Assembly (NCBI GenBank): GCA_025917655.1
Contig: CP084613.1
Span: forward strand, 2,048,001 to 2,112,000
Reading direction: 5' to 3'
From: Chlorella sorokiniana
Taxonomy: Eukaryota > Chlorophyta > Trebouxiophyceae > Chlorellales > Chlorellaceae
Length of the DNA stretch: 64,000 nucleotides
Shown here piece after piece: positions 1 through 64,000 of this stretch. A program made the position numbers and the translations under genes. How positions within the stretch are numbered: position 1 is the stretch's first letter; each line of letters begins with the position of its first letter. The notes under the pieces are model-generated. The model worked only from the letters and a program-made list of their open reading frames with translations. It ran no database searches and was not told where the DNA came from.

Positions 1-669
1 AGATGAGCGCCACTGAACCGCTCACTGTGTATGCAGCGCGCACCAAGGACACTAAGACACAGCTGCGCGCTGCCGGCGAGGATGTGAAGGACCAAGAAGG
101 AGCCATCCAGTTCCTGGCTGGACTGCCACCGGCCTACTACATGATCAGCGCCGTGCTCATCAGTGGAGACAAGGAGCTGACCATCGATGAGATGCTGCCC
201 AAGTTACTTCAGGTTGAGCAAATGGCACAGCCTGAGCGGTCCAGCGAGGCAGCACTGGCAGCCAAGCCCACCGGGGGCTTTGGCGGGGGTCGTTGCAACG
301 GCAGCGGCAAAGCAAGCCTCAGCGTAGGGAGAATCGCACGTGTTTCTACTGTGGCCAGCAGGGCCACATCAAGGCTGGCTGCCCGCAGCTCAAGCGGTAC
401 CAGCTCCGCTCAAGCAGCAATGGCCAGCAGTACCGACGCACGGCGCCACCGCGCCAGTTCAACCAGCACGGCGCCATTGCCCTGACAGCTAACGGAGCAG
501 TGTCAGCACCTGGCGGCTTCATGCGCTGGGTCCTGGACACCGGTCCGGTGCGTCCCCGCACATGACAAACAACAACAGCATCGTGCTCAACGCCCGCCCG
601 CTGATTGAAGACGTCACCATCACCTTTGGCAATGGCGGCACAGGCAAGGCCACAGCCGTGAGAGAGATT
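1..669 (+). mobile_element. Cop-3 copia-type fragment (gag and protease start), fossil
   Basis: This is the inner part of a copia-type LTR element. It shows the C-terminal half of a gag protein, a CCHC zinc knuckle (CFYCGQQGHIKAGC) near 345-390, and the start of an aspartic protease (WVLDTG) near 527-545. It is the counterpart of 28,597-29,264, where the 5' LTR is also visible. A minus-strand LINE-B 3' end cuts it off on the right. It is a broken, incomplete copy with one or two breaks. Confidence 0.8.
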
Positions 670-920
670 GTTACACGTGTTTAACGTAAGCCTTCGGGAC
701 AATCACTGTCCCTCGCGGACGGGGCATAGGGCCCCTGCAGCTCAGACGCAAACGGGCCCATCCCTGCTGCGGCCGAAGCCAGCAGATAAGAATGGGCAGG
801 CCCTCGAAACCGGGAACTCATCAGGCCAGCAGCGCACGGGAGTCAAAGCCCGGGCCCGCGCACCCCCATCGCGCCGAGGTGAAGATGCAAGATGCAGCAA
901 GCAAACAAGATGGCAAGCCA
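670..920 (-). mobile_element. LINE-B 3'-end fragment
   Basis: This is a 5'-truncated LINE-B 3' UTR on the minus strand. Its 3' end faces left, with the tail visible as gttacacgtgtttaac on the plus strand. The conserved hairpin GGGACA-GTGAT-TGTCCC lies just inside the tail. No coding sequence is included. Confidence 0.8.
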
Positions 921-975
921 CTCCACTCCCCTTTGCGCCATGCATTACAACCTGACTTCTGTTCATCTTTACATT
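921..975 (+). mobile_element. LINE-A 3' UTR relic
   Basis: This short piece resembles the LINE-A 3' UTR segment that ends in ctgttcatctttacat, in plus orientation. It has several mismatches to the other LINE-A copies here, so it looks older than they are. It sits between two LINE-B pieces. Confidence 0.55.
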
Positions 976-2177
976 GGCCGTTGGCCGAGGCAGGGTTTTA
1001 CCCCCTTGCCACTCACTGGGGCAAGTTGGTGACCCGTTTCTGGAACAGGCTGGTGGGCCTTCCAGATACGCGCGTCACCAAATGGGCACTCTTTGAGCAG
1101 TTAGACCTTTGCGGGCGCACGGTGGGGCGGGTGGGGTGGCCCGCCAGCCGTGGGGGACCCAGGTTGTAGGATACCTTCGCAGCCTGGGGTTGGGTCCCCT
1201 TGATGGTGGGGAGCCCTGCCAGGTCGATGTTGGCGAGGCGTGCAGCCTCGCCGACGAGGCCCACGTCGAGGGCGTCCCTGCAGGGAGCACCATCCCAGCC
1301 CAAAGTGCAGTTTTACTGCGCTAGTGTGAGGGGGGCTCACGCGTGATACGTACTGCCGTCGCCCGCAATCGTACCTGACCGAGGTTGACAGCCGTGTGCG
1401 CATGGCCAGCCTTGCCAGGTTCCGCGCGGGCTGTCATTGGTTGCGGGTGGAGACTGGGCGGCGTGGGGGTTGGACAGGCCCAGCCGGATTTGCCCCCACT
1501 GCTCGTTGGGTGCTGTGGAGGACGAGCATCACATGGTGTTTGACTGCCCAAAGTATGCCCGCTTGCGAGCCGATTACAGTGAGTCCCTTTTTGGGGTCGG
1601 TCAGAGTCCGCCCGGCGGTCCGTTGGCGGGGCAGGGAACCTTGGCACAGTTCCTTGCGCAGGATCCGGTGGCGGTGGCTAGCTTTGTGCACCGCTGCTAC
1701 CGTCTGTCGTTGGCTGGAGACGACACCCACAGCAGCGAGTCTGAGCCCCAGCCCCAGCGCGAGGCGACCCCGGCTTGAGTGGGCCTGCGTCGCCGTTCTC
1801 GCGGCCCCCGCCAGCCCGTGCCCGGCTTGCGTTGGATTCTTCCTTGCCTTTTCTGACTCTTTCACAGTTTGCCTTGCTTTGCATCCTTGTCATCATGCTT
1901 TGCTTGCGTGCTTGCTTGCCATCCCGTGTGCTTGCTGCATCTTGCATCTTCACCTCGTCGCGATGGGGGTGCGCGGGCCCGGGCTTTGACTCCCGTGCGC
2001 TGCTGGCCTGATGAGTTCCCGGTTTCGAGGGCCAGCCCGTTCCTGTCTGCTGCCTCCGGCTGCAACAGGGATGGGCCCGTTTGCGTCTGAGTTGCATGGG
2101 CCCTATGCCCCGTCTGCGAGGGACAGTGATTGTCCCGAAGTCAGACGTTAAACCAGTGTAACATAACATAACATAAC
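976..2177 (+). mobile_element. LINE-B, 5'-truncated copy with ORF C-terminus and 3' UTR
   Basis: Coding similarity to the LINE-B polyprotein C-terminus runs from 976 to the stop at 1,778. It includes the zinc-finger motif CPHC...EHHMVFDC near 1,490-1,550. The reading frame changes at least twice compared with the better copy at 53,710-55,069. The 3' UTR (1,779-2,177) holds the hairpin near 2,131-2,147 and ends in repeated taaca units. The next LINE-B copy follows directly. Truncation at the 5' end is the usual result of incomplete target-primed reverse transcription. Confidence 0.85.
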
Positions 2178-2784
2178 TGGCCGATTACAGCGGGTCCCTT
2201 TTTGGGGTCGGTCAGAGTCCGCCCATCGGTCCGCTGGCGGGGCAGGGAACCTTGGCACAGTTCCTTGCGCAGGATCCGGTGGCGGTGGCTAGCTTTGTGC
2301 ACCATTGCTACCGTCTGTCGTTGGCTGGAGACGACACCCACAGCAGCGAGTCTGAGCCCCAGCCCCAGCGCGAGGCGACCCCGGCTTGAGTGGGCCCACG
2401 TCGCCGTTCTCGCGGCCCCTGCCAGCCCGTGCCCGGCTTGCGTTGGATTCTTCCTTGCCTTTTCTGACTCTTTCACAGTTTTTCCTTGCTTTGCATCCTT
2501 GTCATCATGCTTTGCGTGCATGCTTGCTTGCCATCTTGTTTGCTTGCTGCATCTTGCATCTTCACCTCGGCGCGATGGGGGTGCGCGGGCCCGGGCTTTG
2601 ACTCCCGTGCGCTGCTGGCCTGATGAGTTCCCGGTTTCGAGGGCCAGCCCGTTCCTGTCTGCTGCCTCCGGCTGCAGCAGGGATGGGCCCATTTGCGTCT
2701 GAGTTGCATGGGCCCTATGCCCCGTCTGCGAGGGACAGTGATTGTCCCAAAGGCGGACGTTAAACACGTGTAACATAACATAAC
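2178..2784 (+). mobile_element. LINE-B, 5'-truncated copy
   Basis: This second LINE-B copy joins directly to the tail of the first. It starts near the last 70 codons of the ORF (stop at 2,389) and continues through the 3' UTR to the tail. Its tail region reads aaacacgtgtaac, where the upstream copy has aaaccagtgtaac. This marks two sequence subgroups within LINE-B. Confidence 0.85.
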
Positions 2785-3076
2785 TGGGGCAAGCTGGTGA
2801 CCCGTTTCTGGAACAGGCTGGTGGGCCTCCCAGATACGCGCGTCACCAAATGGGCGCTCTTTGAGCAGTTAGACCTTTGCGGGCGCACGGTGGGGCGGGT
2901 GGGGTGGCCCGCCAGCCGTGGGGGACCCAGGTTGTAGGATACCTTCGCAGCCTGGGGTTGGGTCCCCTTGATGGTGGGGAGCCCTGCCAGGTCGATGTTG
3001 GCGAGGCGTGCACCCTCGCTGACGAGGCCTACGTCGAGGGCGTCCTGCAGGGAGCACCATCCCAGCCCAAAGTGCA
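2785..3076 (+). mobile_element. LINE-B coding fragment without 3' end
   Basis: This fragment encodes the post-reverse-transcriptase region (KLVTRFWNRLVGLPD). It stops abruptly at about 3,076, where a reverse-transcriptase segment that should lie further upstream in the element begins. The junction therefore reverses the normal order of LINE-B parts. It marks either an insertion edge or a rearrangement. Confidence 0.75.
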
Positions 3077-3658
3077 TGTGTGTCCTTTGTGTGTCCGCAC
3101 GCAAGAGGGCCTCACTCCTTTGTTCCAATCCTCCATTGGCGTCAAGCAAGGGTGCCCGCTGAGCCCCACTTTGTTTGGCTTGTTTCTAGACGACTTTGAG
3201 CAGTGGGTGATGAGTGCGGATGGGGTTGAGCTGCCCACCCTGCGTGGTCACAGGGTCCCACCGTTGTTGTATGCTGACGACTTGCTGCTCGTGTCCGTGA
3301 CGGCAGCTGGGCTCCAAGCACAGCTGGGGGTGCTGGAGCGGTACTGTGAGCGTTGGGGCCTGACCGTCAATGTTGAGAAGACCAAGGTGGTGGTCTTCCC
3401 CGCCTCTTCTCGCGTGGCGGCAAGGCCAGCACCACGCCTCACGTACCGGGGAGCGGCTGGCCACCGCCCCCTCCTTTAGGTACCTTGGGGTGGAGGTACA
3501 TCAGCTACACGCTTTTGGGCCCTTTGCCTGCGCAGAGTTGGGCAGGGCGGGCCAGCGGGCCTTGCACGCCATGCGGCGCAAACTCTCACACATTGGCACG
3601 TCTGACTTTGGGGGTTGCAAAGGCGGCTTTTCCAGGCTTTGGTGCTGCCTGTGGTGTC
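3077..3658 (+). mobile_element. LINE-B reverse-transcriptase segment, left of Cop-1
   Basis: This stretch encodes the RT palm: GVKQGCPLSP near 3,140-3,170, then the catalytic YADD near 3,270-3,281, then VNVEKTKVVVF. It ends in the middle of the ORF, at the 5-bp duplication GTGTC (3,654-3,658) where Cop-1 begins. The same ORF resumes at 12,424. The uninterrupted version can be seen at 54,110-54,160. At least one frame change lies in the G run near 3,450. Confidence 0.85.
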
Positions 3659-4017
3659 TGTTGGAAAAGTGCGCAAGAGTATGGAAAAGGGCGCAGAATG
3701 GCGCTAAGTATGCTGGAGAAGAACAATGCTGCTTTTGGCATTATTCCGGCATTTGCGGAGTGGTGCCCGAAGTGGTGGTATCCAGGGTGGCCAGAGGAAT
3801 AACGGCGGGGCTCAGGTGCACAGAAATGCATGGCGTTTGTGTCGATCAACTTAGAATAAAGTGGGGAAGCATAATCGAAGGGTGTCTGGGCGTATTAGCT
3901 AAGTTGGGCTCATGCATGACGAAAATGTGTCCACGTCAGCAACGCCTGCCACGTGGCAGCTGGGGAGATGTGCTGCGGGTGTGCAGGCTGGACATGTGGC
4001 TCAGTCACATCTTAACA
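3659..4017 (-). repeat. Cop-1 3' LTR
   Basis: The 359-bp terminal repeat reads TGTTAAGATGTG...CCAACA on the minus strand. It contains the palindrome gccacgtggc (a G-box core) near its 5' side and a TG/CA boundary. It pairs with 12,052-12,423. Confidence 0.9.
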
Positions 4018-4046
4018 CTCCCACGCAGGCTGCACAGCCGCTGCAC

Positions 4047-7000
4047 TCAGGCGATGCCCATAGCTGCGCGGCAGTACTTGAACTTGTTGGTGGGCACGGG
4101 CTTGGTCAGGATGTCAGCAACCATGGCGTCGGTAGGGATGTAGCAGAAGTTGACTTCGCCACGGATGACGCGCTCGCGTGCAAAGTGGTGGATGATGTCG
4201 ATGTGCTTGGAACGGAGTGAGATGACTGGATTCTTCAGCATGTGGATGGCTGACTGGCTGTCTGACTTGATGTCGATGCAGGCGATGTGCAGGTCCAGGT
4301 CGTTGAAGAGCTTGCGCAGCCACAGTGCTTCCTTGACGGAGGAGGCGGCTGCCATGTATTCAGCTTCAGTAGTAGATGCAGCGACGGTGGGTTGCAGACG
4401 TGAGCTCCAGGTGATGGCGCCGTTCTTGAAGGTGAAGACGTAGCCGGTGGTGGAGCGGCGGGTGTCGATGTCGCCAGCATGGTTGGCGTCGCAGTAGGCG
4501 TCGAGGGTAGAGTTGGATGGGCTGAAGACGATGCCGTAGTCAGGGGTGCCAGCGAGGTAGCGCAGCACATGCTTGGCTGCAGTCCAGTGGGAGGTGGTGG
4601 GCTTGGACATGTAGCGCGCCAGCGCTCCCACGGCTTGGGCGATGTCGGGTCTGGTGCAGGATGCCAGGTACATGAGGGAGCCGATGAGTGTGGAGTAGGG
4701 GTGCTCTGAGATGTCCAGCGAGTCGCCGTCGGCGGTGAGCTTGAAGGCGATGCTGGAGGGTGTGTCGAATGGCTTGGACTTGTCCATGCTGAACTTGGAC
4801 AGCAGGTCGGTGGTGTGACGGGTCTGGGTCAGCTTGATGGTCTTGGAGGCGCGGTCTCGCATGATGTCGATGCCCAGGAAGAAGGAGGCTGGGCCCAGGT
4901 CGCGGGTGTCGAAGGCGGTGGCTATCTGGTTCTTGATGGAGGTCAGCATGGATGTGTCGGCGGTGATGACCAGGATGTCGTCGACGTAGATGAGCAGGTA
5001 GACTGGTGGAGAGGAAAGCTTGATGAAGAGGCCTGGGTCAGCAGCTGACTCGGTGAAGCCCATGGACTCGATCTCGGTCTTCAGGGTGCGATGCCAGGCT
5101 CGAGAAGCTTGCTTGAGTCCATAGAGGGCCTTGTTCAGCTTGCATGCTTGGTCGTGGTTGCCGTTGTGGTAGCCAGGAGGTTGCTGAATGTAGACGTCTT
5201 CGTCCAGCTTGCCGTTGAGGAAGGCGGTCTTGATGTCCAGCTGGTGGATCTCCAGGTCCAGGTCGGCAGCAATGGCCAACACGGTGCGCAGGGTGGAGTA
5301 CTTGGAGACAGGAGCAAACACTTGGTCGTAGTCGATGCCTTCGCGTTGGTGGAAGCCTTTGACGACGAGGCGGGCCTTGTAGCGCTCGATGTTGCCGTTG
5401 GCGTCGCGCTTCTCCTTGTAGACCCACTTGACTGGAATGGGCTTGATGCCAGGAGGTGTAGGCTGCAGGGTCCAGGTGTTGTTGGCGGCCAAGGAAGCGA
5501 TCTCCTCGTCCATGGCGGAGCGCCAAAGGTCGGCGTTGGGAGATTGCAGGGCTTCCTCCAGGGTGGTAGGCTCAGCTGTTGCAGTGGCGATGTTGATGGT
5601 GGCTCGAGAGGTGATGCGGTATGCGTCGTCTCGCCACTGGCTGGCTGGGCGGCGCGCAGCGGCACGCTCGGTGCGCCGCTGGGCGATGGGAGGAGAAGGT
5701 GGGTCTTCAGGCTCGGCTGGTGCTCCCACGGACTCGGTGTCGCCGGTGTCATCGTTGTCGATGAGGGAAATGGTCTCTAGCAGGTGGGCCTTGGGCAGGC
5801 TTGGCTTGGGCAGACTGGTCTTGGGCATGTTGGAGCTGGTCTCATTGAAGGTGACATCGCGGCTGATGACGATGGAGCCGTTGTCCAGCAGGATCTTGTA
5901 GCCTTTGGTGTTGGTGGGGTAGCCGATGAAGCGGCCGGGCTCGCTAACGGCGTCGAGCTTGGAGCGTAGTGCTGTTGGAATGTGGGCGTAGGCACGGGCG
6001 CAAAGATGCGCAGGTGGGAGAGGTCGGGCTTGGTGCCGTGGAGCATCTCGTAGGGGGTGACGTCTTGGGCAGATGTTGGCGAGCGGTTGCGCAAGTAGTT
6101 GGCGGTGACGATGGCTTCGGCCCAAAGATGCTTGGGCAGGTTGTACTCGGCCAGCATGGGGCGCGCCTTGTCCAGCAGGGTGCGGTTGAGACGCTCGGCC
6201 TTGCCGTTTTGCTGGGGCGTGTAGGAGACGGTGGTCTCGGACTGGATGCCCTTGGACTTGTAGAAAATGTCCAGGTCGTTGTTGATAAACTCGCCGCCGT
6301 TGTCAGAGCGGATGCGCTTGACGGTGTGGCCGGTCTGACGCTCAAGCAGGTTGACGGTGGTCTTCAGGAAGTCAGCGGCGTCAGACTTGCGGCGTAGGGA
6401 GGCGACGAGAGAGTAGCCGGTGTAGTCGTCCAGGATGGTCATGAAGTTAAACCAGTGTAACATAACATAACATAACATGAAGTACAGGCTGCCACCGTGG
6501 GAGGGGACTGGCATGGGACCGCAAAGGTCGGTGTGCAGCAGCTCCAAAGGCTTGTGGGTGACGGAGGTGGAGGTGTAGAACGGTTGACGGTGTTGCTTGC
6601 CCAGGGTGCAGGCGTCGCAGGTGTCGACGCTGGTGGCTTTGAAGTCGGAGGGGTCGATGTTGATGCCGGTGGCCATGGTGGTGAGCTTGGCCAGGTTGTC
6701 GTAGCCGAGGTGGCCGAGGCGGCGGTGCCACAGGTTGGGTGTGTCGGCGCGTGCAGCGTAGGCGGTGGTGATGGCGTAGGCGGCGGAGCCTGGCTCGAGG
6801 CAGCGGCTGGCCAGGTGGTAGGTGTTGCTGGTGGTGTCGGTGTAGCCGTAGGCAATCATGTGGTTGCCCATGGAGATCTGGCAGCCGGTGCGGTCGAAGG
6901 CGAAGCAGATGCCCTTCTTGGTGGCCTGGTTGACGGAAAGCAGGTTGTCGGCGGCGTCTGGCATGTAGAGCACGTCGGTGAGCTTGATCAGGTTGTCAGG

Positions 7001-7800
7001 GTTGGGCTGCAGGTACGCGTCGCCGATGAGGGTGGCCTCTCCGACGCTGCCGTTGCCGAAAGTGATGCGGATGGGCTGCGGCGCCTGGCGCAGGTTGGTG
7101 AGGAGTTGCTGGTGCGGTGTGATGTGCCGGCTGGCTCCAGTGTCCACGATCCAGTTGTCGCTGATGGTGTTGGAGATGGTGGCGGCGGTGAAGGCGATGG
7201 CGCTGTACTGGGCGTTGACGCTGCGGTTGGAAGGCGGCGGGCGTTGGTTGAAGCGGCGGGCTTCCATGTCGCGGCGCTTCTTGTTGCACTCGTGGGCGTA
7301 GTGGCCAGGCTTGTGGCAGTAGAGGCAGGTGCCTTCGGCGTAGGCACGGGCGTCGCGGGCGGAGCGCTCGTCGCCGCGGATGCCGAAGGTGCGTGGTGGG
7401 CCAAAGTTGGGCGGTGGGCCGTTGAAGTTGGGCTGCCGCATGCGGGGGTTGTTGCTGCGGGGGCCATTGCCACGAGGGCCGTTGCTGCGGTTGATGCCGT
7501 TGAGGTTGCGGGGAGCGCCATTGCCGTTGGAGTGCCGGTCTTCGCGGCGAGGTTGGAAGGAGGCCATCAGGGCTGAGTCGGAGCTGCGGATGACGTCGGG
7601 CTTGGCGCGGCGTTGCTCGGCTTGCAGCAGGTGGGGCAGGATGTCATCCACGGTGAATGTGCCGGCGGAGGCGGAGGTGGTCTCGATGACGGTGACGACG
7701 GTGTCGAAGGTGGAGGGCAGGCCAGCTAGGACTTGGCACGCCACGTCGATGTCTTCGACCTTGTGGCCGGCGGCGTTGAGCTGGTCTCGCAGGGCCTTGG
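4047..7800 (-). pseudogene. Cop-1 pol and end of gag (fossil)
   Basis: The minus-strand coding region of Cop-1 runs from mid-gag to the RNase H end. Recognisable parts are the CCHC knuckle, protease DTGAS, integrase core, copia-type RT with YVDD, and the RNase H tail ending in YCRAAMGIA. Its right edge is the Cop-2 insertion point; gag continues beyond it at 10,754-11,116. A 30-bp LINE-B tail is inserted in the integrase part. The copy is broken by about one or two breaks. Confidence 0.85.
6447..6476 (+). mobile_element. Ultra-short LINE-B tail insertion in Cop-1 integrase
   Basis: These thirty bases carry only the last part of LINE-B (ttaaaccagtgtaac followed by ataac repeats). They are flanked by the perfect 6-bp duplication ATGAAG at 6,441-6,446 and 6,477-6,482. 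This is an extreme 5' truncation of a LINE-B insertion. Confidence 0.85.
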
Positions 7801-7916
7801 TGTTGGAATCAGCGCATCCTGCGCACGGTTCAGTCTGCCGTCCTGCATCCAGATGAGCTTGTACAGCCCGCTACTTGCCTACTCTGCGTTCAGCGACCCG
7901 TCTAGATCCATCTAGA

Positions 7917-8054
7917 AGCTTCCCTGTGCATTCTTCTACAAGCTTCCAGAAACTTCTAGATCCTTCCAGAAGCTTCTACACAATTCTGTGCATCCGCTTC
8001 TAGAAGCTTCTCCGACCTTCTCGAAGCTTCTACGGCCTTCCTTCCAGAAGCTTC
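7917..8054 (+). promoter_or_regulatory. Heat-shock-element-like array in Cop-2 5' LTR
   Basis: Five perfect GAAGCTTC palindromes and a GAAACTTC occur within 138 bp. Four of them extend to three alternating boxes (TTCnnGAAnnTTC). This is the nGAAnnTTCn pattern bound by heat-shock factor. The array lies in the probable U3 part of the LTR and is repeated in the other LTR at 10,241-10,378. The function is inferred from the motif only. Confidence 0.6.
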
Positions 8055-8374
8055 CATTGCTCACCTAATCCTGGTGTAGGGGCTCGCCAGAGGCTTACCT
8101 AATCCCGGTGTAGGGGCTCACCAGGGGCTCACCAAATAGTGCTGTGCATGCTTTGGCTTTCTACCTGGCGGCCTACTTAACAGGCCGCTCGCCCTCAGTG
8201 GCAACCATTCCATCCTTTTCTTTCAGCCTTTCTCAACAGCAGCCTCCATGTAACTTTCAGCCCTTGCTTGAGCCAGCGACAACTCAACAATGGTTATGGG
8301 CCCCAGCACGTACCCTCGCGCAGCTTAAAGTAAAAGTTACAGCTTGGAGCGCTCGGAGAAATCACAGCACAGCC

Positions 8375-8720
8375 TGTTGGAATACGATCAACGTCCCTAT
8401 ATGGCACCACAAATGGGCACATACTAATTAACCTCCGGGTCGGCGCTTTTAACAGGGTATGGGCCCCAATGCACTAGATGGGCGCACTGTCACATACACC
8501 TACAGATCGTGGGTTCGATTCCCATCACGGGACATCCAGGTTTCCGACCTGTAAAACGTTTCTCCACTCGGAAGCGGGGGAGCAGCCCTGCCTTCACGAT
8601 CGTGGTTAGGTACGAAGCGAGCATACGGAACGTTGCTCGGGGGAGTGTTGGAATACGATCAACGTCCCTATATGGCACCAGGGCACATACTAATTAACCT
8701 CCGGGTTGGCGCTTTTAACA
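8375..8720 (+). mobile_element. TRIM-1, miniature LTR element nested in Cop-2
   Basis: Two short terminal repeats (8,375-8,454, 80 bp; 8,646-8,720, 75 bp) read TGTTGGAATACG...TTTTAACA. The element is flanked by the 5-bp duplication CAGCC (8,370-8,374 and 8,721-8,725). The inner 191 bp have a primer-binding site (GGGTATGGGCCCC) right after the first repeat and a purine-rich tract just before the second. No coding capacity is visible. The interior also holds a tRNA T-arm-like stretch (GTGGGTTCGATTCCCAT) near 8,508-8,524. It appears structurally whole. Confidence 0.85.
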
Positions 8721-9239
8721 CAGCCGACATCGCAGTTTAGAGCCGCTGAGCACACGTGGAGCTTACAATGGCAGCCATGGCGGCATTGGGCAGCGATAGC
8801 GTGTCCCTGGGAGCGCCTGGACGTGGACAACTATGCGAGCCGGATGAGATACCTGCTCATCGCTCGAGGCCTGTGGGACGCCGTGGTTGGCGAGAGCATC
8901 GACGCCGACAAGGACCGCAAAGCATTGGCGCTGATTGGACTTCACGTCAAAGATCACCATCTGGCGACTTTGGAGCGGTGTGAGAGTGCCAAGATTGCGT
9001 GGGAGCGACTGTAGCAGATCTTCCAAGCAAGGAGCGACGCACGGATGCTGCAACTGCGAAAGGAGCTGGCTCAGCTGAAGATGGGCGTTCTGGAACCGGT
9101 GACCAAGTACACATCACGCGCCATCGAGATTCAAGACCAGCTGCGAGCAATTGGCTACGATGTGACAGATCAAGAAGTCGCATGGGCAGTATTGGCCGGA
9201 CTACCCCGAGCTACGACATGGTAGTGACTTTATTCTTTG

Positions 9240-9375
9240 TCACATGCGCGTTCGCGCTGCTGTTTGGCTGCCTCATCGGTCATGATGCTTCGTGGCTTCG
9301 GCCTACCTACGCTTCTTGAGATCCCCCACGTCTCAAGTGTAAGAGCACCCCCTCAAAAAAAAAAAAATTAAAAAA
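9240..9375 (+). mobile_element. LINE-A 3'-end insertion with poly(A) in Cop-2
   Basis: The last ~110 bp of the LINE-A 3' UTR (ending gtgtaagagcaccccct) are followed by an A-rich tail. The insertion is flanked by the 12-bp duplication ATGGTAGTGACT at 9,228-9,239 and 9,376-9,387. It gives clear evidence that LINE-A moves by target-primed reverse transcription and ends in poly(A). Confidence 0.9.
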
Positions 9376-9689
9376 ATGGTAGTGACTGCACTGGAGAACA
9401 CGAGCACCGGCAGCATGAAGATCAGCGACATCCTGCCCAAGCTGCAGCAAGCAGAGCAGCGGATGGAGCAGCCGACACGCCCACGAGAGGCGATTGCACT
9501 GGTTGCGGAGAACCGCGAGTGCTTCTACTGTGGCAAGCGAGGCCACCTGAGGCGCAACTGTCCCAAGAGGAGGCACAACAACCCAAGGCCCTCCGGAGCG
9601 CACAGCTATGGCGCCATCACCCTGTGAAGGCGGACAACGATTCAAATGAACGGCTGGCAGTCAGCAGACCAGCACGAGAATGAGTGACG

Positions 9690-9960
9690 TCTGGCAGCGC
9701 ATGCGGATGACGATCTGGCCGCGCATGCAGACGGTAAGACAGAAGTCTGGCAGCGGCATGCGGGTGACGACCTGGCAGCGGCATGCAGACTTGTGCGATC
9801 TGGCAGCGGCATGCGGGCGACGGCCTGGCAGCGGCATGCAGATCAGCAGACAGAGATCTGGCAGCGGCATGCAGGCAGCAGCAAAGAGCGGCCTGGCAGC
9901 GGCATGCAGATGAACCCGAGTTCTGGCAGCCTGGAACAGGCATGCAGACGAATTCAAGCT
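9690..9960 (+). repeat. Minisatellite with CTGGCAGCGGCATGC core inside Cop-2
   Basis: About nine copies of a 15-bp core (CTGGCAGCGGCATGC) are spaced 23-40 bp apart by variable linkers. The array lies between the gag zinc knuckle and the 3' LTR, and the same array is at 38,285-38,560. It has no regular spacer length and no conserved longer repeat. Confidence 0.8.
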
Positions 9961-10617
9961 ACCCGACAGAGAAACCGCGGGAGGCAGCACTCCGACTCAG
10001 CAAACGCCTACGAATCAGGATCCAATTTGGAACAGACCGAGACACATCAAGCCCAAAAGCATAGTTCTGACGATGAGCGACCACAGATTGGAGAGAATGC
10101 AGTCCGACAGCCTGCGTGGGAGATTGTTGGAATCAGCGCATCCTGCGCACGGTTCAGTCTGCCGTCCTGCATCCAGATGAGCTTGTACAGCCCGCTACTT
10201 GCCTACTCTGCGTTCAGCGACCCGTCTAGATCCATCTAGAAGCTTCCCTGTGCATTCTTCTACAAGCTTCCAGAAACTTCTAGATCCTTCCAGAAGCTTC
10301 TACACAATTCTGTGCATCCGCTTCTAGAAGCTTCTCCGACCTTCTCGAAGCTTCTACGGCCTTCCTTCCAGAAGCTTCCATTGCTCACCTAATCCTGGTG
10401 TAGGGGCTCGCCAGAGGCTTACCTAATCCCGGTGTAGGGGCTCACCAGGGGCTCACCGAATAGTGCTGTGCATGCTTTGGCTTTCTACCTGGCGGCCTAC
10501 TTAACAGGCCGCTCGCCCTCAGTGGCAACCATTCCATCCTTTTCTTTCAGCCTTTCTCAACAGCAGCCTCCATGTAACTTTCAGCCCTTGCTTGAGCCAG
10601 CGACAACTCAACACTTG

Positions 10618-10753
10618 CCCGTTCCTGTCTGTTGGCTTCGGCTGCAACAGGGATGGGCCCGTTTGCGTCTGAGTTGCATGGGCCCTATGCCCCGTCTGCG
10701 AGGGACAGTGATTGTCCCGAAGGCAGACGTTAAACCAGTGTAACATAACATAA
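10618..10753 (+). mobile_element. LINE-B 3'-end fragment at the Cop-2/Cop-1 border
   Basis: This 136-bp 5'-truncated LINE-B 3' UTR has the hairpin and ataac tail. It lies between CTTG (10,614-10,617) and CTTGG (10,754-10,758), so it inserted into the right-hand target duplication of Cop-2. Cop-1 gag resumes after it. Confidence 0.85.
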
Positions 10754-11116
10754 CTTGGCACGGTTGGTGAAGGCGGTGACAGTCTCGGTGGAGGCCATCT
10801 TCAGGGAGTTGAGCTCACGGCGCAGTTGGAGCTTGCGTGCGAAGGACTTGGCGGCGAAGATGCCTTGCAGAGTGGTCCAGGCTTGGTTGGCGGTGGTGCA
10901 GCGCAGGATGGTTGGCTGGTGGTGGGGCTTGACGAGGAGGCCGATGTAGGAGAGGGCGAGCTCGTCTGCCTTGATGTCCTCAGGAGTGGTTGGGGCCTCG
11001 GTGCTGACGACGGTGTGCCAGCACTTCTTGGTGGTGAGGAAGAACTTCATGTTTGCTGCCCACACTAGGTAGTTGTCCCAGTCCAGCCGCTCAATGGACA
11101 TGCCGTCGGTCGCCAT
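10754..11116 (-). pseudogene. Cop-1 gag N-terminus (fossil)
   Basis: The start of the Cop-1 gag lies on the minus strand. The ATG at 11,116 begins MATDGMSIERLDWDNY, and the sequence runs in the style of the copia gag family. It is separated from the rest of gag by the Cop-2 and LINE-B insertions. The leader between this ATG and the 5' LTR (11,117-12,051) is about 0.9 kb with no recognised gene. Confidence 0.8.
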
Positions 11117-12051
11117 GTTGTTCACGCTTGCGTGCAAACTGCTGTCAGCTGACGGCTGGCGGCCGCTAGCAGGCACCTTGTGCCTCTGCTAGTGCGTGCT
11201 CGGAGGTGCCGCCGGAGATGGCTGGCGGAAAGGTGGGGAAGGTCGGTGCCTTAGAATAAGTAGCCGGTACGTGGCACACGAGGCCAGGTACCGAACGGGG
11301 GAGCTGCGTGCCACACGAGGACAGCACAGCCCAGGCACCACCTTTGAGTAAATGTAGGAGAAGTGGAGGAATAGACGGGAAAGGGGGGCAGGACAGATGT
11401 GGATGGCAGCGGCGCTCGACGGCGCTAGGGCACTGCCAAAAGGAGAGTGCCCAGGGGGCAAAGGCAGCGGCGCACTTAGGCGCTGGGGCACTGCCAGTAA
11501 CGGAGGGGCCAGAGGGGCGGAGCAGCGGCGCACGGAGGCGCTAGGGCGCTGCTTGCACTTATCTTAAGTGGTTGTGTCAGCGTAGAGCTACGGCAGTGGG
11601 TTGAGGCAAAATGGAAGTTTAGTAACTTGGCGGGAGGCGGGGTATCGAGCTGGTCACAAGTGACCCAACTCGCTTACTCGCTGTCGGCTGCTACACAGCT
11701 GCTCAAGCAGCTGTCTCTTTGCCAGCAGGTGCTGTCGAAAGCAGGTTTAGGCTGCCGGAAAGCAGATTTACGCTGTCGGCTGCAGGCTGGCAGCTAGGCA
11801 GCAAAAGGCGCTGGCTGTGCGAGCGAAAGGCGGCGCTGCGCGAGCGAAAAGGCGCTGCTATGCGCGAAATATGCCGCAAGCAAAGGCGGGCTTAGTCTGA
11901 GAGGCTTCGGTCTGTAGGCGCCGTTCCGGAGGTCGAGGCGGAAGTGCTCGCGTGTGGTGCTCGGGCGCTGGCAGCGAGAAAAGGCGTCTGGGGTGACGGC
12001 AAGAGCGTGTGCCGGACTCAAGGGCAGAAGAGGGAGCTGGGGCCCATAACC

Positions 12052-12423
12052 TGTTGGATGGAGGCAGTTACAAAGTGCGCAAGAGTATGGAAAAGGGCGC
12101 AGAATGGCGCTAAGTATGCTGGAGCAGAACAATGCTGCTTTTGGCATTATTCCGGCATTTGCGGAGTGGTGCCCGAAGTGGTGGTATCCAGGGTGGCCAG
12201 AGGAATAACGGCGGGGCTCAGGTGCACAGAAATACATGGCGTTTGTGTCGATCAACTTAGAATAAAGTGGGGAAGCATAATCGAAGGGTGTCTGGGTGTA
12301 TTAGCTAAGTTGGGCTCATGCATGACGAAAATGTGTCCACGTCAGCAACGCCTGCCACGTGGCAGCTGGGGAGATGTGCTGCGGGTGTGCAGGCTGGACA
12401 TGTGGCTCAGTCACATCTTAACA
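12052..12423 (-). repeat. Cop-1 5' LTR
   Basis: This terminal repeat pairs with 3,659-4,017. On the minus strand it ends ATCCAACA and is followed by the primer-binding site GGTTATGGGCCCC. The target duplication GTGTC lies at 12,424-12,428. Confidence 0.9.
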
Positions 12424-12956
12424 GTGTCGTACGGCTGCGAGGTGTGGGCGCCGCAGTTCTTGCGAGGGGGCGGGGAGAATGCTTCCGAGCGGCTCCTGCG
12501 CTCGTTCTTGCGGCACGCGATGGGGCGCCTGCCGCAAAGCACTCCCGCTCCTGTGGTGTTGGCCGAGGCAGGGTTTTACCCCCTTGCCACTCACTGGGGC
12601 AAGCTGGTGACCCGTTTCTGGAACAGGCTGGTGGGCCTTCCAGATACGCGCGTCACCAAATGGGCACTCTTTGAGCAGTTAGACCTTTTGCGGGCGCACG
12701 GTGGGGCGGGTGGGGTGGCCCGCCAGCCGTGGGGACCCAGGTTGTAGGATACCTTCGCAGCCTGGGGTTGGGTCCCCTTGATGGTGGGGAGCCCTGCCAG
12801 GTCGATGTTGGCGAGGCGTGCACCCTCGCTGACGAGGCTCACGTCGAGGGCGTCCTGCAGGGAGCACCATCCCAGCCCAAAGTGCAGTTTTACTGCGCTA
12901 GTGTGAGGGGGGCTCACGCGTGATACGTACTGCCGTCGCCCGCAATCGTACCTGAC
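12424..12956 (+). mobile_element. LINE-B ORF continuation, right of Cop-1
   Basis: The LINE-B reading frame interrupted at 3,658 resumes here (VSYGCEVWAPQFL). It covers the region between the RT and the zinc finger, with frame changes in G runs. It stops at the codons for YLT, where LINE-A 3' UTR sequence takes over at about 12,957. Confidence 0.85.
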
Positions 12957-13777
12957 GCGAGATCCCGGCAACCGCCAGACTGGGGCAGGCAGCGGCACAA
13001 CAGGGCAAGGCAAAGAACTGAAAGACCCGAGGCGAGGATGGAGCAACCCACCACGGAAGAGACGCAAAGGCAACCAGGCCAAGACAAAAAAAAAAAAGGG
13101 GGCCGTACTGGGACAGGGAGAAGGGGGCGTCCAGGAGGGGGCAGGCTAAGAAAAGGAGGGGAGCCATGGAAAGGGAAGGTGCAAGCCACTCAGAAAGGGG
13201 CGAGGAAAGTGTGGAAGCGTGCTGGAGGGAGCCATGGGAACAGGGACAAGTCAACGCAGGAGCCGAGCGCTGGGGAACCGTCAACCAATGGATGCAAAGA
13301 GCAAGGACGGGGCAAGCCGAGGGCTGGCGGGCACATGACTACCGACAGCAAGGGCATGTACGCGCTCCGCAGGTGTGCCTGCCGGCCCGCTAGGACCGGC
13401 GGCGCGGGTGCCGCAAGGCAAGCCGGGCGGGGGGCGGCGGACCCCGCCGGCACGTTGCCACACACGGTGGCGAACGCCCACCACCCGCCGCGCCACTACA
13501 CACGCACTTGCCGCCATCGCCGCTGCCGCTGCCGGCCGCCCAACTGCCGCCGCCTGCAAGAATGGAAGGAGCCCCAGCAGCGCGCATGTAAAGATGAACA
13601 GAAGTCAGGCTGTATCGCATGGCCCAAACGGGAGTGGAAGCAGCACGGTCGAGTATAAAAATAACAAGAAGGCCGCTGAGGCCGTGGGAAAGCGCCCGCA
13701 AAGAAGAGGAGGGCCCCAGCCAGAAAAGGGCAGGGCGGAGAGTTAACCGACGCCCGCGCGTGGTGCAGCCCGTGCCA
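12957..13777 (-). mobile_element. LINE-A 3' UTR unit, truncated at its 3' side
   Basis: This is a minus-strand LINE-A 3' UTR. Its upstream end (right) starts at the junction ATGGCACGGG right after the neighbour's poly(A) tract. Its own 3' end is missing, and it fuses to LINE-B at 12,956. It contains the plus-strand motif gtataaaaataac near 13,653-13,665 that is present in every unit. Confidence 0.85.
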
Positions 13778-14830
13778 TTTTTTTTTTTTTTTTTTTTTTA
13801 AGGGGGTGCTCTTACACTTGAGACGTGGGGGATCTCAAGAAGCGTAGGTAGGCCGAAGCCACGAAGCATCATGACCGATGAGGCAGCCAAACAGCATGTG
13901 ACAGCAAGATGGGGCATGCAGTCACGGGGTGGTACGCAGATTTTTTTCTTTTTGTTTTGTGTGTGTATGTGTGTTCGGTATGTCGCTGTGAAAGCAGATG
14001 AAACGCGAGATCCCGGCAACCGCCAGACTGGGGCAGGCAGCGGCACAACAGGGCAAGGCAAAGAACTGAAAGACCCGAGGCGAGGATGGAGCAACCCACC
14101 ACGGAAGAGACGCAAAGGCAACCAGGCCAAGACAAAAAATAAAAAAGGGGGGCGTACTGGGACAGGGAGAAGGGGGCGTCCAGGAGGGGGCAGGCTAAGA
14201 AAAGGAGGGGAGCCATGGAAAGGGAAGGTGCAAGCCACTCAGAAAGGGGCGAGGAAATCGAGTGTGGAAGCGTGCTGGAGGGAGCCATGGGAACAGGGAC
14301 AAGTCAACGCAGGAGCCGAGCGCTGGGGAACCGTCAGCCAATGGATGCAAAGAGCAAGGACGGGGCAAGCCGAGGGCTGGCGGGCACACGACTACCGACA
14401 GCAAGGGCATGTACGCGCTCCGCAGGTGTGCCTGCCGGCCCGCTAGGACCCGGCGGCGCGGGTGCCGCAAGGCAAGCCGGGCGGGGGCGGCGGACCCCGC
14501 CGGCACGTTGCCACACACGGTGGCGAACGCCCATCACCCGCCGCGCCACTACACACGCACTTGCCGCCATCGCCGCTGCCGCTGCCGGCCGCCCAACTGC
14601 CGCCGCCTGCAAGAATGGAAGGAGCCCCAGCAGCGCGCATGTAAAGATGAACAGAAGTCAGGCTGTATCGCATGGCCCAAAAGGGAGTGGAAGCAGCACG
14701 GTCGAGTATAAAAATAACAAGAAGGCCGCTGAGGCCGTGGGAAAGCGCCCGCAAAGAAGAGGAGGGCCCCAGCCAGAAAAGGGCAGGGCGGAGAGTTAAC
14801 CGACGCCCGCGCGTGGTGCAGCCCGTGCCA
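13778..14830 (-). mobile_element. LINE-A 3' UTR unit with poly(A), about 1.05 kb
   Basis: This is a full 3' UTR-only unit. On the minus strand it runs from ATGGCACGGG (14,830) to a poly(A) tract seen as T's at 13,778-13,799. The next unit starts with the same ATGGCACGGG. The shared 5' breakpoint points to tandem duplication of one unit. Confidence 0.88.
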
Positions 14831-16898
14831 TTTATTTTTTTTTTTTTTTTTTTTTTTAAGGGGGTGCTCTTACACTTGAGACGTGGGGGATCTCAAGAAG
14901 CGTAGGTAGGCCGAAGCCACGAAGCATCATGACCGATGAGGCAGCCAAACAGCATGTGACAGCAAGATGGGGCATGCAGTCACGGGGGTGGTACGCAGAT
15001 TTTTTTCTTTTTGTTTTGTGTGTGTATGTGTGTTCGGTATGTCGCTGTGAAAGCAGATGAAACGCGAGATCCCGGCAACCGCCAGACTGGGGCAGGCAGC
15101 GGCACAACAGGGCAAGGCAAAGAACTGAAAGACCCGAGGCGAGGATGGAGCAACCCACCACGGAAGAGACGCAAAGGCAACCAGGCCAAGACAAAAAATA
15201 AAAAAGGGGGGGGCGTACTGGGACAGGGAGAAGGGGGCGTCCAGGAGGGGGCAGGCTAAGAAAAGGAGGGGAGCCATGGAAAGGGAAGGTGCAAGCCACT
15301 CAGAAAGGGGCGAGGAAATCGAGTGTGGAAGCGTGCTGGAGGGAGCCATGGGAACAGGGACAAGTCAACGCAGGAGCCGAGCGCTGGGGAACCGTCAGCC
15401 AATGGATGCAAAGAGCAAGGACGGGGCAAGCCGAGGGCTGGCGGGCACACGACTACCGACAGCAAGGGCATGTACGCGCTCCGCAGGTGTGCCTGCCGGC
15501 CCGCTAGGACCGGCGGCGCGGGTGCCGCAAGGCAAGCCGGGCGGGGGGCGGCGGACCCCGCCGGCACGTTGCCACACACGGTGGCGAACGCCCATCACCC
15601 GCCGCGCCACTACACACGCACTTGCCGCCATCGCCGCTGCCGCTGCCGGCCGCCCAACTGCCGCCGCCTGCAAGAATGGAAGGAGCCCCAGCAGCGCGCA
15701 TGTAAAGATGAACAGAAGTCAGGCTGTATCGCATGGCCCAAACGGGAGTGGAAGCAGCACGGTCGAGTATAAAAATAACAAGAAGGCCGCTGAGGCCGTG
15801 GGAAAGCGCCCGCAAAGAAGAGGAGGGCCCCAGCCAGAAAAGGGCAGGGCGGAGAGTTAACCGACGCCCGCGCGTGGTGCAGCCCGTGCCATTGCTGCCT
15901 CGCCGCTTGAAGGGGCTGCCCCGCCTTCACGCTCCATACTCAGCAGCGGCCCCGCAGGAGGGAGAGCCGCAGGTGAGGCTCCACCAGGGCGAGCGGAGGC
16001 AGGGGAGAGCTGCAGGCGTGGAGGGGGCAAGGGACCAAGGCAGGACGCAGGGGCAATTGCAGGCACCCGAGACGCAGAAGGGCCCTCCACTGGTGCGGCC
16101 ACCGGGTGGGACAGGCTGAAGCGCAACCGCATAGCACCCGCCTCCACAACACAAAGCGCGCCCCTGTGGGTCCACCGCGCTTTGAACTGGCCCATACGGA
16201 GGGAGGTGTCGCGGCCACGGAACCACTCAGCATAGGTGCCATCCAGCCGGCGCATGTTGTGCGTGGCCCGCGCCCAGTCCCGCTTGATGGCAGCCAGCAC
16301 CGCTGCTACCGTGGCACCGCACACGCTGGCCGGCGAGATGGGCTGGCCCGCAAGAGTTCGCCGGCCGCGCATCTGCCACACAGCGTAGAGGTAAGCGGTG
16401 CGCAGGTGTGCCCACACGTGGCGAAGACGGGCGGGTGGGGCCCAAGTGGCATGCTCATCTGCAAGAAAGACACGGGGACAGAGGGGAGGAGGGCGCACAC
16501 CCGAGACAGCCGCAAAGACACGACAGACCCACTCGGCAGCAGCGGCCACGGCGGGGCAGAGCAAGAATGCATGGGTCAGCCCATCAAGGGGCGGATCCGC
16601 TGCTGCCGCACAATCACCGTGCTGGCACAACGCATCTGCCGCTGGCACGACCCGAATGTGGCAAAGGAAGGCGCCCACATACAGGCACCCATGCAACACG
16701 CGGTACGCCACAGTGTACTGCTCACGGGGCAGGTCTGCCTCGCGCAGGCGGCGCCATACACCGCGCACCGCAGCGCGCTCCGCTTGGGCAGCCTCATTGA
16801 GGCCCGCCGGCGCTGCCGCTGCATCCACTGTGTCGTCCCTCAAAGGCCAAGCTGGTGGTGGGGCCGGCTGTGGCTGAAGCTGCTGCAACTGCTCTTCT
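14831..16898 (-). mobile_element. LINE-A, 5'-truncated copy with ORF2 C-terminus
   Basis: The minus-strand LINE-A copy ends in poly(A) (T's at 14,831-14,857). It carries a 1-kb 3' UTR and an open frame (15,857-16,888) for the last ~340 residues of ORF2. The frame includes the zinc-finger-like C-x4-C...H-x4-C (CQHGDC...THAFLLC). The 5' end is truncated at about 16,898, where the tail of the next copy abuts. Confidence 0.88.
15857..16888 (-). pseudogene. LINE-A ORF2 C-terminal fragment
   Basis: An uninterrupted frame of about 343 residues matches 17,920-19,704 and 44,133-45,202. It covers the post-RT region: a basic, tryptophan-containing segment (AAIKRDWARATHNMRRL), the CQHGDC/THAFLLC zinc motif and a proline/alanine-rich tail. 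It has no RT or endonuclease and so is non-functional alone. The apparent start is only the first Met after the truncation. Confidence 0.8.
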
Positions 16899-19800
16899 CA
16901 AAAAGCTCTTACACTTGCTCTTACACTTGAGACGTGGGGGATCTCAAGAAGCGTAGGTAGGCCGAAGCCACGAAGCATCATGACCGATGAGGCAGCCAAA
17001 CAGCAGCGAACGCGCATGTGACAGCAAGATGGGGCATGCAGTCACGGGGGTGGTACGCAGATTTTTTTTTTTTTTTTGTTTTGTGTGTGTATGTGTGTTC
17101 GGTATGTCGCTGTGAAAGCAGATGAAACGCGAGATCCCGGCAACCGCCAGACTGGGGCAGGCAGCGGCACAACAGGGCAAGGCAAAGAACTGAAAGACCC
17201 GAGGCGAGGATGGAGCAACCCACCACGGAAGAGACGCAAAGGCAACCAGGCCAAGACAAAAAATAAAAAAGGGGGCGTACTGGGACAGGGAGAAGGGGGC
17301 GTCCAGGAGGGGGCAGGCTAAGAAAAGGAGGGGAGCCATGGAAAGGGAAGGTGCAAGCCACTCAGAAAGGGGCGAGGAAATCGAGTGTGGAAGCGTGCTG
17401 GAGGGAGCCATGGGAACAGGGACAAGTCAACGCAGGAGCCGAGCGCTGGGGAACCGTCAGCCAATGGATGCAAAGAGCAAGGACGGGGCAAGCCGAGGGC
17501 TGGCGGGCACACGACTACCGACAGCAAGGGCATGTACGCGCTCCGCAGGTGTGCCTGCCGGCCCGCTAGGACCGGCGGCGCGGGTGCCGCAAGGCAAGCC
17601 GGGCGGGGGCGGCGGACCCCCGCCGGCACGTTGCCACACACGGTGGCGAACGCCCATCACCCGCCGCGCCACTACACACGCACTTGCCGCCATCGCCGCT
17701 GCCGCTGCCGGCCGCCCAACTGCCGCCGCCTGCAAGAATGGAAGGAGCCCCAGCAGCGCGCATGTAAAGATGAACAGAAGTCAGGCTGTATCGCATGGCC
17801 CAAAAGGGAGTGGAAGCAGCACGGTCGAGTATAAAAATAACAAGAAGGCCGCTGAGGCCGTGGGAAAGCGCCCCGCAAAGAAGAGGAGGGCCCCAGCCAG
17901 AAAAGGGCAGGGCGGAGAGTTAACCGACGCCCGCGCGTGGTGCAGCCCGTGCCATTGCTGCCTCGCCGCTTGAAGGGGCTGCCCCGCCTTCACGCTCCAT
18001 ACTCAGCAGCGGCCCCGCAGGAGGGAGAGCCGCAGGTGAGGCTCCACCAGGGCGAGCGGAGGCAGGGGAGAGCTGCAGGCGTGGAGGGGGCAAGGGACCA
18101 AGGCAGGACGCAGGGGCAATTGCAGGCACCCGAGACGCAGAAGGGCCCTCCACTGGTGCGGCCACCGGGTGGGACAGGCTGAAGCGCAACCGCATAGCAC
18201 CCGCCTCCACAACACAAAGCGCGCCCCTGTGGGTCCACCGCGCTTTGAACTGGCCCATACGGAGGGAGGTGTCGCGGCCACGGAACCACTCAGCATAGGT
18301 GCCATCCAGCCGGCGCATGTTGTGCGTGGCCCGCGCCCAGTCCCGCTTGATGGCAGCCAGCACCGCTGCTACCGTGGCACCGCACACGCTGGCCGGCGAG
18401 ATGGGCTGGCCCGCAAGAGTTCGCCGGCCGCGCATCTGCCACACAGCGTAGAGGTAAGCGGTGCGCAGGTGTGCCCACACGTGGCGAAGACGGGCGGGTG
18501 GGGCCCAAGTGGCATGCTCATCTGCAAGAAAGACACGGGGACAGAGGGGAGGAGGGCGCACACCCGAGACAGCCGCAAAGACACGACAGACCCACTCGGC
18601 AGCAGCGGCCACGGCGGGGCAGAGCAAGAATGCATGGGTCAGCCCATCAAGGGGCGGATCCGCTGCTGCCGCACAATCACCGTGCTGGCACAACGCATCT
18701 GCCGCTGGCACGACCCGAATGTGGCAAAGGAAGGCGCCCACATACAGGCACCCATGCAACACGCGGTATGCCACAGTGTACTGCTCACGGGGCAGGTCTG
18801 CCTCGCGCAGGCGGCGCCATACACCGCGCACCGCAGCGCGCTCCGCTTGGGCAGCCTCATTGAGGCCCGCCGGCGCTGCCGCTGCATCCACTGTGTCGTC
18901 CCTCAAAGGCCAAGCTGGTGGTGGGGCCGGCTGTGGCTGAAGCTGCTGCAACTGCTCTTCCTCAGCATGCTGCCGCTGCGCCACCCGTTCAAAGACGGCA
19001 AGGCGCTGCCGCTGGCCCGGGCGCTGACACGGCAGGAGATCCACCTCCCACTCTGCTGCCCGCCGGCGAGACATGACCCGCTCGTGAAGCCGCGTGTCGT
19101 AGGAGGAGGCCCAGCGTAGCTCCAACGCTTGCAAGCCCGTGGCGGCAGCAGACGGGCCTGGCTCATCTGCAGGCTGCCGCCACAGGGCTGGCCTGCAGCC
19201 CGCCGAAGGAAGGTATCGCGGGCCGCAGCGCTGCCGGGCTGCCAGGTGGATGCGCCGCTGTGTGGCTGCCTTAACGGTGAACCCCAAGAGGTCCACGCTG
19301 CCAAAGCCCCACACGGTGGGGTCCACGAAGACGGAATCCCACGCGCCGAGCAGCATGGGGCGGCCGCCCCCACCACGCAGCAGGGCTGCCATACGGTGCC
19401 AGCCGGGAGGGCCGGGCGCCGCCGAGAGGGGGCGCAGGCTGCCATCACCCCGGACAGCGTAGTGCACAGGGCCGGGCAGCCCCGGCAACTGCCGGCGCAC
19501 CCACTCGGCCGCCCCGTCGCGGCAAAGCTGCCACCCCGCCGGCGGCGGCTGGTCCGCCACCGCACGCCAGGAGGCAGGCACGCAGCCCCAAGCAATATGC
19601 AAGGCCAGAGTGGGCCCCGCGAGCATCGCATCCCGCAAGCGGCCCACCGTATAGATGCCAGCTGCGGCCAGCGGCTCCCACGCCGGGCTGACGGGGTCGA
19701 GCACGGCGCCATCAGGCCCGCGGACCTGGCGGTTGTGGAAGAGGCGCTCCGCCAGGACTTGGTGGTGTGAGAGCCGCGGTGGGGGAGGAGGCGGTGTGGA

Positions 19801-20337
19801 AGCGTTTGCTGGAAGCCGCTCAAATAAGCTGCCAGACGGGGTGGGAGGAGGCGTGTAGTGACCTGCAGCCCGCTAACAGCAATGGCGGGCCCAAGGGAAG
19901 GGACGGCATCCACCAGGCGCGCCGCAACAAGGAGCTTCCAAGCATGACGGCCTGGCTGCAGAAGGCGGGCGGTGACCTTGGCACGCAAGCAATCAGCATG
20001 CACGTCGGGGCAACCAAGTTAATGCCCCCTCCAACCACGGCAAGGCAGCAGTATGGCGGGCTGGGTGGCTAACGGCAGCACCACGCAGGACATCAGAGGG
20101 TGACATGCCACCCACAAAAGAGAAAATGACGCTAACAATGCGGCGCCACATGGCAGGTGGCGGGCGCACAAAGGTGGCGTGATACACCACCAGGTGGCTG
20201 ATGAGGCCTTGGCTGCACACCTGCATCCATGGCGGAGGGACTGCATCAATAAGCTGCCGCGCACACACGCCAAACTTGCAAACATGGTGCGCTCCCCAGC
20301 CGAGCACTGCACAACTGCCCCACACGGGCCTGCCCAC
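16899..20337 (-). mobile_element. LINE-A, 5'-truncated copy next to SPT16
   Basis: This is the most upstream copy of the cluster. Its 3' UTR is 16,899-17,919, and its ORF2 3' half runs to about 20,337. Its 3' end has a doubled aagtgtaagagc and no long poly(A). Its 5' truncation falls directly after the last recognisable SPT16 exon. I did not find a target duplication. Confidence 0.85.
17920..20337 (-). pseudogene. LINE-A ORF2, region after the reverse transcriptase
   Basis: The longest single frame, 17,920-19,704, has about 594 residues; related coding sequence continues to 20,337 in other frames, so there are at least two frame changes. The zinc motif C-x4-C...H-x4-C lies near residues 345-370 of the long frame. 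The region before it matches the linker seen in L1-type elements. The RT catalytic YxDD and the APE domain are absent because of 5' truncation. The same region is found at 44,133-45,601 plus 51,275-52,096, split by insertions. Confidence 0.8.
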
Positions 20338-22387
20338 CTACAGCCACATTAAAGGTCATGCCAGCCTGGACAGGCTTGGAGTTGCTGGCACTGAGCTGCT
20401 GGGTGCTGTCGCGCAGCTCCAGGCCAATGGCGGTGCCCACATTCTTGGTGAGGGAGCCCAACAAGGCCTCCTGTCCCTTAGCCTGCGTTCTTACAAGGGG
20501 ACCCGGGAACCTGAGGATTAATGGCATTTGTTGTCAGCCAGGCAGTCGCATGTGCGTACATGCTGGAAATTACCCAACAAGACTATGTTTAGAACACATA
20601 TGCTGGGCGTGCAAGGACACACCTTGAGCACCCCCACCACAGCCTCATACGCCGCCGACATGGGCGCCCTTCCACCAGCGCAGCAATGGCAGCAGCCTGT
20701 GCCTCAACGATTGCCGCATACTGCTCCTCTTGCTGCTTGGAGGGGTCCACGAAGTAAGTGCGCGCCACATTAGCACAGTAAGAAGCGTACCTGTTGGGCA
20801 ACGGGAGGAGGAGGCAGACGGGTTTGTTTCATGACGGGTGTTGCACCAGCTGCGAGCAGCTGTACTCTGTGACTCATCTAGAGGCTGGGTGCCTGCGGAG
20901 CAGGACCCTACGAATTCATCTTCTACACCCCATCTTCTAGCCAGCCCCCAACCCTGCAACACCTTGCCCCCAGGGAGCACACGATGACTCCGTAGTGGAT
21001 GTGTGTGTCCTTGGAGATGGAAGCCAGACGCAGGTCGTACTCCCCCAGACTGCACCAGCGGCGGATAGGCTATATCCACCAGGTCGGCCTGTGTATGGGG
21101 GGGACAGGCAAGGGGTCACTGCCGGCCCCGGGGGGGTCAGGGCCCTCGGGAAGGAGGGGGACGGTGTGGGAGAAGGGGCCAGCGGTGGAATAAACAATGC
21201 ATCAAATGGGGCAAGGGCCTGCCATGAAGAAACAAACCAAATGCTGAAGGGTAGCTTGCAGCGTTGTACCTTGAGCTTGATGTCCATTTTAGAAGGCTCG
21301 CTGATCACCTCCTCAATGCGGTCCGCCAGCTTGCTGTGCCGCACCTTTTCTCCTCATCGATAATGCCTGCAAGCAAATCAGCCGGTGTTGCAAGGCTGTT
21401 TGTATTTGTAATGCTCTGATATACAATGCTCGTGCAGCATTGTATGACCAGGGCAGCAGCTTTGCAACAGCAACTTCAAATGGGGCAGGTGGTTATAGCA
21501 GACAAGGCACTCTCACCCTCCAGCTGCGGCACAGTGAATTTCTGCAGTGCATTGCTCGCCAAGTAGGCTGCCTTGCGCACATTCTTCTGCTCTTCACTGT
21601 CCTTAGGGGCCAAAAGGGCAGCCAAGTCCGCAGCCATGTCTGTGGTAGCCAGGCCCGACCCCACCAACGCAGCCAGCCAGGCTTCAGGCACCGCGCCCTG
21701 TGGCTTTTCCTGCAGCTCAACAAACAGGGAATGTGATGCGCCAGGCTTCCCACCTTTGGTGAAAGTTGTACTACCCAAAAGCGTCGATCAGCGCACCTTT
21801 GGAAGCATGCCCACAACAGGGTTATCTGTTGCGCATTTGATGGCTGCCAGCAACGATTCAATCTGCACAGCGCCATCCTCCTTCTTGGGCTTTGGGTGCA
21901 GGCGCAATGCAACACCAGCAGCTGTGCATGCATCTGACAGCTGAGCCAGAATGTCGGTCTTCTTGGGACCTGCCAGTGCATGTAACTCCGACTTGGTGAA
22001 AACAAAGACGGTCTCTGCACCGGGGAACACCGACGAGCATAATGAGACCAAGCGGGGCCGATTGTCAGGGACTGAAGGCTCGGCCACAGGTGGGTCCATA
22101 GCCACCCTACTGTACCTGTGAACTCGTAGCCCAGAAGCCATAGATGAAGGCTGGCAGACTTCGTATAGGTGATCGCCTCCGTCACGGACCCCACAGCCAC
22201 AGCCAGAGCAGTGGCATCGGACCACAAGACGCCATCCTGCGATTTCCCGAAACAAACTCATCTTGCAACGGACGTTCAATGCATAAAAGCTCAAACTCCC
22301 TGCTGATCAGAAGACATTGCTCACCCTCCACCCGTCGTAGAGGGCCTTGAGGCGCTTTTCAAATCTGTTTGAATCGATAGACACCAT
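20338..22387 (-). pseudogene. SPT16: FACT complex subunit SPT16, 5' part only
   Basis: SPT16 with SSRP1/POB3 forms the FACT histone chaperone, which moves H2A-H2B in the nucleus. Eight exons are recognisable: 22,325-22,387 (MVSIDSNRFEKRLKALY), 22,116-22,236 (YTKSASLHLWLLGYEF), 21,797-22,014, 21,517-21,745, 21,270-21,366 (IIDEE...HSKLADRIEE), 20,963-21,088 (AYPPLVQSGG), 20,623-20,790 (SYCANVARTYFVDPSK) and 20,338-20,482 (AGMTFNVAVG). Together they encode about 389 residues, the N-terminal M24-peptidase-like domain. The family is about 1,050 residues, so the dimerisation, middle and acidic domains are missing; LINE-A starts right after the last exon. Exon 5 is one base short in an A run. Exon 6 has a one-base gain or two-base loss in a G run. 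Exon 7 is one base short in a G run. A different exon-5 acceptor (at 21,352) could restore that one. The start at 22,387 fits the family; an upstream in-frame Met at 22,528 is possible. Confidence 0.85.
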
Positions 22388-23268
22388 ATCAACTGGGTCC
22401 CGCCACCCACCGCTTGCGCCTTTTGAAACGGTGGGGCGGTGCAGGGAGGTCGCGAAAGAACGGGCTGTCACGCCAGCCTGGCTTGCTCGCGGGCCAGCAA
22501 GGCGGCGTTGTGCTTTCTGCCGGAACAACAGCTAGCTTCTCGCGCCTGGTCCACCAAGAAAGGCTTGGCGGCAAGGTCTCCAAGGCTGGCGGCGTACTTG
22601 CAGTATATGAGGCAAACTGCATTCAGTATATGAGACTAGACTGCACTGTTCAAAGTTTGGGACGTGTGCTGCCAAGCGCACAGTGAGCTGCTTGCTTCGC
22701 ATGCATGCACGACTGTGCTGAATGCAACCTGACCAGCCGCCTGTGAATGTTTGCAGCGCCACAATCGCTCTTCTCCTGCTGCAGCAGTTAACAGTATCTC
22801 ATGCATTGCCTGCCATGCTGTCAGCATCTCTGAACCACTGACACAGCTGATAGGCACAAGGCACGTGCCTACACGCTGTTGCCAGGGCCTGCATGGCATT
22901 GCAGGCAAAATCCTCTGCGTACTGTGATAACATCATTGTGTGCAAAGCAAAGTGAAAAGCACATCGTTCATGATAAAACGATGCCTTATTGGTTGCCTGC
23001 TACAAGAACTTTCATTCTGTGAGGGTGATCACTTCAAGAATTTTCCTGGAATTTTACTGGATGCCAGGAGCTGCGGTTGAATATGAGAGCCGTTTACGGT
23101 GCTGTGCTGCAGTCCACGCCCTCAGTCCAGACGACAGTGCAGTGCGTCAACAGCAGCATGATGTAGTAAGGCTTTGCATCGCTTCAAAGGTGGATCGCTG
23201 TACAGATGACAAGCTGCTGATACACGAGATCTTGCACATGGTCCCGGCAGGCAGTTGATGGTTGCCAC
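22388..23268. other. Intergenic region between AP1M1 and SPT16
   Basis: The 881 bp between the AP1M1 stop and the SPT16 start hold the AP1M1 3' UTR and the presumed SPT16 promoter. The minus strand has two CTCATATACTG motifs about 20 bp apart near 22,600-22,635 that could serve as TATA-like elements. I saw no transposon and no coding sequence. Confidence 0.5.
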
Positions 23269-25544
23269 TCAGTTGCCACCCATGCGAATCTCATACGAGC
23301 CTGCCTGCGTCAAGTACCTCACCCTGCAAAAGCAACAGCAAACAAACAGCGCTGACTCACGAAAGTGGGATGCTGGATCAGCTGCCCAGAATTCTGCCAC
23401 ATTAAAGCCAGGCTACTTACCACGGCAAGGCCTGATAACCACTGCGCTCAATAACCTTCAAGTACCGAATTTGAATGCCGCTGCAGTCAGATGAGCCAGG
23501 CAGATGGGCATGAGATGCTCGAATAGATTAATCTGTCAGAATGCAAGCGCAGACACTGCCAGACGCAGGAAGAAGTACAGCTTTCAACACTGGACAAGCG
23601 GGACATAGCATGAGCATATGTGAGAGCACATAATTACACTGCTGCAAAAGCGCACCTGACACTGTAGTAAGGAATCTCAAACTTAACCTTGATGGGCGGC
23701 AAGCGACCCTGGTGCTCCTCCTCAGCTGCCACAGATGGCAGCCCAAACTTGCACCGCAGCAGGAACTCGCGGCCGCCAGGGAAGTTCTTTATTTTCCACA
23801 CCAACGCATCCTTCTCCGGAGCATAGACTGCCGTGCCCTGCACCTAGGCAAACACACATTGTTATGTTGTTGTTGCAATGATGCACGGCAATCGCATTTG
23901 AAGCTGAAATCATTGGTTTGGCGAGGCCTTCAACGGCAGCTTCGGCTTGCCTGCGATGTGCGCACGGTGGGAGAGATTGCATCGGGCGGAAGCGGCAGCA
24001 AGATCTCTACCGATGTTGCAGTACTGCGTTCCTTAAATTGTGACCGAGCCTTCACGAGGTATTCCGTGCGACTGCGGCTGTGCTTGTCCACATGACACTC
24101 CACCCAAATCAACGGCTTGATGTTCTGGCTTAAACGGTAAGTCCTGAACAGGAGTGCAATGTTGACGAAACATGAGAGATAAACCTGACATAGGAGCAAC
24201 CTGAGAACAAGTGCTTTCTCACATGAGATCAAACGCCCCATCGGGCGGGATGAACGATATTGTCCTGTCTCGCTCAAAAGATGCCAGGCGCACGCACTGG
24301 TGGAACTTGATGTCCTCCAAGTCCACTGCCTTCTGTCGCCCGCTCCGCCCTTGCGATTCAAACAGAACCTTGTCATTTACGCCGCACTTGCACTCGGGCT
24401 GCAAGGTAGGTGAGGCAAGGGAAATGGAAATGCAATTTTGGTTGTCTTGACACTGCAACGATCCCTTCCTGCCTTTGGCAATACTGACTGTTGTTGGACG
24501 ACTGCTTGCTTAACAACTGCAGCGCTTCCGGGGCTCACCATGCCGCTGAGATAGGCACGCATTTTGAGAGCACCCACCACCTCACTTCGCACCACAGTTC
24601 CATTGCTGTTGACGAGCAGGTTAACGCTCTCAACAACATCAAGGAAAACCTGCAGACGGGCAGCAGGATAGAGGCCACAATAGTAATATGGGCTGCCTGA
24701 TGCGCAGCCGCATATCCACTTTGCTGCATGGAGCTGGTGCCTGGCGCTTGCACGATGTGCTGCGCCACTGTTGCACATAGCACAAACCTCATTTTTTTTG
24801 TAGAACAGCCCCTCCTGGCGCCATGAGACCGCATTGGTGACTGCCATGGGCGGTCGCGCCTGCACTGCCATGCGATGAGCATCCGTCTTGATAAACTCAG
24901 ATAGAATTTTGGCTTCCGTGAACTGTGGGTAGCCGAAGTCCATTATCTCATCCAGCAGCTCATACGCAATGACAAAGTTGTCGCGTAGGGACTCTTCTTC
25001 CAACTGTTCAGGTTGAGATGTGGAAAGGGGGATCATGTGGGTCAGCACTGTACGCGCCAGCTTGAAAACATGCACTCGTCTTGGTGCAAACACACATGCT
25101 ACCTTCAGCAAGCAAGCTCACCTCATGGAAATAGTGCTTGAAGATTTCCACAAGTTTGTGAAGAAAGACAAGCGCAGCGGCTGCATTAACGTTGCCCTTT
25201 GTCACGGCCAAGATGTAAAGGTTAGAGTACTGGACATACAGATAGCTGAGTGACCCATCCTGCAGGACAGGTGCTGCGCCGCCCCCTTCGTCAAGCTCAT
25301 TCTGCTTGGCAGTGAACCGGTCAGCCACTTTTGCCAGCGGCACATCGCCCCTGCAGCAGGTGGGGGTTGTAGCAAGGCTGGGCAGTGGTGGAAGCGTGGC
25401 TGCTCGGGAGGTTCATACAGCCTGCAGCGTGCGAGCCCAGTTCTCCTGAACATAAGACGTGATCCGCTTTTGACCGCGCCTGTAGTCTCGCTGCAGAACG
25501 GGCTTTCCGCGCTGATCAAGAAATAACACTGCCGATATTGACAT
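23269..25544 (-). CDS. AP1M1: AP-1 clathrin adaptor complex, mu subunit
   Basis: This is the medium chain of AP-1, which selects YxxPhi cargo for clathrin vesicles at the trans-Golgi network and endosomes. Nine exons on the minus strand: 25,480-25,544, 25,122-25,350, 24,788-25,003, 24,539-24,649, 24,223-24,398, 23,951-24,143, 23,656-23,837, 23,421-23,480 and 23,269-23,323. They sum to 1,287 nt, or 428 residues, the usual length of plant AP1M. The start [17 protein letters not shown] is the family N-terminus. A longin domain (about residues 1-140) is followed by the mu homology domain ([47 protein letters not shown]). The end [15 protein letters not shown] is also typical. All exon phases agree and no frame break was seen. 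Introns 1 and 6 need GC donors. A mu-4 or mu-2 identity is unlikely from these motifs. Confidence 0.95.
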
Positions 25545-26159
25545 CCTGACTGGGCAGGCCGAGTGGCCCTTGGGCGGTGCAACTGCCCCGTGCAGGCGAG
25601 CAGTATCACCGCGAGTTGTTGAAAGACGAAATGGAGACTATCACGCAGTTGCTGCGACAACGGGCACTTGAAAAAGAGTGAGCTCTGCCACTGCACAAAG
25701 AAGATGGTGTCCTATTAACAGCAGAGCAACCGATTCTTATTATAAGCCTTTTACGATGTCCTATTCATGTGTAAAAAAACAATTCGCATGCCCCGGTATG
25801 GGTTTCTGCAGTACGTTGACTGTACTGCCATGTTTGTTCGATCTAGCCGCCGAAACCGGCTGAATCGACGCCCAGGGGAATAACGGGGGCTCAGGTGCAC
25901 AGCACGGCACGGCACAGGTGTCAATCATAAAGAGAGGCAAATTTCGGGGTATTGGGGCCCTGCTGCGGGGGCGGCGGGTCTAGCGGCCTGCGCCCTAACT
26001 GAGCCTCGCGCAGCGCAGCCGCTGGCCCAGCTGCTTGGCCGACATGGACCAGGGCGCATAGCGCTGCCGCCGCTTTTCCATGCTGTGCACGGCGAGGGGA
26101 GCGGAAGGTTGCGCGGTCCAGTTCTGACGGGCGCCAAATTTTCACATGGGGGCATACAG
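25545..26159. other. AP1M1 upstream region with a copia LTR relic
   Basis: This region holds the 5' flank of AP1M1. At about 25,866-25,945 a stretch (ggggaataacgggggctcagg and following) resembles the Cop-1 LTR with many differences, so it is an old LTR relic. I saw no convincing gene in the remainder. Confidence 0.5.
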
Positions 26160-26830
26160 GGCCGGGTGCGTTTCCATTCACAGCGGCAGAATACAGCTGG
26201 CGGTGGCTGCCAGCTGTCAGCTGGGGAGTGGTGGGGGACGTTGGGGAGGGCATTGTTACAGCACAAGGACGCGGACCAGTGCTGTTTGCTGGCAACGTTA
26301 ACGCCACACCCAGACGCCCTGATTGGGTGGCTTGTGACTTTGATGAATCATCAGAGTCCCAGAGATCATCATCTAATGTGGCTCATGAGCATAACGTCAC
26401 CCTCCAGGACGCGTTCACTGTGGGCAAGGAAGGGGCCTCCCCACAAGCGTGCCGTGGCAGTCGCAAGATCGTGGCACAAACATTGGTTATGCCAATTAGT
26501 TGCTTACATTTGTGTCAGTCGACGGGCATGCGCATTGCCAATGGCAGAGTAGCGGGCAATTAGACAGGCGCTTGCACTTGCTACCTTGTGCGAGGGGGCA
26601 GCAGCCAGGTTGACTTCTTCCTGGGATGCCCCCGTGTGTTCCCCCTCCTCTCACGCCTTGTTGTGCGGGAAATTGACGCCCATTCCGATCACTGCCGAGT
26701 CAGCCTGCGGGTGTCGCTCCCTGCGGGGGTGCTGGGTGCACACCCCAGGGCCGCAGAGGCTGAGCATGGGGACACGTTCGTTTATACCTTGCCTGATCCT
26801 GTGGCACCCACCTGGGACCCTGCCTGCGGG
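26160..26830 (+). mobile_element. LINE-B endonuclease (APE) fragment
   Basis: Two stretches resemble an AP-endonuclease-like domain: VLFAGNVNATP near 26,275-26,310 (the GDxN site) and QVDFFLG...HSDHCRVSL near 26,605-26,715 (the SDH site). An in-frame TAG near 26,562 and frame changes show decay. It ends at 26,830, where the 3' part of LINE-B is joined out of order. Confidence 0.7.
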
Positions 26831-27428
26831 CTGACTACAGTGAGTCCCTTTTGGGGGTCGGTCAGGGTCCGCCCAACGGGCCGTTGGCGGGGCAGGGAAC
26901 CTTGGCGCAGTTCCTTGAGCTGGATCCGGTGGCAGTGGCCAGCTTTGTGCACGATTGCTACCGTCTGTCGTCGGCTGGAGACGACACCCGCAGCAACGAG
27001 TCTGAGCCCCAGCACCAACGCCAGGCGACCCCGGCTTGAGTGGGCCTACGTCGCCGTTCTCGCGGCCCCTGCCAGCCCGTGCCCGGCTTGCGTTGGATTC
27101 TTCCTTGCCTTTTCTGACTCTGTCACATTTTGCCTTGCGTTGCATCCTTGTCATCGTGCTTGCGTGCATGTTTGCTTGCCATCCTGTTTGCTTGTTGCAT
27201 CTTGCATCTTCACCTCGGCGCGATGGGGGTGCGCGGGCCCGGGCTTTGACTCCCGTGTGCGACTGGCCTGATGAGTTCCAATTTTCGAGGGCCAGCCCGT
27301 TCCCGTCTGTTGGCATATGCCGCAGCGGGGATGGGCCCGTTTGCGTCTGAGCTGCATGGGCCCTATGGCCCGTCCGCGAGGGACAGTGATTGTCCAAAAG
27401 GCAGACGTTAAACACGTGTAACATAACA
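26831..27428 (+). mobile_element. LINE-B 3'-end copy
   Basis: This copy holds the last ~70 codons of LINE-B (stop at 27,039), its 3' UTR with the GGGACA-GTGAT-TGTCC hairpin near 27,378-27,395, and a short ataaca tail. It is more diverged from the other copies than they are from each other, so it is probably an older insertion. Confidence 0.8.
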
Positions 27429-27733
27429 TCCACACCTTTGCAGAGGAACACCCCGTGCAGCCTGGCGCCAGCCGCGCTTTTGGGTTGCACTCAAGGCCCA
27501 CCTCTCCAGCCACGTTGTGGCATTCCCTGCAGCCCGGCGGCGGCAAGTGGATGCCGCGAGGCGCACGTGGACGTCCTTTGGCATTGCTTCGGCGAGTGCC
27601 CCACACGCTGGTTCCACATGTTGGACCGCAACGCCTTACCAAACCAGCCCTTGGCAGAGCTCTTGCACCCATCTGACCCAGCGGCCCCAGCCGCAGATCT
27701 CAGCACGCCCGCGGGCCGCGAGCTTGCCTCAAC
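27429..27733 (+). mobile_element. LINE-A ORF2 fragment (plus strand)
   Basis: This is coding similarity to the LINE-A segment between the endonuclease and RT. HTFAEEHPVQPGA is followed by LWHCFGE.PTRWFHMLDRN, as on the minus strand at 55,600-56,110. Part of the segment is missing compared with that copy. The Cop-3 LTR starts at its right edge. Confidence 0.75.
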
Positions 27734-27901
27734 TGTTGAAAGTGGTTCCTGCGAACCCTCTGTTCAGCCTGCCGACTTGCATGTGCCCTTGTGTGTCATC
27801 GTCTGTCATCATCTGTCCTTGCTTGTCCGCGTCTGTCCTTATTTGTCTCGGTCTTTCTCTAGACCCTTCTAGAAGCTTCTCGACCCGACTTCTTCGGGAC
27901 A

Positions 27902-27924
27902 TTCCAGAACATTCCAGAAGCTTC
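27902..27924 (+). promoter_or_regulatory. Perfect five-box heat-shock element in Cop-3 LTR
   Basis: Five alternating boxes are in perfect 5-bp phase: TTC 27,902, GAA 27,907, TTC 27,912, GAA 27,917 and TTC 27,922. This is the canonical heat-shock-factor trimer site. More GAAnnTTC pairs lie nearby between 27,861 and 28,025. A TATA box follows about 165 bp downstream. Confidence 0.7.
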
Positions 27925-28087
27925 CTCGCGCATTCTGCTGCATGCTTCCAGAAACTTCCAGAGACTTCTACACACTTCCGTGCATCCGTTTCCAGATGCT
28001 TCTCGATCCTTCTGGAACCTTCTACAGCCTTCCGTCAAGGAGCTTCCAAATCATGCTGTGCATGCTGTGACTTTCCAGCCGGTGGCC

Positions 28088-28094
28088 TATATAA
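28088..28094 (+). promoter_or_regulatory. TATA box of Cop-3 LTR
   Basis: TATATAA lies in a GC-rich setting downstream of the heat-shock-element array and about 90 bp before the LTR end. This is the position expected for the U3 promoter of an LTR. Confidence 0.6.
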
Positions 28095-29264
28095 GAGGCC
28101 TGTCGCCCTCGATGGCAACCTTTCCATCCTTTTATTTTCGGCTATCTTGCCCAACGGGCTGTTGCTTGTCGTGTAATTTCAACAGGTTACGGGCCCCAAC
28201 TCTACCCACGCGCCACGCCACCGTCGTTGAGACTCTGCTGAGCCTACACAGTCCGGAGGCTTCTGGAAGCACTCCTGCTGAGTGAGTGAGGCTCACCATG
28301 TCGGTTGAGGACAAGCCCGTGGTTGAGCGGCTGGACGTGGATAACTATGCCACGTGGAGCATCCGCATGCGTGCGCTGCTCATCTCCAAGGGACTATGGA
28401 CAGCTGTCACCGAGGACAGCGGCGCAGCGACAGGGATCAGAAGGCGCTCGCACAGATCATCCTTCACGGGCAGGACCACCATCTCATGACGGTGGGCATG
28501 TGTGAGACAGCTAAGCCTGGGACACCCTAAAAGGCGCCTATCAGGCAAAGACCACCGCCCGCAAGCTGCTGCTGCGGTGGGAGCTTACACAGCTCAAGAT
28601 GAGCGCCACTGAACCGCTCACTGTGTATGCAGCGCGCACCAAGGACACTAAGACACAGCTGCGCGCTGCCGGCGAGGATGTGAAGGACCAAGAAGGAGCC
28701 ATCCAGTTCCTGGCTGGACTGCCACCGGCCTACTACATGATCAGCGCCGTGCTCATCAGTGGAGACAAGGAGCTGACCATCGATGAGATGCTGCCCAAGT
28801 TACTTCAGGTTGAGCAAATGGCACAGCCTGAGCGGTCCAGCGAGGCAGCACTGGCAGCCAAGCCCACCGGGGGCTTTGGCAGGGGTCGTTGCAACGGCAG
28901 CGGCAGCAAGCCTCAGCGTAGGGAGAATCGCACGTGTTTCTACTGTGGCCAGCAGGGCCACATCAAGGCTGGCTGCCCGCAGCTCAAGCGGTACCAGCTC
29001 CGCTCAAGCAGCAATGGCCAGCAGTACCGACGCACGGCGCCACCGCGCCAGTTCAACCAGCACGGCGCCATTGCCCTGACAGCTAACGGAGCAGTGTCAG
29101 CACCTGGCGGCTTCATGCGCTGGGTCCTGGACACCGGTCCGGTGCGTCCCTGCACATGACAAACAACAACAGCATCGTGCTCAACGCCCGCCCGCTGATT
29201 GAAGACGTCACCATCACCTTTGGCAATGGCGGCACAGGCAAGGCCACAGCCGTGAGAGAGATTG

Positions 29265-29514
29265 TTACACGTGTTTAACGTAAGCCTTCGGGACAATCAC
29301 TGTCCCTCGCGGACGGGGCATAGGGCCCCTGCAGCTCAGACGCAAACGGGCCCATCCCTGCTGCGGCCGAAGCCAGCAGATAAGAATGGGCAGGCCCTCG
29401 AAACCGGGAACTCATCAGGCCAGCAGCGCACGGGAGTCAAAGCCCGGGCCCGCGCACCCCCATCGCGCCGAGGTGAAGATGCAAGATGCAGCAAGCAAAC
29501 AAGATGGCAAGCCA
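29265..29514 (-). mobile_element. LINE-B 3'-end fragment (right duplicon)
   Basis: Counterpart of 670-920, with the tail facing left against Cop-3. Confidence 0.8.
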
Positions 29515-29569
29515 CTCCACTCCCCTTTGCGCCATGCATTACAACCTGACTTCTGTTCATCTTTACATT
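29515..29569 (+). mobile_element. LINE-A 3' UTR relic (right duplicon)
   Basis: Counterpart of 921-975. Confidence 0.55.
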
Positions 29570-30767
29570 GGCCGTTGGCCGAGGCAGGGTTTTACCCCTT
29601 GCCACTCACTGGGGCAAGTTGGTGACCCGTTTCTGGAACAGGCTGGTGGGCCTTCCAGATACGCGCGTCACCAAATGGGCACTCTTTGAGCAGTTAGACC
29701 TTTGCGGGCGCACGGTGGGGCGGGTGGGGTGGCCCGCCAGCCGTGGGGGACCCAGGTTGTAGGATACCTTCGCAGCCTGGGGTTGGGTCCCCTTGATGGT
29801 GGGGAGCCCTGCCAGGTCGATGTTGGCGAGGCGTGCAGCCTCGCTGACGAGGCCCACGTCGAGGGCGTCTGCAGGGAGCACCATCCCAGCCCAAAGTGCA
29901 GTTTTACTGCGCTAGTGTGAGGGGGCTCACGCGTGATACGTACTGCCGTCGCCCGCAATCGTACCTGACCGAGGTTGACAGCCGTGTGCGCATGGCCAGC
30001 CTTGCCAGGTTCCGCGCGGGCTGTCATTGGTTGCGGGTGGAGACTGGGCGGCGTGGGGGTTGGACAGGCCCAGCCGGATTTGCCCCCACTGCTCGTTGGG
30101 TGCTGTGGAGGACGAGCATCACATGGTGTTTGACTGCCCAAAGTATGCCCGCTTGCGAGCCGATTACAGTGAGTCCCTTTTTGGGGTCGGTCAGAGTCCG
30201 CCCGGCGGTCCGTTGGCGGGGCAGGGAACCTTGGCACAGTTCCTTGCGCAGGATCCGGTGGCGGTGGCTAGCTTTGTGCACCGCTGCTACCGTCTGTCGT
30301 TGGCTGGAGACGACACCCACAGCAGCGAGTCTGAGCCCCAGCCCCAGCGCGAGGCGACCCCGGCTTGAGTGGGCCTGCGTCGCCGTTCTCGCGGCCCCTG
30401 CCAGCCCGTGCCCGGCTTGCGTTGGATTCTTCCTTGCCTTTTCTGACTCTTTCACAGTTTGCCTTGCTTTGCATCCTTGTCATCATGCTTTGCTTGCGTG
30501 CTTGCTTGCCATCCCGTGTGCTTGCTGCATCTTGCATCTTCACCTCGTCGCGATGGGGGTGCGCGGGCCCGGGCTTTGACTCCCGTGCGCTGCTGGCCTG
30601 ATGAGTTCCCGGTTTCGAGGGCCAGCCCGTTCCTGTCTGCTGCCTCCGGCTGCAACAGGGATGGGCCCGTTTGCGTCTGAGTTGCATGGGCCCTATGCCC
30701 CGTCTGCGAGGGACAGTGATTGTCCCGAAGGCAGACGTTAAACCAGTGTAACATAACATAACATAAC
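29570..30767 (+). mobile_element. LINE-B 5'-truncated copy (right duplicon)
   Basis: Counterpart of 976-2,177, with the ORF stop at 30,368. It differs from the left copy by single-base run-length changes, such as four C's instead of five early in the fragment (left copy near 1,001). Confidence 0.85.
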
Positions 30768-31374
30768 TGGCCGATTACAGCGGGTCCCTTTTTGGGGTCG
30801 GTCAGAGTCCGCCCATCGGTCCGCTGGCGGGGCAGGGAACCTTGGCACAGTTCCTTGCGCAGGATCCGGTGGCGGTGGCTAGCTTTGTGCACCATTGCTA
30901 CCGTCTGTCGTTGGCTGGAGACGACACCCGCAGCAGCGAGTCTGAGCCCCAGCCCCAGCGCGAGGCGACCCCGGCTTGAGTGGGCCCACGTCGCCGTTCT
31001 CGCGGCCCCTGCCAGCCCGTGCCCGGCTTGCGTTGGATTCTTCCTTGCCTTTTCTGACTCTTTCACAGTTTTTCCTTGCTTTGCATCCTTGTCATCATGC
31101 TTTGCGTGCATGCTTGCTTGCCATCTTGTTTGCTTGCTGCATCTTGCATCTTCACCTCGGCGCGATGGGGGTGCGCGGGCCCGGGCTTTGACTCCCGTGC
31201 GCTGCTGGCCTGATGAGTTCCCGGTTTCGAGGGCCAGCCCGTTCCTGTCTGCTGCCTCCGGCTGCAGCAGGGATGGGCCCATTTGCGTCTGAGTTGCATG
31301 GGCCCTATGCCCCGTCTGCGAGGGACAGTGATTGTCCCAAAGGCGGACGTTAAACACGTGTAACATAACATAAC
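30768..31374 (+). mobile_element. LINE-B 5'-truncated copy (right duplicon)
   Basis: Counterpart of 2,178-2,784. It ends in the cacgtg-type tail. Confidence 0.85.
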
Positions 31375-32250
31375 TGGGGCAAGCTGGTGACCCGTTTCTG
31401 GAACAGGCTGGTGGGCCTCCCAGATACGCGCGTCACCAAATGGGCGCTCTTTGAGCAGTTAGACCTTTTGCGGGCGCACGGTGGGGCGGGTGGGGTGGCC
31501 CGCCAGCCGTGGGGGACCCAGGTTGTAGGATACCTTCGCAGCCTGGGGTTGGGTCCCCTTGATGGTGGGGAGCCCTGCCAGGTCGATGTTGGCGAGGCGT
31601 GCACCCTCGCTGACGAGGCCTACGTCGAGGGCGTCCTGCAGGGAGCACCATCCCAGCCCAAAGTGCATGTGTGTCCTTTGTGTGTCCGCACGCAAGAGGG
31701 CCTCACTCCTTTGTTCCAATCCTCCATTGGCGTCAAGCAAGGGTGCCCGCTGAGCCCCACTTTGTTTGGCTTGTTTCTAGACGACTTTGAGCAGTGGGTG
31801 ATGAGTGCGGATGGGGTTGAGCTGCCCACCCTGCGTGGTCACAGGGTCCCACCGTTGTTGTATGCTGACGACTTGCTGCTCGTGTCCGTGACGGCAGCTG
31901 GGCTCCAAGCACAGCTGGGGGTGCTGGAGCGGTACTGTGAGCGTTGGGGCCTGACCGTCAATGTTGAGAAGACCAAGGTGGTGGTCTTCCCCGCCTCTTC
32001 TCGCGTGGCGGCAAGGCCAGCACCACGCCTCACGTACCGGGGGAGCGGCTGGCCACCGCCCCCTCCTTTAGGTACCTTGGGGTGGAGGTACATCAGCTAC
32101 ACGCTTTTGGGCCCTTTGCCTGCGCAGAGTTGGGCAGGGCGGGCCAGCGGGCCTTGCACGCCATGCGGCGCAAACTCTCACACATTGGCACGTCTGACTT
32201 TGGGGGTTGCAAAGGCGGCTTTTCCAGGCTTTGGTGCTGCCTGTGGTGTC
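31375..32250 (+). mobile_element. LINE-B coding fragments left of Cop-1 (right duplicon)
   Basis: Counterpart of 2,785-3,658. A single frame stays open from 31,387 across the out-of-order junction at about 31,667 into the RT (GVKQGCPLSP, YADD near 31,859-31,870). The region ends at the GTGTC duplication before the Cop-1 LTR. Confidence 0.85.
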
Positions 32251-32638
32251 TGTTGGAAAAGTGCGCAAGAGTATGGAAAAGGGCGCAGAATGGCGCTAAG
32301 TATGCTGGAGAAGAACAATGCTGCTTTTGGCATTATTCCGGCATTTGCGGAGTGGTGCCCGAAGTGGTGGTATCCAGGGTGGCCAGAGGAATAACGGCGG
32401 GGCTCAGGTGCACAGAAATGCATGGCGTTTGTGTCGATCAACTTAGAATAAAGTGGGGAAGCATAATCGAAGGGTGTCTGGGCGTATTAGCTAAGTTGGG
32501 CTCATGCATGACGAAAATGTGTCCACGTCAGCAACGCCTGCCACGTGGCAGCTGGGGAGATGTGCTGCGGGTGTGCAGGCTGGACATGTGGCTCAGTCAC
32601 ATCTTAACACTCCCACGCAGGCTGCACAGCCGCTGCAC

Positions 32639-35600
32639 TCAGGCGATGCCCATAGCTGCGCGGCAGTACTTGAACTTGTTGGTGGGCACGGGCTTGGTCA
32701 GGATGTCAGCAACCATGGCGTCGGTAGGGATGTAGCAGAAGTTGACTTCGCCACGGATGACGCGCTCGCGTGCAAAGTGGTGGATGATGTCGATGTGCTT
32801 GGAACGGAGTGAGATGACTGGATTCTTCAGCATGTGGATGGCTGACTGGCTGTCTGACTTGATGTCGATGCAGGCGATGTGCAGGTCCAGGTCGTTGAAG
32901 AGCTTGCGCAGCCACAGTGCTTCCTTGACGGAGGAGGCGGCTGCCATGTATTCAGCTTCAGTAGTAGATGCAGCGACGGTGGGTTGCAGACGTGAGCTCC
33001 AGGTGATGGCGCCGTTCTTGAAGGTGAAGACGTAGCCGGTGGTGGAGCGGCGGGTGTCGATGTCGCCAGCATGGTTGGCGTCGCAGTAGGCGTCGAGGGT
33101 AGAGTTGGATGGGCTGAAGACGATGCCGTAGTCAGGGGTGCCAGCGAGGTAGCGCAGCACATGCTTGGCTGCAGTCCAGTGGGAGGTGGTGGGCTTGGAC
33201 ATGTAGCGCGCCAGCGCTCCCACGGCTTGGGCGATGTCGGGTCTGGTGCAGGATGCCAGGTACATGAGGGAGCCGATGAGTGTGGAGTAGGGGTGCTCTG
33301 AGATGTCCAGCGAGTCGCCGTCGGCGGTGAGCTTGAAGGCGATGCTGGAGGGTGTGTCGAATGGCTTGGACTTGTCCATGCTGAACTTGGACAGCAGGTC
33401 GGTGGTGTGACGGGTCTGGGTCAGCTTGATGGTCTTGGAGGCGCGGTCTCGCATGATGTCGATGCCCAGGAAGAAGGAGGCTGGGCCCAGGTCGCGGGTG
33501 TCGAAGGCGGTGGCTATCTGGTTCTTGATGGAGGTCAGCATGGATGTGTCGGCGGTGATGACCAGGATGTCGTCGACGTAGATGAGCAGGTAGACTGGTG
33601 GAGAGGAAAGCTTGATGAAGAGGCCTGGGTCAGCTGTCGACTCGGTGAAGCCCATGGACTCGATCTCGGTCTTCAGGGTGCGATGCCAGGCTCGAGAAGC
33701 TTGCTTGAGTCCATAGAGGGCCTTGTTCAGCTTGCATGCTTGGTCATGGTTGCCGTTGTGGTAGCCAGGAGGTTGCTGAATGTAGACGTCTTCGTCCAGC
33801 TTGCCGTTGAGGAAGGCGGTCTTGATGTCCAGCTGGTGAATCTCCAGGTCCAGGTCGGCAGCAATGGCCAACACGGTGCGCAGGGTGGAGTACTTGGAGA
33901 CAGGAGCAAACACTTGGTCGTAGTCGATGCCTTCGCGTTGGTGGAAGCCTTTGACGACGAGGCGGGCCTTGTAGCGCTCGATGTTGCCGTTGGCGTCGCG
34001 CTTCTCCTTGTAGACCCACTTGACTGGAATGGGCTTGATGCCAGGAGGTGTAGGCTGCAGGGTCCAGGTGTTGTTGGCGGCCAAGGAAGCGATCTCCTCG
34101 TCCATGGCGGAGCGCCAAAGGTCGGCGTTGGGAGATTGCAGGGCTTCCTCCAGGGTGGTAGGCTCAGCTGTTGCAGTGGCGATGTTGATGGTGGCTCGAG
34201 AGGTGATGCGGTATGCGTCGTCTCGCCACTGGCTGGCTGGGCGGCGCGCAGCGGCACGCTCGGTGCGCCGCTGGGCGATGGGAGGAGAAGGTGGGTCTTC
34301 AGGCTCGGCTGGTGCTCCCACGGACTCGGTGTCGCCGGTGTCATCGTTGTCGATGAGGGAAATGGTCTCTAGCAGGTGGGCCTTGGGCAGGCTTGGCTTG
34401 GGCAGACTGGTCTTGGGCATGTTGGAGCTGGTCTCATTGAAGGTGACATCGCGGCTGATGACGATGGAGCCGTTGTCCAGCAGGATCTTGTAGCCTTTGG
34501 TGTTGGTGGGGTAGCCGATGAAGCGGCCGGGCTCGCTAACGGCGTCGAGCTTGGAGCGTAGTGCTGTTGGAATGTGGGCGTAGGCACGGGCGCCAAAGAT
34601 GCGCAGGTGGGAGAGGTCGGGCTTGGTGCCGTGGAGCATCTCGTAGGGGGTGACGTCTTGGGCAGATGTTGGCGAGCGGTTGCGCAAGTAGTTGGCGGTG
34701 ACGATGGCTTCGGCCCAAAGATGCTTGGGCAGGTTGTACTCGGCCAGCATGGGGCGCGCCTTGTCCAGCAGGGTGCGGTTGAGACGCTCGGCCTTGCCGT
34801 TTTGCTGGGGCGTGTAGGAGACGGTGGTCTCGGACTGGATGCCCTTGGACTTGTAGAAAATGTCCAGGTCGTTGTTGATAAACTCGCCGCCGTTGTCAGA
34901 GCGGATGCGCTTGACGGTGTGGCCGGTCTGACGCTCAAGCAGGTTGACGGTGGTCTTCAGGAAGTCAGCGGCGTCAGACTTGCGGCGTAGGGAGGCGACG
35001 AGAGAGTAGCCGGTGTAGTCGTCCAGGATGGTCATGAAGTTAAACCAGTGTAACATAACATAACATAACATGAAGTACAGGCTGCCACCGTGGGAGGGGA
35101 CTGGCATGGGACCGCAAAGGTCGGTGTGCAGCAGCTCCAAAGGCTTGTGGGTGACGGAGGTGGAGGTGTAGAACGGTTGACGGTGTTGCTTGCCCAGGGT
35201 GCAGGCGTCGCAGGTGTCGACGCTGGTGGCTTTGAAGTCGGAGGGGTCGATGTTGATGCCGGTGGCCATGGTGGTGAGCTTGGCCAGGTTGTCGTAGCCG
35301 AGGTGGCCGAGGCGGCGGTGCCACAGGTTGGGTGTGTCGGCGCGTGCAGCGTAGGCGGTGGTGATGGCGTAGGCGGCGGAGCCTGGCTCGAGGCAGCGGC
35401 TGGCCAGGTGGTAGGTGTTGCTGGTGGTGTCGGTGTAGCCGTAGGCAATCATGTGGTTGCCCATGGAGATCTGGCAGCCGGTGCGGTCGAAGGCGAAGCA
35501 GATGCCCTTCTTGGTGGCCTGGTTGACGGAAAGCAGGTTGTCGGCGGCGTCTGGCATGTAGAGCACGTCGGTGAGCTTGATCAGGTTGTCAGGGTTGGGC

Positions 35601-36034
35601 TGCAGGTACGCGTCGCCGATGAGGGTGGCCTCTCCGACGCTGCCGTTGCCGAAAGTGATGCGGATGGGTTGCGGCGCCTGGCGCAGGTTGGTGAGGAGTT
35701 GCTGGTGCGGTGTGATGTGCCGGCTGGCTCCAGTGTCCACGATCCAGTTGTCGCTGATGGTGTTGGAGATGGTGGCGGCGGTGAAGGCGATGGCGCTGTA
35801 CTGGGCGTTGACGCTGCGGTTGGAAGGCGGCGGGCGTTGGTTGAAGCGGCGGGCTTCCATGTCGCGGCGCTTCTTGTTGCACTCGTGGGCGTAGTGGCCA
35901 GGCTTGTGGCAGTAGAGGCAGGTGCCTTCGGCGTAGGCACGGGCGTCGCGGGCGGAGCGCTCGTCGCCGCGGATGCCGAAGGTGCGTGGTGGGCCAAAGT
36001 TGGGCGGTGGGCCGTTGAAGTTGGGCTGCCGCAT
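32639..36034 (-). pseudogene. Cop-1 pol region, long open frame (right duplicon)
   Basis: The domains in order are the CCHC knuckle (CLYCHKPGHYAHEC), protease (WIVDTGASRH), GAG-pre-integrase (LWHRRLGHLGYDNL), integrase core (HTDLCGPM, DDYTGYS, SDNGGEF), copia RT (VKWVYKEK, YVDDILVI) and RNase H (TTEAEYMAAA, DSQSAIHM). The integrase includes twelve extra residues contributed by a 30-bp LINE-B tail and its duplication. Copia pol acts in cytoplasmic particles and the integrase acts in the nucleus. Confidence 0.88.
35039..35068 (+). mobile_element. Ultra-short LINE-B tail in Cop-1 integrase (right duplicon)
   Basis: Counterpart of 6,447-6,476, with ATGAAG on both sides (35,033-35,038 and 35,069-35,074). 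Confidence 0.85.
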
Positions 36035-36966
36035 GCGGGGGTTGTTGCTGCGGGGCCATTGCCACGAGGGCCGTTGCTGCGGTTGATGCCGTTGAGGTTG
36101 CGGGGAGCGCCATTGCCGTTGGAGTGCCGGTCTTCGCGGCGAGGTTGGAAGGAGGCCATCAGGGCTGAGTCGGAGCTGCGAATGACGTCGGGCTTGGCGC
36201 GGCGTTGCTCGGCTTGCAGCAGGTGGGGCAGGATGTCATCCACGGTGAATGTGCCGGCGGAGGCGGAGGTGGTCTCGATGACGGTGACGACGGTGTCGAA
36301 GGTGGAGGGCAGGCCAGCTAGGACTTGGCACGCCACGTCGATGTCTTCGACCTTGTGGCCGGCGGCGTTGAGCTGGTCTCGCAGGGCCTTGGTGTTGGAA
36401 TCAGCGCATCCTGCGCACGGTTCAGTCTGCCGTCCTGCATCCAGATGAGCTTGTACAGCCCGCTACTTGCCTACTCTGCGTTCAGCGACCCGTCTAGATC
36501 CATCTAGAAGCTTCCCTGTGCATTCTTCTACAAGCTTCCAGAAACTTCTAGATCCTTCCAGAAGCTTCTACACAATTCTGTGCATCCGCTTCTAGAAGCT
36601 TCTCCGACCTTCTCGAAGCTTCTACGGCCTTCCTTCCAGAAGCTTCCATTGCTCACCTAATCCTGGTGTAGGGGCTCGCCAGAGGCTTACCTAATCCCGG
36701 TGTAGGGGCTCACCAGGGGCTCACCAAATAGTGCTGTGCATGCTTTGGCTTTCTACCTGGCGGCCTACTTAACAGGCCGCTCGCCCTCAGTGGCAACCAT
36801 TCCATCCTTTTCTTTCAGCCTTTCTCAACAGCAGCCTCCATGTAACTTTCAGCCCTTGCTTGAGCCAGCGACAACTCAACAATGGTTATGGGCCCCAGCA
36901 CGTACCCTCGCGCAGCTTAAAGTAAAAGTTACAGCTTGGAGCGCTCGGAGAAATCACAGCACAGCC

Positions 36967-37313
36967 TGTTGGAATACGATCAACGTCCCTATATGGCACC
37001 ACAAATGGGCACATACTAATTAACCTCCGGGTTGGCGCTTTTAACAGGGTATGGGCCCCAATGCACTAGATGGGCGCACTGTCACATACACCTACAGATC
37101 GTGGGTTCGATTCCCATCACGGGACATCCAGGTTTCCGACCTGTAAAACGTTTCTCCACTCGGAAGCGGGGGAGCAGCCCCTGCCTTCACGATCGTGGTT
37201 AGGTACGAAGCGAGCATACGGAACGTTGCTCGGGGGAGTGTTGGAATACGATCAACGTCCCTATATGGCACTAGGGCACATACTAATTAACCTCCGGGTT
37301 GGCGCTTTTAACA
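36967..37313 (+). mobile_element. TRIM-1 (right duplicon)
   Basis: Counterpart of 8,375-8,720, flanked by CAGCC on both sides. Confidence 0.85.
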
Positions 37314-37824
37314 CAGCCGACATCGCAGTTTAGAGCCGCTGAGCACACGTGGAGCTTACAATGGCAGCCATGGCGGCATTGGGCAGCGATAGCGTGTCCC
37401 CTGGAGCGCGCCTGGACGTGGACAACTATGCGAGCCGGATGAGATACCTGCTCATCGCTCGAGGCCTGTGGGACGCCGTGGTTGGCGAGAGCATCGACGC
37501 TGACAAGGACCGCAAAGCATTGGCGCTGATTGGACTTCACGTCAAAGATCACCATCTGGCGACTTTGGAGCGGTGTGAGAGTGCCAAGATTGCGTGGGAG
37601 CGACTGTAGCAGATCTTCCAAGCAAGGAGCGACGCACGGATGCTGCAACTGCGAAAGGAGCTGGCTCAGCTGAAGATGGGCGTTCTGGAACCGGTGACCA
37701 AGTACACATCACGCGCCATCGAGATTCAAGACCAGCTGCGAGCAATTGGCTACGATGTGACAGATCAAGAAGTCGCATGGGCAGTATTGGCCGGACTACC
37801 CCGAGCTACGACATGGTAGTGACT

Positions 37825-37971
37825 GTTATTCTTTGTCACATGCGCGTTCGCGCTGCTGTTTGGCTGCCTCATCGGTCATGATGCTTCGTGGCTTCGGCCT
37901 ACCTACGCTTCTTGAGATCCCCCACGTCTCAAGTGTAAGAGCACCCCCTCAAAAAAAAAAAAAATTAAAAA
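37825..37971 (+). mobile_element. LINE-A 3'-end insertion in Cop-2 (right duplicon)
   Basis: Counterpart of 9,240-9,375, with the 12-bp duplication ATGGTAGTGACT at 37,813-37,824 and 37,972-37,983. Confidence 0.88.
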
Positions 37972-39214
37972 ATGGTAGTGACTGCACTGGAGAACACGAG
38001 CACCGGCAGCATGAAGATCAGCGACATCCTGCCCAAGCTGCGGCAAGCAGAGCAGCGGATGGAGCAGCCGACACGCCCACGAGAGGCGATTGCACTGGTT
38101 GCGGAGAACCGCGAGTGCTTCTACTGTGGCAAGCGAGGCCACCTGAGGCGCAACTGTCCCAAGAGGAGGCACAACAACCCAAGGCCCTCCGGAGCGCACA
38201 GCTATGGCGCCATCACCCTGTGAAGGCGGACAACGATTCAAATGAACGGCTGGCAGTCAGCAGACCAGCACGAGAATGAGTGACGTCTGGCAGCGCATGC
38301 GGATGACGATCTGGCCGCGCATGCGAGACGGTAAGACAGAAGTCTGGCAGCGGCATGCGGGTGACGACCTGGCAGCGGCATGCAGACTTGTGCGATCTGG
38401 CAGCGGCATGCGGGCGACGGCCTGGCAGCGGCATGCAGATCAGCAGACAGAGATCTGGCAGCGGCATGCAGGCAGCAGCAAAGAGCGGCCTGGCAGCGGC
38501 ATGCAGATGAACCCGAGTTCTGGCAGCCTGGAACAGGCATGCAGACGAATTCAAGCTACCCGACAGAGAAACCGCGGGAGGCAGCACTCCGACTCAGCAA
38601 ACGCCTACGAATCAGGATCCAATTTGGAACAGACCGAGACACATCAAGCCCAAAAGCATAGTTCTGACGATGAGCGACCACAGATTGGAGAGAATGCAGT
38701 CCGACAGCCTGCGTGGGAGATTGTTGGAATCAGCGCATCCTGCGCACGGTTCAGTCTGCCGTCCTGCATCCAGATGAGCTTGTACAGCCCGCTACTTGCC
38801 TACTCTGCGTTCAGCGACCCGTCTAGATCCATCTAGAAGCTTCCCTGTGCATTCTTCTACAAGCTTCCAGAAACTTCTAGATCCTTCCAGAAGCTTCTAC
38901 ACAATTCTGTGCATCCGCTTCTAGAAGCTTCTCCGACCTTCTCGAAGCTTCTACGGCCTTCCTTCCAGAAGCTTCCATTGCTCACCTAATCCTGGTGTAG
39001 GGGCTCGCCAGAGGCTTACCTAATCCCGGTGTAGGGGCTCACCAGGGGCTCACCGAATAGTGCTGTGCATGCTTTGGCTTTCTACCTGGCGGCCTACTTA
39101 ACAGGCCGCTCGCCCTCAGTGGCAACCATTCCATCCTTTTCTTTCAGCCTTTCTCAACAGCAGCCTCCATGTAACTTTCAGCCCTTGCTTGAGCCAGCGA
39201 CAACTCAACACTTG

Positions 39215-39350
39215 CCCGTTCCTGTCTGTTGGCTTCGGCTGCAACAGGGATGGGCCCGTTTGCGTCTGAGTTGCATGGGCCCTATGCCCCGTCTGCGAGG
39301 GACAGTGATTGTCCCGAAGGCAGACGTTAAACCAGTGTAACATAACATAA
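39215..39350 (+). mobile_element. LINE-B 3'-end fragment (right duplicon)
   Basis: Counterpart of 10,618-10,753. It lies in the target duplication of Cop-2. Confidence 0.85.
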
Positions 39351-41020
39351 CTTGGCACGGTTGGTGAAGGCGGTGACAGTCTCGGTGGAGGCCATCTTCA
39401 GGGAGTTGAGCTCACGGCGCAGTTGGAGCTTGCGTGCGAAGGACTTGGCGGCGAAGATGCCTTGCAGAGTGGTCCAGGCTTGGTTGGCGGTGGTGCAGCG
39501 CAGGATGGTTGGCTGGTGGTGGGGCTTGACGAGGAGGCCGATGTAGGAGAGGGCGAGCTCGTCTGCCTTGATGTCCTCAGGAGTGGTTGGGGCCTCGGTG
39601 CTGACGACGGTGTGCCAGCACTTCTTGGTGGTGAGGAAGAACTTCATGTTTGCTGCCCACACTAGGTAGTTGTCCCAGTCCAGCCGCTCAATGGACATGC
39701 CGTCGGTCGCCATGTTGTTCACGCTTGCGTGCAAACTGCTGTCAGCTGACGGCTGGCGGCCGCTAGCAGGCACCTTGTGCCTCTGCTAGTGCGTGCTCGG
39801 AGGTGCCGCCGGAGATGGCTGGCGGAAAGGTGGGGAAGGTCGGTGCCTTAGAATAAGTAGCCGGTACGTGGCACACGAGGCCAGGTACCGAACGGGGGAG
39901 CTGCGTGCCACACGAGGACAGCACAGCCCAGGCACCACCTTTGAGTAAATGTAGGAGAAGTGGAGGAATAGACGGGAAAGGGGGCAGGACAGATGTGGAT
40001 GGCAGCGGCGCTCGACGGCGCTAGGGCACTGCCAAAAGGAGAGTGCCCAGGGGGGCAAAGGCAGCGGCGCACTTAGGCGCTGGGGCACTGCCAGTAACGG
40101 AGGGGCCAGAGGGGCGGAGCAGCGGCGCACGGAGGCGCTAGGGCGCTGCTTGCACTTATCTTAAGTGGTTGTGTCAGCGTAGAGCTACGGCAGTGGGTTG
40201 AGGCAAAATGGAAGTTTAGTAACTTGGCGGGAGGCGGGGTATCGAGCTGGTCACAAGTGACCCAACTCGCTTACTCGCTGTCGGCTGCTACACAGCTGCT
40301 CAAGCAGCTGTCTCTTTGCCAGCAGGTGCTGTCGAAAGCAGGTTTAGGCTGCCGGAAAGCAGATTTACGCTGTCGGCTGCAGGCTGGCAGCTAGGCAGCA
40401 AAAGGCGCTGGTTGTGCGAGCGAAAGGCGGCGCTGCGCGAGCGAAAAGGCGCTGCTATGCGCGAAATATGCCGCAAGCAAAGGCGGGCTTAGTCTGAGAG
40501 GCTTCGGTCTGTAGGCGCCGTTCCGGAGGTCGAGGCGGAAGTGCTCGCGTGTGGTGCTCGGGCGCTGGCAGCGAGAAAAGGCGTCTGGGGTGACGGCAAG
40601 AGCGTGTGCCGGACTCAAGGGCAGAAGAGGGAGCTGGGGCCCATAACCTGTTGGATGGAGGCAGTTACAAAGTGCGCAAGAGTATGGAAAAGGGCGCAGA
40701 ATGGCGCTAAGTATGCTGGAGCAGAACAATGCTGCTTTTGGCATTATTCCGGCATTTGCGGAGTGGTGCCCGAAGTGGTGGTATCCAGGGTGGCCAGAGG
40801 AATAACGGCGGGGCTCAGGTGCACAGAAATACATGGCGTTTGTGTCGATCAACTTAGAATAAAGTGGGGAAGCATAATCGAAGGGTGTCTGGGCGTATTA
40901 GCTAAGTTGGGCTCATGCATGACGAAAATGTGTCCACGTCAGCAACGCCTGCCACGTGGCAGCTGGGGAGATGTGCTGCGGGTGTGCAGGCTGGACATGT
41001 GGCTCAGTCACATCTTAACA

Positions 41021-41552
41021 GTGTCGTACGGCTGCGAGGTGTGGGCGCCGCAGTTCTTGCGAGGGGGCGGGGAGAATGCTTCCGAGCGGCTCCTGCGCTC
41101 GTTCTTGCGGCACGCGATGGGGCGCCTGCCGCAAAGCACTCCCGCTCCTGTGGTGTTGGCCGAGGCAGGGTTTTACCCCTTGCCACTCACTGGGGCAAGC
41201 TGGTGACCCGTTTCTGGAACAGGCTGGTGGGCCTTCCAGATACGCGCGTCACCAAATGGGCACTCTTTGAGCAGTTAGACCTTTTGCGGGCGCACGGTGG
41301 GGCGGGTGGGGTGGCCCGCCAGCCGTGGGGACCCAGGTTGTAGGATACCTTCGCAGCCTGGGGTTGGGTCCCCTTGATGGTGGGGAGCCCTGCCAGGTCG
41401 ATGTTGGCGAGGCGTGCACCCTCGCTGACGAGGCTCACGTCGAGGGCGTCCTGCAGGGAGCACCATCCCAGCCCAAAGTGCAGTTTTACTGCGCTAGTGT
41501 GAGGGGGGCTCACGCGTGATACGTACTGCCGTCGCCCGCAATCGTACCTGAC
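41021..41552 (+). mobile_element. LINE-B ORF continuation right of Cop-1 (right duplicon)
   Basis: Counterpart of 12,424-12,956. It fuses to LINE-A 3' UTR at about 41,553. Confidence 0.85.
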
Positions 41553-43102
41553 GCGAGATCCCGGCAACCGCCAGACTGGGGCAGGCAGCGGCACAACAGG
41601 GCAAGGCAAAGAACTGAAAGACCCGAGGCGAGGATGGAGGAACCCACCACGGAAGAGACGCAAAGGCAACCAGGCCAAGAAAAAAAAAGGGGGCCGTACT
41701 GGGACAGGGAGAAGGGGGCGTCCAGGAGGGGGCAGGCTAAGAAAAGGAGGGGAGCCATGGAAAGGGAAGGTGCAAGCCACTCAGAAAGGGGCGAGGAAAG
41801 TGTGGAAGCGTGCTGGAGGGAGCCATGGGAACAGGGACAAGTCAACGCAGGAGCCGAGCGCTGGGGAACCGTCAGCCAATGGATGCAAAGAGCAAGGACG
41901 GGGCAAGCCGAGGGCTGGCGGGCACACGACTACCGACAGCAAGGGCATGTACGCGCTCCGCAGGTGTGCCTGCCGGCCCGCTAGGACCCGGCGGCGCGGG
42001 TGCCGCAAGGCAAGCCGGGCGGGGGCGGCGGACCCCGCCGGCACGTTGCCACACACGGTGGCGAACGCCCACCACCCGCCGCGCCACTACACACGCACTT
42101 GCCGCCATCGCCGCTGCCGCTGCCGGCCGCCCAACTGCCGCCGCCTGCAAGAATGGAAGGAGCCCCAGCAGCGCGCATGTATGGTGGAGACTGGGCGGCG
42201 TGAGGGGTTGGACAGGCCCAGCCGGATTTGCCCCCACTGCTCGATGGGTGTTGTGGAGGACGAGCATCACATGGTGTTTGACTGCTCGAAGTATGCCCGC
42301 CTGCGAGCCGATTACAGCGAGTCCCTTTTTGGGGTCGGTCAGGGTCCGCCCAGCGGTCCGTTGGCGGGGCAGGGAACCTTGGCACAGTTCCTTGCGCAGG
42401 ATCCGGTGGCGGTGGCTAGCTTTGTGCACCGCTGCTACCGTCTGTCGTTAGCTGGAGACGGCACCCACAGCAACGATTCTGAGCCCCAGCCCCACCGCGA
42501 GGCGGCCCCGGCTTGAGTGGGCCCACGTCGCCGTTCTCGCGGCCCCTACCAGCCCGTGCCCGGCTTGCGTTGGATTCTTCCTTGCCTTTTCTGACTCTTT
42601 CACAGTTTTTCCTTGCTCTGCATCCTTGTCATCATGCTTTGCGTGCATGCTTGCTTGCCATCCCGTGTGCTTGCTGCGTCTTGCATCTTCACCTCGGCGC
42701 GATGGGGGTGCGCGGGCCCGGGCTTTGACTCCCGTGCGCTGCTGGCCTGATGAGTTCCCGGTTTCGAGGGCCAGCCCGTTCCTGTCTGCTGCCTTCGGCT
42801 GCAGCAGGGGTGGGCCCATTTGCGTCTGAGTTGCATGGGCCCTATGCCCCGTCCGCGAGGGACAGTGATTGTCCCGAAGGCAGACGTTAAACACGTGTAA
42901 CATAACATAACATATGTAAAGATGAACAGAAGTCAGGCTGTATCGCATGGCCCAAACGGGAGTGGAAGCAGCACGGTCGAGTATAAAAATAACAAGAAGG
43001 CCGCTGAGGCCGTGGGAAAGCGCCCCGCAAAGAAGAGGAGGGCCCCAGCCAGAAAAGGGCAGGGCGGAGAGTTAACCGACGCCCGCGCGTGGTGCAGCCC
43101 GT

Positions 43103-43106
<4 letters not shown>
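41553..43106 (-). mobile_element. LINE-A 3' UTR unit split by a LINE-B insertion
   Basis: Counterpart of 12,957-13,777 on the minus strand, interrupted at 42,182-42,913 by LINE-B. The left part is 41,553-42,181 and the right part 42,914-43,106. The right part abuts the poly(A) tract of the next copy. Confidence 0.87.
42182..42913 (+). mobile_element. LINE-B 5'-truncated insertion specific to the right duplicon
   Basis: Coding sequence for about the last 110 residues (stop at 42,516) includes the zinc motif CPHC...EHHMVFDC. The 3' UTR and an ataaca tail follow. The flanks show the 5-bp duplication ATGTA (42,177-42,181 and 42,914-42,918). The empty site (gcgcatgtaaagatg) is intact in the left copy near 13,585, so the insertion is younger than the duplication. 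Confidence 0.88.
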
Positions 43107-43138
<32 letters not shown>

Positions 43139-44132
43139 GGGGTGCTCTTACACTTGAGACGTGGGGGATCTCAAGAAGCGTAGGTAGGCCGAAGCCACGA
43201 AGCATCATGACCGATGAGGCAGCCAAACAGCATGTGACAGCAAGATGGGGCATGCAGTCACGGGGGTGGTACGCAGATTTTTTTCTTTTTGTTTTGTGTG
43301 TGCATGTGTGTTCGGTATGTCGCTGTGAAAGCAGATGAAACGCGAGATCCCGGCAACCGCCAGACTGGGGCAGGCAGCGGCACAACAGGGCAAGGCAAAG
43401 AACTGAAAGACCCGAGGCGAGGATGGAGCAACCCACCACGGAAGAGACGCAAAGGCAACCAGGCCAAGACAAAAAATAAAAAAGGGGGGCGTACTGGGAC
43501 AGGGAGAAGGGGGCGTCCAGGAGGGGGCAGGCTAAGAAAAGGAGGGGAGCCATGGAAAGGGAAGGTGCAAGCCACTCAGAAAGGGGCGAGGAAATCGAGT
43601 GTGGAAGCGTGCTGGAGGGAGCCATGGGAACAGGGACAAGTCAACGCAGGAGCCGAGCGCTGGGGAACCGTCAGCCAATGGATGCAAAGAGCAAGGACGG
43701 GGCAAGCCGAGGGCTGGCGGGCACACGACTACCGACAGCAAGGGCATGTACGCGCTCCGCAGGTGTGCCTGCCGGCCCGCTAGGACCGGCGGCGCGGGTG
43801 CCGCAAGGCAAGCCGGGCGGGGGCGGCGGACCCCGCCGGCACGTTGCCACACACGGTGGCGAACGCCCATCACCCGCCGCGCCACTACACACGCACTTGC
43901 CGCCATCGCCGCTGCCGCTGCCGGCCGCCCAACTGCCGCCGCCTGCAAGAATGGAAGGAGCCCCAGCAGCGCGCATGTAAAGATGAACAGAAGTCAGGCT
44001 GTATCGCATGGCCCAAAAGGGAGTGGAAGCAGCACGGTCGAGTATAAAAATAACAAGAAGGCCGCTGAGGCCGTGGGAAGCGCGCCCGCAAAGAAGAGGA
44101 GGGCCCCAGCCAGAAAAGGGCAGGGCGGAGAG

Positions 44133-45202
44133 TTAACCGACGCCCGCGCGTGGTGCAGCCCGTGCCATTGCTGCCTCGCCGCTTGAAGGGGCTGCCCCGC
44201 CTTCACGCTCCATACTCAGCAGCGGCCCCGCAGGAGGGAGAGCCGCAGGTGAGGCTCCACCAGGGCGAGCGGAGGCAGGGGAGAGCTGCAGGCGTGGAGG
44301 GGGCAAGGGACCAAGGCAGGACGCAGGGGCAATTGCAGGCACCCGAGACGCAGAAGGGCCCTCCACTGGTGCGGCCACCGGGTGGGACAGGCTGAAGCGC
44401 AACCGCATAGCACCCGCCTCCACAACACAAAGCGCGCCCCTGTGGGTCCACCGCGCTTTGAACTGGCCCATACGGAGGGAGGTGTCGCGGCCACGGAACC
44501 ACTCAGCATAGGTGCCATCCAGCCGGCGCATGTTGTGCGTGGCCCGCGCCCAGTCCCGCTTGATGGCAGCCAGCACCGCTGCTACCGTGGCACCGCACAC
44601 GCTGGCCGGCGAGATGGGCTGGCCCGCAAGAGTTCGCCGGCCGCGCATCTGCCACACAGCGTAGAGGTAAGCGGTGCGCAGGTGTGCCCACACGTGGCGA
44701 AGACGGGCGGGTGGGGCCCAAGTGGCATGCTCATCTGCAAGAAAGACACGGGGACAGAGGGGAGGAGGGCGCACACCCGAGACAGCCGCAAAGACACGAC
44801 AGACCCACTCGGCAGCAGCGGCCACGGCGGGGCAGAGCAAGAATGCATGGGTCAGCCCATCAAGGGGCGGATCCGCTGCTGCCGCACAATCACCGTGCTG
44901 GCACAACGCATCTGCCGCTGGCACGACCCGAATGTGGCAAAGGAAGGCGCCCACATACAGGCACCCATGCAGCACGCGGTACGCCACAGTGTACTGCTCA
45001 CGGGGCAGGTCTGCCTCGCGCAGGCGGCGCCATACACCGCGCACCGCAGCGCGCTCCGCTTGGGCAGCCTCATTGAGGCCCGCCGGCGCTGCCGCTGCAT
45101 CCACTGTGTCGTCCCTCAAAGGCCAAGCTGGTGGTGGGGCCGGCTGTGGCTGAAGCTGCTGCAACTGCTCTTCCTCAGCATGCTGCCGCTGCGCCACCCG
45201 TT
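44133..45202 (-). pseudogene. LINE-A ORF2 C-terminal part
   Basis: An open frame of more than 350 residues has the CQHGDC...THAFLLC zinc motif, nearly identical to 17,920-19,000. It lacks RT and endonuclease. Its upstream codons continue beyond the LINE-B insertion. Confidence 0.8.
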
Positions 45203-45339
45203 ATGTTATGTTATGTTACACGTGTTTAACGTCTGCCTTCGGGACAATCACTGTCCCTCGCGGACGGGGCATAGGGCCCATGCAACTCAGACGCAAATGG
45301 GCCCACCCCTGCTGCAGCCGAAGGCAGCAGACAGGAACG
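45203..45339 (-). mobile_element. LINE-B 3'-end fragment in LINE-A ORF2
   Basis: This 137-bp minus-strand LINE-B end has a gttatgttatg tail and the hairpin. It is flanked by the 6-bp duplication CCCGTT (45,197-45,202 and 45,340-45,345). The empty site is seen near 18,985 in the left cluster. Confidence 0.87.
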
Positions 45340-45601
45340 CCCGTTCAAAGACGGCAAGGCGCTGCCGCTGGCCCGGGCGCTGACACGGCAGGAGATCCAC
45401 CTCCCACTCTGCTGCCCGCCGGCGAGACATGACCCGCTCGTGAAGCCGCGTGTCGTAGGAGGAGGCCCAGCGTAGCTCAACGCTTGCAAGCCCGTGGCGG
45501 CAGCAGACGGGCCTGGCTCATCTGCAGGCTGCCGCCACAGGGCTGGCCTGCAGCCCGCCGAAGGAAGGTATCGCGGGCCGCAGCGCTGCCGGGCTGCCAG
45601 G

Positions 45602-45954
45602 TGTTGGATGGAGGTAGTTACAAAGAGCGCAAGAGTATGAAAGAGGGCGCAGAATGGCGCTAAATAGGCTGGAGCAGCACAATGCTACTATTGGCATTAT
45701 TCCGGCATATGCGGGGTAGTGTTTGTGGTAGTGGCATGACGGCGGGGCTCACGTGCACAGAAATGCATGGCATGGGGGTCAATCAACTTAGAATAAAGTG
45801 GGAAAGCATAATCGAAGGGTGTCTGAGCATATTAGGCGGGTCAAGCTCATGCATGACGAAAGGGTGTCCACGTCAGCAGCGTCTGCCACGTGGCAGCTGG
45901 GGAGATGTGCTGCGGGTGTGCAGGCTGGACATGTGGCTCAGCCACATCTCAACA
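45602..45954 (-). repeat. Cop-1 3' LTR (young copy)
   Basis: This 353-bp LTR starts TGTTGAGATG and ends ATCCAACA on the minus strand. Near its start is the inverted repeat ATGTGGCT-g-AGCCACAT, and further in is the palindrome gccacgtggc. Confidence 0.92.
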
Positions 45955-45983
45955 CTCCCACGCAGGCTGCACAGCCGCTGCAC

Positions 45984-48900
45984 TCAGGCGATGCCCATAG
46001 CTGCGCGGCAGTACTTGAACTTGTTGGTGGGCACGGGCTTGGTCAGGATGTCAGCAACCATGGCATCGGTGGGGATGTAGCTGAAGTTGACTTCGCCACG
46101 GATGACGCGCTCGCGTGCAAAGTGGTGGATGATGTCGATGTGCTTGGAGCGAAGGGAGATGACTGGATTCTTCAGCATGTGAATGGCTGATTGGCTGTCT
46201 GACTTGATGTCGATGCAGGCGATGTGCAGGTCCAGGTCAGCGAAGAGCTTGCGCAGCCACAGTGCTTCCTTGACGGCGGAGGCGGCTGCCATGTACTCAG
46301 CTTCTGTAGTAGATGAGGCGACGGTGGGTTGCAGGCGTGAGCTCCAGGTGATGGCGCCGTTCTTGAAGGTGAAGACGTAGCCGGTGGTGGAGCGGCGGGT
46401 GTCGATGTCGCCAGCATGGTTGGCGTCGCAGTAGGCGTCGAGGGTAGCGTTGGACGGGCTGAAGATGATGCCGTAGTCAGGGTACCAGCGAGGTAGCGCA
46501 GCACATGCTTGGCTGCAGTCCAGTGGGAGGTGGTGGGCTTGGACATGTAGCGGGCCAGCGCTCCCACGGCTTGGGCGATATCGGGTCTGGTGCGGGATGC
46601 CAGGTACATGAGGGAGCCGATGAGTGTGGAGTAGGGGTGCTCTGAGATGTCCAGTGGGTCTCCGTCGGCGGTGAGCTTGAAGGCGATGCTTGAGGGTGTG
46701 TCGAAAGGCTTGGACTTGTCCATGCTGAACTTGGACAGCAGGTCGGTGGTGTGACGGGTCTGGGTCAGCTTGATGGTCTTGGAGGCGCGGTCTCGCATGA
46801 TGTCGATGCCCAGGAAGAAGGAGGCTGGGCCCAGGTCGCGGGTGTCGAAGGCGGTGGCTATCTGCTTCTTGATGGAGCTCAGCATGGATGTGTCGGCGGT
46901 GATGACCAGGATGTCGTCGACGTAGATGAGCAGGTAGACTGGTGGAGAGGACAGCTTGATGAAGAGGCCTGGGTCAGCAGCTGACTCGGTGAAGCCCATG
47001 GACTCGATCTCGGTCTTCAGGGTGCGATGCCAGGCTCGAGAAGCTTGCTTGAGTCCATAGAGGGCCTTGTTCAGCTTGCATGCTTGGTCATGGTTGCCGT
47101 TGTGGTAGCCAGGGGAGGTTGCTGAATGTAGACGTCTTCGTCCAGCTTGCCGTTGAGGAAGGCGGTCTTGATGTCCAGCTGGTGAATCTCTAGGTCCAGG
47201 TCGGCAGCAATGGCCAACACGGTGCGCAGGGTGGAGTACTTGGAGACAGGTGCAAACACTTGGTCGTAGTCGATGCCTTCGCGTTGGTGGAAGCCTTTGA
47301 CGACGAGGCGGGCCTTGTAGCGCTCGATGTTGCCGTTGGCGTCGCGCTTCTCCTTGTAGACCCACTTGACTGGAATGGGCTTGACGCCAGGAGGTGTAGG
47401 TTGCGGGGTCCAGGTGTTGTTGGCGGCCAGGGAAGCGATCTCCTCGTCCATGGCGGAGCGCCAAAGGTCGGCGTTGGGAGATTGCGGGGCTTCCTCCAGG
47501 GTGGTAGGCTCAGCTGTTGCGGTGGCGATGTTGATGGTGGCTCGAGAGGTGATGCGGTATGCGTCGTCCCGCCACTGGCTGGCTGGGCGGCGCGCGGCGC
47601 ACGCTCGGTGCGCCGCAGGGCGATGGGAGGAGAAGGTGGGTCTTCAGGCTCGGCTGGTGCTCCCACGGACTCGGTGTCGCCGGTGTCATCGTTGTCGATG
47701 AGGGAAATGGTCTCTGGCAGGATGGGCTTGGGCAGGTTGGAGCTGGCCTCATTGAAGGTGACATCGCGGCTGATGACGATGGAGCCGTTGTCCAGCAGGA
47801 TCTTGTAGCCTTTGGTGTTGGTGGGGTAGCCGATGAAGCGGCCGGGCTCGCTAACCGCATCGAGCTTGGAGCGTAGTGCTGTTGGAATGTGGGCGTAGGC
47901 ACGGGCGCCAAAGATGCGCAGGTGGGAGAGGTCGGGCTTGGTGCCGTGAAGCATCTCGTAGGGGGTGACGTCTTGGGCAGATGTTGGCGAGCGGTTGCGC
48001 AAGTAGTTGGCGGTGACGATGGCTTCGGCCCAAAGATGCTTGGGCAGGTTGTACTCGGCCAGCATGGGGCGCGCCTTGTCCAGCAGGGGTGCGGTTGAGA
48101 CGCTCAGCCTTGCCGTTTGCTGGGGCGTGTAGGAGACGGTGGTCTCTGACTGGATGCCCTTGGACTTGTAGAAGGTGTCCAGGTCGTTGTTGATGAACTC
48201 GCCGCCGTTGTCAGAGCGGATGCGCTTGACGGTGTGGCCGGTCTGACGCTCCAGCAGGTTGACGGTGGTCTTCAGGAAGTCAGCGGCGTCAGACTTGCGG
48301 CGCAAGGGAGCGATGTGAGAGTAGCCAGTGTAGTCATCCAGGATGGTCATGAAGTACAGGCTGCCACCGTGGGAGGGGACTGGCATGGGACCGCAGAGGT
48401 CGGTGTGCGGCAGCTCCAGAGGCTTGTGGGTGAAGGAGGTGGAGGCGTTGAACGGTTGGCGATGTTGCTTGCCCAGGGTGCAGGCGTCGCAGGTGTGTGC
48501 GCTGGTGGCTTTGAAGTCAGAGGGGTCGATGCTGATGCCGGTGGCCATGGTGGTGAGCTTGGCCAGGTTGTCGTAGCCGAGGTGGCCGAGGCGGCGGTGC
48601 CACAGGTTGGGTGTGTGGGCGCGTGCGCGCGTAGGCGATGGTGAGGGCGTAGGCGGCGGAGCCTGGCTCGAGGCAGCGGCTGGCCAGGTGGTAGGTGTTG
48701 CTGGTGGCGTCGGTGTAGCCGTAGGCAATCATGTGGTTGCCCATGGAGATCTGGCAGCCGGTGCGGTCAAAGGAGAAGCTGATGCCTTTCTGGGTGGCTC
48801 GGTTGACGGACAGGAGGTTGTCGGCGGCGTCTGGCATGTAGAGCACGTCGGTGAGCTTGATCAGGTTGTCAAGGTTGGGCTGCAGGTACGCGTCGCCGAT

Positions 48901-49995
48901 GAGGGTGGCCTCTCCTACGCTGCCGTTGCCGAAAGTGATGCGGATGGGCTGCGGCGCCGGGCGCAGGTTGGTGAGGAGTTGCTGGTGTGGTGTGATGTGC
49001 CGGCTCGCTCCAGTGTCCACGATCCAGTTGTCGCTGATGGTGTTGGAGGTGGTGGCGGCGGTGGTTGAAGCGGCGGGCTTCCATGTCGCGGCGCTTCTTG
49101 TTGCACTCGTGGGCGTAGTGGCCAGGCTTGTGGCAGTAGAGGCAGGTGCCTTCGGCGTAGGCGCGGGCATCGCGGAGGAGCGCTCGTCGACGCGGATGCC
49201 GAAGGTGCGTGGTGGGCCAAAGTTGGGTGGTGGACCGTTGAAGTTGGGCGGCCGCATGCGGGGGTTGCTGCTGCGGGGGCCACCGCCGCGAGGGCCGTTG
49301 TTGCGGTTGATGCCGTTGATGTTGCGGGGAGCGCCATTGCTGTTGGAGTGCCGGTCGTCGCGGCGAGGATGGAAGGAGGCCATCAGGGCTGAGTCGGAGC
49401 TGCGGATGACGTCGGGCTTGGCGCGGCGGTGCTCGGCTTGCAGAAGGTGGGGCAGGATGTCATCCACGGTGAATGTGCCGGCGGAGGCGGTGGTGGTTTC
49501 GATGACGGTGACGACTGTGTCGAAGGTGGAGGGCAGGCCAGCCAGGACTTGGCACGCCACGTCGATGTCTTCGACCTTGTGGCCGGCGGCGTTGAGCTGG
49601 TCTTGCAGGGCCTTGGCACGGTTGGTGAAGGCGGTGACGGTCTCGGTGGAGGCCATCTTCAGAGAGTTGAGCTCACGGCGCAGTTGGAGCTTGCGTGCGA
49701 AGGACTTGGCGGCGAAGATGCCTTGCAGAGTGGTCCAGGCTTGGTTGGCCGTGGTGCAGCGCAGGATGGTTGGCTGGTGGTGGGGCTTGACGAGGAGGCC
49801 GATGTAGGAGAGGGCGAGCTCGTCTGCCTTGATGTCCTCGGGAGTTGTTGGGGCCTCGGTGCTGACGACGGTGTGCCAGCACTTCTTGGTGGTGAGGAAG
49901 AACTTCATGTTGGCTGCCCACACTGTGTAGTTGTCCCAGTCCAGCCGCTCAATGGACATGCCGTCTGTCGCCATGCTGTCCACGCTTGTGTGCAA
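45984..49995 (-). pseudogene. Cop-1 gag-pol (young copy, broken)
   Basis: The gag, protease, integrase, RT (YVDDILV) and RNase H parts are all recognisable in the normal copia order on the minus strand. The region is broken by about three breaks. Part of gag near the knuckle is shorter than in the other copies. Confidence 0.85.
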
Positions 49996-50921
49996 CTGCT
50001 GACTGCTGACGGCTGGCGGCCGCTAGGGCACCTTGTGCCTCTGCTAGTGCGTGCTCGGAGGTGCCGCGGCAAGGGGTGCCGCAGATTGTGCCGCCGGAGA
50101 TGGCTGGCGGAAAGGTGGGGAAGGTCGGTGCCTAAGAATAAGTAGCCGGTACGTGGCACACGAGGCCAGGCACCGAACGGGGAGCTGCGTGCCACACGTG
50201 GACAGCACAGCCCAGGCACCACCTTTGAGTAAATGTAACAGAAGTGGAGGAATAGACGGGAAAGGGGGCAGGACAGATGTGGATGGCAGCGGCGCTCGAC
50301 GGCGCTAGGGCACTGCCTGAAGGAGAGTGCCCAGGGGGGCAAAGGCAGCGGCGCACTTAGGCGCTGGGGCACTGCCAATAACGGAGGGGCCAGAGGGGGC
50401 GGAGCAGCGGCGCGCGGAGGCGCTAGGGCGCTGCTTGCACTTATCTTAAGTGGTTGTGTCAGCGTAGAGCTACGGCAGTGGGTTGAGGCAAAGTGGAAGT
50501 TTAGTAACTTGGCGGGAGGCGGGGTATCGAGCTGGTCACAAGTGACCCAACTCGCTTACTCAGCTGCCACACAGCTGCTCAAGCCTCTTTGCGAGCAGGT
50601 GCTGTCGAAAGCAGATTTAGGCTGCCGGAAAGCAGAATTGAGCTGTCGGCTGCTGGCTGGCAGCTAGGCAGCAAAAGGCGCTGGCTGTGCGAGCGAAAGG
50701 CGGCGCTGTGCGAGCGAAAAGGCGCTGCTATGTGCGAAATGTGCCGCAAGCAAAGGCGGGCTTAGTCTGAGAGGCTTCGGTCGAAGGCGCCGTTCCGGAG
50801 GTCGAGGCGGAAGTGCTCGCGAGTGGTGCGAGGGGCGCTGGCAGCGAGAAAAGGCGTCTGGGGTGACGGCAAGAGCGTGTGCCGGACTCAAGGGCAGAGG
50901 AGGGAGCTGGGGCCCATAACC

Positions 50922-51274
50922 TGTTGGATGGAGGTAGTTACAAAGAGCGCAAGAGTATGAAAGAGGGCGCAGAATGGCGCTAAATAGGCTGGAGCAGCAC
51001 AATGCTACTATTGGCATTATTCCGGCATATGCGGGGTAGTGTTTGTGGTAGTGGCATGACGGCGGGGCTCACGTGCACAGAAATGCATGGCATGGGGGTC
51101 AATCAACTTAGAATAAAGTGGGAAAGCATAATCGAAGGGTGTCTGAGCATATTAGGCGGGTCAAGCTCATGCATGACGAAAGGGTGTCCACGTCAGCAGC
51201 GTCTGCCACGTGGCAGCTGGGGAGATGTGCTGCGGGTGTGCAGGCTGGACATGTGGCTCAGCCACATCTCAACA
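50922..51274 (-). repeat. Cop-1 5' LTR (young copy)
   Basis: This partner of 45,602-45,954 shows no difference that I could see by eye. Confidence 0.92.
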
Positions 51275-52096
51275 CCAGGTGGATGCGCCGCTGTGTGGCT
51301 GCCTTAACGGTGAACCCCAAGAGGTCCACGCTGCCAAAGCCCCACACGGTGGGGTCCACGAAGACGGAATCCCACGCGCCGAGCAGCATGGGGCGGCCGC
51401 CCCCACCACGCAGCAGGGCTGCCATACGGTGCCAGCCGGGAGGGCCGGCGCCGCCGAGAGGGGGCGCAGGCTGCCATCACCCCGGACAGCGTAGTGCACA
51501 GGGCCGGGCAGCCCCGGCAACTGCCGGCGCACCCACTCGGCCGCCCCGTCGCGGCAAAGCTGCCACCCCGCCGGCGGCGGCTGGTCCGCCACCGCACGCC
51601 AGGAGGCAGGCACGCAGCCCCAAGCAATATGCAAGGCCAGAGTGGGCCCCGCGAGCATCGCATCCCGCAAGCGGCCCACCGTATAGATGCCAGCTGCGGC
51701 CAGCGGCTCCCACGCCGGGCTGACGGGGTCGAGCACGGCGCCATCAGGCCCGCGGACCTGGCGGTTGTGGAAGAGGCGCTCCGCCAGGACTTGGTGGTGT
51801 GAGAGCCGCGGTGGGGGGAGGAGGCGGTGTGGAAGCGTTTGCTGGAAGCCGCTCAAATAAGCTGCCAGACGGGGTGGGAGGAGGCGTGTAGTGACCTGCA
51901 GCCCGCTAACAGCAATGGCGGGCCCAAGGGAAGGGACGGCATCCACCAGGCGCGCCGCAACAAGGAGCTTCCAAGCATGACGGCCTGGCTGCAGAAGGCG
52001 GGCGGTGACCTTGGCACGCAAGCAATCAGCATGCACGTCGGGGGCAACCAAGTTAATGCCCCCTCCAACCACGGCAAGGCAGCAGTATGGCGGGCT
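51275..52096 (-). mobile_element. LINE-A ORF2 segment, right of the young Cop-1
   Basis: LINE-A coding sequence of 44,133-45,601 continues here (DPVSPAWEPLAAAGIYTVGRL and upstream). It ends at about 52,096 against a LINE-A 3' UTR in the opposite orientation. Confidence 0.83.
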
Positions 52097-52469
52097 TCTC
52101 CCTTCTCCCTGTCCCAGTACGCCCCCTTTTTTATTTTTTGTCTTGGCCTGGTTGCCTTTGCGTCTCTTCCGTGGTGGGTTGCTCCATCCTCGCCTCGGGT
52201 CTTTCAGTTCTTTGCCTTGCCCTGTTGTGCCGCTGCCTGCCCCAGTCTGGCGGTTGCCGGGATCTCGCGTTTCATCTGCTTTCACAGCGACATACCGAAC
52301 ACACATACACACACAAAACAAAAAGAAAAAAATCTGCGTACCACCCCGTGACTGCATGCCCCATCTTGCTGTCACATGCTGTTTGGCTGCCTCATCGGTC
52401 ATGATGCTTCGTGGCTTCGGCCTACCTACGCTTCTTGAGATCCCCCACGTCTCAAGTGTAAGAGCACCC

Positions 52470-52502
<33 letters not shown>
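52097..52502 (+). mobile_element. LINE-A 3' UTR end in inverted orientation with poly(A)
   Basis: The last ~375 bp of the LINE-A 3' UTR lie on the plus strand, with poly(A) at 52,472-52,502. It faces the minus-strand LINE-A to its left, making an inverted pair. Confidence 0.85.
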
Positions 52503-52506
<4 letters not shown>

Positions 52507-53544
52507 ACGGGCTGCACCACGCGCGGGCGTCGGTTAACTCTCCGCCCTGCCCTTTTCTGGCTGGGGCCCTCCTCTTCTTTGCGGGGCGCTTTCCCACGGC
52601 CTCAGCGGCCTTCTTGTTATTTTTATACTCGACCGTGCTGCTTCCACTCCCGTTTGGGCCATGCGATACAGCCTGACTTCTGTTCATCTTTACATGCGCG
52701 CTGCTGGGGCTCCTTCCATTCTTGCAGGCGGCGGCAGTTGGGCGGCCGGCAGCGGCAGCGGCGATGGCGGCAAGTGCGTGTGTAGTGGCGCGGCGGGTGG
52801 TGGGCGTTCGCCACCGTGTGTGGCAACGTGCCGGCGGGGTCCGCCGCCCCCCGCCCGGCTTGCCTTGCGGCACCAGCGCCGCCCGGTCCTAGCGGGCCGG
52901 CAGGCACACCTGCGGAGCGCGTACATGCCCTTGCTGTCGGTAGTCGTGTGCCCGCCAGCCCTCGGCTTGCCCCGTCCTTGCTCTTTGCATCCATTGGCTG
53001 ACGGTTCCCCAGCGCTCGGCTCCTGCGTTGACTTGTCCCTGTTCCCATGGCTCCCTCCAGCACGCTTCCACACTCGATTTCCTCGCCCCTTTCTGAGTGG
53101 CTTGCACCTTCCCTTTCCATGGCTCCCCTCCTTTTCTTAGCCTGCCCCCTCCTGGACGCCCCCTTCTCCCTGTCCCAGTACGCCCCCCTTTTTATTTTTT
53201 GTCTTGGCCTGGTTGCCTTTGCGTCTCTTCCGTGGTGGGTTGCTCCATCCTCGCCTCGGGTCTTTCAGTTCTTTGCCTTGCCCTGTTGTGCCGCTGCCTG
53301 CCCCAGTCTGGCGGTTGCCGGGATCTCGCGTTTCATCTGCTTTCACAGCGACATACCGAACACACATGCACACACAAAACAAAAAGAAAAGAATCTGCGT
53401 ACCACCCCCGTGACTGCATGCCCCATCTTGCTGTCACATGCGCGTTCGCGCTGCTGTTTGGCTGCCTCATCGGTCATGATGCTTCGTGGCTTCGGCCTAC
53501 CTACGCTTCTTGAGATCCCCCACGTCTCAAGTGTAAGAGCACCC

Positions 53545-53583
<39 letters not shown>
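52503..53583 (+). mobile_element. LINE-A 3' UTR unit (plus strand) with poly(A)
   Basis: This full 3' UTR unit starts at ATGGCACGGG directly after the previous poly(A). It ends with a poly(A) of about 36 bases (53,548-53,583). The breakpoint is the same as in the minus-strand clusters at 13.8 and 14.8 kb. Confidence 0.87.
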
Positions 53584-53586
<3 letters not shown>

Positions 53587-53709
53587 CTCATCAGCCATGC
53601 CCAGGAAGAACGGGCGCAGCTCAGACCAGAACGTCACGTAGAAGGAATACGGCAGACCATCCAGGCCAGGGCTGGTGCCAAGTGGCAGGTCAGGAAACAC
53701 AGCCTGACG
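53584..53709 (-). mobile_element. LINE-A reverse-transcriptase N-terminal fragment
   Basis: About 40 codons on the minus strand encode the RT start (LPLGTSPGLDGLPYSFYVTFW), the conserved region before the fingers of L1-type RTs. It continues the ORF2 frame found at 55,484-57,004. The two parts are separated by LINE-B at 53,710-55,483. Confidence 0.75.
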
Positions 53710-55069
53710 GGGTTGGGCTGCCCACCCTGCGTGGTCACAGGGTCCCACCGTTGTTGTATGCTGACGACTTGCTGCTCGTGTCCGTGACGGCAGCAGGGCT
53801 CCAAGCACAGCTGGGGGTGCTGGAGCGGTACTGTGAGCGTTGGGGCCTGACCGTTAATGTTGAGAAGACCAAGGTGGTGGTCTTCCCCGCCTCTTCTCGC
53901 GTGGCGGCAAGGCCAGCACCACGCCTCACGTACCGGGGGAGCGGCTGGCCACCGCCCCCTCCTTTAGGTACCTTGGGGTGGAGGTACATCAGCTACACGC
54001 GTTTGGGCCCTTTGCCTGCGCAGAGTTGGGCAGGGCGGGCCTACGGGCCTTGCACGCCATGCGGCGCAAGCTCTCACACATTGGCACGTCTGACTTTGGG
54101 TTGCAAAGGCGGCTTTTCCAGGCTTTGGTGCTGCCTGTGGTGTCGTACGGCTGCGAGGTGTGGGCGCCGCAGTTCTTGCGAGGGGGTGGGGAGAATGCTT
54201 CCGAGCGGCTCTTGCGCTCATTTTTGCGGCACGCGATGGGGCGCCTGCCGCAAAGCACTCCCGCTCCTGTGGTGCTAGCCGAGGCAGGGTTTTACCCCCT
54301 TGCCACTCACTGGGGCAAGCTGGTGACCCGTTTCTGGAACAGGCTGGTGGGCCTCCCAGATACGCGCGTCACCAAGTGGGCGCTCTTTGAGCAGTTAGAC
54401 CTTTTGCGGGCGCACGGTGGGGCGGGTGGGGTGGCCCGCCAGCCGTGGGGGACCCAGGTTGTAGGTTACCTTCGCAGCCTGGGGTTGGGTCCCCTTGATG
54501 GTGGGGAGCCCTGCCAGGTCGATGTTGGCGAGGCGTGCAGCCTCGCTGACGAGGCCTACGTCGAGGGCGTCCTGCAGGGAGCACCATCCCAGCCCAAAGT
54601 GCAGTTTTACTGCGCTAGTGTGAGGGGGCTCACGCGTGATACCTACTGCCGTCGCCCGCAACCGTACCTGACCGAGGTTGACAGCCGTGTGCGCATGGCC
54701 AGCCTGGCCAGGCTCCGCACGGGCTGTCATTGGTTGCGGGTGGAGACTGGGCGGCGTGAGGGGTTGGACAGGCCCAGCCGGATTTGCCCCCACTGCTCGA
54801 TGGGTGTTGTGGAGGACGAGCATCACATGGTGTTTGACTGCTCGAAGTATGCCCGCCTGCGAGCCGATTACAGCGAGTCCCTTTTTGGGGTCGGTCAGGG
54901 TCCGCCCAGCGGTCCGTTGGCGGGGCAGGGAACCTTGGCACAGTTCCTTGCGCAGGATCCGGTGGCGGTGGCTAGCTTTGTGCACCGCTGCTACCGTCTG
55001 TCGTTAGCTGGAGACGGCACCCACAGCAACGATTCTGAGCCCCCCCACCGCGAGGCGGCCCCGGCTTGA
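53710..55069 (+). pseudogene. LINE-B ORF2, RT palm to C-terminus
   Basis: The catalytic YADD is at 53,757-53,768, followed by VNVEKTKVVVF. Next come the thumb and linker (APSFRYLGVEVHQ) and a C-terminal zinc finger C-x2-C...H-x4-C (CPHC...EHHMVFDC) near 54,784-54,841. One frame stays open from 53,978 to the stop at 55,069. The YADD part is in a different frame, the change falling in a G run near 53,937. The RT fingers and endonuclease are absent. The zinc finger after the RT is typical of L1- and RandI/Dualen-like plant and algal LINEs; I cannot assign the clade. Confidence 0.82.
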
Positions 55070-55464
55070 GTGGGCCCACGTCGCCGTTCTCGCGGCCCCT
55101 ACCAGCCCGTGCCCGGCTTGCGTTGGATTCTTCCTTGCCTTTTCTGACTCTTTCACAGTTTTTCCTTGCTCTGCATCCTTGTCATCATGCTTTGCGTGCA
55201 TGCTTGCTTGCCATCCCGTGTGCTTGCTGCGTCTTGCATCTTCACCTCGGCGCGATGGGGGTGCGCGGGCCCGGGCTTTGACTCCCGTGCGCTGCTGGCC
55301 TGATGAGTTCCCGGTTTCGAGGGCCAGCCCGTTCCTGTCTGCTGCCTTCGGCTGCAGCAGGGGTGGGCCCATTTGCGTCTGAGTTGCATGGGCCCTATGC
55401 CCCGTCCGCGAGGGACAGTGATTGTCCCGAAGGCAGACGTTAAACACGTGTAACATAACATAAC
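53710..55464 (+). mobile_element. LINE-B, best-preserved copy of its 3' half
   Basis: This 5'-truncated LINE-B runs from the RT palm to the tail, inserted in LINE-A ORF2. It holds the coding part (53,710-55,069), the 3' UTR with hairpin near 55,413-55,430, and the tail. It is the best local reference for the other LINE-B pieces. Confidence 0.88.
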
Positions 55465-55483
55465 ACGTGTAACATAACATAAC
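55465..55483 (+). mobile_element. Second LINE-B tail directly after the first
   Basis: The 19 bp acgtgtaac plus ataac repeats copy the end of LINE-B immediately after a complete LINE-B tail. It is either a second, extremely truncated insertion at the same site or tail slippage. Confidence 0.65.
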
Positions 55484-57004
55484 CTCAGCATCAGTGATGG
55501 GCCCACCAGCAGGTCCTAGAGTGGCAGCCGCCTCGTCAGGGGACAGGGTGGCATCCAGCGCGTCTAACAACCGCCCCGCTGCTGCGGAGTCGGTAGCCTC
55601 CGAGTGGAAGAGGCCCACAGGGCTGTCCGCCGAGAAGAAGGCCACCGCCCGGGCTGAGGCAAGTTCACGGCCCGCGGGTGTGCTGAGGTCTGCTGCTGGG
55701 GCTGCTGGGTCAGATGGGTGTAAGAGCTCTGCCACGGGCTGGTTTGGTAAGGCGTTGCGGTCCAACATGTGAAACCAGCGTGTAGGGCGCTCGCCGAAGC
55801 AATGCCAAAGGACGTCCAGCTGTTCGCGCCGCCGCTGCTCTGCTGCCGCGTCATGCTCCCTCAAGGCTGCGGTCGCACGTCGGAGCAGGCCAAGCGTGGC
55901 TGGGTGGCTGGGCTGGCTAAGATATGCTCGCATGGCGTCCTCCACTGCAGCCAACAACGCGCGCCTCGTGGCATCCGCTTGCCGCCGCCGGGCTGCAGTG
56001 AATGCCACGACGTGGGTGGAGAGGTGGGCCTTGAGTGCAACCCAATAAGCGCGGCGGGCGCCAGGCTGCACGGGGTGCTCCTCTGCAAAGGTGTGGATGT
56101 GCTGGCGGACAAAAGCGACAAAATCTGGGTCGGAGTGGAAGTGGTCAGGGAGGCGGAAGCGCCCAGGGCCAGCAGGGACGACGGAAGGGGGCGACAAATG
56201 GACATCCACAGCGAGGTGATCGCCAGGGAAGCCATGAAGGATGCCTGCGCTGCTAATCCCTGCAAGCAGGGGCGCTGCCGCATACCAACGGTCCAAGCGC
56301 GCCCCGCCTGCAGCCCCGGAGGCTACGTGCGTGACTGCACGTGCCGCCGGGTGGAGCCGCCGCCACACATCCACCAGGTTGCGCTGAGCCGCCACCGCAG
56401 CAAACTCCTCCGCGCCGGCAAATCGATGCCGTGAAAGGGCGGTAGCGCCGGCAACGTCCAATGGATCAGAAACGTGGTTCCAATCGCCAGCCATGAGCAC
56501 AAGGCGGTCGGTGGGGATTGCTGCAGCAAGGGACCTGGAGAAAAATGCAGGGCGGTTGCACGCCTCCGTGGGCGCATAACAGCCAAGGATTGAAAAGGGA
56601 AGGCCTGCATAGGAGAAGGAAAGATGGAGAAGCCTGCCCTCCTGGGCCGGGAGAGCCGCCAGCGTGATGGCCTCCACGGGGGCGGTGGCCTTTATGAAGG
56701 CAACCACCCCAGCAGAAGAGCTAGTGTGCGGGGCAGCAAAAGCTGCTCCCGCAAAAGGCGAGCCGCGCCCTGTGCCCTCGCGTGCCCAGCCTGCCACCTC
56801 CTCCGCAGAGGCAGCATGCGCCTCAAACACAAGCAGCATATGCCAAGGACCAGCAATGAACCGCTCAAGCAGCTGGTGCCGCTTAGCAGCATCACGCAGG
56901 CCGTTAGCATTGACCGCCACGAGGCGCAAAGGCTGGGCAGGGCGAGCGGCCCGCCAATCAAAACGACTCATCTGCGGGGCCGGCTGCGGCTCCTGCTGCC
57001 GCAA
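55484..57004 (-). pseudogene. LINE-A ORF2 N-terminus: AP-endonuclease domain
   Basis: The frame begins at 57,004 (MRQQEPQPAPQMSRFDW). APE motifs appear in order: VAVNANGL near the start, FEAHA, YAPTEA, GDWNHV, LDRWYAA and GDHLAVDV. A linker (LDVLWHCFGERPTRWF) and the approach to the RT (GGPITDAE) follow, and LINE-B then interrupts. The domain nicks target DNA for retrotransposition. ORF2 overlaps the end of ORF1 by about 37 bp in another frame. About 500 codons are intact. Confidence 0.85.
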
Positions 57005-59007
57005 CCGGTGGAAGAATCGTGGAGGTGGGTGTGTCCAGACGTGCGCCCCCGCTCAGGCGCCGCCCGCGTCGCAATTGTCAACCAGCTGTGGGCACCCGCC
57101 TCGGCTGGAGCCGACAAACGCGCCGAGCGGCGAGGGCCAGAAGCAGATGGCAGGTGGCCCTGGGTGCCAGCAGGGCCCTTTGCCAAGGTTGTGACAGATC
57201 CACGCTTGGCAGAGCTTGGTGGGCGGTATGTGCCTGGGCGGGGGAAGCAGAGGAGGGAGGGGGCGGCCGCAAGACGCGACGACCCAGGCGCCCCCACCGC
57301 CTCCCCAGAATCCGCAAGCGGGGCCACCTCCAAAGCCGCAGCCCGCGGCTCGCCCAACAAAACAACAGCCTGGGCATGCAGAGCCAATCTGAAAGCACGA
57401 GGCAAGTCACCCGGGCGAGAGGCGTGGGCCGCATCTCTGTAGACCGCAGGCTGCGCCTCACGAACCGCAAGAACAATCTGCTCTGCCTGGGCCGCAGAAC
57501 AATCCAACTCCTCCGCCACAAAATCACAAGCCACATCAAACCCAGGCTCTCCCTCGGGACGTTGCGCTGCGGGCGCGGCCTGCGGCATGGGTTCTTCTGC
57601 AGGAAGGGGAGGGGGAGGGAGGAGGGGCCCGCGGGGCAACGGGACCACCCGGGCGGCAGCAGGCCCAGCGGCCAAGGGGGCAGCAGGTACATCCGCCAGG
57701 CCCAGACCTGGCCGCTGCCCCCTGGCAGCGGCCGGGCGCCGCCGCCCAAAGGCGCAGCCAAGGCTGCGGCAGCAGCAGCCGGCGTGATGCCGCCGGTCCC
57801 AAAAACGCGGAGCATACCGGGCCGCACGCCTGGGTGCAGCCCCGCGTCTGGCTGCTGCCCAGATGCAGGCCGCACGCGGCGCAAGACAACACGCCCCCTC
57901 AAAGACACAGGGACGCAAGACGACCTGAGCAGACCACCCCAGCCCCTGTACCACCCGCGGCAGGCGAGGCAGTCCCAGCGTGGGGATAAGGCACCCGGAC
58001 CACTGCCTCAATCATATCCAGAACAGGCAAATGGGCCTCCTGCCCAGGCCCAACGGCAGCCACACCTGCTCGCTCATGAACAACAGAGACACCGCTGGCC
58101 GCGTCGTATCCAAAAACAGCCAGCAGGGCCTCCGTGGTGCCACTCACGACGAACTGAGAGGGCAGGCTGCGCAGCTCCACAACCCAATGGTCCGCCGGGA
58201 GGTAGCCAAGGACAGACTTGACGGGAATGCCCACTGCAACGTCATCCACCTGCACAGTGAGGCGCTGCGCCTGCACAACAGCTGCAAAGCGCTGAACGGC
58301 GTCGTTGCCGCGGCGCGGCACCATCTGTACACGGGCCAACTGCTGCCAGCCGCGGCGAGACGGCCCCGCCGCAAGGCCCGCAATGAAGTCTGCATGCTGC
58401 AAATAAGCCTGGCTGACGATCCGCGACGCAAAGGCGGAGTACGCCTCCTCGCTGAGAGCAGCTGAGGCGTAGCGGCCCACTGCCTCAGCCACATCAAGCT
58501 CCAGATACATGCAACCAGCTGGCTGAAACCGTTTGGAGCTAAGATAATCAGCGTCCGAGCGTAATACACCGTCGACTGCTTGCTGCACCACGACTGGCGG
58601 CACTGGCGGCCAGGGTGTTGAGATGTGGCTGAGCCACATGTCCAGCCTGCACACCCGCAGCACATCTCCCCAGCTGCCACGTGGCAGACCGCTGCTGACA
58701 TGGATGACTCCTTTCGTCATGCATGAGCTTGACCTGCCTAATATGCTCAGACACCCTTCGATTATGCTTTCCCACTTTATTCTAAGTTGATTGACCCCTA
58801 TGCCATGCATTTCTGTGCACCTGAGCCCCGCCATCATGCCACTACCACAAACACTACCCCGCATATGCCGGAATAATGCCGATAGTAGCATTGTGCTGCT
58901 CCAGCCTATTTAGCGCCATTCTGCGCCCTCTTTCACACTCGCGGCGCTCTTTGTAACTACCTCCATCCAACACAGGGCGGCGGCACAGGAGGCTGAGGCG
59001 CCGCCAT
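56968..59007 (-). pseudogene. LINE-A ORF1, split by a solo LTR
   Basis: The ATG at 59,007 (MAAPQPPVPPPWPPVPPV) lies just upstream of a solo Cop-1 LTR (58,616-58,972). The frame resumes after it without loss. ORF1 continues to near 57,900, where it must change frame, and then ends at 56,968 in a basic tail (SRSRSRPRR). LTR excluded, it is about 1.68 kb or 560 codons. No confident domain was seen. The N-terminal part is proline-rich, the middle alanine/valine-rich and the C-terminus basic, as expected for a nucleic-acid-binding LINE ORF1. Confidence 0.7.
58616..58972 (+). mobile_element. Solo Cop-1 LTR in LINE-A ORF1
   Basis: A single 357-bp LTR (TGTTGAGATG...ATCCAACA) on the plus strand is flanked by the 5-bp duplication CAGGG (58,611-58,615 and 58,973-58,977). 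It is the usual product of recombination between the two LTRs of a former full element. It differs slightly from the LTRs of the other Cop-1 copies. Confidence 0.92.
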
Positions 59008-59376
59008 GGGTGCTGACGCCGGGCAAACCTGACAGTAAAGGTCACCTTAGCGCTGTTGTGCGCGCGGGATGCAGACGACAGACGCCGGTAAAAGCGGAAG
59101 TCGCAATCCAACCGCCACGAGCGAGACCCCGTAATACCGCGCTGCAAACGCCGTAAAATCGCCAACTAAATCCGCTGTAAACGCTGCCGCGCGCGGAGGG
59201 ACAGGCGGGAAACGCGACAAGGGCGAAAGTCGCAGAGCGAGGGGTGTGTGCCCCGCTCGCGACAAAATCGCGCCACAGCTGACGTAAAACTAATATCAAG
59301 CGCAGCCGAACGCTGGCGTGAGGTGGGGCAGCCTGGTGAGGCGGGCTAGAGGAACTCCAGGGTGGGCGAGAGCAAG

Positions 59377-59379
<3 letters not shown>
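59008..59379 (-). mobile_element. LINE-A 5' UTR
   Basis: About 370 bp lie upstream of the ORF1 ATG, without coding potential and not seen elsewhere in the window. They are rich in short cgc/gcg motifs and end at the (AAC)n tract. This probably includes the LINE-A promoter and 5' end, making it the only LINE-A copy here with a 5' region. Confidence 0.6.
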
Positions 59380-59407
<28 letters not shown>

Positions 59408-59435
59408 TAACAACAACAACAACAACAACAACAAC
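59380..59435. repeat. (AAC)n microsatellite
   Basis: About 18 CAA/AAC units with one interruption (aataac) lie at the border between the LINE-A 5' UTR and another LINE-A piece in the opposite orientation. Confidence 0.95.
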
Positions 59436-59566
59436 TGCTGAGTATGGAGCGTGAAGGCGGGGCAGCCCCTTCAAGCGGCGGGGCAGCAATGGCACGGGCT
59501 GCCCCGCAGGAGGGAGAGCCGCAGGTGAGGCTCCACCAGGGCGAGCGGAGGCAGGGGAGAGCTGCA
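59436..59566. mobile_element. LINE-A pieces meeting head to head
   Basis: 59,436-59,503 is the ORF2 C-terminal end in plus orientation (SMEREGGAAPSSGEAAM). From about 59,504 the same region reappears in minus orientation up to the CTGCA target duplication at 59,562-59,566. This marks a local inversion or a twin-priming product. Confidence 0.7.
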
Positions 59567-62500
59567 TGTTGAGATGTGGCTGAGCCACATGTCCAGCCTG
59601 CACACCCGCAGCACATCTCCCCAGCTGCCACGTGGCAGGCGCTGCTGACGTGGACACCCTTTCGTCATGCATGAGCCCAACTTAGCTAATATGCTCAGAC
59701 ACCCTTCGATTATGCTTTCCCACTTTATTCTAAGTTGATTGACCCCAATGCCATGCATTTCTGTGCACCTGAGCCCCGCCGTCATGCCACTACCACAAAC
59801 ACTACCCCGCATATGCCGGAATAATGCCAATAGTAGCATTGTGCTGCTCCAGCCTATTTAGCGCCATTCTGCGCCCTCTTTCATACTCTTGCGCTCTTTG
59901 TAACTACCTCCATCCAATAGGTTATGGGCCCCAGCTCCCTCCTCTGCCCTTGAGTCCGGCACACGCTCTTGCCGTCACCCCAGACGCCTTTTCTCGCTGC
60001 CAGCGCCCCGAGCACCACTCGCGAGCACTTCCGCCTCGACCTCCGGAACGGCGCCTTCGACCGAAGCCTCTCAGACTAAGCCCGCCTTTGCTTGCGGCAC
60101 ATTTCGCACATAGCAGCGCCTTTTCGCTCGCACAGCGCCGCCTTTCGCTCGCACAGCCAGCGCCTTTTGCTGCCTAGCTGCCAGCCAGCAGCCGACAGCT
60201 CAATTCTGCTTTCCGGCAGCCTAAATCTGCTTTCGACAGCACCTGCTCGCAAAGAGACAGCTGCTTGAGCAGCTGTGTGGCAGCTGAGTAAGCGAGTTGG
60301 GTCACTTGTGACCAGCTCGATACCCCGCCTCCCGCCAAGTTACTAAACTTCCACTTTGCCTCAACCCACTGCCGTAGCTCTACGCTGACACAATCACTTA
60401 AGATAAGTGCAAGCAGCGCCCTAGCGCCTCCGCGCGCCGCTGCTCCGCCCCTCTGGCCCCTCCGTTATTGGCAGTGCCCCAGCGCCTAAGTGCGCCGCTG
60501 CCTTTGCCCCCCTGGGCACTCTCCTTCAGGCAGTGCCCTAGCGCCGTCGAGCGCCGCTGCCATCCACATCTGTCCTGCCCCCCTTTCCCGTCTATTCCTC
60601 CACTTCTGTTACATTTACTCAAAGGTGGTGCCTGGGCTGTGCTGTCCACGTGTGGCACGCAGCTCCCCCCGTTCGGTGCCTGGCCTCGTGTGCCACGTAC
60701 CGGCTACTTATTCTTAGGCACCGACCTTCCCCACCTTTCCGCCAGCCATCTCCGGCGGCACAATCTGCGGCACCCCTTGCCGCGGCACCTCCGAGCACGC
60801 ACTAGCAGAGGCACAAGGTGCCTGCTAGCGGCCGCCAGCCGTCAGCAGTCAGCAGTTGCACACAAGCGTGGACAGCATGGCGACAGACGGCATGTCCATT
60901 GAGCGGCTGGACTGGGACAACTACACAGTGTGGGCAGCCAACATGAAGTTCTTCCTCACCACCAAGAAGTGCTGGCACACCGTCGTCAGCACCGAGGCCC
61001 CAACAACTCCCGAGGACATCAAGGCAGACGAGCTCGCCCTCTCCTACATCGGCCTCCTCGTCAAGCCCCACCACCAGCCAACCATCCTGCGCTGCACCAC
61101 GGCCAACCAAGCCTGGACCACTCTGCAAGGCATCTTCGCCGCCAAGTCCTTCGCACGCAAGCTCCAACTGCGCCGTGAGCTCAACTCTCTGAAGATGGCC
61201 TCCACCGAGACCGTCACCGCCTTCACCAACCGTGCCAAGGCCCTGCAAGACCAGCTCAACGCCGCCGGCCACAAGGTCGAAGACATCGACGTGGCGTGCC
61301 AAGTCCTGGCTGGCCTGCCCTCCACCTTCGACACAGTCGTCACCGTCATCGAAACCACCACCGCCTCCGCCGGCACATTCACCGTGGATGACATCCTGCC
61401 CCACCTTCTGCAAGCCGAGCACCGCCGCGCCAAGCCCGACGTCATCCGCAGCTCCGACTCAGCCCTGATGGCCTCCTTCCATCCTCGCCGCGACGACCGG
61501 CACTCCAACAGCAATGGCGCTCCCCGCAACATCAACGGCATCAACCGCAACAACGGCCCTCGTGGCAGTGGCCCCCGCAGCAGCAACCCCGCATGCGGCC
61601 GCCCAACTTCAACGGTCCACCGCCCAACTTTGGCCCACCACGCACCTTCGGCATCCGCGTCGACGAGCGCTCCTCCCGCGATGCCCGCGCCTACGCCGAA
61701 GGCACCTGCCTCTACTGCCACAAGCCTGGCCACTACGCCCACGAGTGCAACAAGAAGCGCCGCGACATGGAAGCCCGCCGCTTCAACCAACGCCCGCCGC
61801 CTTCCAACCGCAGCGTCAACGCCCAGTACAGCGCCATCGCCTTCACCGCCGCCACCACCTCCAACACCATCAGCGACAACTGGATCGTGGACACTGGAGC
61901 AAGCCGGCACATCACACCACACCAGCAACTCCTCACCAACCTGCGCCCGGCGCCGCAGCCCATCCGCATCACTTTCGGCAACGGCAGCGTCGGAGAGGCC
62001 ACCCTCATCGGCGACGCGTACCTGCAGCCCAACCCTGACAATCTGATCAAGCTCACCGATGTGCTCTACATGCCCGACGCCGCCGACAACCTCCTGTCCG
62101 TCAACCGAGCTACCCAGAAGGGCATCAGCTTCTCCTTCGACCGCACCGGCTGCCAGATCTCCATGGGCAACCACATGATTGCCTACGGCTACACCGACGC
62201 CACCAGCAACACCTACCACCTGGCCAGCCGCTGCCTCGAGCCAGGCTCCGCCGCCTACGCCCTCACCATCGCCTACGCTGCACGCGCCGACACACCCAAC
62301 CTGTGGCACCGCCGCCTCGGCCACCTCGGCTACGACAACCTGGCCAAGCTCACCACCATGGCCACCGGCATCAGCATCGACCCCTCCGACTTCAAAGCCA
62401 CCAGCGCAGACACCTGCGACGCCTGCACCCTGGGCAAGCAACATCGCCAACCGTTCAACGCCTCCACCTCCTTCACCCACAAGCCTCTGGAGCTGCTGCA

Positions 62501-63531
62501 CACCGACCTCTGCGGTCCCATGCCAGTCCCCTCCCACGGTGGCAGCCTGTACTTCATGACCATCCTGGATGACTACACTGGCTACATGTCCAAGCCCACC
62601 ACCTCCCACTTGACTGCAGCCAAGCATGTGCTGCGCTACCTCGCTGGTACCCCTGACTACGGCATCATCTTCAGCCCGTCCAACGCTACCCTCGACGCCT
62701 ACTGCGACGCCAACCATGCTGGCGACATCGACACCCGCCGCTCCACCACCGGCTACGTCTTCACCTTCAAGAACGGCGCCATCACCTGGAGCTCACGCCT
62801 GCAACCAACCGTCGCCGCATCTACTACAGAAGCTGAGTACATGGCAGCCGCCTCCGCCGTCAAGGAAGCACTGTGGCTGCGCAAGCTCTTCGCTGACCTG
62901 GACCTGCACATCGCCTGCATCGACATCAAGTCAGACAGCCAATCAGCCATTCACATGCTGAAGAATCCAGTCATCTCCCTTCGCTCCAAGCACATCGACA
63001 TCATCCACCACTTTGCACGCGAGCGCGTCATCCGTGGCGAAGTCAACTTCAGCTACATCCCCACCGATGCCATGGTTGCTGACATCCTGACCAAGCCCGT
63101 GCCCACCAACAAGTTCAAGTACTGCCGCGCAGCTATGGGCATCGCCTGAGTGCAGCGGCTGTGCAGCCTGCGTGGGAGTGTTGAGATGTGGCTGAGCCAC
63201 ATGTCCAGCCTGCACACCCGCAGCACATCTCCCCAGCTGCCACGTGGCAGGCGCTGCTGACGTGGACACCCTTTCGTCATGCATGAGCCCAACTTAGCTA
63301 ATATGCTCAGACACCCTTCGATTATGCTTTCCCACTTTATTCTAAGTTGATTGACCCCAATGCCATGCATTTCTGTGCACCTGAGCCCCGCCGTCATGCC
63401 ACTACCACAAACACTACCCCGCATATGCCGGAATAATGCCAATAGTAGCATTGTGCTGCTCCAGCCTATTTAGCGCCATTCTGCGCCCTCTTTCATACTC
63501 TTGCGCTCTTTGTAACTACCTCCATCCAATA
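59567..63531 (+). mobile_element. Cop-1 shortened derivative
   Basis: This plus-strand Cop-1 has two LTRs of 353 bp (59,567-59,919 and 63,179-63,531). They appear identical, end in TA instead of CA, and have the target duplication CTGCA on both sides. It is 3,965 bp against 5,673 bp for the full copy. The leader, gag, protease and RNase H end are present; parts of pol are not, so it is broken and non-autonomous. The clean duplication and matching LTRs show that it moved recently, presumably with proteins from another copy. Confidence 0.92.
60880..63149 (+). pseudogene. Cop-1 derivative gag-pol remnant
   Basis: Gag starts at 60,880 (MATDGMSIERLDWDNY). The zinc knuckle CLYCHKPGHYAHEC, protease WIVDTGASRH, pre-integrase LWHRRLGHLG and the RNase H end (TTEAEYMAAA, DSQSAIHM) are recognisable. 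It is broken and lacks a complete integrase and RT. Confidence 0.85.
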
Positions 63532-63536
63532 CTGCA

Positions 63537-63783
63537 GGCGTGGAGGGGGCAAGGGACCAAGGCAGGACGCAGGGGCAATTGCAGGCACCCGAGACGCAGA
63601 AGGGCCCTCCACTGGTGCGGCCACCGGGTGGGACAGGCTGAAACGCAACCGCATAGCACCCGCCTCCACAACACAAAGCGCGCCCCTGTGGGTCCACCGC
63701 GCTTTGAACTGGCCCATACGGAGGGAGGTGTCGCGGCCACGGAACCACTCAGCATAGGTGCCATCCAGCCGGCGCATGTTGTG
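63537..63783 (-). mobile_element. LINE-A ORF2 fragment right of Cop-1 derivative
   Basis: The minus-strand LINE-A coding piece of 59,504-59,566 continues here after the insertion (NMRRLDGTYAEWFRGRDTSL). It ends at about 63,783 against LINE-B. Confidence 0.82.
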
Positions 63784-64000
63784 ATGGGGTTGAGCTGCCC
63801 ACCCTGCGTGGTCACAGAGTCCCAGCGTTGTTGTATGCTGACGACTTGCTGCTCGTGTCCGTGACGGCAGCTGGGCTCCAAGCACAGCTGGGGGTGCTGG
63901 AGCGGTACTGTGAGCGTTGGGGCCTGACCGTTAATGTTGAGAAGACCAAGGTGGTGGTCTTCCCCGCCTCTTCTCGCATGGCGACGAGGCCAGCACCACG
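63784..64000 (+). mobile_element. LINE-B reverse-transcriptase fragment at window end
   Basis: The LINE-B RT palm, with YADD near 63,834-63,845 and VNVEKTKVVVF, starts at the same point of the ORF as the copy at 53,710 and runs off the window. Confidence 0.8.

Follow-up and report, generated by a model that had tools for sequence, protein, structure and literature searches.

A self-inserted LINE in a 64-kb transposon nest, a candidate centromeric region of a green alga

The window, meaning the whole 64-kb stretch of DNA that was analysed, consists to 89% of transposon pieces, with copia elements making up 33.8%, a LINE termed LINE-A 26.9%, a second LINE (LINE-B) 16.7%, and a second LTR element 9.0%. 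Inside this nest lies a 6.5-kb island of host sequence on the minus strand (20,336–26,818), with a GC content of 55% as against 66% for LINE-A. The island holds a complete-looking AP-1 mu gene (9 exon pieces, 25,544–23,281, with a stop after the last) and the 5′ part only of SPT16 (10 exon pieces, 22,363–20,336), all pieces having been chosen by eye; intron-bearing host genes such as these indicate a eukaryote, and the kinds of element in the nest suggest a green alga. SPT16 breaks off at a LINE-A edge, and because the only unassigned stretch of at least 60 bp outside the island is 27,732–27,912, no room was seen in the window for its 3′ half.

The LTR elements that carry pol are all of the copia type. 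One copia lies in LINE-B (3,659–12,423, minus strand; LTRs identical at 349 of 352 positions; target site duplication (TSD) GTGTC) and contains the second LTR element at 7,801–10,613; for this copia the pol-domain scan covered the duplicate at 32,639–36,235. Another lies in the LINE-A copy called X below (45,602–51,274, minus strand; LTRs 354/354 identical; 5-bp TSD CCAGG), and a third, internally deleted, in copy Y (59,567–63,531, plus strand; LTRs 353/353 identical; TSD CTGCA). A 5-bp TSD was found for 4 of 5 LTR insertions, that at 7,801–10,613 not being clean. LINE-B is likewise present in X (53,705–55,482, plus strand, with a tail ending ..AACATAACATAAC), and RVT_1 was detected in two other LINE-B copies. 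A short LINE-A 3′ end with an A-rich tail (9,240–9,375, plus strand; 119-bp match including the tail) has entered an LTR element at its gag-like region, between two copies of the 12-bp direct repeat ATGGTAGTGACT (9,218 and 9,376), the first of which is followed by some 10 filler bases. This second insertion of LINE-A with a direct repeat speaks for the reading preferred below; that the targets of LINE-A include an LTR element besides LINE-A itself counts against it.

Four LINE-A units follow one another on the minus strand between 12,955 and 20,335. Unit D (12,955–13,777) is the 3′-UTR part of a Y-type target copy, whose own 3′ end was lost at a LINE-B junction. Its ATGGCACGGG adjoins the poly(A) (13,778–13,799) of unit C (13,800–14,834), an extra 3′-UTR unit of about 1,057 bp, tail included. 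The ATGGCACGGG of C in turn adjoins the poly(A) and TAA (14,835–14,857) of copy B, where the tail sequence reads (A)23-TAA-ATGG. Copy B (14,858–16,897) comprises the C-terminal part of ORF2 and the 3′ UTR and corresponds to the 3′ part of X, while copy A (16,916–20,335) runs from ORF2 downstream of the reverse transcriptase (RT) to near the 3′ end. The 5′ limit of A, taken from reading frames, is uncertain (about 20,250–20,335), SPT16 sequence starting there. The earlier note had every copy in this stretch ending in poly(A); this holds for B and C, but A ends in ..AAGTGTAAGAGCTTTTTGAG without poly(A) and D is cut off at 12,955.

Eight ATGGCACGGG sites were found in the window. Four stand directly after a poly(A) in LINE sense, near 13,778, 14,835, 43,107, and 52,502, so that the joints previously proposed at 13.78, 14.83, 43.1, and 52.5 kb are real, although the last, claimed for the minus strand, lies on the plus strand. 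The others fall within uninterrupted LINE-A copies (15,883, 17,946, and 44,159) or an inverted piece (59,489). The poly(A) measures 22–31 bases at each of the four joints and 22–36 bases at 5 LINE-A ends, while the tail of the short copy is A-rich over about 22 bases. Between the tails at 13,778 and 14,835 the distance is 1,057 bp, and the word sites at 13,778, 14,831, and 15,892 are spaced 1,053 and 1,061 bp apart.

The origin of such a joint can be followed at copy X (43,136–59,434, minus strand), a near full-length LINE-A of which about 6.86 kb is present: 5′ UTR, ORF1-like frames, the endonuclease (EN) region of ORF2, the C-terminal part, and the 3′ UTR. The RT core is absent from X, which is interrupted by one copia, two LINE-B pieces, a solo LTR, and an inverted dimer. 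The poly(A) of X (43,107–43,135, minus strand) is followed by the 3′ copy of a target word, ATGGCACGGGCTG, and unit D′ (41,551–43,106, minus strand), which is the 3′ part of Y and is interrupted by the 3′ end of a LINE-B at about 42,182–42,913. Next to the 5′ end of X, a 67-bp inverted piece of Y (59,435–59,501, plus strand) carries a second ATGGCACGGGCTG at 59,489–59,501; beyond it lies the 5′ side of Y (59,502–59,566 and 63,532–63,783, minus strand), with a copia element between its two parts. X therefore sits in an older LINE-A, within the 3′ UTR, and is flanked by ATGGCACGGGCTG on either side; of the 8 sites of this word in the window, the two concerned are that at 43,107 on the minus strand and that at 59,489 on the plus strand. 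Because the 5′ copy of the word lies in the inverted piece, a rearrangement intervenes in the reading of the target duplication. With the poly(A) of X joined to the 3′ UTR of Y, the poly(A)/ATGGCACGGG head-to-tail joint was made in one step. X in Y is the one event seen of LINE-A nesting in its own copy.

A direct segmental duplication of about 16.6 kb (99.4–99.6% identity) spans these regions. Its first copy, 1–13,590, corresponds to 28,597–42,181 (99.63%) and is continued by 14,639–16,897, which corresponds to 42,914–45,173 (99.43%). Over 13,600 aligned positions the copies show 25 mismatches and 25 gap bases; they differ further by one LINE-A unit, C being missing from the second copy, and by one LINE-B insertion, at whose edges the short repeat ATGTA was seen by eye. 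The 13.78-kb joint also aligns with that at 43.1 kb (13,586–14,832 with 42,914–44,169, 98.97%). As the 43.1-kb joint matches both the 14.83- and the 13.78-kb joints, the joints are not supported as independent truncations. An inverted LINE-A 3′-UTR dimer (I1 and I2; 52,097–53,583, plus strand), composed of an X-type unit, poly(A), a Y-type unit, and poly(A), matches 13,778–15,235 in inverted orientation (97.7%) and occupies the place of the missing RT core of X.

In an alignment of the units, only D, D′, and I2 have G at both columns 155 and 303, and a box of 11–13 bases is absent from C, B, X, and I1 and kept in A and I2. Different LINE-A subtypes meet at the X/D′, C/D, and I1/I2 joints. It counts against the preferred reading that the counterparts B and X differ at columns 92–93, 155, 350, 686–687, and 874, B having the Y-type G at column 155.

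For the affinity of LINE-A, its EN region was compared with PDB sequences, the best matches being L1 endonucleases (best E 4.5e-7; this concerns EN, not RT). There were 12 sequences at E ≤ 1: the names of 7 refer to L1 ORF2 or L1 endonuclease, LR1 and LTX, both L1 EN variants, account for 2 more and include the best match, and the remaining 3 are pantothenate kinases. Pfam Exo_endo_phos scored 21.5 bits on this region, below the 24.5-bit cut-off, and a motif scan of the LINE-A frames found no RT-core motif. LINE-A shares with Zepp and ZeppL elements an L1-like APE-type EN, a 3′ poly(A), and insertion in its own copy. In a 2013 table of 15 green-algal L1 families, a poly(A) tail is listed for 2, Zepp and L1-1_CR (PMC3747384). 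The latter, ZeppL-1_cRei of Chlamydomonas reinhardtii, is described as clustered at putative centromeres (PMC8226300, PMC3747384), and LINE-A is likened to it by traits; it is reported as the major centromeric component there, with other transposons contributing. Zepp of Chlorella vulgaris and Coccomyxa subellipsoidea C-169 likewise has an L1-like EN, poly(A), nesting, described as aimed at existing copies (PMC8226300), and runs of 3′ ends, and its GC content is given as above that of host DNA (61% against 53% in C-169; PMC3446292), as for LINE-A here. The earlier note's view of a Zepp-type cluster is thus borne out as regards behaviour, including insertion into the element's own 3′ region, but not as a pure Zepp cluster. 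A cluster built mainly of one element was rejected on the window shares, LINE-A forming about a quarter of the nest and copia and LINE-B together half. No run of at least two TTAGGG, TTTAGGG, or TTTTAGGG units was found on either strand of the window, which leaves a subtelomeric cluster of the C. vulgaris type unsupported, although a telomere may lie outside the window.

The origin of the repeat is largely readable from the DNA. LINE-A is probably an L1-type, poly(A)-tailed, self-inserting LINE, around which duplication and further transposon insertions would have built a nest that may be centromeric or pericentromeric. Its insertion into copies of itself would proceed by target-primed reverse transcription. 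X would have landed within Y between two copies of ATGGCACGGGCTG, creating the head-to-tail joint; the 67 bp of Y that adjoin X at its 5′ end would have been inverted in the course of the insertion or later. Together with the joint, a segment of about 16.6 kb would then have been duplicated. In one of the copies a third unit, about 1,057 bp long, would have been added, either through unequal exchange or because a second insertion hit the same spot, and a dimer would have ended up inverted in the RT region of X. Copia, LINE-B, and the second LTR element have inserted into LINE-A and each other, hence the 89% of transposon pieces.

In some green algae the centromeres are made of transposons, and the nest plausibly resembles these. 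Those of Chlorella sp. SLA-04, C. sorokiniana NS4-2, and C. pyrenoidosa DBH are described as Copia, L1, and RTE-X over tens of kb, with shares of 37, 22, and 11%, respectively, in SLA-04 (PMC11005252). The composition of the window is nearer to these than to a pure Zepp cluster, LINE-B being a second LINE that may or may not belong to RTE-X. Unlike those centromeres, the nest encloses a host-gene island, and the GC content of this island is lower than the 64–67% given for Chlorella assemblies (PMC11005252). The setting we favour, with about an even chance of being correct, is a green-algal centromere or pericentromere of the SLA-04 type, in which Copia, L1, and a second LINE are mixed; the gene content, AP-1 mu and part of SPT16, counts against it.

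Element names in RLG denote Gypsy elements. In Asterochloris mediterranea, centromeres with RLG_Beelzebufo and RLG_Kyoko are reported as one retrotransposon-rich locus on most chromosomes, combining an autonomous and a non-autonomous LTR element as the nest here may do; those elements carry a chromodomain (PMC12542154), whereas the pol-bearing LTR elements here are copia-type.

The strongest competing account, which we hold to be quite possible though somewhat short of even, sees no centromere function in the nest but an ordinary transposon island in heterochromatin, or a rearrangement breakpoint, in which LINE self-insertion is real but incidental. It would fit the host genes within the nest, the truncation of SPT16 with no space for its remainder, the short LINE-A in an LTR element, and the report that no transposon-rich centromeres were found in Auxenochlorella, so that such centromeres are not universal in green algae (PMC12636532). 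Against it stand the transposon density over 64 kb, the SLA-04-like mix (PMC11005252), and the single retrotransposon cluster per chromosome reported in Coccomyxa and on most Asterochloris chromosomes. This account concerns the setting only and is compatible with the self-insertion mechanism.

A wholly DNA-level origin of the repeated joint, in which a unit of about 1,057 bp was duplicated in tandem as a young satellite without self-insertion, is unlikely. The nearly equal word spacing, the 98–99% likeness of units, and their unequal number between the two segment copies agree with it. The poly(A) at all four joints, the pairing of different subtypes, and the presence in X of 5′-UTR and ORF1-like sequence with ATGGCACGGGCTG on both sides do not, and duplication could multiply the joint but not create the first one. 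Still less probable is an assembly artefact: 13.6 kb is repeated at 99.63% and the host genes end at a repeat edge, but the copies differ by the LINE-B insertion, a LINE-A unit, and scattered mismatches and gaps. A reverse transcriptase stop or internal promoter start always at ATGGCACGGG, truncating independent insertions at the same base, is least probable of all, for although C, D, D′, and I2 all start there, B (16,897), A (near 20,335), the short copy (near 9,240), I1 (52,097), and X (near 59,434) start elsewhere, and D and D′ are accounted for as the downstream half of the target, one target site explaining the common start better than repeated 5′ truncation.

Returning to self-insertion in a candidate centromere, a more speculative and unlikely extension is the birth of a centromeric satellite, whereby L1 self-insertion would make a poly(A)-jointed 3′-UTR dimer in a single round of retrotransposition, and unequal exchange and segmental duplication would expand the unit of about 1,057 bp within a centromere whose core is otherwise a copia/LINE mixture; one array would therefore display centromere building by the Zepp route and by the satellite route alike. 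If the region is a centromere, a Zepp-like self-inserting LINE shares it with copia and a second LINE, a design intermediate between the single-element centromeres of Coccomyxa and Chlamydomonas and the mixed ones of Chlorella. The sequence also illustrates how a tandem repeat can start from a single self-insertion, a point relevant to the way in which transposon centromeres may become satellite ones.

X, a near-complete copy of the L1-like, poly(A)-tailed LINE-A, lies within Y, an older LINE-A copy, with the same 13-base word at both edges. The 5' side of Y runs along the minus strand from 63,783 to 63,532 and then from 59,566 to 59,502, split by a copia element (TSD CTGCA). Directly after 59,502 come 67 bases of Y (59,501–59,435) that are inverted relative to Y and end in ATGGCACGGGCTG; we infer that this inversion took place during or after insertion of X. 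The 5' UTR of X is (TTG)n-rich, its ORF1-like reading starts at a Met near 59,007 with frame shifts along the way, and PDB comparison of its ORF2 endonuclease region gave L1 endonucleases as the closest solved relatives. The 3' end of X lies at 43,136 and bears a 29-base poly(A), which abuts ATGGCACGGGCTGCACC, the downstream half of Y. An origin of this joint structure by LINE self-insertion is well supported. No LINE-A RT core was found in the window by motif scan, and in X the core is missing where an inverted LINE-A dimer sits. The C-terminal part of LINE-A gave only two chance-level matches against PDB (E 2.5 and 2.6).

X is further broken by a solo LTR (TSD CAGGG), a copy of the second LINE, LINE-B (53,705–55,482), for which no TSD was recognised, the inverted LINE-A dimer (52,097–53,583), a young copia with LTRs identical at 354/354 positions (TSD CCAGG), and a LINE-B end of 137 bases. 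The copia at 59,567–63,531 has identical LTRs (353/353) despite a large internal deletion, its halves joining at ~62,581–62,585, so the deleted element may have moved recently.

The LINE-A 3'-UTR word ATGGCACGGG was found at eight sites in the window. At half of these it is preceded by poly(A), giving three minus-strand joints, near 13,778, 14,835, and 43,107, and one plus-strand joint at 52,502; a further three sites are inside unbroken LINE-A copies (..GGCAGCAATGGCACGGGCTGCACC..), and one, at 59,489, is in the inverted piece of Y. An earlier note had described these as a head-to-tail, Zepp-type cluster of 5'-truncated LINE-A copies ending in poly(A), and as a candidate centromere. Poly(A)-joined copies do exist at four places; however, among the four LINE-A copies between 12,955 and ~20,335 (left to right D, C, B, and A), a poly(A) end is present only in B and C, with A lacking one and D being cut at a LINE-B junction, and the 52.5-kb joint is on the plus strand.

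Four independent truncations at one base were rejected on two counts: the 43.1-kb joint can be aligned to each of the two joints on the left, and the one at 52.5 kb repeats their arrangement in inverted form. Self-comparison revealed a direct duplication of 13.6 kb (1–13,590 and 28,597–42,181, 99.63% identity), which continues between 14,639–16,897 and 42,914–45,173 (99.43%); the 43.1-kb joint and the 13.8/14.8-kb joints thus share one duplicated segment. The segment copies differ by an extra unit, C, in one and by a LINE-B insertion in D' (the 3' part of Y, 41,551–43,106) in the other. To the right, copy 1 passes into copy A of LINE-A and the host genes, and copy 2 into the remainder of X.

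In the unit alignment, columns 155 and 303 both hold G only in D, D', and I2 (the inverted dimer's downstream unit), and an 11–13-base box is absent from X, B, C, and I1, the upstream unit, and kept in A and I2 (D and D' are too short to reach it). Because of this pattern, the dimer reads in sequence as an X-type unit followed by a Y-type unit, the order of the X/Y joint, and with its internal poly(A) it may have arisen from a read-through transcript of that joint, with loss of target DNA. Unit C classes as X-type by the same alignment, and is consistent with either unequal exchange or another insertion into that word, the variable columns that bear on its origin being few. Unit B fits the scheme imperfectly, mismatching X at columns 92–93, 155, 350, 686–687, and 874 and carrying the Y-type G at 155.

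LINE-A targets include an LTR element and not LINE-A alone. A second LINE-A insertion, a 119-bp match with its A-rich tail counted in, lies within gag-like sequence of the 7,801–10,613 LTR element, and LINE-A is therefore not confined to inserting into itself. This insertion is flanked on both sides by ATGGTAGTGACT, with ~10 filler bases, and the segmental duplication gave it a second copy at 37.8 kb. The two words targeted by LINE-A each start with ATGG, the first A of which could be counted to the tail instead; ATGG is frequent in the window (575 sites, both strands), and two events are too few for a rule. A SINE with a LINE-A tail was considered at 9.2 kb because Chlamydomonas SINEX-3 and L1-1_CR have a tail in common (PMC3747384), and was rejected: the piece reads as the end of a LINE-A copy truncated on its 5' side, accompanied by a 12-bp direct repeat and the filler bases. 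The 2.8-kb LTR element itself (7,801–10,613 and 36,393–39,210) has LTRs of 489 bp that match at 488/489 positions in each of the two copies; a gag-like zinc-knuckle motif was spotted by eye in its DNA, and Pfam gave no match in the one frame scanned. The nesting order is LINE-B > copia > LTR element > LINE-A.

Head-to-tail runs are formed by LINE-B too (984–3,076 and 29,578–31,667), in which two successive pieces abut the preceding tail, ..AACATAACATAAC, and each resumes with TGG. The best PDB matches for LINE-B were R2 proteins (5.3e-8), then L1 (2.3e-4), too little to assign a clade. When viral contigs were searched, pattern matches for the LINE-A C-terminal part, the LINE-A EN region, and the LINE-B RT numbered 2, 13, and 3, respectively, none of which was kept; copia pol gave no pattern match, nor was the exact 23-base LINE-A tail matched.

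The window spans 64,000 bases with a GC content of 61%, and most of it is repeated internally by self-comparison. Using a repeat library cut from the window, with family edges placed by the analyst, shares of 33.8% for copia, 26.9% for LINE-A, and 16.7% for LINE-B were obtained, with lesser shares for a second LTR element (9.0%) and another copia-type gag piece (2.9%). The 10.8% outside these families amounts to 6,898 bases, 6,478 of them in a single stretch, 20,341–26,818. Neither a tRNA scan of the window (bacterial settings) nor Rfam at gathering thresholds gave a match.

The DNA between the nests has a GC content of 55%. From reading frames and Pfam, an AP-1 mu subunit was recognised as nine exon pieces, lying in order and with a stop after the last, and SPT16 beside it as ten; all were chosen by eye from the frames, without a gene model. 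The SPT16 pieces run from its N-terminal lobe to roughly mid-protein. SPT16 breaks off at the LINE-A edge, where the boundary between copy A and host DNA is fixed only to ~20,250–20,335, and no remainder of the gene was seen in the window. The AP-1 mu gene looks complete and adjoins the cut-off SPT16 gene (20,336–26,818). These genes mark the host as a eukaryote, and the types of element suggest a green alga.

Zepp and ZeppL, both L1 LINEs, insert into existing copies of themselves and form clusters at putative centromeres, in Coccomyxa strictly with one Zepp cluster per chromosome (PMC3446292 and PMC8226300); they are also the 2 of 15 green-algal L1 families with a poly(A) tail in a 2013 table (PMC3747384). 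The Zepp label of the earlier note is right for the behaviour of LINE-A, descent left aside, given its L1-like EN, poly(A) tail, and nesting; LINE-A is, however, not dominant in the nest. A subtelomere is not supported by the window, in which no telomere repeats were found. The mixture of elements is nearest to that of Chlorella sp. SLA-04 centromeres, put at Copia 37%, L1 22%, and RTE-X 11% in PMC11005252, which also gives Chlorella centromeres as 19–104 kb and CENH3 ChIP-seq for C. sorokiniana. Counting against this likeness, the GC content of the host island is below the 64–67% of Chlorella assemblies (PMC11005252), for which reason we do not claim an origin in Chlorella, and PMC12636532 reports no repeat-rich centromere candidates in Auxenochlorella. 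The joint and nest structure is real, and by analogy a centromere setting for it is plausible, with the chances about evenly balanced.
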